Below the pieces are notes generated by a model. It was not told the origin of the DNA. It was given only the letters and a program-made list of their open reading frames with translations, and did not search any database. 64,000 nt of DNA from Bryum argenteum (taxonomy: Eukaryota; Streptophyta; Bryopsida; Bryales; Bryaceae), in NCBI GenBank assembly GCA_037043015.1, contig CM073323.1:24766758-24830757 (forward strand), written 5' to 3'. Made by a program: the position numbers and the translations under genes. This document shows positions 1 through 64,000 of this stretch, one piece after another. Each line of letters opens with the position of its first letter. The stretch's first letter is position 1.

Positions 1-1387
1 CTTGACATGAAAAGATTAAATATGTGATATTTGTCAACATAGATGATCCAAATGTAAATACAAAGTCAAACAACTGCAACTTCTCATACAAGATAAGCAT
101 TTGGCCCCCTATATTAGTTCTTCATGTGCTCTTATCACTACAAGAAGTCATATAACGTGCACTCTCTTGACAAATTTATGGCATGTCAAAGTCTTAGCAC
201 TTTCACTCTCTTGACAAATTTATGGCATGTCAAAGTCTTAGCACTTTCACCGAAGAATCCGGCCGATGCACATGGTCATTTCTTCAACACAGCAATACAA
301 CTTCTACACACATTCAAGATGCCCTTAAGTACACAAAAGTCCAACTTCGTACTATCTCTTTTGTACTTTCGTACTTCTTTGGGTCCAGACTATACAATAT
401 CATCTTGAAAGTCAAAAAGTATGGTTTACCAACATTTAGAGAGCAAAAGTCAAATAATTTGTTAGTGTTAAGCATGTATCTCACTCAAACAACAAATAAC
501 ATAGTACTCTAGAATTTGACCTTCCCAAAATGGGCCCTCCCTATAAGATCAAATTGTAACGTACACTGTAGTGTACCTTGATCTACTCATATTTCATAAA
601 AAAAGTGTACACATGAAAGCAGATCCATATACGTAAACTACATTCTTCATCATACGAAGTACATCAATGACATAACTCTACAACGAGTACACGTTGACAA
701 TGACATACACTAACTTTCAAAAGTCTATAAGAGTGAGATACTCTAGCCATGCAAAGAATGAGATGCTCCAACTACGACGAGTAGCACACAATATGTATGT
801 ACTCGAGTAACAAAGTGAAAATACACGCCCAAAGTACGTAACAATGGACAAAGTTTTGTAGAAAAATACTTTTGACTATGAAGAGACTATTGCCGACAAT
901 TTCACTTGTCGGCAACTTTTGATACATGAAATTGTTGACCATCTGTTGGAGAAATTGTTGAACACACGAAGCAGATGTTTGAAGAATCATCAAACTTGAA
1001 ATGACAACGAACTTGCATGTAACAATTCCAAAGTTTGGAAAGTCAACATGAAAGTTCATTAATTAGAGCCCAAGTCTGCATCTTCCGCCTCTTTCCTCTG
1101 AATCTTCTTCGGCAGAGAGTTCCATCCGTACTACTGTTGAATCTTTGAATGTGTACTTATGCTTGAAACTATAGATGATTTTTGTACTTACAAATTCTTG
1201 TGTCGAAGCTTTTTCAATGATTATGCTCATGATCGTAAAAGTCACGTCTCTCTTGTTAGGTTGTTTACACGTTCCTCGGCCTCGTTTTCAACAATTGTGT
1301 TCTAGATACATTCTAGGAAATATCATGGTTCTTGTGGCAAGTCTGTGGCATTCAAGCTTAGGATGCAGATGTCGTCGACTCACAGTC
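1..1387. other. AT-rich intergenic DNA, no gene recognised
   Basis: Only short open frames without recognisable domains are present on either strand. The stretch is AT-rich and its frames lack a coding look or plausible splice structure. A 44-bp direct tandem duplication is listed separately. Confidence 0.6.
159..250. repeat. Tandem duplication, 44-bp unit x2
   Basis: Two near-identical 44-bp copies lie head to tail, each beginning ACTCTCTTGACAAATTTATG (at 161 and 205). They create two overlapping spurious reading frames. Confidence 0.9.
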
Positions 1388-1546
1388 TTAAAACACGTAA
1401 TTCGTTATAATGGGAATATTCAAATTATCAAATTGAGCTTGAGTTGAGCCAAATGTACTGTGTGGGTACATTTAGCTCGACTCCACCTAAACCCACATTT
1501 CTCAAAATTAGTGAATAATACCATTATAACGAATTACGTGTTTTAA
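1388..1546. mobile_element. 159-bp inverted-repeat element (MITE-like) with 26-bp perfect arms
   Basis: Arms 1388-1413 and 1521-1546 are perfect reverse complements, beginning TTAAAACACGTAATTCG. Either TTAA is part of the arm or it is a TTAA target duplication (TTAA at 1388-1391 and 1543-1546), so the superfamily is ambiguous. The about 105-bp centre is non-coding. Confidence 0.75.
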
Positions 1547-1915
1547 CCTTATAAAACGTGTTATAGTTGGTTTGATTAACCGACTATTGGAAAGCTTCTA
1601 ACACGTGTTATAGTTTGCTTTGATTAACTAACCTAGAACTCAAATTCTTGAAGATCACATCTGATGAGATGTGCCTCTCCTTTTTGATAACCTTCACTAA
1701 TGGAAACCTTCTAACACGTATTATAGTTGCTTTGATTAACCGACTATTGGAAACCTTCTAACACGTGTCATAGTTGCTTTGATTAACCGACTATTGGAAA
1801 CCTTCTAACACGTGTTATAGTTGCTTTGATTAATCGACCTTGAACTCAAATTCTTGAAGATCACGTCTCGTTAGACATGCCTCTCCTTTTCGATAATCTT
1901 CACCTTGTTTTTGAC
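1547..1915. repeat. Tandem and nested repeats of about 47 bp
   Basis: A unit of about 46 to 48 bp containing GTTATAGTTGCTTTGATTAA, CGACTATTGG and CTTCTAACACGTG occurs about five times. A longer segment (AACTCAAATTCTTGAAGATC and following) occurs twice, near 1637 and 1850. No coding potential was seen. Confidence 0.8.
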
Positions 1916-2192
1916 AAACTTCCCCTCATTATCTACCACAATTATATTCTAGGAGACATACCAATTGTGGCAAAATGTGATTTGGCAACATTGGTGTGAC
2001 ATGACATGATAAAAAGAGGATATGATTGTAAGGGAGTTTGGGTCTTTGGGATTAGTTAATTTCTTGCTACTCAAGTATATAGCCAAAAAACAAGAGTAGG
2101 CCCCAAGCATGCATTCACAAGTGAATCCATTCTTTTTCCAAGTTTGAAAAAGTCAAATTTGGAAGGTTATGACATGTATGAATGAGCATTTT

Positions 2193-2194
<2 letters not shown>

Positions 2195-2272
<78 letters not shown>
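2195..2272. repeat. (TA)n microsatellite
   Basis: An uninterrupted run of about 39 TA dinucleotides. Further short (TA)n tracts lie near 7523-7542 and 13541-13572. Confidence 0.95.
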
Positions 2273-2275
<3 letters not shown>

Positions 2276-2375
2276 GAAAATATATTTTAAATGAGTACTG
2301 TGATGAGCTTTAGATTATTTTTCTTTTCCATCACTCTACAAAGTGAATAGAATGATCAACTACTATGTTGACTCT

Positions 2376-2699
2376 TATAGTAAGGTGGCCAACAATGGCG
2401 CAATTTTCACCACATAGAATCTACACGGATGCTACGGAAGCAAGCAAATTTTGTGCACAGGGAAAATTAGTCGAAAGTCAAAGCAATTGGAATCATCATT
2501 TTTGGACTCTTGTACAATGAGTTATTAATTTTTGAAGTTGAAAAAAATAGATGTTCCTAAAATAGTTGCCTAAAGGATATCCTATAATGTTTGCACTGAG
2601 TACATGGTACTACTGTATAGAATAGCTATTATGTACCTATGAGTGAAGATTAGTAAAGCTCCATTGTCACACCTGCTCCATTTTAGACCACTCTACTAT
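2376..2699. mobile_element. MITE family M4, copy 1
   Basis: An about 324-bp element with imperfect inverted ends. The left end reads TAGTAAGGTGGCCAACAATG; the right end, reverse-complemented, reads TAGTAGAGTGGTCTAAAATG. It is homologous over its whole length to 3238-3557 and 11262-11568. The ends fit a DNA-transposon MITE, but the superfamily cannot be assigned. Confidence 0.65.
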
Positions 2700-3237
2700 G
2701 TAAATATGACCAAGTGCAAAAACTCATTACATTATTAGTTGATTCCAAGTCATATATAATTTCAAGACAAGGTAGGATGCTCAATAGCACTAGTTTTTAA
2801 ATAAACATATCTTTTTGACAAATTCGATAAGTTGTGTAGGGGGCAATATCATCATTTCTTTGTTTGTAGAAAATCATACTACCAAAGACATATTTATATC
2901 AAGTATAAGTAAAATTTGTACATACACAAGCAAACTATTGCCAAATTAATGTCATAGAAGACGAACTTAAGCAATGAAACGACTTGAACCCAATCATTTC
3001 TTAGAAAAAAAAAGGCTACATTAAATTTCAAGAAAAGGTGAATATTATGACATGGGCAAGAGGTAGTGTTAAAAGGCAATATCATTTCTTTCCTTTTGTT
3101 CTTCTTGCTTTTAGCAATGTACAATTTGACTTGTTGGGAAAAGAAGCTCCTTGTTTGTGGGCGCCTTCAAATCTTGTGAGATCTTGCTTTGGTGCATAAG
3201 TCCATGGGAATCAAGTTTGTATTCCTTTGTTTCTATC

Positions 3238-3557
3238 TAGTTAGATGGCTAATAATGGCGCAATTTTCAGCACGGAAAATTTTCAGGATGTTGCCACTGC
3301 AAGCAATTTTTGTGCATAGGGAAAAAGTAGTAGAAAACCAGAGCAAGTGGAATCATCAATTTTGGACTCTTCTACAATGAGTTATGAATTTTTGAAGTTT
3401 GAATATTGGTGTTTCTAAAATGATTCCATTAAGTGACACCCTATAATGTTGTAGTGTGTACATGGAACAGTTGTATTGAGAAGCTATTATGTATGTATGA
3501 GTGAAGAATACTGGAGCTCAATTATGAGACCTACTCTATTTTAGATCACTCTACTAT
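3238..3557. mobile_element. MITE family M4, copy 2
   Basis: About 320 bp in the same orientation as copy 1, with diverged interior. The left end is TAGTTAGATGGCTAATAATG and the right end CACTCTACTATA. It creates a short spurious frame also seen in copy 3. Confidence 0.65.
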
Positions 3558-3570
3558 AGACATCCATTTT

Positions 3571-4380
3571 CAATCCCTTGCGCGGAGTTTCCGGAGGTGA
3601 CTAGCCTCAAAATTGTGAGAACTTTTGAAATTGTCCTCATTCTATGCAAGGTGCATATATTCCTTTAAAATATGTATCTTAGAGTCGGTAATTGTAAGAT
3701 GTGGTACATAGCTTATATATGCACATGTATGACAGTTCTTGAATTTGGAATTTCACTATTTGTGAGGTTGTAATGTACTAAAGTTGAAGAGTAAGTTTTT
3801 TTCCCTTTTAAAATAGGAAAGTAGTGTTTTGTGAGGCAAAAAAATCATTGTGGAGGTAATTATGACATGTAGCTCTTCAAATTCTTATTCCTAGGTGAGT
3901 TAAGAATAAGTTTTCAAGATTTATAAGTGCTCTTATGTGTCCTATAAAACCCAAAGAAATGCTTGAATTTGTGCATGAAGGTATGAAAAAGGCATGTAAA
4001 TTAGTATTGGATTGAAGGATGCAACTAATAAGATTATGCCTCACTACTTCATTTACATGTGCGAATAATATATATTGAAAAAATAATCCCAATTAATCTT
4101 GGTGAATTTTTTAAATCTACTATAATGTAATTTATTTTGGGCAGATACAGCATGGAGAAGAAGCAAGCGTATACCAAAGTTTTGGGCAAAGTTTGGGATG
4201 TCTTGGTAACATTAATGTTTTCAAACTTTGAGAGTAAATTTCTTCTAAAGTAGGAGTTTTGAAGCATGAATGGTCTTGCTGGAAAGACATGGGAAAAATC
4301 TAAGATCTCCAAAAAAAAGTTTACTTTATACAAACTAGAATAAGTAACTAAAAGCTTGACTAGAGTCGAACTGACCCCAA
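3571..4380. mobile_element. Degenerate piggyBac-type MITE, family P3 copy 1
   Basis: Homologous to 21347-22153 and 29446-30028. It shares the left start (TCAATCCCTT), a subterminal ATTTGTGAGGTTGTAATG motif near 3751, a CTCTTCAAATTCTTATTCCT block, and a GGGCAAAGTTTGGG block. The right end is eroded. No intact coding sequence was found. Confidence 0.55.
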
Positions 4381-4411
4381 ACATGCATTAATCAACTATA
4401 TGGATTAATTT

Positions 4412-4605
4412 TTAAACCCTAAAGGTCCAAGCGCTTTTTGGGTCTCAAATTCAAAAATTGTGGATTCCTAATTGAAGGTTCTAAAATTGGAATCCAGCTT
4501 TGCAAATTTTACCACATACACTTTGCAATATATGAACACAGTAAAAATCTTTGGAATATCTCGAATTAGTTATGAAACTTGAAAGTGAACCCTATAGGGG
4601 TACCA
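4412..4605. mobile_element. Internally deleted relative of the autonomous piggyBac-like element
   Basis: Begins TTAA then ACCCTAAAGGTCCAAGCG, matching the left end at 15198 (TTAACCCCTAAAGGCCCAAG). From about 4475 it matches the interior of the right end at 20741-20790 (CTAAAATTGGAATC, TTTGCAAATTTTACCACA). Left terminus joined to right-end sequence suggests an internal-deletion derivative. The right boundary near 4600 is uncertain. Confidence 0.5.
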
Positions 4606-4678
4606 GCTACCAAGTACATTGAGTACATTCAAAATTGAAAGTAGAATCTCTTGCAATGGAGCTGGCAGTGCAAAGTTT

Positions 4679-5011
4679 CTAGCGCCATTTGGTTCTTGAG
4701 CACATTACCTTACTTGACCAACAATGATCTTGCTTTTCAATCGATTTCTCGTTGAATGCAGCGGCAGCAGATTCAGGACATTTTCCAATGTCAATTAAAA
4801 TGATAGGATTGATCTGCTCGGCAGATTCTCCCACAAAAGCGGCACTTTCATCATGATCAATGCAATTGTCTTTGATTACACAGTTCAATGTGTCAAAGGG
4901 ATCACTTGTAAATCTGCTGCAGGTACATTCAACGCTTGAAAACAGTCCAGATGCAAAAGATTTCGTCATGTTCGCGGTCACAGGTCTCACCCAAGACCGC
5001 TTACGGAGCAT
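4679..5011 (-). CDS. Unrecognised open frame, 110 codons
   Basis: An open frame in a patch of higher GC than its surroundings. It contains a serine/cysteine-rich start and the stretch DPFDTLNCVIKDNCIDHDES. I recognise no domain and found no convincing neighbouring exons, signal peptide or TM segment. It may be a remnant exon or chance; the upstream flank holds the GATC-dense island. Confidence 0.2.
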   Translation of the reverse strand: MLRKRSWVRPVTANMTKSFASGLFSSVECTCSRFTSDPFDTLNCVIKDNCIDHDESAAFVGESAEQINPIILIDIGKCPESAAAAFNEKSIEKQDHCWSSKVMCSRTKWR

Positions 5012-5079
5012 TCAGAATCTTACCATTCTCTAGTATGATGGTTGTTCCAGTAGCGACTTGATCATAACTTCCAACATTC

Positions 5080-6135
5080 TCACAAGTAAAAGGAGCTTTT
5101 GTTCGATCGTCGGGTGATCAAAAGTCATGGCCGATCGATCTTTCTTCCGAATATCTCGCTGCAATCAATCGGCATATGTTTAACGTGCAGGATCGATCTT
5201 GAAACCGCAAAAGGACATGCTCGTGCTACAGATACTACCTGAATCAAAAGCATCATGTACGTGCATGGATATTGATTCCATGAGACGATCGATTCGTGGA
5301 GGCGATCGATTGGATCAGCAGACACTCAGTGCGTACATCGATTGTAGCTTCAGAAGTTTTTCCCTTCTTTCGATGCATGTTCCGCCACTTCCCGGCCGAT
5401 CGGTTTGCTAGCTAGCTGCTTCCCGAACTCCGTTCGATCGGACCACTTCTGTTGGGATCGAAAGCAGTCACCTTTTCTTCCTCGACCAAACAGCTGTCTT
5501 GCACTCAACTGCATGCCGTACTAACACTCGATGATCAATCTTAATTAAAGGCGGATCTCAGACTGAAGAGATTCCGACACTCTCATTGACTTAATCCCCA
5601 CTTTAGTTATATATACTCTTCTCACTCACATTGCTCCGATTGATTAATTCTCCCGTGATCGAATTCGAGACTAAATAAACTTGATCAATGCAAGTTCCTG
5701 TCTCAGGAGATGACTCTAGTGCAACGTCGATCGAAATAGTATGAGAGAAAGCTTGATTAGGTGAAGTTGATTAGTAGTAGTCTCGTAAAGCTAGCAAGCT
5801 AGCTAGTAGCCTAGGACCCACGAACTGACAGGAACGGAGATTGAAAGGCGACTTTGAATTCATGACAAAAATTATTGCTTTTACAGATTCGTACTTGAAT
5901 GAGGAATCGAGATCGATGGAAATGCCATCTTCGATCCTCTTCTGAAAGTTAAATTAATCCTGAATGTACTTACATGTTGATCACTATTCTGTCAGTCTGT
6001 TGTTGTTTGCATGCAGGTGAGGTGAGTCACTTGCAGGATTCGTGAACTGGTCCATCTGGAAAAGACCGGAAAAGAAGAAGTTCGACATTTTCGATCGATG
6101 AGTGATCGATCGATGTTTGAAAAGTGAGTGATGAT
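5080..6135. other. GATC/CGATCG-dense island
   Basis: More than 20 GATC tetramers, many as CGATCGAT or GATCGATC (for example near 5134, 5192, 5287, 5303, 5397, 5434, 5729, 6092 and 6107), fall in about 1 kb, where a handful would be expected by chance. Composition differs from the flanking AT-rich DNA. No gene was recognised; it could be an old promoter or 5-prime UTR. Confidence 0.6.
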
Positions 6136-6239
6136 TGCACCCTTGCCGCCTGCGTGCTTTCATATTTTAACACTTCTTTTCCAAAGATCTAGGTGGGTGT
6201 GAGATTCCAGGCTATCTTGCAAGATTTGGCCGACGACAA

Positions 6240-6945
6240 ATTAGTTGTAGCTCACTCTGGATAGTCCCTGCCTTGCTATCAACCCACACTAGTCAAGTGC
6301 TTGCCCACGGACAAGTGTAAGAAGAAAGAAGAAGAGCACCAGACCCCTACAAGTTGGCGCGCATGAATATTGTGTTCATACGACCTAGTACCCTTGATGG
6401 TAGGCACACAGGACATAACAATAGTGGCAATTAGTTGTAGCTTACTTTGGATAGTCCCTCCCTTGCTATCAACCCACACTAGTTAAGTGCTTGCCCACGG
6501 ACAAGTGTAAGAAGAAAGAAGAAGAAGAACACCAGACCCCTACAAGTTGGCGCGTGTGAATATTGTGTTCGTACGACCTACCCTTGATGGTAGGCACACA
6601 AAACACAACAATAGTGGCACACTTTGGATAGTCCCTGCCTTGCTTTCAACCCACACTAGTTAATGCTTGCTCACGGACAAGTGTAAGAAGAAAGAACAAG
6701 AACAACACTAGACTCCTATAACTTGGCGTCCGTACGACTTACCTTTGGTGGTAGACCCACAGGACATGACAATAGTAGTATAGGACAACTAGCCCGTCTC
6801 AGGGTGGACATTGTATATGAAAGATCGAGAATCAATAAACCTTTGGTGGTAGACCCACAAGACAAGGCAATAGTGGTATAGGACACCTAGCCCCTCTGAG
6901 GGTGGACATTGTATATGAAAGATCGAGAATCAATAAACCGTAAAG
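6240..6945. repeat. Tandem repeat block (about 185 bp x3, then about 98 bp x2)
   Basis: Units containing GGATAGTCCCTGCCTTGCTA, CAACCCACACTAGT and TACAAGTTGGCGCG start near 6255, 6440 and 6622. They are followed by two copies of an about 98-bp unit ending GATCGAGAATCAATAAACC (near 6840 and 6938). Decay increases along the array. Non-coding. Confidence 0.85.
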
Positions 6946-7419
6946 TGGTTGGACAAGTATAATCTCCAATAGTGGCACAACGAATCATATCATCCTCGTG
7001 TAAACCTTGAAAGAGGCTCATTGACAACTTGTGTGGAGGTGCAAATGTCTTAAATTGTGGCTTTTGTTGTACTTTGTACCTTTCTTAGTATTTTGTGATA
7101 TGATTGTGAGTATGTCTTAATGGATTTTTATGCATCAAAAAGTGTATATGATTTGGTAATTACATGCAAAAACTATGAATATTTCATTTGTAAATGAGAA
7201 ATTTGGATAGTTCAAGGTGTCATTTAGTATAGGATGAAACAAGATTGAATCACTGGTTGCATTGAGTATTTAGTGGATTATTATAGTATGATCATTATTT
7301 TGTATCTACATATTTGCTATATGTAATGGATAAATGCATGGACGATACTCTAAAGGTTGCTTTGCCATACCAGCATTGGTATTTGACCCATATCAAATTT
7401 TCCCACTTTATATCATCAC
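6946..7419. other. Intergenic DNA, nothing recognised
   Basis: AT-rich, without long frames, repeats or inverted structures that I can identify. Confidence 0.5.
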
Positions 7420-8996
7420 TATCTTTTCCTCATGTCATAATGTTCTCTATGATAAAGCCTCCAATTGAGTCATCACCTTCATTAATTTTCTAAAGTACTA
7501 CATATAAAATATTCAAAATTATATATATATATATATATATATGATCTTGCCACAAAAATAAAATATGCGGCCATTGAGGTTAGTTGACTTGTAAAGAGTT
7601 ACGTATAAGGAATACCCTTATTTAAACGACCTTTTTTTTTAAAAATATATATTCGTAAAATTCTTATGCATGCAGTTGGAACCATTCCAACATGGTTTCT
7701 GGAAAAAGTTTACTTTGAATTGCGCTTTGTACCAAGTTTAGAAGTAAAGATTCTCAATGAGTTCAAGTAAAACACTCGATTGAATCTCACCTTGGACTTC
7801 CCATCATTTTCTATCTTGCATATCAACTATTCTAGTTGGTTTAGTAGATATGCAATATTTGATAATGCAAAATTTTAATAAAGAAGCCATCTAGTTTGAA
7901 AAAAAGTAATATACTCAACTTCAACTATGATGGATACCGTAATTTAGTAAATTATGATAACTATTTCTAAACCTATTTTGAGACATGCTTGAATAAAGTG
8001 CCCATTTGGCCTATCCATGAATATACAAAGTGAGGTCATGACACCAATGATGGGAACGTCTCTTAGGATGAACCTATGCTAGTTCCTCTATTAGTTTGTA
8101 CATACTTGTGATAATGAACACTCATGACCAACTTTTCCTTAAACGCCCATGGAGTCTATAACAAGTAGCCCAAATTGGATCTCAGCATCTTCTGGACTTG
8201 GAGATTATGAATAGTGCATACTTTTGATAATGAACACTTCTGACCAACTTCACCTTAAACGCCCACCAACTTCACCTTAAACGCCCACAGGGTCTAATAC
8301 AAATACATGTAGCCCGAATTGAATCTCACCATCTTCTAGACTTGGCGATCATGAATAGTACATGCTTGTGATAATGAACACTTTTACCAACTTTACCCTT
8401 CAACGCCGATAGGGGCTCATACTGGTAGCCCAAATTTGATCTCAGCATCTTCTGGACTTGGCCGTCAGGAATAATGCACACTTGTGATGATGAACACTTC
8501 TCACCAACTTTACCCTTAAACGCCCATGGGGGCTCATACTGGTAGCCCAAATTAGATCTCAGCATCTTCTGGACTTCGCCGTCAGGAATAATGCATACTT
8601 GTGATATTGGACACTTCTCACCAACTTCACCTTAAACGCCCACAGTGTCTGATACAAATACAGGTAGCTCAAATTGGATATGAGCATCTTCTGGACTTGG
8701 CCGTCATGAACAATGTACATGTTGAATTTAGGCATCATGAATGACCAATCACTGGTAAGCTTGCAACCTCCTACAAGCTTATGTACAACCCCAACCTACC
8801 TACCACAATTCTTTCAAAACACAAAATCATCACTTATTCGAATTGTAATTTGAATTGTAAAATTTCACATTTTGAATATATCATAAAGAGGTGACCACTT
8901 TCACATCAAGATATAAGTGAAATGTTGAGTACATTGAAAGCTACAAAGCACATTTTGTTGGAAAAAGGACCTCAAACTTGCTTGGGCGTTTAATGG
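7420..8996. mobile_element. Composite repeat, copy A: left arm + tandem array + P1 MITE right arm
   Basis: The left arm (7420-8080) is shared with copies B and C. An array of about five monomers of 117 to 135 bp (8120-8720) follows, each carrying CTTAAACGCCCA. Then comes the body of a P1 MITE (8720-8996) ending GGGCGTTTAATGG followed by TTAA at 8997-9000. Each monomer resembles the P1 terminus: the order CGCCCA, GGTCT, AGCCCAAATTGGAT, CATCTTCTGGACTTGG is the same as in intact P1 copies. Confidence 0.75.
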
Positions 8997-9138
8997 TTAA
9001 CTCCTAGAATGCTTTATATGAAGTGATGACTCTTGTATTGAGTTCCATTTATTATGCTATTGGATATTGGCAAGCAAGGTCAATGGGGGCTAAAGCTCAA
9101 AATTCTGGTGATGATGATAAAAGTTCCAAAAAAATTTA

Positions 9139-9400
9139 CCCCCTTAAATATCTTTCGTGTAAAATTGCCTAGCCTACAAGAAATGACCTCTTCTACTTCA
9201 AACCCATAATGTTCAATCGAAGCATTACTTATGAGATCCAACCATAGGATCTTATTGTTAACTCAACCAACTACTTGCACACCAAGTTTGACCCGTTAAT
9301 TTTTCTTCATTTGTGAGATTATAATGGTCAAAATTGACTGAATTTTGTCCCTGCGGAAACCCTGAAAACTTGTTTCAAGTTTTAAGAATTTCTTACGGGG
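9139..9400. mobile_element. P5 piggyBac-type MITE copy (about 262 bp)
   Basis: Starts CCCCCTTAAATATC after TTTA (9135-9138) and ends TTACGGGG before TCAC, so both flanks are mutated from TTAA. It carries the shared subterminal motif CATTTGTGAGATTATAATGG near 9310. Homologous to 14265-14524. Confidence 0.6.
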
Positions 9401-9489
9401 TCACCACTAGATACTCCTCCAATATAAACTTTCCTTTGCACTTATAGAAACCTTCTCAAAATGAAAATACATAGTAACAACTTTCAAGT

Positions 9490-9763
9490 ACATTCCAAAA
9501 GTTCTACCATTCCTTGATGCAAAATTGCCTAAATTACAAAAAAGGACCTTTATCATCTACATGCCAAAACAAGTTCAAACCAAGTATCAATCCAACCATA
9601 AAATCATAAACCTAACTTTCCCTTTTCACTCCCATGTAAAATTCCAACCACTAATTCGTTTTCATTCCTGATATTACAACAGTCAAAGTTGGCTGATTTT
9701 TTTTTTTTTTTTTTCCTACTAAAACCCCAAAAAGTCATTTTGGCTTTCTTGAATCTTTAGGGG
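9490..9763. mobile_element. P5 piggyBac-type MITE copy, left end unclear
   Basis: Right end GAATCTTTAGGGG followed by TTAT (9764-9767). The interior is homologous to other P5 copies (CAACCATAAAATCAT, CTGATATTACAACAGTCAAA). A T-tract of about 18 interrupts it near 9700. The left boundary is approximate. Confidence 0.55.
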
Positions 9764-9767
9764 TTAT

Positions 9768-10500
9768 AGTAAAGTGAGAAATAGGTTGACTTATTTTCTA
9801 ATGGTGAATATTGCACCAATTTTTTAATGAGAATGTTTCCGTACAAATAAACCTTATTAACATGCACTTTGTTATCCAAAATGCAAGCGGCTAGAAAGTC
9901 TTTTAAAGCAACACATGAAGGTACTCCTAACAAGTGGGATTGAGCTCAAAAACTCGGAGCCGTGTGTACTTGTGAGTGGCATAAATTATATATGATTTGT
10001 TACTTTTATATCATTTTTCTAACAAGAAGGTTGTTGGAGCTTGTTATTTACATTGATTCCTCCATCTTGGTAGAAATAGGCCTTTCCTATTAGCAGTCGT
10101 TGTAGAACTTGAGACTAATTCAAGTTTGCCAACTGCCCCATTGCACCGTGACTCTATATGTGTACTCTATTATGCTAGAGGTGTAACATGGATGAGTTTT
10201 TTTTTTTTTTTTTTTAATATTTTTTATATTTTATTTTATTTTATTTTACAATCAAGATCTGATATAATTGTAAAGTGTTGAGAAGCATTTGAGTTCTTTG
10301 AACTTTTACAGAAGGATTAACATTCTTATTTCAATCTACAAGAAGAAGAGAAACTCCACCCTATTTAGAAGGCAGCGTGAATAGAGTGTTCGTTCGACCT
10401 ATGGTTCCTAATGTATGTTTCCTAAAGAATGTTATAGAGAACCATGATGTAATGCATATTTTTTTACCATAAACATAGTACAATCTACCTCAAAAAATAA
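9768..10500. other. Intergenic DNA, nothing recognised
   Basis: AT-rich, with a poly-T / TTTTA tract near 10198-10250. No coding region or clear repeat was seen. Confidence 0.5.
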
Positions 10501-10529
10501 AACAACACTTACTTTTATTTTTCCTTTTA

Positions 10530-10785
10530 TTTTCCTTACCTCCCGAAGATCTTTGATGCAAAATTTCCTCATGACCATCTTCTACTTCACGACCACAAAA
10601 TCTCACTCTAAGAATCATTTCACAAACTTAACCGTACGATCTTACAATCAACTTGATCTCTCACTGTAAAAACCTAAACCATTGATCCTTCTTCATTTGT
10701 GAGATTTTAACACCCAATTTTTTTTTTCCTACCAAAACCCTCAAAACCCATTTCGACTTTTAAGAATCTTCAAAGGTTGTTGTAT
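10530..10785. mobile_element. Decayed P5 MITE copy
   Basis: Shares GATGCAAAATTTCCT, AACCGTACGATCTTAC, CTTCATTTGTGAGATTTTAA and CAAAACCCATTTCGACTTTT with other P5 copies. Both termini are mutated (right end AATCTTCAAAGGTTG). Confidence 0.5.
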
Positions 10786-11261
10786 CCAAGATTCAAATTT
10801 TCATAGGGGTGGTATTTTGAATTCAAAAAACAGAAAAGGGAATACGTTAGGAGATAACCATTGAGAGTCCACACTAGCAGCCAGATAAGACCTACCTACA
10901 AGGCCCCCAAATTGGACCAAAAGAATCATCCAACAAATGGATGAAAAAAGTAGGATGAGATTTCTGATAATGGACAGAAATGACCCTAGTGACAGTCCAA
11001 TCGCCACCGTACTATTGCTGGGTCCAGCCCTAAGAAAGCACTATCAGAATCCTTATCAGAGGCTTATCCAAATGGCGGGCTGCCATTGTCTCGGTCCCCA
11101 CCGACCAGTCCACGCGGCTTTAGGGTATGGAAATGTTTATCCCATTTAGTTGTTGTTGTTACAACAACGACTTGTTCCTTGTCTATCACTCCAATACCAA
11201 CGTGTGGAGGATCACTATAGGCTATTGCAAAATCTTATATTATTTGAAATTTATAGGTGAT

Positions 11262-11568
11262 ATAGTAAGGTGCTCAATAATGGCTCAATTTTCAGTACGG
11301 GGAAATTTATAGGGATGTTATTGGTGGAAGTAATTTTCTGTGTATGGGAAAAATTAGTAGAAAGATGGAGTAAGTGAAAGCAGCATTTTTGGACTCTTCT
11401 ACGGTGAGTTATGAATTTCTGAAGTTGGAAGTATAGGTGATTCTAAAATGGTGTTGTAAAGTGATAGTGTTGTTGTTGTTGTTGTATGTTGAATCTATTA
11501 TGTACCTCTCAGTGAAGATTACTAGAGCTTCGTGATGGGACCTGCTCCATTTTAGAGTGTTCTACTAT
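11262..11568. mobile_element. MITE family M4, copy 3
   Basis: Left end TAGTAAGGTGCTCAATAATG, right end TTCTACTA. It contains a short (TTG)n expansion near 11470 that the other copies lack. Confidence 0.65.
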
Positions 11569-11569
11569 G

Positions 11570-12688
11570 TCAATCAAAAACCAACGTGTAGGCTATCACA
11601 AGACAAATGTAGGCAAGTGGGAAATATTATTTGTTTGGAATTAGTTGGCTTGAAAGAGATTCAAAAGGCTATAGAATGTTTCACAGTGTTTGTTTACTAT
11701 ATTTGTATAGACTTTTCTATATGAGAGAGATTAATATCTTTGGTGTATTTCTCAAGCATGTGCATTTGTTACATTTGTTACATTTTTGTGATTATCAATT
11801 TAAGGCTTCTCAATACAAGATGCAATATCTCCTTATGGTGAGTTGGTTTGCATTATCTCTTTATGGTATGTTGGTTTTCCAATGTCTTCTTCTATTTCAT
11901 TTTACCTACCTTGGTTATGCCAATTGGATCCATTTCCCGAAATGAGTCAATACAAGATATTGTAGTCTATTATATATGTATATACACACTTGTATAAAAC
12001 ATAATAACAAGTATGTCATTGTTATGTAGTAGCTTCTTATATTTCAAAGCATAAGTTGATGAATTGAAAAATAAATATTATCTCAATATCAAAAATTACT
12101 GTGAGTTCAATACTTGGGCGAAGCGTGAAACTTTTGCCAATTGCAAGACATAGCTGTTTAGATGTGGTTCTCGTATATTTTCCCTTTTTTAAAACGTATT
12201 CTTGAAATTTCAATGCAATAAGTCATTGACAACTATGTATATCTTTTCTACAAGCATGTCGATCACATTTTTTGAGCATGTTGTTTTCCATGCTTGTTAA
12301 AGAACCATAATTGATGAATATGTCCCTTGTGTAAACATTGTTCATCGAGTAAAATAGAACATGTCCCAATGATTAGGCGTATTTTTTTTTCAAAACATTG
12401 ATTATTAAATCTCGTCAACTATTGAGTATCATGTCCAAAAACAAAGCAATTCTCTCATTGTGTCTCAAAAGATTGTGTGAAGGTGTATGTGTCTCATTGT
12501 GTTTTTGAAAATTACCGTTGACGAAGCTATTGTCTCATCGTCTCTCAAAAGAGTGTGTAACAAGAACTTTTGTCTTATCAAGTCTCAAAAAAAAAACGAT
12601 TGACGAAGCCATTGTCTTATCGTGTCTCAAAAAATTGTAGACGTGGCTTATAACTATTGAACATGCATGTTTAATTTAAATTGTAAAG
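11570..12688. other. Intergenic DNA with weak tandem structure
   Basis: No gene recognised. From about 12440 to 12640 a degenerate unit of about 55 to 65 bp containing GACGAAGC, ATTGTCT and CTCAAAA recurs about three times. Confidence 0.5.
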
Positions 12689-12689
12689 T

Positions 12690-13530
12690 TAAATAATCTG
12701 ATATACAAGTAAAGAGTTACGTATAAGGAACACGCATATACAAACAACCTTTTTTTTATAATATACATTTGTAAAATTCATATGCACGCATTTGGTACCA
12801 TTCCAACATGGTTTCTGGAAAAAGTTTACTTTGAATTTCGCTTTAGAAGTAAAGATTGTGAATGAGTTCAAGTAAAACATGCAATTGTGAATTTCAACTT
12901 GGACTTCCCATCATTTTCTATATGCATATCAACTATTCTAGTTGGTTTAGATGATATGCAATATTTGATAATGCAAAATTTCAATAAACAAGCCATCTAG
13001 TTTGGGACAAGTAATACACTCAACTTCAACCATGATGGGTACCTCAATTTAGTAAAACGTGAAAACTATGGAACCCAAACCTATTTTGAGACATGCTTGA
13101 ATAAAGTGTTCATTTGGCCTATCCTTGAACATACACAGTGAGGTCAGGACACCAATGATAACAACGTCTCTTAAGATGAATATGCTAGCTCCTTTATTAG
13201 TTAGTACATACTTGTGACAATGAACACTTCTCACGAACTTCACCCTCAAAAACGCCCACGGGGTCTGATACAAATGTAGGTAGCCCAAATTGCATCTCAA
13301 CATTTGCTGGACTTGGCGATCATGAATAGTGCATACTGGTGATAATGAACACTTCTCACCGACTTCACCCTTAAACGCCCACGGAGTCTGATACAATTAC
13401 AGGTAGCCCAAATTGGATCTCAACATTTTCAGGACTTGGCGATCAGGAATAGTGCATACTGGTGATAATTAACACTTCTCACCAACTTCACCCTTAAATG
13501 CCCACGGGTTTGATAAAAATACATGTAGCC
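12690..13530. mobile_element. Composite repeat, copy B (truncated)
   Basis: The left arm (12690-13195) matches 7590-8080 and 26970-27480. About three monomers follow with a period of about 121 bp (CGCCCAC at about 13254, 13375 and 13496). It breaks off into the (TA)n tract at 13541, so the P1 right arm present in copies A and C is missing. Confidence 0.7.
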
Positions 13531-13532
13531 CA

Positions 13533-13579
<47 letters not shown>

Positions 13580-13891
13580 ATTTGCACACAGATTTGTATG
13601 TTCGAATAAACTTTATTTCATCACCCATCCATCGTCCACTTTTTTTGCAAATTTGCTACTATTATGATTATGAAACATGGTTGAGTTTTTTGAGCTTGAT
13701 ATTCAAGTCAACCCCCAAAGAACCAAGGCTCTATTTCAAAGCTTTGGTCCTTTAGGGATTGATATACATCTACATAAACATTATTACCATTTTATCATTA
13801 TTATGCACTCTCCACATATCATCAAGGGTAGGTTGAACTCACACTTTTCTCACTTTTAATGTTGATGTTTGTGAGAAATCCATCAACAGAC

Positions 13892-13910
13892 TTAACCCCT
13901 AAGTGCCCAA
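13892..13910. mobile_element. Orphan piggyBac-type terminus
   Basis: TTAA (13892-13895) is followed by CCCCTAAGTGCCC, a good left end of the P families. I could not pair it with a right end. The Stowaway hairpin begins 60 bp downstream and an intact P5 copy lies at 14265. Confidence 0.4.
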
Positions 13911-13969
13911 TCAACCATTTTATGGTCGATTCCGAATCTTGAGAAACTCCATCGGACCAATAAATAATA

Positions 13970-14071
13970 CTCCCTCTGTCCCATTATGATTTTCCGGTAG
14001 GTTCTCTCAAATCTACCTCCAAAGGTAGATTTGAGAGAACCTACCGGAAAATCATAATGGGACAGAGGGAG
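13970..14071. mobile_element. Stowaway-type MITE, near-perfect 102-bp hairpin
   Basis: Termini CTCCCTCTGTCCCATTATGA and its exact reverse complement, flanked by TA (13968-13969 and 14072-14073), fit the Stowaway (Tc1/mariner) class. The arms are about 48 bp and identical, leaving almost no loop, which suggests a recent or structurally maintained copy. A second relative is at 26329. Confidence 0.85.
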
Positions 14072-14264
14072 TAATAATAATAATAATAATTTAAAAAACA
14101 ACAAAAACCAAAAGAAAAGAAAATAAATATTTTTATACTTATCCAAAAGTTTGATAAGCTCGGAACCACATCCAATTTACGAAACCTAATTTGGATTCAT
14201 AGTATATTGCCCTTCAAGTACTTCGCTCCTTTGGTTAGTAATCGCATTCCTCTCATATGGTTAA

Positions 14265-14524
14265 CCCCTAAATCTCCTTGTTGCAAAACGGTCTAAGTCA
14301 CAATATTTGACCTTCCTTTAGATTAAGCTCAAAAAATATCAATCCAAGAATTATTTAAAAGATTCAACCGTAAGATCTCAAATTTCACTTGACATTCTTC
14401 CCACATACCAAATTTGAACCGTTCATTCTTCTTCATTTGTGAGATTATAATGATCAAAGTTAGCTGAGTTTTTCTCCTGCGGGAACCTCCAAAACCCGTT
14501 TCGGAATTTAAGGAGAGTTAGGGG
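14265..14524. mobile_element. Intact P5 piggyBac-type MITE (260 bp)
   Basis: Flanked by TTAA at 14261-14264 and 14525-14528. The left end is CCCCTAAATCTCC; the right end is GAGAGTTAGGGG. The interior shares AACCGTAAGATCT, TTTGTGAGATTATAATGATC and CAAAGTT with the left subterminal region of the autonomous element (15202-15420), suggesting it derives from that element. Confidence 0.75.
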
Positions 14525-14528
14525 TTAA

Positions 14529-15197
14529 AAAAAGAAAAAAAACATCAAAACATCAACGGTGCAATCGTGCAATGAGAGAGGTAAGATTGGAAAAAGAAAG
14601 ATATGCATCCATAAACTGCAACTTTCCTGGAAAAAGTGAGCAAAAGTATTATCATTTTCATTGGCGGCAATTGGATTTGTCTTTAGAGGAATATTCTCTT
14701 GGCTAGCTTGGAATCAACCCACTGGATTCCAACTTCCCCTTATTCTTGCACTAACCCACAATTGGTTAATAATAAAAGGGGGCATACCAACCCAACTAAC
14801 CGCTAATTTAACGACCACCCACATTTACTTGGAATCCAAAACCCCCATTCATTCATTCATTAGCCCAAACTCCTTAAGTCCCAATTGTTAATAATTTCTA
14901 TTTTAGTATTATTATTATTATTTATTTATTTTTCAACCAATTGATTGAGAGAATAGCATACATAAACCGAAGTAGAAAAATATTCGGCTAGAGAAAAAAA
15001 ATTTGGGTGCTTTTTACTACTTAAAAATTCAAGGTCCCCAATTATTATTTATTTTTCGGGGACTCCGGGTTTTCAGAAGTATTAATTTTGGGTCTATTTC
15101 ATCTGCCAGCTCGGATTTTTTTGCATGCTGCCCATGTGTCGATCATATCACTTGCACAAGTGGACTTCACTTGAAAAATTAAATAAGTAGTCAGATG
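14529..15197. other. Intergenic DNA between P5 and the autonomous element
   Basis: An 76-codon frame at 14661 has no recognisable domain. AT-rich; no gene called. Confidence 0.5.
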
Positions 15198-15903
15198 TTA
15201 ACCCCTAAAGGCCCAAGCGTTTTTGCAACCTCCAATCTCAAAATCTGCGATTTTTGACCACATTGTGGAGTTTGGAGTATGGCATAAATTTTTATTGTAT
15301 TCTGGAACATTCAACCGTAAGATCTTGAACCTAACTTCATCCATGATTACCATGTCAAATCTCAACCGTTGGATCTGCACCATTTGTGAGATCATAACGT
15401 TCAAAGTTGATGCAGAAATTTTTTTGTGGCTTGCCCGAAAGACATAGTCTACTTGGTGCAAAGGGAGACTTGGTGATTGTTACCCTAAACATTTTGCTAG
15501 TATTTTTTTCCATGTTAGAAATCAAGTTGGCCACACCCATGCAAAATTTTAGACACTCATTCCACTTTTTGGACCTTCATACAATTTTTTTTTTTAGAAG
15601 GAGGCAAAAAGTACTCTAAGTGAACAAATTGGGGTTCTAATACAAATCCACCATCAACTTTTTGAATTTTTCAAAAGTGAACGGTGAAAATGTTCCTTTA
15701 CACAAATCAGAGTCATGGGGAAAAAAATTTGAAAAAAGTAAAATCTCAATTATTGACAATTTTGGAGAACATAAACACACATATGCAAATTAGTAAATGG
15801 ACGGGCAACAAAGAAGAATGGGAACCCATTCTCAATCTTACGGGCCCATTGCTGGCAATATGGCAGAGCTATGAATAGCCTACTGCCACCATAAATACTT
15901 TGC

Positions 15904-16308
15904 CTAATATTCTATGTAGATAGCTATGACATGTGTCACTTGCAATAAAGGGAGGGCTTTCTTCCCGTTGCTCCCCACCGTTACTAAGCTCCCTAAGCTC
16001 TTTATAAGTTCCCTATAAAAAGATGATCTGACAAAAAGGCCCACGCTTGCAACGACAAAGTGGATTTGACTGGCACCTTGGGGAGCCACATGAGGTGGCA
16101 GGAATTTCGTGATCTGGAAAGAGCCGAGCTGGAGGAGCTGGCCCGCCTTGCTGCCGTCCCTGGCCACCACTTGTACCGTGCAGTAGGCGCACTGATTGAA
16201 GCCCCCCCTTTGCGAAGTCGTTCTCCAGGGCACAAAATAGAATTCTCCTAACTGGAGAAAGGACTCCAGGGATTGCCGAACACCTACAAAATCACCAAAA
16301 TTTATCAA
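15904..16308 (-). other. GC-richer open frame inside the transposon, function unknown
   Basis: A 134-codon frame lies between the transposase 3-prime end and the left terminus. It holds a CAYC pair but no recognised domain. The patch 16040-16230 is clearly GC-richer than the flanks, as are two other patches inside the element. It could be a captured host fragment, an accessory ORF or chance. The opposite strand is also open (16060-16251). Confidence 0.25.
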
Positions 16309-16329
16309 TTTACAAGAATTCTAATGTAA

Positions 16330-16685
16330 CTAATAAAAAATAAATTATCCATAAGCATAGTATTATTCATAGTATTATTACTAACTTTTGTATGTGGGGT
16401 AAGAAACAAAGCAAAGAATTATTCACAAGCAATATTCAAATTATTGTGGTGTCATTTGTTTGTGGGGTAAGAAATAAAGCAAAGTATTATTCATAACTCA
16501 ACTACTATTCATATTTGTTTGTGGGATAAAAAACATAGCAAAGTATTATTCACAAGCAAAGTACTATTCATATTATTATTACTAACGTTTGTTTGTGGGG
16601 TTCGAAATAAAGCAAAGTATTATTCACAAGGAAAGTACTATTATTCACAAGCAAAGTACTATATGCGCAAAATGTGGGGTAACAA
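16330..16685. repeat. Subterminal tandem repeats of the transposon (about 62-75 bp x4-5)
   Basis: Units contain GTTTGTGGGGTAAGAAA, AAGCAAAGTATTATTCACAA and CAAAGTACTATTCATATT; the GTGGGG core recurs near 16395, 16458, 16520, 16596 and 16673. They lie just downstream of the transposase stop. Confidence 0.75.
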
Positions 16686-16730
16686 ACTTGAGCTTCCTCT
16701 TTGTATGCAAAAAGAAATACTTACATTCAC

Positions 16731-19373
16731 TCACATATGGCGTTGGCGTCGTATGGCAATATCTGTGTGCCACTTCTCAAAGCAACCTCGATTGAGACAC
16801 ATCCATTTGTCTCCACACTTCCGGCAGTAATAATGTGGTTCAAATTTTTGGCAAACCACACACCGACGTCGTAATTTTGTATATGTGGGTACACAAATCA
16901 ATGGCGTGTTCCTTGCTCGAGGAATATCCGCGGGGTGTGAATCTCTCATAGGCCACCCTTGAAGAAGGGCTTCACATAAGCCCTTCTTGAATTGAAGGTG
17001 TGTCATCGGCGTGCGGTTATATCGATAGTGTTTCACACACTCCAAATAATATATATACATGTTGACAATCGAGACATCCAATAAGAAGAAAAAAAATACG
17101 GTGCCACCACTGTGGCTCCGTGCTTGCATGAATAGGATGCTCGGAGTTGATCGGCAACATCTACACCTCGCATGTGAGTTGTATATTCTTTCAAAATCGG
17201 GGATGTTAGAATCATTTCACGACTTGCACCATTTCGCCGAGGGACCGTTACTACCTTCTCACATGGGGGTTGAATTGGCAAATAATGAGTGGAAATAAGA
17301 AGCACGGGCTTCTTATCCTTCCACATAACACATGATATCGTCATGGGTGTCATGCATTTTCCATAAAGTTGTGCCTTGAGGCACATTTTTGAAAAGAATT
17401 GGTGTTTTTCAAATCTAAGGGAAGACCAACCCGGTTTGCCCTTATTGTCCCACATGCATACATTTCCCGTGATAAAAGAGTTGTGAAAAGTCCAAAACTA
17501 GTGAAGTAATTATCCATTGTCACGCAATGGCCTAAGTTCAAAGGCCATCCACTAACCTCATAACTACATTATGGGCCAATCGAGCATCGCCAAGAACAAT
17601 ATTAGGTTGTTCTATGGGAAGGGGGGCTACAATATTGTCTTTTCCACAATAGATCTCGAAATTCCATACGAACTTTGAAATCGAGCATGCCAAACACCAA
17701 ACCTTCAAGCCCCACTTTTGAGGCTTCTTAGGCATATATTGACGTATCGGTGAATATGTCCCCTTATAGCGAATCATCATTTCATCAATGGTCAAATATT
17801 TTCCAAGAAACCATGCCTTTTTACATTGATCTCTCATAGCATTGACTAACCATCTTGTTTGACCGATTTTGTCATAACCCGGGTCCCCTCTAGTTTGTCC
17901 TTCCATGTTTGTAAGATGGAGACATCTCCTAATGTCTTGAAATCGGGCCCGTGTAAATATATTTGAAATACTTGGGCATCCAAAGAGGTCATCACGCATC
18001 CAATATGTTCTTACATTAGGTTGAACCCTCAACCCCATATATATGGCTAAGGCCATAAATGCTTTGAGGCTCGAAATTGTCATATTCTCCCAAGTAGGAC
18101 CACCTTTGGTATTTCCATGCTCATCTAAAGGAGCATTTGCATACCGATTAGTTTCTTGAACAATAGTGGCCAACATGTGTGGAGTCCAAAAGAGGCCAAA
18201 TAAATCCATAAAACTTGGCATACCACGATGATGACGAGAAGGACCCATGGGTTTCCCCAAAAATGATATCGGCATTGGATTATACATAATACTTGGGTTT
18301 CCCCAAGTCTCATTCCTAAATTGCCACCTAATATCCTCTTGTTGATGGGGTAACCCATCGTTACGATTATCTCCATCACTATCAGAGGCACTTTCAAAAT
18401 TGGGTAAGTCCTCACTATCATTCCCACCCAAATCATCCCTCACACCATTGCGTGTCATTCTCCTTCTTATTATATGTTCTTCCTCAACATCATCATCCCA
18501 CTCCATATTATTATTACCGCCCTCAGTATCATTGCCATAGAATTCTCCAGGCCCAATACCAGTACTTCTCTCCCCAATAAAAATATTTGGCTGCAATGTG
18601 AATTGACCAATATTTTCTTCTGAAGTCACAACTACTGGTTGCCCTTGTAGCCCAAGCGTATGGCCTGTAAGGGGAAGGCCAGAAGGCGATGCACCCGCCA
18701 CAGGAAGGCCCTGGTGCCCGGGTAAGCAGGCGTGCCGGCCGTTGCTGCTGTTCGGCTGGAGATGCCCCGCTGCGCTCGGCGCCGGACCCCAGCTGGCAGC
18801 CGACGCGCTTGACTCGCCGACGTGGCCCGACCTCGTGGCCGCGGCGCTGTGCCAGCCCGCAGTCCGCCGGCTTGAGTCCCATACTAGTCGCAACGCCGTT
18901 GCATCACCGCAATCTTGGTCGACGCCTAGCTGCAGCGCTGGTCCGTGCATCTCACCACTCCCGCTTGCTTCTTCGGGATCAGGTCCAGCATTGTAGATCT
19001 CACCACCTCTCTTCCGTCCTCTTCGGCCAAAGTTTATTGCTGCAAGCAAGACTTCAGGTGGCCAGAGGATATCCTCAAGACTTGCAGCTCTCTCCATACC
19101 ACTATCATCTTCTCCTTCTTCATTACACAATTCTTCTGAGCTTGGGTAATACGCATGCACTGGAGATTGCGAATTCAAGTACTCGCCGTTGAAGCCAACA
19201 TCTGTATCAGGGAAGGTCATGAGCTCAACTCCAGGTCCTAGATCTGGCAATTCTTGATGTTGAGGAGGTAATATTGCTTCAGGACTAGATGGTGGGCTTG
19301 GAGGAACCGTAGTTGGTTCCGGTTGTGTCTGTAGACGTGAACTCCTTCTCATTGGAATATTGTCCCACTCCAT
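16731..19373 (-). pseudogene. piggyBac-family (DDE_Tnp_1_7) transposase, three frameshifts
   Basis: The largest intact frame, 17538-19373 (611 codons), carries an acidic low-complexity N-terminus and then the transposase core: FMDLFGLFWTPHMLATIVQETNRY, YMGLRV, and TIDEMMIRYKG. The first catalytic Asp is codon 530 (17784-17786). After a shift near 17530 the frame 17350-17541 has MDNYFTS with the second Asp (17512-17514). After a second shift near 17386-17394, frame 17033-17455 has MRGVDVADQLR with the third Asp (17159-17161). After a third shift in an A/T run at 17089-17096 the frame 16731-17129 ends with a C-terminal cysteine-rich zinc-binding domain (CVVCQKFEPHYYC, CRKCG, CLNRGC, H). All shifts sit in mononucleotide runs, so this is either a decaying copy or has assembly homopolymer errors. 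An AG acceptor directly precedes the ATG at 19373, so this frame is probably an internal exon. Confidence 0.85.
18660..18985. other. GC-rich block inside the transposase N-terminal region
   Basis: A sharply GC-rich stretch in otherwise AT-rich transposon DNA. It encodes an Ala/Ser/Gly/Pro-rich low-complexity segment in the transposase frame and is open in several frames. On both sides of it the frame has MEWD followed by an Arg-rich motif (MEWDNIPMRRS at residue 1, and MEWDDDVEEE then RRRMTRNG further in). This suggests an internal duplication or a captured fragment in the N-terminus. Confidence 0.5.
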
Positions 19374-19394
19374 CTGTATTCTCCAAGTTAGACA

Positions 19395-19835
19395 TTACTC
19401 ATAACTCTCAACTATGAAATTTAGGTACATGTTACACAAGAGATACTCACCTCCTTTGACTTCTTCCATGATCGACGTGGAGGCATTGCTTGTATCGGGC
19501 CAAGTAGATTTGACAATATCAAGAAATTCTTGCTCAAAAGCGTGTTGATCAACCCACCCTAGAATATGTGCGGCTTGCCTGTAGAAATGGTGTCGGAAAT
19601 TATTTGCTTGTGGATTTCTTGGCCAAGCTTTGGACTTCTTACGAACGCGTAAACTGCGCAAATGTTTTTGATCAAGCAGTGAAAGGAGGTCATGAATCTG
19701 ATGTGCTCGAAGGTGTTTGCGTACAGCCCAGGAACGAAGGCGAGCTTCTGGATCGGCAGATGGAGGCGGCAATGTCGAAATAAGAAGTGGCTGCAAGTTT
19801 CCGACACTCACAACCGCAGTATTGGGTTCCTGCAT
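19395..19835 (-). CDS. Upstream ORF/exon of the piggyBac-like element
   Basis: A 146-codon frame containing AWPRNPQANNFRHHFYRQAA and HILGWVDQHAFEQEFLDIVK, a compact hydrophobic/aromatic segment I do not recognise. A donor (AAAGGAG then GTGAGT, near 19474) and an AG acceptor just before 19373 would splice it to the transposase frame across an about 100-bp intron. It may therefore be the transposase N-terminus or a second gene of the element. Confidence 0.4.
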   Translation of the reverse strand: MQEPNTAVVSVGNLQPLLISTLPPPSADPEARLRSWAVRKHLRAHQIHDLLSLLDQKHLRSLRVRKKSKAWPRNPQANNFRHHFYRQAAHILGWVDQHAFEQEFLDIVKSTWPDTSNASTSIMEEVKGGEYLLCNMYLNFIVESYE

Positions 19836-19868
19836 ATGGTCATATTAGTCAGTTGATGTGATGTCAGT

Positions 19869-20363
19869 TTACCATGCAAGTTCCACATGCAAACCAAGTT
19901 CATGTTCATGTATTCGAACCCGTTGATGTGATCGCTCCTCGATCTGTGCAATCATCTGATCGCTCACTGGCGCATGGGCTGCCGAAGTTGGTGATGATCT
20001 GCAGGCTGCCGAACTTGATGCAGCGGCGACCTTGAAGCTGGACGGTCGGAGGCAGCTGCAGTACGCCTCCGAAGGAACTCGTCGACCTCCCTGGCACGTA
20101 CAGTTCGCCGCCGATTCCTCTCGCTGAAGCTCAACCTCGGCGGCAAGTACAGTTGGACCACGAAGGAGCTGTTCGATCTCCCTGGCCGAAGACTCTACTG
20201 CGTAATCACCATTTTCAGTGCTCTGATCATTTTCGGTCCATACTGGCACCTCGATGAATCCTTCTCCTACTGTTGCACTCGCCTCTCTCGAATCGGTAGT
20301 TGCTAGTGAAATGATGGCAGCAGTCACAGGAACCCCGTCCAAAGAATTTGCAAAACTAGCCAT
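19869..20363 (-). CDS. First ORF of the piggyBac-like element, function unknown
   Basis: A 164-codon frame from ATG at 20363, Ser/Ala/Glu-rich with a Cys-rich middle (CTCQGG, YCSCLR). Its end at 19869 coincides with a possible donor (GCATG then GTAAAC), but the interval to the next acceptor is only about 48 bp and the phase does not fit. The link to the next frame is therefore unproven. A GC-rich patch covers 19930-20200. Confidence 0.35.
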   Translation of the reverse strand: MASFANSLDGVPVTAAIISLATTDSREASATVGEGFIEVPVWTENDQSTENGDYAVESSAREIEQLLRGPTVLAAEVELQREESAANCTCQGGRRVPSEAYCSCLRPSSFKVAAASSSAACRSSPTSAAHAPVSDQMIAQIEERSHQRVRIHEHELGLHVELAW

Positions 20364-21346
20364 AATGGATTTTTGTTACTTTTGAAATATGCTTTGGATT
20401 TGATGTATGCTGTTTGTTGTTCCCAACATCTTTCCATGAGTTTCTCATTCAAATTCTGAAATTTGAATCGCCCCATGTCAGTGTGTTCTCAGCCGCCAGT
20501 TTCACGAAGTTTGTAGTTATGACATGTATTTGGAGGGGGCGTCAATCTTTGGCCAGTCCCAAAGCATTCAATTCTGCCGAATGTTGGGTCCTCCAAAACC
20601 CTGCTTGGAACCCCTGCCCCTCTGGAGTTTTCTCGAGTGACCCTCGCAACTGCCCCCATTTCCACCTTGTTCCTTAGTGGCCACAACAACAACCCGTTCT
20701 GCCCTTTCTCAACTCCAAATCAAAAATTTGCTCTACAAGGCACTAAAATTGGAATCTTACTTTGCAAATTTTACCACACACAATTACTATGTTTCCCGAC
20801 ACACACACCAAATTACAGCCCAAAACACCAAAATTTGACCTCTCATCTAAGGTGCCCAAAACTGCAAAACGCCGATTCGGCTTTCCTGGGCCTTTAGGGG
20901 TTAAATATCTCAACCCCTTTATCCACTTTTGGATATGTCTTTCTAGGATTGAGCAGTTGGTAAAAAAATAAATTCAAAAAAATAAAAAAATTGAAAAAAG
21001 AGAATCGTTTGTTTTCTAGATAAGGACCTTTGATGATTGACCTCATGTGGGAAATTAATGTTTGAGTTTGTTTGACAAAGTCATTGTTACTTAGCGAAGT
21101 TGTTGTTTGGAAACTTTTGCATTTTTTTCTTTGTAAAAAGTGATAATTATCCATTTATTTATTTTGTATTTATAGTCTTTCTTTCAAAGGAAACAATAAA
21201 TATTTTAGATCACATATAACTTCTATTAGATTTGTAAAACTTGGAAAAGACTAATGATGATACTACGTTTTAAGAAAATTGGTCCAAAGTTCTATATTTA
21301 TATGATATATCATTATTCCACGTTTGACTATTAGAAAGTATTTCAA

Positions 21347-22153
21347 CCCTTTAAGTCAACTAGCCTTAAAATTGCCCTTTTTTGATTCAAGGTGAGAGTT
21401 TTAAAATCTTTGATGTGTTTTTAAGTATGTAAGTTTAGGATCTAGTATTTGACTTTTATGAGTACATGCATATCAAATTTCTTATTCTGATTCCTTACTA
21501 ATTGTGAGAACATGATGTTCAAAGTTGGAGGAAAATGTTTTTTTCCCATTGTTGTAGAAAGAAGAACTAGTTTTCTGGAGGTCAAAAAAACCATTTTGAT
21601 ATGCCTCTCTTCAAATTTGTGTTACTAGGTGAGTAAAGAACTTGTCTATGCAATTGTTACCCTCGCACAACTTGTAAAACTTGTAGAAATACTTGACTAT
21701 TTCACATGGAGGTGTGTTGAAATTCAAATACAAAGGTTGGTCTTCGACAATATAAAAGGGCATGTGAAGACTACCGGAATTGGGAATATGATCAATGAAT
21801 TCATGCTGTAAAACCTTTTTTACATGTACATTAAACAAAACTTGAAAAAAAAGTGAAAACCTAAATTTTTGGTATATTTTTCAAGTTTTTGTGATCTATT
21901 TGAATATGGGCAAATTTTGAGATTTTGCCCATATACTGCGGTTTTGGCCAAATAATGTTTTCGAACTTTGATCGTGAATACCTCCTAATGTGTAAGGAAT
22001 TTTGAAGCATGGGTGGCTTTTTAAAAGGTCTAGAAAAACTCTACAAGTTTTGCAGGAAGCAGGAGGTCTCAATTTCATGCAAGCTAAATTTAGTAAATCA
22101 GAGTGTGACCAATTTCAAATGAACCCAAAAGAGGCTTTATTTGACTTAAGAGG
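21347..22153. mobile_element. P3 piggyBac-type MITE, 807 bp
   Basis: Left terminus CCCTTTAAGTC after TCAA (21343-21346); right terminus GACTTAAGAGG before TTGA (22154-22157), so target-site bases are one step from TTAA. It contains the shared subterminal motif (AATTGTGAGAACATGATGTTCAAAGTTGG near 21499, given here in outline) and blocks shared with 3571-4380 and 29446-30028. Short frames inside are non-coding. Confidence 0.6.
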
Positions 22154-22179
22154 TTGATGATTTAGAGATGTTTGGCGCA

Positions 22180-22960
22180 ATTTTTACAAATATCTTTGTC
22201 AATATATAAAGAGTGTGCACTTACTATTTTGATTCTTCTGTGGTTGTGAATGGTTTGAACAATTCTGCTTGACAAGTATGTTGAAAGGAGGCAGTTTTTT
22301 ACTTTACAACTCTTGTTCACAACAACACTGATGCAAAAGCAAATAATTTTGCCATGAACCAGTTTGGTACACATGAAAAGTCAAACCACATTTGGTACTT
22401 CTATTATAACAAGGGGACATGTCCTATCGTCAAAAACCATTATTCACGTTAAGGGGATACGTCTATCGTTGAAAACCATTCTTCACGTTAAAGGAACATG
22501 TCTTATATTGGCAACCATAATTTATGCCAACAACGTGCATGCATTGACTTGCTCACAACACTTTTGACAAACTTGGTCGACAACAAAAAATCTTTTGAAT
22601 GGCTTGCTGCCGACAGTAGAAAACTATTCACACACGCAACAATCATTAAAGTGAACTGCAATTGACAGCAATATTTGCCATTTTCAAATAATCTGGTTTC
22701 AGAAGTGTGTTTGCTTGGCCATGATTTATAAAGTAAGAAAATTACTTTAAATTTCAAGTAAATTGGATACAATACTTGCTTGAAAGTTACAAAACCACAT
22801 CTTGGAATACACCCCCAAATGAAAAATTGCTTGAAATTTACAAAACTACATTTTGGAATACCCCCCCCAATGAATGTGATACACTAAGGGTTCAAACAAT
22901 CAAGGGTCCCTTAGGAAACGGGGAAGGGAGGGGGCGGTGATGGGGTACAATGGGGTCCAA
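22180..22960 (+). repeat. Dispersed repeat IR-A, plus-orientation copy
   Basis: Matches the reverse complement of about 30660-31620 over most of its length. It includes four units of an about 38-bp internal repeat (GGGGACATGTC, CGTCAAAAACCATT, TTCACGTTAA near 22413-22520). It ends in a G-rich edge (near 22918-22936) right before the PP2C 5-prime region. No protein signature was recognised. Confidence 0.7.
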
Positions 22961-23199
22961 ATAAGCAGCTCGGCAACCACCTACGACGGCAGCACGGCGA
23001 GCATAACGGCCGTCGCGGCCACGGCGAGCGTCACGCAATCACCGGAGCCCGTCCGGCCGTGGCTGGCGCTGCTGCCCTTCCTTTCCTTTCCCTTCCAATC
23101 CAATCAAGTCCTGAACAAGCACGGCAAACAAAGGAACACACAAACACAAGCACAGGCAAAGCAAGGCAAGGCAGGGCCTGCCTGGACTGGACTGGACTG

Positions 23200-24313
23200 G
23201 AATCCGAAGCATCTGCGAAGCAGCCCCCCTTCCCCGCGTCACTCCCACCACGCCAGCCACCACCCTCTCTCTTCTCTCCCCACTCCTCTTTTCTTTCTCT
23301 CTCCACTTCCATCCTTCCTTCCTCCTGTCGCCCCGTTGCTCCCGCACCAAGCAACATCCCATCAACTGCACTGCAGCTTGCTTGCTTGTCGGTTTGCCTG
23401 CCCCACCCACAGATCTTTCCTGCCCAGGCTCATTATTTCTCTCACAACCCTTTTCTCCCTCATTCCAGTCACAACCCACCTGTCTTTCCGCTGCGAGCCT
23501 CGCCCACCTCCCCTTTAGGGTTTCGTGGATGAAGCATTCGTCCTTCCGATTCTCAGGTATGGCGACTTTGCTCTCTCTTGGAGAGTGTGTGCGTGTGTGG
23601 GGAGTTAGGGCTAGCTCGTTGTTCGTTTGTTTGTTTGTTTGTTTGTTTGTTTGTTTGTCGGCCGAGGTATTATTCAGATCTTGTGTGGTTGCTCAAGCGG
23701 TAGTAGCTCGCAGCAGGTTGGCGGATTTGTAGGAACAATTGGTACGAGAGATTATTTCGTGGTCGATCTAAAGCTCCACATTTTGGGAGGGTAGGGTTTC
23801 GGATTGACGTTGGGAGGGTTTGCGGAATTGGTTTGGTTCTCACGGATTGCTTCGGTCTTTCACAGGCTGACAACAACATCATGCAAGGGCATATGACGAC
23901 ACCGAAAGTATGCCTGTGCGGATGGTTGTATGCACACTTGTTGCTCTGCAGGCAGGGGTAATTTTTATTTTTCCAAATGGGGACAACAGCAACGATGGCA
24001 TTCCATCCTTGACTTGTTACCATTGCGACCACTACAGCCAATCCTATTGATTTCAGCGCCTCCAGCCTTTTAAAGTGCCCCTATCTGTAGGTTTATTAAG
24101 TCCTTTTTCATCTCATCTGGTTCCAGAGCTCAGAGCACCGTTCTTTTTTATCCTATCCGGAGCTCTTATGAACGCTGGACACTCGATTACTGATAGTAGA
24201 AATGGGCACTCGGAAAGGCCCTGTCGATGTTTCCTTCTATCGGGATTGCCGTCTTCGAAGTACTGGTGATTCTCAATTAGAAGGCTGATTGTATGTTGCG
24301 AATTGTTATGCAG
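23200..24313 (+). promoter_or_regulatory. PP2C 5-prime UTR with probable leader intron
   Basis: A GC/CT-rich leader runs to about 23556, where CTCAG is followed by GTATGG, a good donor. An acceptor (TTATGCAG) ends at 24313. The intron of about 757 bp contains a (GTTT)n tract near 23622-23658. An upstream ATG at 23529 opens a uORF that, after this splice, would end at a TGA about 30 bases into the second exon. Inferred, not proven. Confidence 0.45.
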
Positions 24314-24476
24314 GGTCGGTACGAGATTCAGTCGTGGGTGTATGAGGAGTGAGTGCTGAAGGTGGACGGTCAGAGGGGGGAATGCGAGTGAGAGGAATGT
24401 TGTACAGCAGCACTCGGAGATAAAAGAGGGCGATGGAGTGGAAGTATGAAGAGGCGGGTTGAGGCGCAAGCGAGAT

Positions 24477-25598
24477 ATGTTAGAGTGGGTGATGAAGATG
24501 TTGATGGCATGTTGGCGTCCGGTGCAGAAATACACGCACCTGGGTGAGGAAGGAGGGGACAATCACGATCCATTGCTATGGTACAAGGATTTGGGCGAGC
24601 ATGCAGCAGGCGAGTTTTCGATCGCGGCAGTGCAAGCGAACGCCATCCTAGAGGACATGTCGCAAGTAGAAACAGGTCCATTCGGGACCTTCATCGGAGT
24701 ATACGATGGCCACGGCGGGCCTGAGGCATCTCGTCACGTCAACGAATTTCTCTACACCCATCTACAGAAATACGCCACACAAGACTCAAGAGGAATGTCG
24801 GCCGACCTACTCCGCCAAGCATTCAAACAAACCGAAGACGATTTCCTCGAAATCGTGAAAGACTCGTGGCTCACGAAGCCACAACTCGCCGCAGTGGGCT
24901 CCTGCTGCCTGGTCGGCGTCATCTGGGACTCCAAACTCTACATTGCGAGCTTGGGTGATTCCAGGGCGGTTCTGGGCCGGTACTCCCGCAATCACCAATC
25001 CGTGATAGCGACCGAAATCTCCACAGAGCACAATGCAAGCATGGAGGCTGTCCGAAACGAGCTTCAAGCTTCCCATCCGGATGATCCACGGATTGTGGTG
25101 CTCAAGCACGGAGTCTGGCGCGTCAAGGGGCTGATCCAAGTCTCTCGCTCGGTCGGAGACTTCTACTTGAAAAAGGCAGAGTTCAATCGCGAGCCATTGA
25201 TCGGAAGGTTCAGGCTCCCGGAGCCGCTCACAAGACCGGTGATGAGTGCCGAGCCGGACATCAACGTGCTGGACATCACAGCAGACATGGAATTCGTGAT
25301 CTTTGCTTCGGATGGGCTGTGGGAGCATCTGAGCAGCCAGGAGGCGGTGGACATTGTCCACAACCACCCGAAGGCCGGCATAGCCAGGCGCTTGATCCGG
25401 TGTGCGCTCCACGAAGCAGCCAAGAAGCGGGAGATGCGTTACTCCGACCTGAAGAAGATCGAGCGCGGCATTCGCAGGCACTTCCATGACGACATCACCG
25501 TGGTGGTCGTCTACTTAGATCACGATTTGATTAGCAGTAGCAGTAGTCACATCTCAAATCACATTTCTGTGAAAGGTGGAGTGGACAAACCTTCGTGA
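24477..25598 (+). CDS. Protein phosphatase 2C, clade D type
   Basis: The product is a 373-residue Ser/Thr phosphatase (PPM family, Mn/Mg-dependent). The start MLEWVMKMLMACWRPV matches the short hydrophobic N-terminus of plant clade-D PP2Cs; the frame is open 18 bases upstream but only from TTG. Metal-binding DGHGG is at residues 77-81, followed by AAVGSCCLVGV, LGDSRAVLG, the clade signature HPDDPRIVVLKHGVWRVKG, SRSVGD, FASDGLW (Asp279), the AAKKREMRYSDLKKIERGIRRHFHD block, and the final metal ligand in HDDITVV (338-339). Known of clade D: plasma-membrane H+-ATPase dephosphorylation, inhibited by SAUR proteins in growth control. The CDS is a single exon, unlike the multi-exon genes of many flowering plants. 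Confidence 0.95.
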   Translation: MLEWVMKMLMACWRPVQKYTHLGEEGGDNHDPLLWYKDLGEHAAGEFSIAAVQANAILEDMSQVETGPFGTFIGVYDGHGGPEASRHVNEFLYTHLQKYATQDSRGMSADLLRQAFKQTEDDFLEIVKDSWLTKPQLAAVGSCCLVGVIWDSKLYIASLGDSRAVLGRYSRNHQSVIATEISTEHNASMEAVRNELQASHPDDPRIVVLKHGVWRVKGLIQVSRSVGDFYLKKAEFNREPLIGRFRLPEPLTRPVMSAEPDINVLDITADMEFVIFASDGLWEHLSSQEAVDIVHNHPKAGIARRLIRCALHEAAKKREMRYSDLKKIERGIRRHFHDDITVVVVYLDHDLISSSSSHISNHISVKGGVDKPS

Positions 25599-25685
25599 TG
25601 ACGCAGCTCCAATCCCTTCTAATCCTTTACTCTTCTTACAACAAAGTTAGGCTAACTCTGCAAGTTTTCTGATGTCGAAACATCA

Positions 25686-25722
25686 AAGACTCTTCCTTCT
25701 TCTTCTTCTTCTTCTTCTTCTT
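25686..25722. repeat. (CTT)n microsatellite in the PP2C 3-prime UTR
   Basis: About ten CTT repeats, roughly 90 bp past the PP2C stop codon. Confidence 0.9.
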
Positions 25723-26328
25723 ATCCTGACGATGAAGAAGCCATGGCTAGCTGGCTAGATGATACGCCATAGCTTTTCTTCTTCTGTTGGGTCACAAAAA
25801 TAACGCACAAGCTTGCAGGTTTTGATGTCTTTTCATAACATTTTTCCATTTCATTCTTGAAATACCCACTTTGCGTAGTGGCGTGCTTCATTGAGTTATC
25901 AAGCCATTGAGTGATAGCTTCCGTTTCATGTTTTCTTTCGTTTGACTGATTCTGGAAGGATGTGGAATCTATTTGTGTTTGTCATTCTGTCGAGGTTTAG
26001 ATATATTATGTCGGTTAGTGGTTTTTTCGTGGTTGCCTCTTGGGGATAGGTTGAGTCACAGGCGTTATGGGAGACTGAGCGGAGAATATTGAAGAATAAT
26101 GATAGCATTCCTTCTACTAGTATTATTCTGGAATTGGATAATGGCATTTGTATGTACTTGGAACTTACGAGTATGAGGACATGAGAAAACAGTGATATCA
26201 GTTTGTGCGTGGGAGATTGCCATGAATACAAGAGGAAAGAGTATACATACATGTGCTCAAAATCTATAAAAAATAGAATATCTTGTTATTTAGTTCGTCT
26301 ATTCCTTATATTGTGAGCTTAGAATGTA

Positions 26329-26411
26329 CTCCCTCTGTCCCATTATATCAAATTTACCTCGAGAGATAGAGTGAGAGAACCTATTGGACAGTTATAATGG
26401 GACAGAGGGAG
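26329..26411. mobile_element. Stowaway-type MITE, 83 bp
   Basis: Termini CTCCCTCTGTCCCATTATA and reverse complement, flanked by TA (26327-26328 and 26412-26413). The centre is less symmetrical than in the copy at 13970. Confidence 0.85.
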
Positions 26412-26511
26412 TATGTAAGTGGAGAAGGTTACTTCCTCCTTGTGGAAGAGTACTTGGCCCTAGGTCCTCTCCTACCTATTTACCATAGTTAAGACTCGCG
26501 TGAGGGGAGGC

Positions 26512-26800
26512 AAAATGGTGGGGAAGGTTGGATATTGAGTAACTTGATAGATCAATCACTTTTCCTAAATTTGAAACTTATGTTTTGTAACAAAGTTTAT
26601 TTGATGTTTTAGTGTAAGACAATTTTAAGGATGTATGTGTTTGATTTTTTGAGGGTGTACTAGTAGAAGTATGAAGTTGTTTCCCGACATTCAAGTAAGT
26701 AAGATTTTATTGCTAACACTTATACAAAAAATATTGATGAATTTTGTCGATGTATGGAAAGTGTGTAGTTATTTGATGCTATGATATGTTGTAATTTAAC
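26512..26800 (+). repeat. Direct repeat R1, left copy
   Basis: Homologous in the same orientation to 28668-29025 (GGTGGGGAAGGTTGGATA, TAGATCAATCACTTTTCC, GTCGATGTATGGAAAGTGT). The two copies bracket composite repeat C and a P5 fragment. Confidence 0.75.
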
Positions 26801-26814
26801 TCACTCTCTAACAT

Positions 26815-28446
26815 CACTCTCTTTTCCTCATGTCATAACGTTCTCTATGATACGCCTCCAATTGAATTATCACCTTCATTAATTTTCTAAAGTACTACAT
26901 ATATAAAATCTTGCCATAAAAATAAAATATGCGGTCATTGAGGTTAGTTGACTTGTAATTGAGGTTAGTTGACTTGTAAACAGTATAAGGAACACCTATG
27001 TACAAACAACTTTAAAAAATAATAATATATATATATTCGTAAAACTCATATGAACGCATTTGGTACCATTCCAACATGGTTTCCGGACAAAGATTACTTT
27101 GAATTGCGCTTTGTACCAAGTTTAGAAGTAAAGATTCTGAATGAGCTCAAGTAAAACTCTCGCTTGTGAATTTCACCTTTGACTTCCCATCATTTTCTAT
27201 CTGCATATCAACTATTCTAGTTGGTTTAGTAGATATGCAATATTAGATAATGCAAAATTTTAATAAACAAGCCATCTAGTTTGAAAAAAAGTAATACACT
27301 CAACTTCAACCATGATGGGTACCTTAATTTAGTAAATCATCAAAACTATGGAACCCAAACCTATTTTGAGACATGTTTGAATAAAGTGCTCATTTGGCCT
27401 ATTGTTGAACATACACACTGAGGTCAGGACACCAATGATAGGAACGTCTCTTAGGATGAACCTATGTTAGCTCCTTTATTAGTTAGTACATACTTGTGAC
27501 AATGAACACTTCTCACCAACTTCACCCTTAAACGCTCGCAGGGTCTGATACAAATACACGTAGACTAAATTGCATCTGAGCATCTTCTCGACTTGGCACT
27601 TCTCACCCACTTCACCCTTAAACGCTCACGGGGTCTGATACAAATACATGTAGCCCAAATTGCATCTCAGCATCTTCTTGACTTGGCACTTCTCACCAAC
27701 TTCACCCTTAAACGCTCACAGGGTCTGATACAAATACACGTAGACTAAATTGCATCTGAGCATCTTCTCGACTTGGCACTTCTCACCCACTTCACCCTTA
27801 AACGCTCACGAGGTCTGATACAAATACAGGTAGCCGAAATTGCATCTCAGCATCTTCTCGACTTGGCACTTCTCACCAACTTCACCCTTAAACACTCACA
27901 GGGTCTGATACAAATACAGGTAGCCCAAATTGCATCTTAGCATCTTCTCGACTTGGCGATCATGAATAGTGCATACTTGTTATAATGAACACTTTTTACC
28001 AACTTCACCCTTAAATGCCCACGAAGTCTGATACAAATACAAGTAGCCCAAATTGGACCTCTACATCATCTGGACTTGGCGATCATGAATAGTGCATACT
28101 TGTGATAATGAACACTTCTCACCAACTTCACCCTTAAACGCTCACAGGGTCTGATACAAATACAATAAGCTCAAATTGGATATAAGCATCTTCTGGTTTT
28201 GGTCGTCATGAACAATGTCCTTTTTGAACTTGGGCACCATGAATGACCAATCAATGATGAGCTTGCAACCTCCTACAAGCTTATGTACAACTCCAACCCA
28301 CCTACCACAGTTCTTTCAAAACACATGATCACTCATACGAATTGTAATTTGAATCGCAAAATTTCACATTTTGAATATATCATAAGGAGGTGACCACTTT
28401 CACATCAAGATATAAGTGAAATGTTGAGTACATTGAAAGCTACAAA
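26815..28446. mobile_element. Composite repeat, copy C, with 90-bp array
   Basis: The left arm (26815-27490) matches copies A and B. The array (27500-28200) includes units of exactly 90 bp starting CTTCTCACC at 27599, 27689, 27779 and 27869. Units alternate in sequence, giving a 180-bp higher-order repeat. A P1 right arm follows to about 28446, where it is cut and joined to a P5 fragment. Confidence 0.75.
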
Positions 28447-28643
28447 GTACAAAGAAACTCAATCTACGAATTAATTAGAAGATCCAACTGTAGGATCTTG
28501 AAGTTTACTTGACCCTTTACTTAAATGTCAAATTTGAACCGTTAATTTTTCTCCAATTTTGAGATTATAATGGTCAGTATTGGCTACATTCTTTCCTTTC
28601 GGAATCCCAAAAAGCTGATTCGGGTTACTTGGATCTTTAGGGG
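28446..28643. mobile_element. Truncated P5 MITE
   Basis: Right end GGATCTTTAGGGG then TTAA (28644-28647). It carries the motif TTTTGAGATTATAATGGTCA near 28556. The left end is missing where it meets the P1 arm of copy C. Confidence 0.65.
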
Positions 28644-28667
28644 TTAAGACAAGAGAGGGGAAGAAAG

Positions 28668-29025
28668 ATGGTGGGGAAGGTTGGATAATGAATAATTTGG
28701 TAGATCAATCACTTTTCCCAAATTTGAAACTTATGTTTTGTAACAAAATTTATTTGATGTTTAAATCTAAGATGCTCAAATTTGTTAGGTTGAAATTTTT
28801 ATTTGGATATGTACCCATATATGTTGAGGTTTTTGTGTTTTTTATAAATCCATACCCATAAGGATGTAGGTACTTGATTTTTTAAGGTGTATTGTTAGAA
28901 GTATAAAATTGTTTCTTTACATTCATATAAGTGAGATGTTATTGGTAACACTTAAACAAAAATTATTGATGACTTTTGTCAATGTATGGAAAGTGTAGTT
29001 ATTTGATGCTATGATATGTTGAAAT
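28668..29025 (+). repeat. Direct repeat R1, right copy
   Basis: See left copy at 26512. This copy has an extra segment of about 80 bp (near 28765-28860) that the left copy lacks. Confidence 0.75.
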
Positions 29026-29445
29026 TTTTTTGCTTTAGGAGAAATTTGTATTTTAAAAGGTGGGGAAGTGTTTGAGATTGTTTCATGTTAGAGTTTGAGT
29101 TTGACAAACTTGTTTAATATTATAAGTGTCGTCAATAAAGTCTTTTGGAACATGTGTAGGATGTTGGTTTTGTCAAAATCATGATACAAATTAACACATA
29201 GACGGGATTATATAAATGTACGTGGTGTAGAAATCCTATGCCTAGTCAATGAAACATATCTTGTCCTACATGGCACTCCTTTCATACTAACAATATATTC
29301 CGTATCAAGTGAGGGTGTGCCATAGTAGACATGCATTGACTTCTTTATTGTTTTTGGATGTGCTTGATTTTTGTTTCAAAAACTATTGGTGTGGCCCATG
29401 ATTGTTGCATATACTTGTTGGATATAAACTATAACATTTAATCCC
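29026..29445. other. Intergenic DNA, nothing recognised
   Basis: No frames of note and no repeat identified. Confidence 0.5.
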
Positions 29446-30028
29446 TTAAAGTAATCACCTTGGTAAGAGCCAAAATCCTCAAAACTTCTCCTTCAACTGA
29501 TACATGTACGTGTAGACCAAAACTTAGATTCAAATTCCTCACCATTTGTGCGATCATAACATTCAAAATTGAAAAAAAAGTTTTTTCCATGTTGTAGAAT
29601 GACAAAGTAATATTTTGGGGGCCAAAAAAACCATTTTTGGTAGAAAATTAGATTTGAGGCTCTTCCAATTCTTATTTCTGAGTGAGTTACAAACATATCT
29701 ATGGAATTTTTACCCTCGTACAACTTATAAAATCTATAGAATTGCCTGATCATTCAAATGAAGGTATGCTAAAATTCAAATACAAAGGCCCATTTTCAAG
29801 AATTAAAAAGTCATGTAAAAAATTAATGAATTGACAATCCGAATGGTAAGATCAGGGCTCACTACCTCTTCTACATGTACAAGAAATAAAAGTTGAAAAA
29901 AACTGTAAACTCACAAGTTTGGGATCAATTTTGGGCAGATTTTGAGAATAAATGAGCATATACCGCACTTTGGGCAAATTTGGGCACAATTTAAATAGTG
30001 TTTATAAACCTTTGACTATGAATATCTC
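29446..30028. mobile_element. P3 piggyBac-type MITE copy, right end overlapped by P2
   Basis: Left end TTTAATCCCTTAAAGTAATC. The subterminal ACCATTTGTGCGATCATAAC at about 29531 is nearly identical to the autonomous element at 15379. The sequence runs until the TTAA (30029-30032) at which the P2 element starts, consistent with P2 having inserted into P3. Confidence 0.6.
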
Positions 30029-30032
30029 TTAA

Positions 30033-32060
30033 CCCTTAAACGCCCAAGATGTCGAAAAACGACATTTTAAATGAAAGGCATAAACTTTGAAGAGACATAT
30101 CTTCTTCATTCACACTCCGTTTTGGACAAAATCACCTCGGTTGGGTCCCAAATCAAGTCCTGTTTGTGTGGTAAAACTTTCAAACCTATAAAAAGAAATA
30201 TGAATAACTCACGTGCATTTTGGTGAAGGCAGCTCTTCTTTTTAAGTTTTCAAGCATGGAGCATGGATCATGTTTATCAATGTGAGGCAATCATGGAGAA
30301 TCAAAAATAGTTTTTCATGATATTTTCTTACACAATCATGATCTTAAGATGAAATCTCACAACTTTGTAGTTGGAAGATTTTTGATCCATATAATTTTGG
30401 TATTGGACTTTCAATGATTTTTCCACAGTGAAAAAAGTGCAGAACTGGATGATTCATAAGGAGCTATATCTCTTTCATCCACTGTTGTATTTCCACTTTG
30501 TTTTTTGGGATGCATTCCAAATAGAGTATACTTTATGTGGTGATACGCTTGACCCAATCGAAGGATTTTTGAGGATAAGGGGGGAATTTGAGTGCAAGGG
30601 GTGTAGATTTGGACCCTTTTTCCTTGGTAAATAACTTGGCGGTTTTCACCCTTGCAAGGATGTTATTTGGACCCATTGTACCCCATTACCGCCCCCCCCC
30701 CCTTCCCCGTTTCCTAAGGGACCCTTGATTGTTGAACCCCTAGTGTATCACATTTCATAATTTTTCATTTTGGGAGGTGTATTCTAGAATTTAGTTATGT
30801 AAATTTTAAGCAATTTTTCATTTGGGGTGTATTCCAAGATGTGGTTTTGTAACTTTCAAGCAAGTATTGTATCAAATTTACTTGAAATTTAAAGTAATTA
30901 TCTTACTTTATAAATCACGGCCAAGCAAAGATACTTCTGAAACCACGTTATTTGAAAATGGCAAATATTGTTGTCAATTGCACTTCACTTTAATGGTTGT
31001 TGCGTGTGTGAAGAGTTTTTTACTATTGACAACAAGCCATTCAAAAGATATTTTTTTGTCGACCAAGTTTGTCAAAAGTGTTGTGAGTAATTCAATGCAT
31101 GCACGTTGTTGGCATGAATAATGGTTGTCAATATAAGACAAATTCCTTTAACGTAAAGAATGGTTTTCAACGATAGGACATGTCTCCTTGACGTAAAGAA
31201 TGGTTTCAAACGATCGATATGTCTTCTTAACGTGAGGAATGGTTTTTAACGATAGGGCATGTCCCCTTGTTATAATACAAGAGTAAAAAACCACGTGAAG
31301 TGGATGTGGTTGACTTTTCATGTGTACCGTGTTGGTTTTTGTCATTTTTTTAATTTTTTTTTTACATAAGTGTTGTCGTAAACAATAGTTCTAGAGTAAA
31401 AAATTGTCTCCTTCCAACAATACATTATCTCATATCACAAATATCGAATGTGGTTGAGTATCATTCTTATTTATGAAACTAGTGTTTGTTTTTATGTCAC
31501 GAAACCTTTTCAATTAACGATTTATATCAACATATTGACAGATACACACAATTATTATTTAGTAGAGTTGTGAGAAAAATTTGGAACTAAAATAGTGAGT
31601 GCACACTCTAATACTCTTAGACATGTGAGGAAGATATGGTATTTATTATAGTGCAAGGGGTTTAAATTTGGAAATTTTTCCTTCATAAAATTTTGGGCAA
31701 TTTTACAATTGCAAGGCTAATATTTGAGGTAATATATTAGTTCTTTAATCAGTTGTTTTTGTACAAGAGTGCTCATAAGATCAAGATGAGAAAACTATCT
31801 GGTTGGAGATTATTTGATTGGAGTTGGAGATCATTAGTATTACTCCACACTCAAGTGAAAATGGTGAAGTTGTGTGATCTTCTCTCAATACTAAGAGGTT
31901 AGTATTGCACTATCTCTGAGGCCTCAAGGCTTTAATTTTGGTCCACTTGACCCACAATAAGGGGATTTCAAGATTATTCCATAGATTTTCTAATAGTTTA
32001 CCTTCTATATTTTATCTATGACACTTTTTAGAAGAAAATGTGTTTTTAGCCTTTAAACAA
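30033..32060 (+). mobile_element. P2 piggyBac-type MITE, split by an IR-A insertion
   Basis: Begins CCCTTAAACGCCCAAG after TTAA 30029-30032 and is collinear with the intact P2 copy (40446-41418). The first part is 30033-30668. The second part resumes near 31650 and runs to a decayed end near 32050. The interruption is the IR-A repeat. The P2 segment starting GTGCAAGGGG occurs on both sides (about 30595-30668 and 31652-31725). Confidence 0.65.
30660..31640 (-). repeat. Dispersed repeat IR-A, minus-orientation copy
   Basis: Reverse-complement partner of 22180-22960, with a (C)n edge at about 30690. It carries four about 38-bp internal units near 31130-31270 (AACGTAAAGAATGGTTTTCA, CGATAGGACATGTC). 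It sits inside the P2 element. Confidence 0.7.
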
Positions 32061-33054
32061 CCACAACAACCAAAACGGCATTATGGGGTTTCAATCACGC
32101 TCGATGCATCAGTAAAAGGTGAAAGGTGGAATTAGGGACTGCATTCTTTTCTGGAGGTGGGAATGTTACAAAGTTTCTATGGTAAAAATTGCAAGCTTAA
32201 TTCTACTTTCTTGAAGAGCAATTTTTTGTTTTCAAATCCAAGTCGGATAGTTCAATTTTTATTTTTTAAAATAATTCTTTTGGGGAAGTTGTTTGTCATC
32301 GCATCATTACTCAAATTCCCAAGTAACTGGAATTAGATTCCCTTACCAATTCTACAAGACAACCTTCAAAAGTAACAAAAGCAAGAGCTAGAATGGCCAA
32401 TAAAATAAGGGACCATCAACTTAAATGCTATGATCTCACATTGTTGAAAGTTTTACCACAACCTCTGATGGTACTTATGTTCAAGATCCTACGGTTTTAC
32501 CTCAAAGTTAACAAGGTGGTAAAAAATCGCGAATTTGGGGTTTTGAAGCTTCCAAAACACCATGTCATTTAGGGATGACTCAAGGTGAAATTTGGCTCGG
32601 ACATCCATGGGATTGAGAATAAAACACCATGCGTAGATTACAAGAAGACATCACATAAACATGCAAAGATAGCATGGGATTTATTTTTTTCAATCATAAA
32701 AAAGACCTAAGTTTCATAACTTTCCAAAGCTTATACAATATCTGAACTCTGTAATTTTCATCACCACCTTCAAAATCTTTGATAGCACAAACAATGTACA
32801 AAATTTTGAATTCTGTCACACACAGGATTGACACAAACAATGACAATGAATCATGAGAAAACAGTATGTTTGGATTTCAGAGATTGTCATACTTTCTCAC
32901 CCCTGCATAATACCTGCTCCTATACAACCCTTTCTATAAATATACACACCCTTAAACTCAGAAGGGTCACACATTCCATCACTCCTCCTAAGACCTACAA
33001 AATTGGAGCAGCTCTCGATCAACACCTGACAAACAAATATTTACTTGGAAACAA
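32061..33054. other. Intergenic DNA 3-prime of the membrane-protein gene
   Basis: No coding region recognised. An end-like motif (CATTTAGGGATGA near 32566) may be a decayed piggyBac-type terminus. Confidence 0.4.
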
Positions 33055-34410
33055 TCAATGCAGGGGTGAGATCGTTTTGAGAAACGTCTGCAATCGTGCG
33101 GGTGATCGTTCACAATGGACCTGGATGCCAAGCATGAGAAGCAAAACGATGGCAAGAATTGTGGTGGAGATCACTGCCATCCGAAGAATCATGGTTGATG
33201 ATACACCCGGTTTCTTCACTACTGCCTCGTGTATCATCACGTCGTCATTCGCCTTCTTCTCATCGATGAACGTACACTTCATCGGTCCCATCGTCTTCAT
33301 CATGTGTATCCGTTTTGATAAAACCTACAACAAGTTCCAGTGCACGCATCTTACTAGTGTAATAATGCCATAAATCTTGCATATAAGTGATGAAGGTGAC
33401 AAAGCAGAGTGAATCCATTAGTTTCTTGTCCAAGTGCATTCTTGTAACTAATCAAACAACAACGTAAGTTTCAAACCTAAACCAACCTCTTACTTTAGCT
33501 TAAGATCAATCAAGAAGTGAGAAACAATTATTTAGCTTCAGGACATGTGGTGTAGTTTTAGAGCACCTTTAACAATGACAAGATATCTTTCTACATTGAT
33601 GTATGGATGAACCAATATAGTCAATAAGCATGCACTAGTGGAAACATGTGACATTTCCACCAAACTTCTCTGACTTATTCCACACAGACTTAGTGAAACA
33701 AGACATTCTTGGTGTTGAAACTTCACATGTTTCCACTAGTGCTGGAATGCTTATGATACAAATTCGCTTACATTTTGAGTTCATCAACAGCTCTTCCTGG
33801 CAGTAGAAGCTGTTGAAGAATTTATTACATGCCATTCCATGCATCTCGAGAATCATGCTTGTTTTGATATACCAACACTGAAAGGAGCGCATGCAATGAA
33901 TGCAATGAATGCAAGAAAGATGTGATGCTCGATCAATTCGAAGTTTGGAAGATGACTGACCTGCTGGGCCGAGGTGAGGGAAGCGATTCGGGCATGCACG
34001 CTCCAGAAAGTGGTAAGCCGCTGAACAAGAGGAATCAAGAGCACAAGCGAAGCAAGGAACGACAAGTAGAAGCAAACCCACCAACTCTCGCATGTGAGCA
34101 ACTGCGCTTGCCACAAAGTGGTGAGCAGCACGCCCTCAACAACCACGCACACCCAGAGCAAATGGTAAACCTCCGTCTTCGCAAATCGTGCAACTTCCGT
34201 CCCGTGCTTCAATCGCTTCTGTAATGAGCTCGATTTCCGCTCCCAGTCCTCGTACTGTAGCTTGAGCTCCGGGTAATCACCGCTGTACAGCGCCAACATG
34301 TGCTCCCTCTCATGCAGCACTCGATCATCCTCATCCTCTTCTTCGATCGGATCCTCGATATCGCTCTCCTCATGATCCAATTGCTGGTAATAGCTCCTCT
34401 CCATCATCAT
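33055..34410 (-). CDS. Three-TM membrane protein, two exons, function unknown
   Basis: Exon 1 is 34410-33961 and exon 2 is 33324-33055. The donor is CAGCAG then GTCAGT; the acceptor is TTGTTGTAG. The model gives 239 residues in frame. The N-terminus is acidic (ESDIEDPIEEEDEDD), followed by an amphipathic LQYEDWERKSSSLQKRLKHG stretch. Two TM segments lie in exon 1 (VYHLLWVCVVVEGVLLTTLW and WVCFYLSFLASLVLLIPLV) and one in exon 2 (AVISTTILAIVLLLMLGIQV). The start is the first ATG of MMMERSYYQ; the frame is open one codon further but only from TTG. I do not recognise a named family. An inverted-repeat element sits in the 636-bp intron. Confidence 0.75.
33627..33752. mobile_element. Inverted-repeat element in an intron
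   Basis: Perfect 19-bp arms at 33633-33651 and 33723-33741 (CACTAGTGGAAACATGTGA and complement), extended imperfectly outward by AGCAT / ATGCT. Related sequence occurs near 37065-37120. Likely a short MITE. Confidence 0.65.
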
Positions 34411-35130
34411 CAATGCCCTTCTTTCAAGAAATCCATTCCAAACCCTAAACTGAGAAAAGGCGAGTCGGGGAAGTTTAAGCGATTAAGCTTCTGGGAGAGC
34501 GAACCTTTGGCGCGAATCCGGCTCCTTCCTACGGTGGGCAGAATCTGTGGCAGTGGGACCGGCGATCGACTAAACTTCGACGAATTTGCTACTGTTGTCC
34601 TGCCTACTGAGGCGGTGATCCCCAAGGAAGCGTGACAAGATTGATGATCGTGATAGTACGATCTGGTGCATGCCACGGGTGTTTGGTGATTCTTTTAACA
34701 AATGTTCTGATTGACCGGCAAATGTGTGTACCAAAGAAGTTTCTAACAACTCAAATCGTCTTACTGTACCAAACCATATCCGTAGTTCTGTATCTGTTGG
34801 ATAGGAAGGAATGGATTGTCTCCTTCCTCGATGAGTGTGGAAGATTAAAAAAAAACGGGAAACAGAGTCGTGTCGTGCAGATTCTTCCGACAATGCTTTT
34901 TCTGTGAATCTTCGTCTTGTTTGTGATGTTCGTATTGGTGGAATGGCGGGAGTCTTGGGAATGGCCCCCGTTTCAGGGGGCGTTTTGAGTTGTTACAGGT
35001 AAATGCCCCCTTTCCGAGGGCATTTGTTTTCCCCAGGGTCTCGTCACATCCAAGTAAATGGGACTCAGTAAAAATAGGGTTCTAGAGGTTTGATTTAGTA
35101 TAGTAGGAGCCCTATCGGGGGCTCTTGCGG
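34411..35130. promoter_or_regulatory. 5-prime flank of the membrane-protein gene
   Basis: Higher GC than the intergenic average. No coding exon recognised. Probably leader and promoter of the minus-strand gene. Confidence 0.35.
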
Positions 35131-35132
35131 CC

Positions 35133-35265
35133 TAACACACTTTCCGGTTTCGACTATCCAAGTTTTTTTCTGTAAGGTGCGTTATGCCGTGATCCCTTTC
35201 TGTAGCAGACATTATGAAATAGGAGTTATGTCAAATGAACAAGCCCAAAACCGGAAAGTGTGTTA
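35133..35265. mobile_element. 133-bp inverted-repeat element
   Basis: Perfect 18-bp arms TAACACACTTTCCGGTTT (35133-35150) and complement (35248-35265). The interior is non-coding. Probably a MITE or a hairpin locus; superfamily unknown. Confidence 0.6.
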
Positions 35266-36210
35266 CGGCATGAAGATTATTTACTTACACACATCAAACA
35301 TTTTTAACATGCGATGTGGGTTGCATCAAATGATAGGAGATTGCACCAAAGGATCAAATCTAAACGGAGATAGAGAATCTGAAATAAGGAAACGGTGAAC
35401 AAGCTATAATTTTTAAAGAGCGCGGGGGACATGGGATAATTTCCGTATGAAGAGTTGCTCCCTTGAGACAACAGAGACCTTACTTGTCATCCAATAATTA
35501 CGTCAAGAAGTAAGTACAAGGGTAGAGTACTCTAGTGTTTACCCTAAGCGGAGTTAAAAGTCCTACACCAATGGTCTTCTATCATGTGGGCATATCATTA
35601 AGATGATTTTCCCAATACTCAAGCAGTAAGTGCATTGAAGCAAGAGGTACGATAAAACTTCCAATCTCATATTTGAACTCCTAAAGGAGAGTGACCTCAA
35701 AACTGTCACTAAAACCCTAAAAATTACCCTCTTTGTACTAATTGTGTACATATTGAAGCCGTTGGTTTCAGATACACCTACATCTCACACTTCCCAAATT
35801 CTACGATAACTCAAAAGTGATAATTCGAATTGCTCCAATCTCTTACATATTTTGCACGAATTCCTACAATCGATTCTCTTTAAATTTCCTCAACAAGTTT
35901 ACAAATGTAAAATTTGTGAAATTATTGAGTGTCCTTATTTTATTATTGATTCGGTAGAGGATTTTATACCAATTCTCTGATTACCAAGCCCGGTCAGACG
36001 TTGAAGGCTCAAGATGTGAGCCCACGTAGTTCCTTTGAGAACGGTCTTACGACTGTTCAACATGTGCAGTACCAGATTCTGGCATGATTCAACAGTCCAA
36101 TTATCCAAACCCTTATTGTTTCAAAAATATGAAAGATAAAACAACCTATTGATTTTAGGGTTTATGGATTTATGTGAATGAGTGAGTAGCCAGGAAGGTG
36201 ATGGAATTGT
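35266..36210. other. Intergenic DNA, nothing recognised
   Basis: No frames of note, no repeats identified. Confidence 0.5.
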
Positions 36211-36212
36211 CG

Positions 36213-36244
36213 GTTTAGGGTTTAGGGTTTAGGGTTAGGGTTAG
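36213..36244. repeat. Interstitial telomere-like repeat
   Basis: Three TTTAGGG units followed by GTTAGGG units, the plant telomere heptamer and a TTAGGG-like variant. Too short to be a chromosome end. Confidence 0.85.
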
Positions 36245-36524
36245 CTACACTCAATTAGGGCCAGTTTACACAAGGAGTGGAGGCCATTGAAGTAGAACTC
36301 CCTCATTCATTGCTGTAGGAGATAAGGTTAGCCACAAGGAGTTTACATTGGGAGTGGGGGTCAATATTATTTAGAGATATTCGTCTTACACCATTTTGGT
36401 TTTTTAATGAGCAAGTAAATGCCATTGACATGGCCCCAAGCCTCTCAAAAGACAGCTTCCAAATGATGGGTTCCTTTCATCTTCTTGGAGGGATCATTGT
36501 AAATCAGTGCTACAAGTTTTCAGT

Positions 36525-36745
36525 CTTGGGGGCAAGGGAGGGGGAGGGGCAAAGAGCCCCTTAAATTTTTAATGTTTAGGCTTGAAATGTCAAGGAGAAC
36601 TCTCGTACAGTAATTTCTGGCCCTAGGCCCCATTTCCGAATTCAATATTATCAAAAATAGCCGACGGGGGGTCCAAATCAAAAATTCCAAGGGTTCTAAA
36701 GAAAAAATCTCATTGGGTGATGGGGCTATGAGAAACGCTAATAGC
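36525..36745 (-). mobile_element. MITE family M5, copy 1
   Basis: The interior is the reverse complement of 47410-47640 (AATTCAATATTATCAAAAA, GAGCCCCTTAAATTTTTAAT). The ends are GC-rich (CTTGGGGGCAAGGG). Confidence 0.55.
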
Positions 36746-37132
36746 ACTCATTTAAGGGTGCCCTTCTTCGAGGCCATACATGGACAATGAACGCACTAGA
36801 GTCACTTTCTTACTCATGGCACCAAAGGCCTATTTGCATGGCACATGGGACGAATTGACCTCCATTCTCAAATGACCATGACTCTAGTGTAAACCCCACC
36901 CTCACTACTCATAGGGTTACTACTTGTATTGGTAGAATGGATGTTACCTAGAGGAGGTGTTATAGTAGCAATTATAGGATACATAAGCATAATAGGACCA
37001 AAGGCCATATCAACCTAGAGGCACTTGACACCGAGCCTTTTCATAGCATCATGTACTACGGTATTGGAAACATGTGAAGTTTCCACTAAGCTTTGTACCA
37101 AGAATTCCACCAACAATGTCTCATTCTATTAA

Positions 37133-37357
37133 CCCTTAAAAGTCCCTTGGGGATAGTATGTACGCTGTCGTATATTTAGGATTTGCTACCAACAAGAAAC
37201 TCTAAAGTGGAATTGTAATAGCTCACTAGAACCGCATAAATTCAAATGTCAACTTCTTCTTTGAACTCAAACCCATTAAAGATGTGCATTCACTCCAAAT
37301 ATAACCAAAATACACCGTATTCTATTGGTCGCCACGGCACGCTCAAACCTTTAGGGG
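37133..37357. mobile_element. P4 piggyBac-type MITE, 225 bp
   Basis: TTAA at 37129-37132 and 37358-37361. The left end is CCCTTAAAAGTCCCTTGGGG; the right end is CTCAAACCTTTAGGGG. The interior resembles no other family here. Confidence 0.65.
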
Positions 37358-37602
37358 TTAAGAGACTCTCTTCTAGTTGGGCCAAGGTGCTTTGTTTTGA
37401 GGGAGAGGGTGATTCCTATGCGATTCTGAGCCACCCGACCAGTCCTGAAGAAAGTTGTTCTCTATTTGGAATTCTGGTTTGGCAAGCCCTCTTGAGAAAG
37501 AAGGTCTTCCTTATTTCTTACTTTGGGAGATTTTTTTTTTCTTATTTGTTGCTTTTTTGTTTGGGGAGCTTGCTTAAGTGAGCCCTTTCTCCATCACCTT
37601 AA

Positions 37603-37964
37603 CCCTTAAACGCCCAAGCAAGCCCGAGGGGCTTGATTTCAACAGAATCTTCCTTGTAGCTCTCACTGTACTCAACTTTTCACTTATATTTTGATGTCAA
37701 ATTGGTCACCATCTTATGATGCATTCAAAAAGTGAAATTTTACATTTCAAATCACAATTTGTATGAAGGATTTTGTGCTTTGAAAGGATTGTGGTAGGTA
37801 GGTTGGGGTGGTACATAACCTTGTAGGAGGTTGCAAGCTCATCATTGATTGGTCCATTCATGATGCCCAAGTTCAAAAAGTGCACTATTCATGATGCCCA
37901 AGTCCAAAAGATGATGTGATCCAATTTTGGGCTGCCCGTTTTAGACCCCAAGGGCGTTTAAGGG
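37603..37964 (+). mobile_element. P1 piggyBac-type MITE, 362 bp
   Basis: Flanked by TTAA (37599-37602) and TCAA (37965-37968). Ends are CCCTTAAACGCCCAAG and CCAAGGGCGTTTAAGGG. The internal palindromic CAAGCCCGAGGGGCTTG sits near the left end. Same length as the copies at 38430 and 62726. Confidence 0.85.
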
Positions 37965-38009
37965 TCAAGTGAGGGGGAGGGCACCACACCAGAACGACCT
38001 ACTAGTCTA

Positions 38010-38180
38010 GTTTTGGACTATTTTTCTATGTAAAGTTGTTGGCATTTTTTACCAATGTAAGGCTATTATTTAAACTAAAATGATTTTTTGATGAATTATT
38101 TTGGTACAAAATTTTCTTCAAGAGGAAGATGAACAACTTTTTAGTCTGTGATTTTTTTGTTGCAACTTTCATGTTAGTTC
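38010..38180 (+). mobile_element. P2 fragment
   Basis: Matches the middle of the intact P2 element (about 41008-41180): CTAGTTTTGGACTATTTTTC, TTTTTGGTACAAAA-like and GAAGATGAACAACTTT blocks. No termini. Confidence 0.65.
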
Positions 38181-38429
38181 TTTTCTCTTTCATTTTAGAT
38201 TGAGACTACCTACAATACAAACTTAGAAGTATGTAGGTTGAGTTTGAACATGGGGAAGCGCCCTAAGTCTTCATGAAACTAGTTTAAAATGTTGGTGGAA
38301 ACTCTACATGTTTGCTTCGTAGCCTTGGTTTGACCACACATGTGATGGATATTACTTAGAGTTTTCTCTTCTCTTCACCGACCCAACTACCATATTATTC
38401 TATTTATTTTTGAACAATCAATGTATTAA

Positions 38430-38791
38430 CCTTTAAAGGTCCTTGGGGTCTGAAACGGGCAACCCTAAATTGGATCACGACATCTTTTGGACTCGGGCAT
38501 CATGAATAGTGCACTTTTAAAACTTGGGCATCATGAATGGACCAATCAATGATGAGCTTGCAACCTTCTACAAGGTCATGTACAACCCCAACCTACCTAC
38601 CACAATCCTTTCAAAGCACAAAATCACTCATACAAATTGTGATTTGATTTGTAAAATTTCACTTTTTAAATGCATCATACCAAGGTGACCAGTTTGACAT
38701 CAAAATGTAAGTGAAAAGTTGAGTACAATAAGATCTACGAGGCATATGCTGTTGGGAAAAAGCCCCTCGGGCTTGCTTGAGCCTTTAAGGG
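38430..38791 (-). mobile_element. P1 piggyBac-type MITE, 362 bp, inverted
   Basis: TTAA at 38426-38429 and 38792-38795. Opposite orientation to 37603, from which it is separated by 465 bp. Ends are CCTTTAAAGGTCC and GAGCCTTTAAGGG. Confidence 0.85.
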
Positions 38792-38795
38792 TTAA

Positions 38796-39283
38796 TCAAT
38801 TAGAGGTAATACATCATGTAACAGGGTAGTTGCACTACCTGGCGACAGTCAACAACTTCACAACAGCTTCAACGACGCGTCGTATACGGAGAAGTGCCTC
38901 AAAGCTCATGTAATTTGCCGAAGTTGGGTTTTAGAGTATCATACACGTTGGTCGATTTGCGAGGTTGCCGATTCTACTCTTGTAATTTCTCTGGTAAGAT
39001 ACCTCTCGTTTGAAGAGAATTCTGCTCTCCTGCTGCGAATGTTTACATTCTAGTCGTCCTCCAATTTTCGCAGCCTTCATAGCCATTGTAAGAATCAGCT
39101 GCTTTGCACGACCCATACCATAATTTTCTCTTCAGCTCAAAAGGTCTCAGCAGTTTTTATTGTCTTGCTTTATCTTCTCATGTACATACTTCGATAGGTT
39201 TGTGCAATGGTCTCAAGAAAAACGAGATCGTCGATGCATGATCATCAACTAGGCCACCCCATGCCGTACCTTCACAGGCCTAA
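38796..39283. other. Intergenic DNA, nothing recognised
   Basis: A 61-codon frame on the minus strand (38931-39116) shows no domain. No gene called. Confidence 0.5.
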
Positions 39284-39690
39284 ATGCATCCTCAATGCAC
39301 TCGGTAACGGGGTCCGCCAACGGCTCTAACCGTGAGTTTACCAAAAAGTCGACCCAACGGTCACGCTACAACTCCCTTCACCCTGACGAGTCCGCTATTG
39401 GAGCTCCCGCTCTCGGTATATTTTCCGGCTTTGTAGGGAGACGCAGTACTCACGCCAAGAGGAGTCAAAGGGCCATGATGGAACTTCTACTCATTTATTC
39501 ATTGTTCCACATCTTGATCGCCCTCTGCAAATGACACAGCTGGTGCCAAGTGGCGAGCCAAAGCAATGGCGGGAGCAGCTGCCGGGCACACCATTGAGGG
39601 CGCCTCCGCAGTGACTGCCTCGCCAGCAAATCGGGACCCTGTGAAATGCCGTTGGCGGCCCTTTGAACAGGGCACCCATTGAGGATGCCC
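39284..39690. mobile_element. PIF/Harbinger-like (Tourist-type) MITE candidate, 407 bp
   Basis: Ends ATGCATCCTCAATG and, reverse-complemented, GGGCATCCTCAATG, with a second matching block CCGCCAACGGC inside both ends. Flanked by TAA (39281-39283 and 39691-39693), which fits the 3-bp TWA target duplication of PIF/Harbinger. GC-richer than the surroundings. Confidence 0.6.
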
Positions 39691-39693
39691 TAA

Positions 39694-40306
39694 GTGCAGG
39701 GCCCCACAAGGTTGCCTTCTTCACCCTCCTCTCTGGTATGCAAGCATTTGCCTCTAATTACTCTGATAGTTTTATAAATGTCAATTATAATATTTTCTAA
39801 AGAGAAGTGATTTATGGTCAAAATTTTGATATGAGATTCTCTTTCAAAAAGGTTTAACTCAAAATGTTCACATAAATAACAATTATATGAATTGAGGAAT
39901 GCAAAATATATCAACAAAATTGTTGCTTGTATTTCTTCTTGCCCTTGATTGGTGTTGGTAGGCAATTATGAGTTACGCTTAAATGCTTGTTTTTACCAAA
40001 GAACCTTACTACATCCAAATTTTTAATATATTTGTTATTTTTTCATTTCTTAGAAAATATCTTGGAGCAACAATAGAACCTCTAATCGTTTCTCCTAATA
40101 GTCCCTAGTTTTTTCCACTCTTTATGAATCATACCTTTTGAAGCGTTCTCTAAGTAAATGAAAGTGAGCTATTTAGATATGTCTCAAACAACTTTGCAAT
40201 AAGAAATATTGTATTTTGTATTGGTCGGATTGGAAGTTGTGAGGTTGTATAGATTGGAGGATTACAATTAGTCACTACTTGATCTAGAACATGGAAATCC
40301 ATCATC
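39694..40306. other. Intergenic DNA, nothing recognised
   Basis: AT-rich, no convincing gene. Confidence 0.5.
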
Positions 40307-40310
40307 TTAA

Positions 40311-41540
40311 CCCTAAAAATCCTTAAAACTCAAAATGGGTTTTGAGGTTTCGTGCAGGAACAAAATTGATCGTTATAATCTCACAACTTAAGAAGAATCA
40401 ACGGTTCATATTTCGCATGCAAGTAGTATGTCGAGTTTGTATTAACCCCTAAACGTCCCTAGTGTCGAAAAACGACATTTTGGATGAAGGGCATAAACTT
40501 TGAAGAGCCATAACTTCTTCATCCGGACTCCGTTTTTGACGAAATCACTTGGGTTGGGTCCAAAATTAAGTCTAGTTTGTGTGGTACAAATTTCAGACCC
40601 ATACAATGAAGTATGAATTAATGGCATGCATTTTAGTGACAACAGCTTTTGGTTTTGAGATTTCAAACATTGGGCATGTTTCACCATTGCAAGCCAATTA
40701 TGCAAAACCAAAAATAGTTTTTCATGTTTTTTTTTTACATAAGTATGATCTTTAGATGTACTCTAACAACTTTCTAGTTGCAAGTTTTTCGATCCAAATA
40801 ACTTTGCTAGTGGATTTGCAATGATGTTTCTACGATGAAAAAAGTGAAAAAATGGATGATTTTTGAGGAGCTAGATCTCCTTCATCCACCGTTAGATTTC
40901 GACTTTATTCTTTGGGATAGATTCCAATCATAGTTTATTTTAAGTGGTAGAAACCTTAACCTAATTGAAGATGTATTGAAGATAGGGCATGGATTTGAGT
41001 GCAAAGGGTCTAGTTTTGGACTATTTTTCCTTTGTAAATTTTGAGGCAGTTTTCACCATTGGAAGGCTACTATTTGAGCCAAGATATTTTTATGATGAAT
41101 TTTTTTGGTACAAAAGTGTTTTTGAGATGAAGATGAACAACTTTCTAGTTGGTGATTTTTTGATTGCAAATTTCATGTTGGTAGTATTTTCACTTCAAAG
41201 TGGAAATGATGGTATTTTGTAGCGTGTTTTGCGCACTAATATGTTATGATCTCGCAATCTATGAGGTCCCATGAGTCAAGTTTTGGCCCACATGATCTAC
41301 TACAAGTCTATTACAAGTTTGTACGGTTAAGATCTGAATAGCTTATCTTTATTTTCATCCGTATCACTTTTTTTGAAAATGAGTTTTTGGCTAAAAATAC
41401 CCCAAGGACGTTTAGGGGTTAAGATCTTACAATTGAATCTTCTAAATAATTCTTATATTGAGCTTTTTTTCCTCTTGAAGTAGAAGGAGGTAATTTATTG
41501 TGATTTAGAGGATGAATCCTGCACCAAGAATCTTCAAGGG
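40311..41540 (-). mobile_element. P5 MITE interrupted by a P2 insertion
   Basis: Outer TTAA at 40307-40310 and 41541-41544. The left end is CCCTAAAAATCC; the right end is TCTTCAAGGG. Removing 40446-41418 and one TTAA leaves a 253-bp P5 close to the length of the intact copy at 14265, with the junction at a TTAA that aligns to TCAA or TAAG in other P5 copies. Confidence 0.75.
40446..41418 (+). mobile_element. Intact P2 piggyBac-type MITE, 973 bp
   Basis: Ends CCCCTAAACGTCCC and AGGACGTTTAGGGG, directly flanked by TTAA (40442-40445 and 41419-41422). No long open frame. Homologous to 30033-32060 and, inverted, to 59220-60140. Confidence 0.85.
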
Positions 41541-41544
41541 TTAA

Positions 41545-42356
41545 TTTTGGAGTGCTATCACCTAAATTATTGCAATTAAAAAAAAAAAAAAAAAAAAAAC
41601 TGCCAACTATAAATTTGTTGAACTTTATCATAGGATCACACTTGTATAAAAGTATTGATACCATCATTCTCAATTGAAAAAATGACCTTGCAAGGAAATT
41701 AAAATGAGATGATCACTATTCGAAGACCACATGTTTATTTTAGAGATAGGAGATGGAATTGGGTAAGATTAAAATATATGGTAAAGCCACTTGGTAGAAC
41801 TTCCCCTCAAATCTCAAAAACACGTGTGTAAAATATTGTAAGTATATGTTGTAAGTATAGAGTTTAGCAAAACTTTTAAAAAATATAAAACATTCTCAAT
41901 TATGAAGCCAAATTCAAGGGGATAGGCCCACTACCATAAAGCTAAATATACATTTTCAAATCAAGTTCCCACAAGGCCATATCCCATAATGCTAAATTTT
42001 AGGGACAAGGAACTAGTGCCACCCAAATAGAGACAGAATCACAAATTAAATTAAAAGCAATAAAAACATGGTGGTCCGCGGTCACCGGAGCCCACGCCGC
42101 ATTACACGGCAATCAGCCCGCGAAGCGCGGCGCCGAACCCATCCACTCCACCACTTTGACCCCCACGCAGGCTGTTCACTGTTCGTTTCGTCTCCGCAGA
42201 TGCCATTTCTCTGCCATTTCTTTCCTACATGGCCGGGATCACAATCTCCGTTTCCTGCTCTTCCCAACGAGCCCAGCCGGCTCTCTTCTAGTGCCGTATT
42301 GCGACTATGAGGAACCATTAGGGTATCAAGGGGGTGTTTCCTGCTGCTCCGTTACC
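41545..42356. other. Intergenic DNA and promoter of the peptide gene
   Basis: A poly-A tract lies near 41578-41600. GC rises from 42060, likely the promoter/leader of the gene starting at 42357. No other coding region called. Confidence 0.45.
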
Positions 42357-43002
42357 ATGAAGAATCATTGGACGCAGCGGCGTCGAAATTGGTGGAGTAT
42401 AAAGATTATTGTGGTTTGCTGTGTTGCGCTCTTCTTCTTCTCGCCTACTTTCTCCCGAAAACCTCCTACTGGTATGATGCGCTTGTCTCTCTCCAGGATA
42501 GTGGATTGAATGTGTTAAAAAAAAAGTCGTTATCGTTGTTTTTGTCAGCATAAAGTTGTTGCAGTTCAAGTTCATTCTCAGATCGTGTGGCCGAGTCTTT
42601 CGGTGTTAGTGAATCAGCGTGTTGCCATTTGGAGATTTTTGAGTTTATGAAAGGTATTCAGATTCGGTGTTAGTGAGTTAGCTTATTTCTACTTGGAGAT
42701 TTTTGAGCTTTGAATGGTTTGCAGATTCGAATTCGCATTTAGGAGGGAGAGATTTTGCGTTGGAGCGGCATGTGGAGGCTAGGAGTGAGGTGCGCGGGCG
42801 GATGTTGGAAGAGATGGAAGGAGATTTAACAAACGATTACTCGATACCGACGCACAATCACAACGGGGACGAAGGGATTCCGAACCCTCCGGCTAAGAAA
42901 GGGACTGTGCGCGGCACCATGCGCATGAGCCAAGACAGATTGCCGCGGGAGTTTGCTCGGTATACCTCAAAGTATGGCCACAGGCATCTTCGCGGGGTGT
43001 AA
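42357..43002 (+). CDS. Small secreted protein, PSY-like sulfated peptide precursor candidate
   Basis: Exon 1 is 42357-42471 (donor GTATGA) and exon 2 is 42725-43002 (acceptor TTTGCAG), giving 130 residues. The N-terminus is basic then hydrophobic (WWSIKIIVVCCVALFFFSPT), a signal peptide or anchor. Near residue 83 the protein has NDYSIPTHNHNGDEGIPNPP after an acidic stretch (LEEMEGDLT). This resembles the plant tyrosine-sulfated PSY peptide, which starts with Asp-Tyr and has conserved Pro, Asn, Asp, Gly and Pro positions; about 7 of 18 positions agree. An acidic context before Tyr suits tyrosine sulfation. The ANxxHxP core typical of PSYs is not preserved, so identity is moderate; other secreted peptides such as RGF/GLV also begin Asp-Tyr. 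The basic C-terminal tail (RYTSKYGHRHLRGV) is unusual. Confidence 0.6.
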
Positions 43003-44075
43003 AGGCGAGCTCGAGTGACTTTCTTCCTACTTCTCGCATTTTTTTCGGTTCCCTCGCACAACATCATATATAGCCCGGTGCAGGAAATTCGTTAAGATTC
43101 ATGCGACTGTGCCTTGTATATACGTGGAGGTTGAATCTGCTAGTAGTGCGTTGGACCGCTTAAGCATTTCTTTTATATTTATGCTTAGAGTCAGAGTCCA
43201 TCCTTGTTGCCGGGGGACTGGAATTATACTTCCAAGTCTGTATATCCTTTCTCCTCTGACCAACCATCAAGCAGACTCGGCTTCCATGAGTAGTTGATTA
43301 CATGCTGTACATGTACATGCTGATTGATGGCAAAGCACGTTGAGATTGTTAAAACGAGCGAATTTCGTCTACGTTCCCGTTGTCAGTGAATGCCGAAGAA
43401 CCTTTCCTCATTTGTTTATCCCTGATTTTCAACTTTTGTACAAACTTGCTTCTCGCTGTTGATTTCATCATACAGCAAAGTTGTTCGGATAAGGTCAATG
43501 ACAATTTTTTTTTTTCTTAAGTACGAGATTGTTTGGATATTGGTTCGACTCTCGCAAGCCAGCATGGTTCTTCAGTTGTCATCGTTCAGGTCGTCCAGAG
43601 TCCAACAACCTTATGCTTGTATCGTAGTAAAGTTCTCGCATTATGCTGGTTCGTTTCAGCTGGTCCAATTGACTTCTATTAGGGAGAAAGGAACTTTAGA
43701 CTGCTTGTCTTTCTACGAAGAACCAAAGTGCAAACTCTCCTCTTTACGTGATGTTAGAAGTATACCACAGGTTACCTGTCGGTTATTGTGAGTCATACGT
43801 TACAATTCACGTGTTGTGATCACTGTTGCACGAGACACGATAAGAAGATGAATTTGCGCTCTCAGTATACTGTTTTCAACGCTCTTAAACGAGAACTCTC
43901 GAGTTGTGCCTCTTACATGACAAATTGAGTTGATCCAAAGTAGAGATCAACTCAGGGTTGCAGGGTAGCGGCAAAGAATTGTGCATCCTCTGAGGAATGG
44001 TTCGCATTGGAGAAGGCTGTGCTCACTGGGTGGTAGGAATGCATCTTTATCTTGTTTTACTGATTGCATCTTCGT
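43003..44075. other. 3-prime flank and intergenic DNA
   Basis: No coding region recognised; probably 3-prime UTR of the peptide gene at its start. Confidence 0.4.
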
Positions 44076-44312
44076 ATGTCCAGTGAGAGATGCAATTTTG
44101 TTTTGTGAGGGACGCAGATTTGTCTTGTGAGAGACGCAACTTTGTTTGCGAAAATGCAGATTTGTTTTGTGCGGGAAGCCGATTTGTTTTGCGAGGGATA
44201 CAGATTATTTGTTCTATGAGAGAGCAGGTTTGATCTGTGGGAGGTGCAGATTTGTTCGTGAGAAAAGGAGATTCGTCTGTGAGTGAAGTCGATTTGTTCT
44301 GCGGGAACTTAA
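44076..44312. repeat. Degenerate minisatellite, about 25-bp unit
   Basis: About nine diverged units of the type GCAGATTTGTTTTGTGAGGGA. The minus strand stays open for about 100 codons with an 8-9 residue periodicity (NKSASLT-like), but there is no other coding evidence. Confidence 0.7.
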
Positions 44313-44639
44313 ACTTTGCCTTGTAAGATATGCATCTTCTCGTGCACATTCAAATTGATTTTTTCGTAAAGGAGAACTTGAGGCAGCTCTGCTGTGTAGG
44401 ACACGAGGACCTACACAATAATGGCCCTCTGTTTGTGACCAATTCTATATCTATGACCTGGTCGTCAGAATCCACGGGCGGCCTAGATTCGGACAGGGAA
44501 TCAAAGCAGGGAATCCTTCAGCAGTTCCTTTCTACGAATTGAATGGGAGTGCCACTGTTGGATGGACTTTATCGTTGTCCATACGCCTCTTTAGTCAGAA
44601 AGTTCTGGCGCGGGAAAGCTTTAACGTGTCTCCTCCTGA

Positions 44640-44765
44640 AATAGCAAATTTGCTTGCAAGATTCTTAAGAGATCTCAGAGGCAGATTTATTTTCTGGTTT
44701 GCACTTAAGTGGTTTTTATACACAGACAAATTTATTTTTTGGTTTGCACGTGAGTGGTTTTGAAA
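44640..44765. repeat. Short tandem duplication (about 45 bp x2)
   Basis: Two copies of AGATTTATTTTCTGGTTTGC-type sequence near 44682 and 44726. Confidence 0.6.
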
Positions 44766-45399
44766 CTGATTCTGAGAAATTTCGTATTCGTATATGAGGT
44801 TCAATGAAAGTTCGCTTTACTCTAAGGATAAAGAGCTATGGCTAGTGGTGGTCAAGACTGAGTCGTGATCATAAAAATAATTTGAAATGGCTTGGTCACT
44901 CTTCGTAGTGTAAAGTGGGATTTAGACTGGGACACTCGAGCTCAATTTTCTTGTATAACTTCTCATCATAACTCTCTCTTTTATCCATGTAACCTTAAAA
45001 ATAGTGGGATTGATAGTGTGCATTTGGAAAGTTCTCTGAGTGGATGAATAGATCAAGTGAAATCATCAATCTTGAACTTTTTCTTATAATTTGTTATGAA
45101 TTTTTGAAGGTACACTCAACTCTCGAAGGTCCTCACAAGCCCGAGGGGCTTGTTTAGGAGGTCCAGAGTTCCCAATCTTATGCTCTCTTCGTCTAAAAAT
45201 ATCCCGCAATTGAGCTTGAATTGGTCCAGAGCCTGTCCGCCTTATAGTGCAATCCCTTGCGTATTCATTTTATCATCAACAACTCTGAAAATGATAATGC
45301 AAGGGATTCGAAGGCTTGGAACTCTCTCTATCATGCTGCCCGAACTAATTGTTGTTTTGGAGTTTGATCTCGAGGCTCGGTCCCTATCCATAAACTTTA

Positions 45400-45781
45400 C
45401 CCTTAAACGTTCATGGGGTTTGAAACGGGCAACCCTAAATTGGATCACAACGTCTTTTGGACTTGGGCATCATGAATAGTGCACTTTTTGAACTTGGGCA
45501 TCATGAATAGTGCACTTTTTGAACTTGGGCACCATGAATGATCCAATCAATGATGAGCTTGCAACCTCCTACAAGCTTATGTACAACCCCAACCTACCTA
45601 TCACAATCCTTTCAAAGCATAAAATCACTCATACAAATTGTGATTTGATTTGTAAAATTTCACTTTTTAAATGCATCATACCAAGGTGACCAGTTTGACA
45701 TCAAAATTCAAGTGAAAAGTTGAGTACACTGAGAGTTGCAAAGGAGAAACTGTTGGAATAAAGCCCTTGGGCTTTCGGAGG
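45400..45781 (-). mobile_element. P1 piggyBac-type MITE, diverged, with internal duplication
   Basis: Left end CCCTTAAACGTTCATGGGG after TTTA; right end decayed (GCTTTCGGAGGTTGA). A 30-bp block (CTTGGGCATCATGAATAGTG and following) is duplicated near 45459 and 45492, an early step of the tandem growth seen in composite repeats A to C. Confidence 0.7.
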
Positions 45782-45785
45782 TTGA

Positions 45786-47409
45786 CTTGAGTATTTTTAG
45801 GGTGTTCTCGCTTCTTGGTTGCAGCTCGTCCCCTCCACTTTTCTAAACGTCTTTTTCAAATGTCCTACCATTCAAATTTTCTTTGCTATTCCTCCGGCAC
45901 AGTGCTTTCTTGATACATTGAGGAAGTCTTAAATGAACATCTCATCTAAATTTTGTTTGACAAATGAATAGGAATTTTGTGAGACAAGACAACATTGTTG
46001 TGCCCTACCCACTTGCTTCTCCAAGGGCCGTGATGGGACAAAGATGTTTCTAGAATGGTGTCTTAAAACGACACCCTAAAATTTTCACAAAACGTACACG
46101 AAGAATCAAATTTCAAAGCTAATATGTACCTTTGTGTTGAAAGGCCTACTGAGCCATTTCACGTACTACGGTCAATTTCAAGCAGTCTATCCCAAATTGG
46201 AAGATGAACTTCTTGAATCTCGAAACATAATAGTTTGTAAACTCATCAAGTGCTCTCAAGGCTATAATTGTAACTCTAGACCTACCTTGAAGTATCAAGA
46301 GATATGTGAACAAATCAAATGACGAGGGTGATCCAAGCAAAGTTCTAACTAGTATGTTGGAGGGAAACTTATGATAGAATTCTTTAGTTTTTTCTTACTC
46401 ACCAAACCCAACCCATAAACATTGTAGCTTTTTCAAATACATTGAAAAGTATGCCCCTCATGCATACATTGCTCTTTTAAGGGTTAAAAGTATTTTGAGA
46501 TAGGTACAAACAATGAATTTTACATAGAGTTGATATGAATAAATATGTCACTAAGTCCTATAAGCAAAGTTTATCCGTTGGAGTGTTCTACTTCACCATC
46601 TCAAAATAAGTATCCACTAGGGATGTCTTTTTTTTTTAAAAGTCAAGATCAGATTTCAAGATTTGTACGTCTTTCTTGTAAACACTTACATAAGTATAAT
46701 CTTATTGGCTTGCTATTTTACATATCACTCACAATTATGTGTATAAGTTGTCAAAACATTCATGTCATAAGAGTGTTTTAGGTCTTTCCTTGTCAAACAA
46801 ACAAAAAAATTTAGATAAAAATAAATAGTCCATGCCACATTTTATGGTATAAAGCACGGCTACAAATGTGGAAGATTTTAGTATAAAGTTGTAGATTAGA
46901 TGGCTTCATTTCTACTGTATTTCATAAATACCCCTAATAAGAAAGTCATATATCCCTAAGAAACCATCCACAAGTACTCGCAAAATGATATGAATGAATG
47001 AAGCATAAGATCACAACTTGTTTGTCATGCATGATGAAAATTGCAATGAGAGGCTTAAAAGTCAATCATCTAATGATAAACTACACTAATATGAGTTGGT
47101 ATGTCACTCTTCTATTCTCAAGAATTGTACAAATTCAATCAAAAAAATATCCTAGAAATAAGAACAAACCTAAAATTTATTGCTATACAAAACCTTACAT
47201 AAATTATGCTTCACTGAAAAAGGTCATAAGATAGTCAGCCTCGAGTTCAAGTATTTAATTTATCTCAAAATTAAATACTTTAACTGGAGATAATCTATGA
47301 TCTAAAATTAAATATGTGAGTGCTTCCAAATACCACAAAAAATAGGGAAACCTTGTCTTTACTATTTGCTAATCACAGAAAAATAGTAAATCACACCTAT
47401 CATCACTCC
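45786..47409. other. Intergenic DNA, no gene recognised
   Basis: AT-rich, short frames only. A terminus-like TTTTAAGGG plus TTAA occurs at 46475-46487 without an identified partner. Confidence 0.45.
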
Positions 47410-47640
47410 AAGTATGGGGGCAATGGTTCGTGGCAGCTACCAAGGAGGCACCCTAGAATCCGTGGGGACCTCCCAAGGCCGTTTTTGATAATATTGAATT
47501 CAAATTTGAGGTCTGCGACCCCAAGTTACCCTTGGCAGCCTACTCCTTGGCATTTAATGTCTATACATCAAAAAATTAGGGGGCTCATTACCCCTCCTCC
47601 ATCCTCCTTGGTAGCTGCTACGAACGCTTACCCCAAGTAT
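47410..47640 (+). mobile_element. MITE family M5, copy 2
   Basis: Inverted ends of about 36 bp: the left has GTTCGTGGCAGCTACCAAGG, and the right, reverse-complemented, has GTTCGTAGCAGCTACCAAGG. The outer ACTATTTGCTA and TAGCAAATAGT also pair. Interior homologous to 36525-36745. Confidence 0.65.
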
Positions 47641-49226
47641 AGCAAATAGTATAGCAAGTGTTGAAAAAAAAGAGAGAACATAGTATTGAGGAAAACTGCT
47701 CATGGCCTTTGAAAACCGCACTTGCTCTCTCCCTCATGAGTTTAGGTGATTTAGAGATTCCAAAAATCAAATTGGCAAAAATTGCACTTTTTACCAATGC
47801 AACCCGGAATAAATGTCAAGATTCCAACCTTAGGTACATCTCATGGTTTTATACATGTTTAGATTAAGAAAATATGATAAAATATTATGTATTATATATT
47901 TTTATATAAATACTCAAAAATGTATGTATATATATGCTTGGAATACACAATGGAATTTCAATATCTAATAAAACTAGGGAAGAAACCAACCAATATATAT
48001 GCTATATATATTCTAATGCTAAAGCTTCTATACTAATTTGCAACTACTCGAAGTCATTTTCTTTTGTTGCATTTGCACCGTTGTCCACTTGCTCGTCGTT
48101 TGTTGTATGAGATTGATTTGCCATGTGCTCCAAGAGATGAAAAGTCATTGCTTTTGGTATAGATATCTCTTTCTCCACAATAGTTTTTTCAACCATACAA
48201 GTCTCGAATTTTGAAGAGGGTGCCCATGAGGTAATTGATGTATCTAAGTCCATCCAATTCGACGGCTCATAAGAAAGAATCCATCATCATTTTAGGCATT
48301 TTTCATATCTGTGAGTCCACATGCTATATAATACTTTGAGATGTGCAGAATTAGATTTTTTTAAAGGCTATGCATTCCTTACAACTAAATTTCATTATAC
48401 CAATATGTTTTTATACTATCATTATATTTGAGTTGTTATAACAAGCACAAACCGCACTAGGCCATGAGCGGTTTTCCTCAATACTGTGTTAGAGGTGCAT
48501 TTACCCTAATTACTCTAAAAACTTAATCACACAAGTTTTCATTCCCCCACATTCTTTCTACAAATTCAAAAAAGATTGTATTTCCCGCTCTCACAAAGAC
48601 TCCAAAAAAAACAAACTTTCATCAACTGCTAACTTGAGAAACAAAATGGTCACAGGCTCCATTTCTGTGCGGTAAAACAGACATTCAAGGAGGGTGACCA
48701 TGGCCTCCCCGCCGTGGCACGGCGATGAAAGTACTACTGGAGTTATACCATCTCTATCCACATCCACCTGCCATCGCCAAAACACTCTCATCTTGCCCCC
48801 TCAATCCTCACTCTCAAATCAATATGCAAATAAAGAAAGATCATGAACAATCACTAAACAAATCCCAGCAATGCAAAAATCAAAACAACACCCTCCGCCG
48901 CATCAATCAAACTCCCGCTCAATCAGAGAATCGGGGGCAGCAGATTCTGCCCGAACAATCGACAGATCGGAAGCACGAGGATTTTCTTGCAAGTGCAGCT
49001 ACAGTCGATCGATCCAGCCAGCTCAAGCTCGCTCATCAGATCTATTCGGACATTCTTCTTCGTCCTCGCCAGCCCCAGCAGCAGCATTTATTACTGCTCG
49101 TCATGACAAGCTAAGAAAGATCCTTGTTTGTAAGGACACGCCTTTCACACCATTCTTGCACTTCTTGCCTCTGGATGGGTAAAAAATGTCCCACATTCTG
49201 TTCTTGTTGGTTTGAAAGCAGGAGCC
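47641..49226. other. Intergenic DNA and promoter/leader of the pectin acetylesterase
   Basis: A 69-codon frame on the minus strand (48044-48253) is unrecognised. From about 48640 GC rises and the sequence is probably promoter and leader. Confidence 0.4.
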
Positions 49227-52200
49227 ATGTGGAGGAGTGGTCGAAAAGGAGGAGGAGGAGGAGGTGTGGTGGCTATGGCGGCTCCTGCAAACAATGTGAG
49301 GCGGCATCTGCACGGGAGTGTGATGGCGTTTGTCACTTTGCTGCTTTTTGCTACCATTGTCACTTTGTTGTGGAACTACGAAGGAGTGCAGCGCCTTGTG
49401 AAGCTGGTGCCCACGGAGGGATTCACTGGTGTAGAGAATCCTAAGCATCCTATTATTGCTATTACTGAGAATGTGACAACAACAACAACAACAACAGCAG
49501 CTTCCGAATCATCATCATCCTCATCATCAACAGGTTCCGATGAGAAGACTGATGAGCAGGCCGTCCCTCTTCTTGAGCTTGAACCTTTACAACCTCTGGT
49601 GGTGGATTTGACCATTTTGAAATCAGCCTGGGCCTTGGGTGCAGGTAAACCGCTGCTCTAATTTCAATCTTATATATCTGAATACATCATGTGAGTTTTA
49701 AGTTTGACCTAAAACCAGCATAAAAAAAGAGTGTACCACTCTCGAAACTCTCTGAGTCTACCCATGTTCAAGAATTTAGGGTGTCAAAATGAGGACATTA
49801 CAGAGATTGGGAGTTGCACACAATACGAATCACTGGTTTACTTTTGAGTGGACAATCGTTCAACTTATGATGATATGAACGCGGGGCTTGAAGTTTAAGC
49901 TTCTTTACCTTCTAACCTAATTATTGCTATTGTGTTGTTTACTTATATGGGTGGTCATTTTCTTGTGTGTATGTGTGCAGTGTGCTTGGATGGGTCTCCA
50001 CCGGGCTACCATTTACACGAAGGAAAAGGTCCAAATGCTAAAAACTGGGTTGTGTTTTTAGAGGTCAGTTTGTTCCTGATCCTTAAGCTTGTATGAATCG
50101 TTGGGCTCCTGATGCTTAAACATCAAGATTAGTGAGCTCTAACAAAGCTAAGGAACATGTTCTAAGGTTGCATCCGAAACTAGAATCTTACGATATATAC
50201 AATAGAATTGTCTCGCTCTTTCAATTACGTAACAGAGCTTTTCAATGGAGCCTCTTGTTTATGCAAATGCGAACTTTCAGTTGACGATCGAAGCCCCATT
50301 CTGTTTACCTCTACTGCTGATTAGGTGCAGCTCGGAGTAAATGAATACAAGCAAACATCTTCGGTTATGTTCGGATTGTTGCTCATTAGACCCTGCGATG
50401 GGTGGTCAAGTCGTCGTTCACCTTTCATGTCAATCAGAAACTTTGTTGGGTTTTTATGAATTGACGATTTCTTATCGTTCTTGTAGGAAGGAGCATGGTG
50501 TGAAAGTCAAGCTGCATGCCGCTTTCGAGCTCGAGCTCATCTGGGATCGTCCAAGTGGATGAATGCTCGCACATTTGAAGGCATATTGAGCAACTCGGAG
50601 AAGGTCAATCCAGGTTTGCACAACCTCTCTCTCTTTACGGCATTAACATTCAAACAGGAAAAGCATACTTCTTACGAACCCCTATTCGTATAGATGACTC
50701 CAGGGTTATCTTCTTTCTGCAGTGTAGATTTCTCACCTTTTGCTGCTTCAATACTGAGTATGCCTATGCGAGGATTGGAATATCCAGAATCAGCAGTTTG
50801 ATTGAAGGTAATTAGATATTGAGAATTGAGGCTTTTGCAGATTTTTACGACTGGAATCGTGTGTTCGTGAGATACTGCGATGGCGCTTCTTTTAGCGGCA
50901 ATGCGACCTTTTCCTCAAGAAAGAAGGTGAGTAGTGATTCTTCAGCTTCTTTAGTTCCACCTCTCAGTAGCTTATGAGCTTATAGCTGTTTGTTCATTGA
51001 TTGCGCACAGGGCAAGCAGCTCTGGTACCGAGGCGAAAGCATTTGGAATGTTGTGATCGATGACCTCATTAACAACAAAGGCATGAAGAATGCCGACAAG
51101 GTATATATATATTTCTTGAACCCTAGTCACTTTTTCTATAGTGGAGTTAGTTGATATTGGGCTAATCCTGTTCTAGGGCTCTACTTGGTAGGCTCTACTT
51201 GGTGGCTGCTCAGCAGGCGGCTTATCGTCCATTCTACATTGTGACAAATTCAAGGATGCTTTGCCTAATGCCAACGTCGTAAAATGCATGGCCGATGCGG
51301 GCTTCTTTGTCGACATGTACATACCCTTCTTTTCCTATCGAACTTTGCTTTTAATTGATGGTTGCAAGAAATGACTGAATGTTATCGTTGCTGCTACTTT
51401 GTCAGGAAAACCTACAAGGGCGAGAACAAGATTCAAACGTACTTCAAGAATGTTGTTGAGTTGCAGGTAATCACATTTTCTTTAGTTTCCCTTTGTAATC
51501 AATCATTAAAAGAGCCTGATGAAATTGGTTGATTGGCAGAATATCAGTGGTACGCTGCCAAAATACTGTACCGAAACACGAAACCCAGTTGAGGTAATAG
51601 AAACGTCTACATGTCTCACTTTTTCGTAACAGTTTGAAGTTCTAGTTTCTTGTAAAAAAGACCGATCATAGCCTTTTGGACCCCATCTCTTTAGAGAGAG
51701 AAACAAGTGCCATAAACTTCTTGTGACAAATTCAAACGTTCTTGAAGATTCTTGAAGTACGTTTGAGTCAGTATGTTGTTGAGTTGCAAGAATCTTCAAG
51801 AATGTTCTTGAGTTACTATATATGGTAGCAATTGTCGTGCTATTTTACATGTAGACACTGTTTATCAATGGTCGTGTCTAACATTGTTGATGGTGAGCAC
51901 AGTGTTTCTTTCCTCAATATTTACTGTCGCAATTGAAAACCCCACTTTTCGTCGTCAACGCAGCTTACGATTGGTGGCAGGTACACACTCTTCATTTTGC
52001 TTACAATTAGATGTTTAAGAGAGAATTCGGCCTTAAACAAGCGAACATGCATAAATGAAGTCTTTACGTTAGTTAGATTCTTTGGAATCGATTATCATAC
52101 ATGCAAGAATTTTCATCCACTCTTCGCACTTTCAGAGTTTCGAAAAGAGTAAGATTGGTGCTTACATGTTTTTTGGCAGATGGACAACATTGTTGTGCCA

Positions 52201-52879
52201 GATGAACGAGGAAAATGGGACAAATGCAAAAACGATGCTTACAGTTGTACCAAATCACAACTGAACGTCATACAAAGTAGGTTTACTCATCCCCACCAAT
52301 TTCCTCTCAGACTTCATTAAACCTTCGAATTGACCTTCGGTTCATGGATTGGCAGGTTATAGGACCGAGTTACTGGCCGCTTTGAAGCCTATACAGGAGA
52401 GCAAGAAGCACGGAATGTTCGTGGATGCTTGTTTTCACCATTGTCAGGCCGCCTTTGACTCGTTCTGGAATGGCAAGTATGCTCCTCATGTCAACGGAAA
52501 GGTAAAATGCCTACTTCTCTCCATATCATTCATCATATCGGCGAAAGCAAATAAGTAATGATCTAAGTCAACATCATTTACCAGGACATGAATGGAACCC
52601 TTTTCTGTTTCCACTTTATGAATGACTAGAAGTTCATGAAGGCTCCTTTTTTTTTTCATTTAGGGTTCAGGGTTCACTTCATTGTTGACCTAATTATCTT
52701 TGCATTTACAGACAGCAGCTCAAGCATTGGGAGACTGGTATTTCGACCGGGACTCCGCGACGAGTTCAGTCATTGACTGTGCTTATCCTTGCAACCCAAC
52801 TTGTCCTCCGAAAACGAAGGGGAAACTGAGCTTTGGAAGGCCCAGCTTCCGAAATTGGAGTAAGCGTAATGGACATTAA
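49227..52879 (+). CDS. Pectin acetylesterase (PAE/Notum family), 12 exons
   Basis: Exons: 49227-49644, 49981-50063, 50487-50613, 50841-50926, 51011-51100, 51192-51316, 51406-51466, 51540-51593, 51903-51980, 52180-52276, 52356-52501, 52712-52879. They total 1533 nt (510 residues) in frame with GT-AG sites. The start is the first ATG; upstream the frame is open only from TTG. Residues about 30-50 ([18 protein letters not shown]) form a signal anchor, then a Thr/Ser/acid-rich linker. Family landmarks are [24 protein letters not shown] then [19 protein letters not shown], the nucleophile motif LLGGCSAGG (exon 6), NAAYDWWQ with the catalytic Asp (exon 9), and DACFHHCQ with the catalytic His (exon 11). 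The enzyme removes acetyl groups from pectin in the wall or secretory path. Oddities: E in place of the first Gly of the GGxWC oxyanion motif, and a duplicated acceptor at exon 6. Confidence 0.93.
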
Positions 52880-54441
52880 TCGATTAAAAGGAATCTAGTA
52901 TTCATCTCATGCATTGACGACATTTGCATTGACACCCGACTTATTACGTCACTCTTCCTGGATACATAGTGAGTGATCTTTCTTGTAAGGTATATATATA
53001 TATATGCTCCAAATCAACAGAGGTTTCAATATCAGCGTTCAAGGTATTATATCTTTGACAGTGCCTCAAATTCTTTTTTCTACTTTTCTTACTTTTCTTT
53101 GTTAGTTGTGGTGTGTTCATGTTACTCCGAAGCTCAAATTTGACGGTGAATCCGTTTTGAGTGGGTGGGCGGTTCCATGGGTTTGTAGATGTACAATCGC
53201 CATTTAAGGTAGTTATTCAATACAGGCAGAGGGGGTACATTAGGTACTTATTTTTTAGTAGTACTCTCATCCTACCCAAGCTGATTCATGCCAAGAAATG
53301 GAACCCTTATTCATTGCTTGTAGAACCAGCTTGCATTTGATAAGAGCATGTGTGGAACATGAAATAAAGGCTCATGCTTTGCACGTTTTCATGCAGTTAA
53401 GCATTTGCTTGAAGCTACTAAACCCTAATTCCATGATTCAGGTTTCATTACATGGGTGAGAGAGCTGGAATAAGAAGAGGATAATGGTGAGGGTTTTAAA
53501 TTGATCGAAATATCTTATTATCTGTCCAGGTTGAAAGAACGGGAGCTGATGAACCATCTGCAGAATACCAATCCACCGGCCACCAGGTTGCTCACTTTGA
53601 ATGTAGATAAGATCTTAATCCAGTCTCCAACTTCTCGTATTTATGGCATGTTAAAGTATTTGTAAAGTGGCCGGATTAGGGCAGGGGTTTGGGAGCAAGA
53701 CTGGAAGAAGGTTAATTAGGAAGACGAATCTTTCTATTATGTGCTATTACTACTCTCAATTGCGAACAAAGGGAGCTAAGATCCAAGCATTGCGGTCAAG
53801 AAATGTTACATTGAAGGAATTTTTACATGGCTGTAGTTTGTTGCCTATACGAAGGTTATTGTAAAATGTGTAAAGACCTATCCACTACTGCATTTTCTTG
53901 CTACATGTATGTGGATTGGCAAATGGATATGGTGTTATTCAATGTAGAACGTCCTAAGAGTAAATTTGTAACTTATTGCTGCAATGTCGACACCCTCATT
54001 GCAGAATGGAGCCTACTGTAGAACTACATATTTTTACAAGGTATATTTTAATTTGTCACGAACACATGATTTCTGAACCACACTAAAGATGTGAAACACA
54101 CAAAAGTGCTGAAGAATCCACATGAACCGTAAATACTTACATTATAGTCATCCATCGTTGCCTAATATCACAGACTCAGCTTTTCCATTTGCACAAGAAT
54201 GAGTTTCCTCCTTCATCCATCAAGGAAGAGAAGAGAAACACAAGTCGGAAGACCAGCATGAATAAGAAGAGTCAACTGGGACAGTAGACTGCGACGGCTT
54301 GCTCAGTAGCTTGTGTGCCAGTCAACGACATTCTGAGCCTCAAGACTATTCATGTGATGGCTTTTTATTGAATCGCTAGTTTGAGTAACTCAACCGCTTA
54401 TTGCATGATGAATCAATAAGAGAGATTGATGACGGGAGGGA
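52880..54441. other. Intergenic DNA, no gene recognised
   Basis: Probably 3-prime UTR of the esterase at the start and of the minus-strand gene at the end. No coding signature in between. Confidence 0.45.
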
Positions 54442-55471
54442 TTAGTAGTCCGAGGGAGGAGGACGAGAGGACTGGAAGAAGCCCTGGTGCTGCACAAACA
54501 GGGTGAGTAGGGCCAATACGAGCGCCACCGTGTTGACGAGCGCAGCGATGGCGCACGCGGCCAAGCCCGGCCTCTCACGCGGGTCGTTCTGGCACTGCGC
54601 TATGAATAAGAAAGTGGCGTAGTACCAGAACAAGGGCAGAATGAACCCCAGCAGGAAGCAGCACCACCCCACTCCACACCCACAGCACGGCAACGCCCCA
54701 TCGTACAACCCCACTTGCTGCATTCATCACCACCATCACCACCACCACTTCCTCATTATAACACTTACTCCACAAAGTAACATACAAAACCGTTTGGTAG
54801 CCCACAAAACTAGACTTGAATTGGGACCTAACCCAAGTGATTTTGTTCAAAACGGACTCCGAATGAAGAAGTTATGGCTCTTCAAAGTGACCAACATTCA
54901 CTCACACTATATAAGTGGAAAAATATATTGACTTCGATCTTACGGTTTCAGCCACATTACGCACTTTGATCACATTCATCGAAAAACTGGCTACATTAGT
55001 GCAGGATTTACTGAATACGATCTTAAGGTTTCAGCCACGACATTCACTTTGTTACTATTTCATTTCATTGGGAATGTGATCAGAGTTATTGATCACATTT
55101 TGATCTCAAGGTTTCAGCCAGCTATTTATCGCTTTCGTTGAAAATCTCACTACATTAGTGCAAAGATTCATTGATATCGATCTTGAGGTTCCAGCAACAT
55201 CCACTTTCGTTGCTGTTCATTACTCTCATTTGGAATCTCGCTACATTAGTGCAGAGATTTTACTGATTTTGATCTTAAGGTTCCAGCCAACATCCACTTT
55301 CTTGATACATCATTCACTTTACTTCGAATTCTGACTACCTTTAAGATCTTCTTTTGTTCTTTATTTGACGAGATGATTGAGCGAACGGACCTGGTATGAA
55401 TGTGTGAGCTCTTCGGGGCCTGCGAGCACTCCGTTCTCTCCAGCGTACAGCAGCAGTTGGTAGGGCCCCAT
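54442..55471 (-). CDS. 60S ribosomal protein L18a-like membrane protein
   Basis: Exon 1 is 55391-55471 (27 codons, MGPYQLLLYAGENGVLAGPE) and exon 2 is 54442-54717, giving 118 residues. The acceptor is AATGCAG; the donor is TACCAG then GTCCGT. The Cys-rich LPCCGCGVGWCCFLLGF, FWYYATFLFIAQC, RERPGLAACAIAALV and a second hydrophobic segment match the plant L18a-like family. Those are small two-TM proteins whose name comes from weak similarity to a ribosomal protein, not from a ribosomal role. The 673-bp intron holds a P2 fragment and tandem repeats. The start could lie further upstream if another leader exon exists. Confidence 0.75.
54785..54895 (-). mobile_element. P2 fragment in the L18a-like intron
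   Basis: Reverse complement of about 40485-40590 in P2 (AACGGACTCCGAATGAAGAA, GTTATGGCTCTTCAAAGT). No termini remain. Confidence 0.7.
54925..55340. repeat. Diverged tandem repeats in the L18a-like intron
   Basis: About five units of 80 to 120 bp carrying CGATCTTAAGGTTTCAGCCA and CTACATTAGTGCAG. Non-coding. Confidence 0.7.
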
Positions 55472-56671
55472 GGACGGACTCCATGAGCTCCTCCGTCTCT
55501 CTCTCACTTCACCCATTGCCTTTGCATCTCCCACTAGAAAAGCTACTGTCTTCTACGATACCTGCAAGAAAGCATGAAATCAATCGTTGTCTCAGATACT
55601 GTACAAATCAATGCAAGGCTCCTGACTCCATATTGCATGCAGGTTCCATGACGCTCTTGATATCAAAGCTGACATACTTTCACATATTGAAACGATGGCA
55701 AATCTCGCAATGAAATCAAAACAAGGTGCTCACTTGTTAGGGATTCTGCGTTCGATTCGAAAGAGCAAAAGGTTGAATAAGTAGTTAGGGTTCACATGCA
55801 TTTACCTTGATGCAGGTTTGAATGCTGGAAGATCTGGCTCCATGGACAACGGCTCCAAAACCTAGGGCTTCTGATAGAAATTAAATGGTAATACGATCAA
55901 ATCTATCAAATTGACGTGAAGAGAACACTACTCATCCTCTTTCAGGTATAACGACATCGAAAAAAACCATTCTCCTTCTGTGTCCGTATCTCAGTTCATA
56001 AAGAAAAAAAAGAGTCTATACATGCAAGAATGAAACATACACGCTCAACGATTGATACCCTAATGTAGCGTTATCCTCATGAATCTCACTAACTTCTATC
56101 AAAACCTCTCAACGATTTGTCAGCCGTGCAGTTGAATCTGAAAGTGGGTAGAGAATGGCGCATGAGTTAAGAGATTCTTTACCTACAAGATACGCTGTTG
56201 AATTTAAACCCACAAACACCAGAGGAAAATGAAAACATAGGCATCAAACATGATATGGAAATCCTGGTTCACCCAGTTGCAATTCACAAACGGACAAAGA
56301 CTCAGGAAGAAAAAAAAAAAAGCCACTTGTTCCTATTCAAAGCTCTCCGCATTTTGGAGCTTCGTTTTTTCGAAGTGGGAGCAGATAACATGGTGGCACT
56401 TAGAAAAACACAAATTCTCAACTCAACTGCTCAAACATTATTCTCTCAAAATGAGAAGAGCAGGAAGCGCTGCCAGACATGAAAAGCCAAAAAGAAAACC
56501 CTACCATACAATGATACCATTCTTGGATTACTACCAAAATGACCCTCTTTCATATCATTGCAACCAACGCTGGAAGTTAACCAACCCCTGGTTAGCACAC
56601 TTTGCTTTGTGTGAGTAAGTTGCTCACAAGAGTAAGGGAACAGATGATAGCGTCAAAAAGCTCAAGTTCTC
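55472..56671. other. Spacer between L18a-like and RNA methyltransferase genes
   Basis: Both neighbours are on the minus strand. No additional coding region was recognised; likely leader/promoter and 3-prime UTR. Confidence 0.4.
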
Positions 56672-58982
56672 TTAAGCACCTACATTGGAGGAATGCGATT
56701 TCTCACTAGTTTGAGAGCTCTGGACTCTGGAAGCAACGGTTTCTACCATGGTCAGAAATCCATGCAAGAATCCTACTTCTCGGAGGGAGGGCCCTGTTCG
56801 CAGCAGCATGCGGCGCACATGAATGAGCATCCTTTCCTGCATTCTATGATTTGAAATACCTAACGTTACAGTGACTTCATTACATGCTTGCAACACGAGT
56901 TCCCATCGTCTCATCAAATTCTCCACTGCTTCCACTGACGCTGTTCCTGAGGTCACAATACAGTGCCGGAAGCTTCCAAATGTGAGAGTAGTTCTAGAAT
57001 GTAAGCCTTTATTAGCTTATAAAATCAATCTGTGAACCCTAAACCCATAAAAAGCTCTTACATCTGACAACACCATATCATACTCGAAAGTAGGGGTCGG
57101 AGCCTTACCTGGTAAGCTCTTGAAGGATGTGGAGTGAGGAGGCAGGTAGGTCGAGGGATCTTGAGCTCGTGCTTGCGGCACTTGCTCGTAGAGCCGTGAT
57201 AGCACCACTGCTACAGCATGGCTCAGATCTGATTCAAACAATTGTGCATTGATGGTTAATACAATCCAAATTTAATAATCAACACCGTCTCCAAGTACCA
57301 AGCATGACCAGGATAAATGGCAGCTTTGAATGGCAATAAGTCCGGTTACAATCTGTCAATTACAATGCTCTACAACCTCCCGCTTTGAATTGCAAAGGAG
57401 GTCATAAACTTGGTCGTCCTATTGCACTTGATACTAATCTCCGTAACAGCGATGAAACTTAAACATGGGTTAGAATGCTAGAAGCAACATGGAGGTTCCG
57501 GAGGGGGGACGACTCTTCTTAAAGAAGCCTTAATCCATAACATCAATTCGCACTCTCAATTACCAGGATGACTCATTAAGAGTTCGGGAGGGCTTCTTAC
57601 TGAGAGAGCCTGCACCAGAAGCGGAAGGTATACTGCAAACATGTGTGCAGTGCATCAACTCTGAGTTCGTAAGACCTCGATCTTCCCGACCAAACACCAG
57701 CTGAAGCAAGCAAGCAATCAGCAAACCCCAAAATCAGCAATTGCAAAAGCTAAGCACCCTCTAGATTGAGCAAACTCGACATACTTTGGATTGAAATCTC
57801 GAAGCTTTTTATCAACCCGAAGCTTGCTTGAAATTTGGTGCCATGCAGGACTGGTTTCGTACCGCGAGATTTAGGGAATCAGCAGATGGAGGTTGCAGAT
57901 GGGAGAGGTGGGTGTCAGGGATGCGCAACACTCCACTGCGACGCGTGAATCCAACAGCCTGTCATCCACCTGCTTGTCTGTCATCTCTCTCGCCCAAACC
58001 ACAAAGCTCAGATGAAGAAGATTGGATACATTATACCATGGAGCAGTCCCTCAGTGCTTCTGATAAGGAGCTTGTGACATGAATCAGCTCCAGGTTCGAG
58101 CGTGAGGTCACATTTGCTGCCATTGTTTGCGCTTCCACTCCCTTGAAATCACACTGCGGATCCACCTACAAGCACACAACACACAATTAAGTCATGGCCA
58201 AATCCAGCAACAATTGATCCTCGTAAGTGAGTGCCAGTGAATGGATAGTAAAACGTACCAGCCAAAGGTCATTGCAGTCTGCAAGTGTGCTCCCACATCC
58301 CACACATCAAGCTACAACGTTAAACCTCGTTTGCCAAAAAGTAATTGCAAGCAACCCTCTTTGATTCGCTGCAAGTGTCGGAATTGGGTTCAATTTTCTT
58401 AGCACATCAACGATCAAATCTTGTTAAGACAGACTGTAGTTCATTTGTGATATTGTCCAGTCCTTACGAGGTAGAGTTTAGAGCTAATTCTCAGCATTTA
58501 GCTACATCGATTATAACTAGCAACATGTGAATCAGTGGGATTACCAAAAGCTCATTGCAGTCTGCAGGAGTGCTCCCACTTCCCACAAAGCAAGCAAAAA
58601 CGTTAAACCCCGTTTTCACGATTGCAAGGAACCTATTTTAATTCGCTTAGAATAGGAATGAATGTTTCATGAACTCAGATCAGTACTCAAGGGTTCACTT
58701 TTCAAGGATCAAATCCTGTTACGACAAATTGTAGTTCGGTTGAGATTTTGCAAGGTAAGCATTCAGCAACATCAATAGTAATTAGTCATATGTGAAGATG
58801 GCATGGATCAGTTTACCGAAATTGGTGGTTACTCGGCAAACGGAGCCCACATTGCCTGCTTGTTGGGGACTGACAAGCACCACGCGCACACGCTCCAAGG
58901 CGTTGCAATGGAGAGCACGTCTGCTTGCGTTCTTGATGATTCTGGCAATGCTGCCACCTCCAGCGAAGAATGCCCACGCCAT
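56672..58982 (-). CDS. SpoU/TrmJ-type (SPOUT) RNA 2-prime-O-methyltransferase
   Basis: Exons: 58982-58817; micro-exon 58278-58259 (2b) or 58561-58545 (2a); 58165-58037; 57958-57863; 57700-57601; 57228-57109; 56946-56672. With 2b the CDS is 906 nt (301 residues); with 2a it is 903 nt. Landmarks: RVVLVSPQQAGNVGSVCRVTTNF (motif 1), NDLWLVDPQCD, MAANVTSRSNLELI, SLSEALRDCSM then AVGFTRRSG, LVFGREDRGLTNSEL (motif 2, SAM-binding knot), and SLSNLSHAVAVVLSRLYEQ (motif 3). The C-terminal helix domain contains GISNHRMQERMLIHVRRML. The start MAWAFFAGGG is the first ATG in frame after an upstream stop; the basic, Ser/Ala-containing N-terminus could be an organelle transit peptide. SAM-dependent methylation of tRNA or rRNA is expected. 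Confidence 0.88.
58245..58815 (-). repeat. About 285-bp tandem duplication carrying a micro-exon
   Basis: Two copies (about 58245-58530 and 58531-58815), each with acceptor-side GGGAGCACNCNTGCAG, a 17- or 20-nt exon beginning ACTGCAATGA, and a diverged intron. Shared landmarks are AACGTTAAACC, ATCAAATC and CAGCAT. Confidence 0.8.
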
Positions 58983-59219
58983 CACTGGATGGATTGTGAA
59001 CCCATTTCGCAGCTTCACCTGCAGATTCTCGACCTAATGTTTGCACGACAATCGATCGAGAGACGATGATGAATTGCGAGTCTGATTAGAGGAGTTTAGA
59101 GAGTGGAAGCTGAGATGTTGGGTTCAGGACCTGTGTGGGGTTTGTGGAATTACCGGGTATCAATATGCGGCCTTTCACCTCGACTGTTGCTCCCCCGGTA
59201 CAGGTTTTCAAAGTAGGAA

Positions 59220-60140
59220 GTAAATGTGGACACTTACTAAAAGTAGAAGTCGTCTTAAGTTTATCAAAAGATTATCGATAGACTTGTTGGAGGTCATGTG
59301 GATCAAAGTTTAAATACTGAGTCCTCATAGATTGTCATATCACAATGTACTCGTCTGCAAATCAAGCTGTAGAATTTCATCTTTTTCACTTTAGAGTGGA
59401 AATTCCACCAAATAAGCTACTCCAATGAAAAATCTCCCGGGAGAAAGTTGTTTGCCTTCATCTTATATTACCCTTGTATCAAAAAAGTTCATCAAAAAAA
59501 TTCTTGGCTCAAATAATAGCCTTGCAATAGTGGAAACCTGCCAAATAATTTACAAAGGAAAAATAGTCCAAAACCTAGATCCTTTGCACTCAAATCTTAC
59601 GCCATATTTACAAAACATCTTTGATTTGGTCAATATTTTTACTTGACCAGACTCTTAATGGAACCCATCTCAAAATATAAAGTAGAAATACGACAATGAA
59701 TGAAGGAGATATAGCTCCTCACAAATCACCCCCCTATTCACTTTTCTTGTTACAGAAAAATCATTGCAAATACAATACCAAGAGTATTTGGATGCAAAAT
59801 CTTCCAACTAGAAGCTTGTTACTTATCATCTTAAGATCATGATCATGTAAAATAAATTCATCAAAAACTATGTTTGGTTTGGCATAATTGGCTTCCAATG
59901 GTAAAATTTGCCTAATGTTTTGAAACCCAAAACTAGAAATTTGCCTTCACCAAAATGCATGCCATTAATTCATACTTCATTCTACAAGTGTGTAATTTTT
60001 ACCACACAAACTAAACTTGCTTTAAATCCCAACGCAAGTGATATTGTCCAGAACACAGTTTGAATGAAGAAGATGTGGCTCTTCAAAGTTTCTACACTCC
60101 ATCCAGAATGTAGAAAAACAACATTGGGAACGTTTAGGGG
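59220..60140 (-). mobile_element. P2 piggyBac-type MITE, inverted, left end lost
   Basis: Right end GGGAACGTTTAGGGG followed by TTAG (one base from TTAA) at 60141-60144. The interior is the reverse complement of 40446-41400. The opposite end near 59220 is decayed. It lies between the divergent methyltransferase and DCAF8 genes. Confidence 0.75.
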
Positions 60141-60302
60141 TTAGAAAATCTCAACCTTGAAATCATTAAGTTTTCACTTTCTAAAGCTTCTCAAATGAAC
60201 CAATCACACGAGAGGATCTTTGGCCTCCTACAACCCCATGAACAACACGACTCCCCATGTAAAGTGTCCAGGCTAAGAGAGTAAAGAGTGTACATTGTCC
60301 AT

Positions 60303-60450
60303 ATATGAGACTTCAAAATAATATGGATGAGACTTCAAAATAATATGGATGAGACTTCAAAATAATATGGATGAGACTTCAAAATAATATGGATGAGACT
60401 TCAAAATGATATACTATATGAGACTTCAAAATAATATAGATGAGACTTCG
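60303..60450. repeat. 22-bp minisatellite upstream of the DCAF8-type gene
   Basis: About six units of GAGACTTCAAAATAATATGG plus AT, four of them identical, ending roughly 280 bp before the start codon. Confidence 0.9.
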
Positions 60451-60726
60451 TGAGAGTTCCGTCTTGTTCTCAACCCTAAAAGTTAAAGTTTTCCATTTGA
60501 AAAGGAGTGGTTATGGAATTTTGGGAAGCATCGAAGCTCCTCTGAGAGAGAGCCTGGAGCGTGTGAGTCTATTGTCATCGTCCACTAATTAGGGTTTACA
60601 GAGCTTTCCAATTACGGTAGTTGCCTCAGGCAGGGATAGAGGGAGAGAGAGAGATAGAGGAGCACCTTGAGGATCGATCGATTGCAGTACTGAATCCGGC
60701 ATGCGAGTTCGTAATTGTGTACAAAG

Positions 60727-62130
60727 ATGTATCGCACGCCGGAGTTGTATAAGTGCGGCTTGGACGAGTATTGGCACCGCCAAATTGGCGCTCTGCCCTC
60801 TTCGTGCACCTTCCCCCGCAGAATTGGAGGATGCGAGGATTTAGTCCGCCGTCTGGTCAAATACGCTGAACTAGAGGGACACACGGGTTGTGTAAATACA
60901 GTTTCCTTCAATCCGAGTGGTGAGCTTTTAGTGTCGGGATCAGATGACCAGGAGATTATACTCTGGGATTGGGCAAGGTGCAAGCAGGTACTGGCCTACG
61001 ATTCTGGCCACCAAGGCAATGTATTCCAAGCTCGAGTGATGCCCTATTCTGATGACCGCTTCATTGTGAGCTGTGCAGCTGATGGCCAAGTGCGCTACGG
61101 CACCATCTTACAAGATGGAACGGTGAACACCAAGAAGCTTGCGAAGCACAGGGGCCGTGCTCACAAATTGGCACTTGAACCTGGAAGCTCCCGTATCTTT
61201 TTCAGTTGTGGCGAGGATGGCGTAATTCAACGCCTCGATCTCCGGGAGGAGCGAGCTACCAAGCTCCTCACATGCCATCGTTTCCGAACCAGAAGCGTTA
61301 ACCCTAAAATTGTGCAGTTGAATGCTATAGTCATGAATCCCCGAAACTTGTTTCAGTTCGCTGTTGGAGGATCGGATCAATATGCTCGTGTTTATGACCA
61401 GCGACGGATGGAGGTGAATGGCTCGGGCATGGAAGATCTTCCTGTTGAAACTTATGCACCAGAGCATTTACGAGGACCAACTCACGATGAGCACATCACA
61501 TGTGTTGCGTACTCACATCATGAGGAGCTTCTTGCTTCGTACAACGATGAGCTCATTTACCTCTTTGATAAGTCTATGAGCTTAGGTTCGAACCCTGCAG
61601 ACAATAACGAGGAGGAAGAGAAGAAAGAGAAGCAGGCACCGCAAGTGTACGAGGGGCATCGAAATCATAATACCGTGAAGGGAGTTAATTTCTTTGGGCC
61701 GAATTCGGAGTATGTGATCAGTGGCTCAGATTGTGGCCGGATTTTCATATGGAAGAAGAGAGGAGGGAAGCTTGTTGCTATGATGAAGGGAGATGATTCC
61801 GTTGTGAATTGTCTGGAGCCTCATCCTCATGCTACTGTTTTGGCTACCAGTGGCATTGATGATACTGTAAAGCTCTGGACTCCAGTTTCGGAGCGGATTT
61901 TGGAGCTTCCTCAGGATGCGGAGAAAGTTATGTCGCTTAACAAGCGGAGACGGGAGAGCCATGCTTCGAATTTACCGAATCTTGTGAGAACCGTTTTGTT
62001 GTCTCGCCAATGGCAGGCTCCAGATGAGGGTTTAGGGTTAGATGGTGATGAGGATGATGATGCTCCTAGTGATGGCGAGTACTCCTCTGACGGAGATATT
62101 GAAGATCCTCGTGAATGCATCATCAGTTGA
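60727..62130 (+). CDS. DCAF8-type WD40 protein (CUL4-DDB1 substrate receptor)
   Basis: A 467-residue single-exon protein starting MYRTPELYKCGLDEYW; the frame is open four codons upstream but only from TTG. WD40 repeats run from about residue 50 (GHTGCVNTVSFNPSGELLVS, DDQEIILWDW) to about 400 (LEPHPHATVLATSGIDDTVK). Characteristic DCAF8 blocks are SGHQGNVFQARVMPYSDD, AADGQVRYG, AHKLALEPGSS, FAVGGSDQYARVYDQRR, YNDELIYLFDKS, HRNHNTVKGVNFFGPNSEYV and SGSDCGRIFIW. DxR motifs (LDLRE, YDQRR) fit DDB1 docking. An acidic insertion EEEEKKEK precedes one blade and the C-terminus is acidic (GDEDDDAPSDGE). Known of the family: substrate adaptor of CUL4-based ubiquitin ligase. It was assigned by overall similarity. 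Confidence 0.93.
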   Translation: MYRTPELYKCGLDEYWHRQIGALPSSCTFPRRIGGCEDLVRRLVKYAELEGHTGCVNTVSFNPSGELLVSGSDDQEIILWDWARCKQVLAYDSGHQGNVFQARVMPYSDDRFIVSCAADGQVRYGTILQDGTVNTKKLAKHRGRAHKLALEPGSSRIFFSCGEDGVIQRLDLREERATKLLTCHRFRTRSVNPKIVQLNAIVMNPRNLFQFAVGGSDQYARVYDQRRMEVNGSGMEDLPVETYAPEHLRGPTHDEHITCVAYSHHEELLASYNDELIYLFDKSMSLGSNPADNNEEEEKKEKQAPQVYEGHRNHNTVKGVNFFGPNSEYVISGSDCGRIFIWKKRGGKLVAMMKGDDSVVNCLEPHPHATVLATSGIDDTVKLWTPVSERILELPQDAEKVMSLNKRRRESHASNLPNLVRTVLLSRQWQAPDEGLGLDGDEDDDAPSDGEYSSDGDIEDPRECIIS

Positions 62131-62720
62131 TTGCGTTTCTAGACTTTCTTCATGTTTTCTTCATGATTTTGCCCAGGTTTGTATAAATCTAGACCATCAG
62201 GAGTGAGTCTCAGTGGGAGCGTTGTGGCATTGATTGGGCGAATGCCGCAACACTACTCGCCGCTCTCTTCTTCCTTCTTTTTGTATATTCTCTTGTTGAT
62301 AAACATTACATATATATTCTGCGCTAGGGTTTTTCTGAAACGCAAGGCTTCTGTTTTGATGGAAGATTTCCACATTCGTACGACTGATGATCCGTGAGGA
62401 ACATCGATTGAATGAAAGTAAGGAATTAGTGGAAACCTACATACCCTACCGTTCGCATGCTCAAAGTGAGGCAGTCATTACTCGTGCTATTTTGGTATTC
62501 TTTTACATTAGCAATATTTTATATGTGGTTTTGACAGTTACTCTTATGGAAGGAGTGGTCAAACTACGAGAGATGAAATGCTAGATATGACGCTTGTGAA
62601 CTCAGAGAATGAAATGCCAGATATGACGCATGTGCACAGGGAAAGAAGCAAAACTCTTGAAACTTTGCTGGGACATACAACTCTTGAAACTTTGCTTGGA
62701 CATGCAATATCAGCGAAGGG
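62131..62720. other. DCAF8-type 3-prime flank
   Basis: Probably 3-prime UTR followed by intergenic DNA. A short direct repeat (AACTCTTGAAACTTTGCT near 62649 and 62679) lies just before the P1 element. Confidence 0.45.
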
Positions 62721-62725
62721 GTTAA

Positions 62726-63087
62726 CCCTTAAACGCCCAAGCAAGCCCGAGGGGCTTGATTCCAACAGAATCTTCCCTGTAGCTCTCACTGTACTCAACT
62801 TTTCACTTATATTTTGATGTCAAACTGGTCACCATCTTATGATGCATTCAAAAAGTGAATTTCTACAATTCAAATCACAATTTGTACGAAGGATTTTGTG
62901 CTTTGAAAGGATTGTGGTAGGTAGGTTGGGGTGGTACATAACCTTGTAGGAGGTTGCAAGCTCATCATTGATTGGTCCATTCATGATGCCCAAGTTCAAA
63001 AAGTGCACTATTCATGATGCCCAAGTCCAAAAGATGCTGTGATCCAATCTTGGGCTGCCCGTTTTAGACCCCAAGGGCGTTTAAGGG
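62726..63087 (+). mobile_element. P1 piggyBac-type MITE, intact 362 bp
   Basis: Perfect TTAA on both sides (62722-62725 and 63088-63091) and perfect 13-bp terminal inverted repeats CCCTTAAACGCCC. Nearly identical to 37603-37964. The least decayed P1 copy in the window. Confidence 0.9.
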
Positions 63088-63091
63088 TTAA

Positions 63092-63606
63092 GTACTATGC
63101 TGATTGACCCCTTTCATCTTTTTTATCACAGGTTGTCAATGTATCATTCCTTGCATTGATGACTTTGTATGGTTTGCGCTTGTATGATCTCAAGCTTGGC
63201 TATAATACAACTATACAGGGTACATGATCCTTAGTATCTGTGGTTACTTAGTTATACCAGCTGTTTATGGCCAAGCACCGTGATATCTGAGTTCACATGT
63301 GTCATATCTGGCATTTCTATCTCTAAGTTGGTTAAAGAATTGCTGGATGATTCAATTTACAAGTCCTGTACATGTAGATTCTATTTCAGTTGTCAAGCAG
63401 GCAAGACGCTAAATTGCTATGAGCTTTGAGATAATTCAATCTTCACCACGAAGCATCGGATTGCTTCAACTTAAAATTCGAAAGAACACATAAACTGGCC
63501 TCAATCTGAACCTAACTAGTCCGACTACAAAAAATCCATGCTAATCAGAAAGTATGTACTCATCAGTATATTACACGATATCTACCAGAATGATGGAGAT
63601 CTATGC
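63092..63606. other. Intergenic DNA, nothing recognised
   Basis: Probably includes the 3-prime UTR of the minus-strand gene at the edge. Confidence 0.45.
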
Positions 63607-64000
63607 TTATTGGAACATCTTCTTCGCAGCGAATTGAACAACATCCATGCCAGGGAGGTCCGGCAGCGCGGAAGAGATGATGAAAGCAATATCCTTTAGA
63701 TTGTCCTGCATGAGGTGAAGCTCCTGCGCAACATCAGCGATGTCGCCCTTGAGACGCTCCTTCAAAGGCAGTGGACCCAAGCGCACAGCGTTCACATAGT
63801 TGCAAGGATTGTGGGCCGCCACGCCGGGCAAGAGCACGCCTGCCAATCGCGCAAGAATGCCCAGCTTAGACTCCCGAAATCCATCGCCATGCTTCACAGC
63901 AATCAGCGCCACGCTTTGCACGAGCTCCCAAACCGCATTCAACCGCATGGTCAATTGCCGCCCCACGCCGAAGAAGTTCGGGTTCGGCTCCTCGTCGAGC
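63607..64000 (-). CDS. 3-prime part of an unrecognised gene, cut by the window edge
   Basis: The frame stays open to the edge and continues upstream (LDEEPNPNFFGVGRQ precedes the first internal Met). It ends FAAKKMFQ and a stop at 63607. It has high GC and good codon structure, with helix-rich sequence (LNAVWELVQSVALIAVKHGD, LKGDIADVAQELHLMQDNLK). I do not recognise the family. Confidence 0.7.
   Translation of the reverse strand, partial: LDEEPNPNFFGVGRQLTMRLNAVWELVQSVALIAVKHGDGFRESKLGILARLAGVLLPGVAAHNPCNYVNAVRLGPLPLKERLKGDIADVAQELHLMQDNLKDIAFIISSALPDLPGMDVVQFAAKKMFQ

Follow-up and report, generated by a model that had tools for sequence, protein, structure and literature searches.

DNA transposons of the piggyBac kind are best known from animals, and its scarless excision has made piggyBac a laboratory tool. 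In the T. ni piggyBac a Cys-rich domain binds the element ends, and the catalytic triad is formed by D268, D346 and D447. In Repbase piggyBac is also present in green algae, and the statement that it occurs in plants reportedly goes back to Sarkar and others in 2003. In its accessible sections, a 2022 review of land-plant transposable elements (PMC9033089) names six TIR superfamilies, namely Tc1-Mariner, hAT, Sola, MuDR-Foldback, PIF-Harbinger and CACTA, with no piggyBac among them, and a MITE survey from 2025 (PMC12550479), in which four bryophytes were among the 207 plant genomes, names five superfamilies, with no occurrence of "TTAA" in its main text. According to passages of three other papers (PMC8086355, PMC10813416, PMC10140906), plants are known to have piggyBac-like elements, and a PiggyBac row with the values 1230 and 122417, taken as copies and bases, stands in the genome table of the C-fern (PMC6890710). 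An earlier note on the present DNA had called the superfamily rarely reported in land plants; this is supported by its absence from the available text of the two plant overviews, with the other papers and the C-fern table as a caveat. Among the matches listed in our literature search (titles and starts of abstracts, with few subscription papers and without Repbase, a scope in which absence is unproven) there was no description of piggyBac in a moss; the Niphotrichum moss genome paper uses "piggybacking" in another sense. The element described below is a new member of a known superfamily; what makes it of interest is its host and how many related elements lie around it.

A piggyBac-type element with intact ends

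Our analysis revealed a piggyBac-type DNA transposon at positions 15198-20904 of the window, i.e. of the whole 64,000-base stretch of DNA that was analysed. The element measures 5707 bp including both TTAA sites (15198-15201 and 20901-20904) and carries its transposase on the minus strand. Both TTAA sites are followed by a short CCC-type terminal inverted repeat, CCCCTAAAGGCCCA, which is identical in 14 of 14 bases, so that 18 of 18 bases agree between the end at 15198-15215 (plus strand; 3′ end of the transposase strand) and the end at 20887-20904 (minus strand; 5′ end of the transposase strand). The TTAA flanks and the match over the first 14 bases that the earlier note had described are therefore present. 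Since TTAA is a palindrome, matching flanks by themselves are no proof of a target-site duplication.

For an estimate of chance, convergent TTAA sites 60-7000 bp apart were compared over their next 14 bases in the whole window, which contains 295 TTAA sites on one strand and 294 on the other (nearly identical site sets, given the palindrome). Seven pairs matched in at least 12 of 14 bases. Two of these were perfect, namely the element itself and a pair at 1388-1546 that is not of the CCC type, three matched in 13 bases (14261-14528, 40442-41422 and 62722-63091), and the two pairings with 12 matches (37599-38795 and 37606-38788) each join two neighbouring copies. Among 20 equally long first-order Markov sequences, chance pairs occurred at a mean of 0.2 at 12/14 and not at all at 13/14. 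The 159-bp pair at 1388-1546 lies shortly before a 47-bp tandem repeat (1696-1838). Elsewhere, at 4412 and 9767, two ends like the left and right ends of the coding element face each other about 5.36 kb apart, and these possibly represent an older relative without detectable transposase in which one border is no longer TTAA. Inside the element, tandem repeats with units of ~59-74 and 21 bp occupy 16374-16662, between transposase and left end.

The transposase gene is broken

The transposase is distributed over four minus-strand pieces. An open frame of 618 aa (17538-19394) encodes a variable, acidic, GC-rich N-terminal region as well as the initial part of the DDE domain, which includes the first catalytic aspartate (17784-17786); a second frame (17350-17568) holds a DDE piece with the second (17512-17514); a third (17033-17497) holds the third (17159-17161) together with the second Asp of a GVDxxD motif (17150-17152); and the end of the protein, again in the first frame (16731-17216), contains a C-terminal Cys-rich, zinc finger-like domain. 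The check proposed earlier, a search of the translated frames with the DDE_Tnp_1_7 profile (PF13843), gave matches to 17538-19394 (4.2e-41), 17350-17568 (1.9e-11) and 17033-17497 (0.0088). The third piece alone is under Pfam's curated cut-off, while a profile built from 18 relatives gives 1.5e-28 for it. In total this profile detected four pieces in the element (1.3e-120, 1.5e-28, 1.3e-19 and 6.1e-19); the next match (0.032) also lies within the element, the remainder have E-values of 1 or worse, and no second coding copy of the transposase was found with it in the window. All three catalytic codons are GAT (Asp) and stand in the motifs TIDEMM, TMDNYF and RGVDVAD. The three aspartates on which the earlier note had relied are consequently all in place in the expected motifs, but they are spread over three minus frames (m2, m1 and m0). 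The Cys-rich domain that it had also named is found at about 16767-16871 (RRRCVVCQKFEPHYYCRKCGDKWMCLNRGCFEKWH) and aligns with the relatives P0002, P0003 and P0031; it probably binds zinc.

Alignment to the same three relatives places the protein between about 18.55 kb and 16.74 kb and reveals that the frame changes at least four times from about 17.6 to 17.1 kb, with three frames in use. No single open frame or set of splicable exons, as expected for an autonomous element, covers the entire transposase. Hence the transposase gene of this copy is broken, and the description "full-length" given in the earlier note fits the element, both ends of which are intact, but not the gene. Neither the broken coding part nor the further similar elements in the window had been mentioned there.

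The frame changes might be assembly or read errors, with the frames intact in the plant and the element potentially active and autonomous. The Cys-rich domain and all three catalytic Asp codons survive and the frame at the end is that at the start, as would fit such errors; yet at least four changes fall within about 0.5 kb while the adjoining 618-aa frame is open, and the stretch at the KWWHR motif is changed as well (alignment to P0031). Moreover, a PP2C gene (24474-25598) and a WD40 gene (60715-62130) elsewhere in the window are single open frames of 375 and 472 codons, which speaks against poor assembly as the cause of the broken transposase. We regard this explanation as unlikely. Domesticated genes usually keep their frame and lose their ends, whereas the present locus has broken frames and still shows TTAA and perfect terminal repeats. 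That the locus is a piggyBac-derived gene serving the host (like PGBD5 or PiggyMac) instead of a transposon thus seems extremely improbable, even if piggyBac genes are stated to have been domesticated several times in the accessible portions of the literature. We consider it highly probable that an autonomous DNA transposon of the piggyBac superfamily is represented here by a defective copy, located in what is most likely a moss nuclear genome.

An intact element of this kind would encode an RNase H-like transposase of the DDD type, which would bind both ends, cut at TTAA and reinsert the element in another TTAA (cut and paste). By analogy with piggyBac, precise, footprint-free excision at TTAA is putative for this element. 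The copy in the window no longer encodes the enzyme in one frame; with its ends intact it might in principle be moved by the enzyme of another copy, and such mobility, its mechanism and the existence of intact copies are inferred here.

Ahead of the 618-aa frame a donor/acceptor pair (GTGAGT...TACAG) would delimit a possible 77-nt intron at 19374-19450 on the minus strand, and two further minus-strand frames, 19395-19844 and 19869-20375, may be upstream exons (19395-20375). These frames had no Pfam match above the cut-off (best 0.032 and 0.13, to unrelated families). The relatives P0005 and P0011 weakly resemble the window in an acidic stretch with LEDILWPPEVL at its end (2e-5 and 5e-5, from a search limited to this 2.3 kb and without composition correction). 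GC-rich patches within the element lie at 16050-16240 (0.58), 18650-19000 (0.67) and 19900-20200 (0.58), compared with 0.36 and 0.41 outside of it; the patch at 18650-19000 falls within the variable N-terminal region, which is Gly/Ala/Pro-rich in several relatives too. A 138-aa minus-strand frame at 15904-16320, inside the element and downstream of the transposase, overlaps a GC-rich patch; it was considered as a second gene and rejected, as it had no Pfam match.

Relatives of the transposase

The assignment to the piggyBac superfamily, as made in the earlier note, is supported by the agreement of Pfam, solved-structure matches, the fold of an unbroken relative, the terminal inverted repeats and TTAA. 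Among solved structures the 618-aa frame matched piggyBac of T. ni (6x67, 1.3e-14) and piggyBat of Myotis lucifugus (9c0f, 2.8e-11). The transposase core fold was assessed on, and seen in, a model of the unbroken relative P0003. The catalytic motifs of P0003 align with those of 6x67 and 9c0f; P0003 is 20-23% identical to the T. ni protein, and its predicted fold, like the sequence match of the window frame, places piggyBat in the same superfamily. The Cys-rich domain of P0003 has a similarity of only 0.4 bits to the solved piggyBat domain. Compared with T. ni piggyBac, the element has a longer variable N-terminal region, possible introns, a probable moss host and a broken copy. The T. ni element is 2,472 bp long according to an excerpt of PMC10140906, as opposed to 5.7 kb here.

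A first protein search yielded 40 relatives and a profile search 221 proteins at E<=1e-10, and all of the former as well as the 120 of 221 that were listed come from the sources jgi, ena or lgn. No named piggyBac protein was among the 40 or among these 120; both searches need shared 5-residue words, which puts distant named relatives beyond their reach. The closest relatives among the proteins listed include P0001, P0190 and P0002, from the same sources, and P0031 is 81.5% identical to the window over 92 residues. A tree was calculated from 58 of 59 rows (56 transposase-like proteins chosen from 126, together with the window and two solved chains), P0032 having been dropped by a filter on the start of the profile match. 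The window pairs with P0001 (support 100/98) inside a group of 5 rows (99/97), which is in turn inside a group of 47 rows with the window counted (93/91). This larger group is apart from P0036-P0040 and from the two solved animal proteins, whose exact place is unsure because of their long branches.

When compared with predicted viral proteins, the P0003 model had five matches at E<=0.001, all weaker than those to the solved piggyBacs. The best was a Sylvanvirus protein (18% identical, 4.8e-14) annotated as something else and the other four were giant-virus transposase-like proteins; another Sylvanvirus fragment, named PiggyBac, had an E-value of 0.026. In viral contigs no pattern from a 319-aa query piece was matched, and of the 202 stretches that matched a pattern from alignment A2 none was confirmed, as was the case for 22 and 51 stretches in prokaryote genomes. 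These collections presumably contain little plant DNA, so that their lack of confirmed matches is hardly informative about mosses. The 18-base element end is present in two viral contigs, a raw occurrence that may be due to chance.

Short TTAA elements, host and implications

The window contains further elements bounded by TTAA. A non-autonomous element of 268 bp (14261-14528; terminal inverted repeats 13/14, CCCCTAA(A/C)TCTCCT) has decayed relatives at 9136-9376 (71.2%) and 28450-28654 (71.8%), and one of 981 bp (40442-41422; 13/14, CCCCTAAACGTCC(C/T)) has relatives at 30029-30669 (78.2% over 643 columns) and, on the minus strand, at 59278-60143 (75.7% over 874). A third, of 370 bp (62722-63091; 13/14, CCCTTAAACGCCC(A/T)), belongs to a family, termed A, with three further members. 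The copy at 37599-37968 is 97.3% identical to 62722-63093 over 372 columns, and one of its borders is no longer TTAA; a minus-strand copy at 38426-38795 is 89.7% identical to 37599-37968 over 370 columns and has TTAA at both ends, one of which starts with CCT, not CCC; and a decayed minus-strand copy (45394-45774) is about 82% identical and has lost its TTAA borders. TTAA is thus found at both ends of 15198-20904, 14261-14528, 40442-41422, 62722-63091 and 38426-38795. The BLAST alignment between the closest family A copies, 62722-63091 and 37599-37968, stops two bases beyond the right-hand TTAA and the flanks differ, as expected of moved copies. By coordinates, the coding element, the 268-bp and 981-bp elements and the four family A copies sum to 8,447 of the 64,000 bases.

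The short elements have the features of piggyBac-type MITEs, i.e. TTAA, CCC-type terminal inverted repeats, small size, no transposase and repeated copies ending at TTAA. The pattern TTAA[ACT]CC[CT][TC]AA occurs 17 times in the window, whereas 40 Markov sequences had 1.0 on average and at most 4; a looser one, TTAACC[CA][CT], occurs 23 times, against 10.5 on average and at most 15. A count of 14 versus 0.32 did not serve as the main statistic, since tandem arrays contain many of its matches. A 24-position pattern of family A had no match in viral contigs. Because the short elements have ends (CCCTTAAACGCCC, CCCCTAAATCTCC and CCCCTAAACGTCC) unlike the ends of the coding element, they must have had other parents; no parent with such ends is present in the window, and a profile search of the window detected no piggyBac transposase in the short elements or their relatives. 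Judged by TTAA and CCC, they were probably moved by piggyBac-type transposases. Some Sola elements also use TTAA, and the short elements might belong to that or another superfamily, with only their ends resembling piggyBac. Such an origin would fit the missing transposase and parent and the unlike ends, and the accessible part of the 2022 review (PMC9033089) lists Sola in Physcomitrella; however, TTAA with a first CCC fits piggyBac, CCCTT being the most conserved 5′ motif in the available portion of an animal survey (PMC10813416), and the one transposase found in the window, in a search for that type only, is piggyBac-type. We therefore think another superfamily rather unlikely, while giving it more weight than the alternatives weighed for the coding element, and prefer to see the short elements as piggyBac-type MITEs.

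Three tandem arrays (8136-8640, 13202-13536 and 27507-28212) consist of units of about 90-123 bp, many with a CCCTTAAACGCCC-like motif, and look as if one end of a 370-bp TTAA element had multiplied. They sit in related stretches at about 7404-9000, 12709-13536 and 26802-28450. An inverted pair (22279-22964 and 30663-31419) is about 81% identical over 763 columns at a distance of 7.7 kb. Coral CMITEs, according to parts of PMC2872659, are likewise short, non-autonomous and tied to piggyBac-like transposons and can form tandem arrays; their host is an animal, unlike the probable moss here, and the likeness is one of description, not of sequence.

The host was assessed from a gene for a WD40 (DCAF8-like) protein of 471 aa at 60715-62127. 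Its best named matches are from the mosses Ceratodon purpureus (73% over 92%) and Physcomitrium patens (67% over 99%), and mosses come ahead of other land plants among the matches listed (120 of 1976). The window, which the earlier note had placed in a land plant, is therefore most likely moss DNA, an assignment made from this one gene. A PP2C frame (24474-25598; PF00481) lies nearer to the element and was compared with solved structures only, where an animal pyruvate dehydrogenase phosphatase came first (1.6e-16) and plant PP2Cs followed with weaker values (2.9e-15 at best); this comparison does not settle the origin of the gene. Contamination, with animal, fungal or protist DNA joined to plant DNA, might be suspected as piggyBac is best known from animals and as this nearest gene is not placed by taxon and has an animal protein as its best solved match. 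Against this, TTAA/CCC-ended elements occur at many places in the window, and the moss-like WD40 gene has one of them at a distance of about 0.6 kb; in the tree the transposase also stands well away from the two solved animal piggyBacs, though those have long branches. We judge contamination to be very improbable and retain the reading of a moss element.

It is conceivable, at somewhat less than an even chance, that mosses carry an undescribed, diverse and amplified piggyBac clade with an extended N-terminal region and intron-containing genes, which has seeded several TTAA MITE families and which plant catalogues would have missed because the superfamilies that they look for do not include TTAA elements. 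A native plant piggyBac lineage would show whether the scarless chemistry is compatible with the host factors of plants. Provided that intact copies exist, it would supply ends and enzymes adapted to plants, and in any case it would add a missing superfamily to plant transposon annotation. If the short elements are truly piggyBac MITEs, piggyBac would have helped to shape at least one moss genome.
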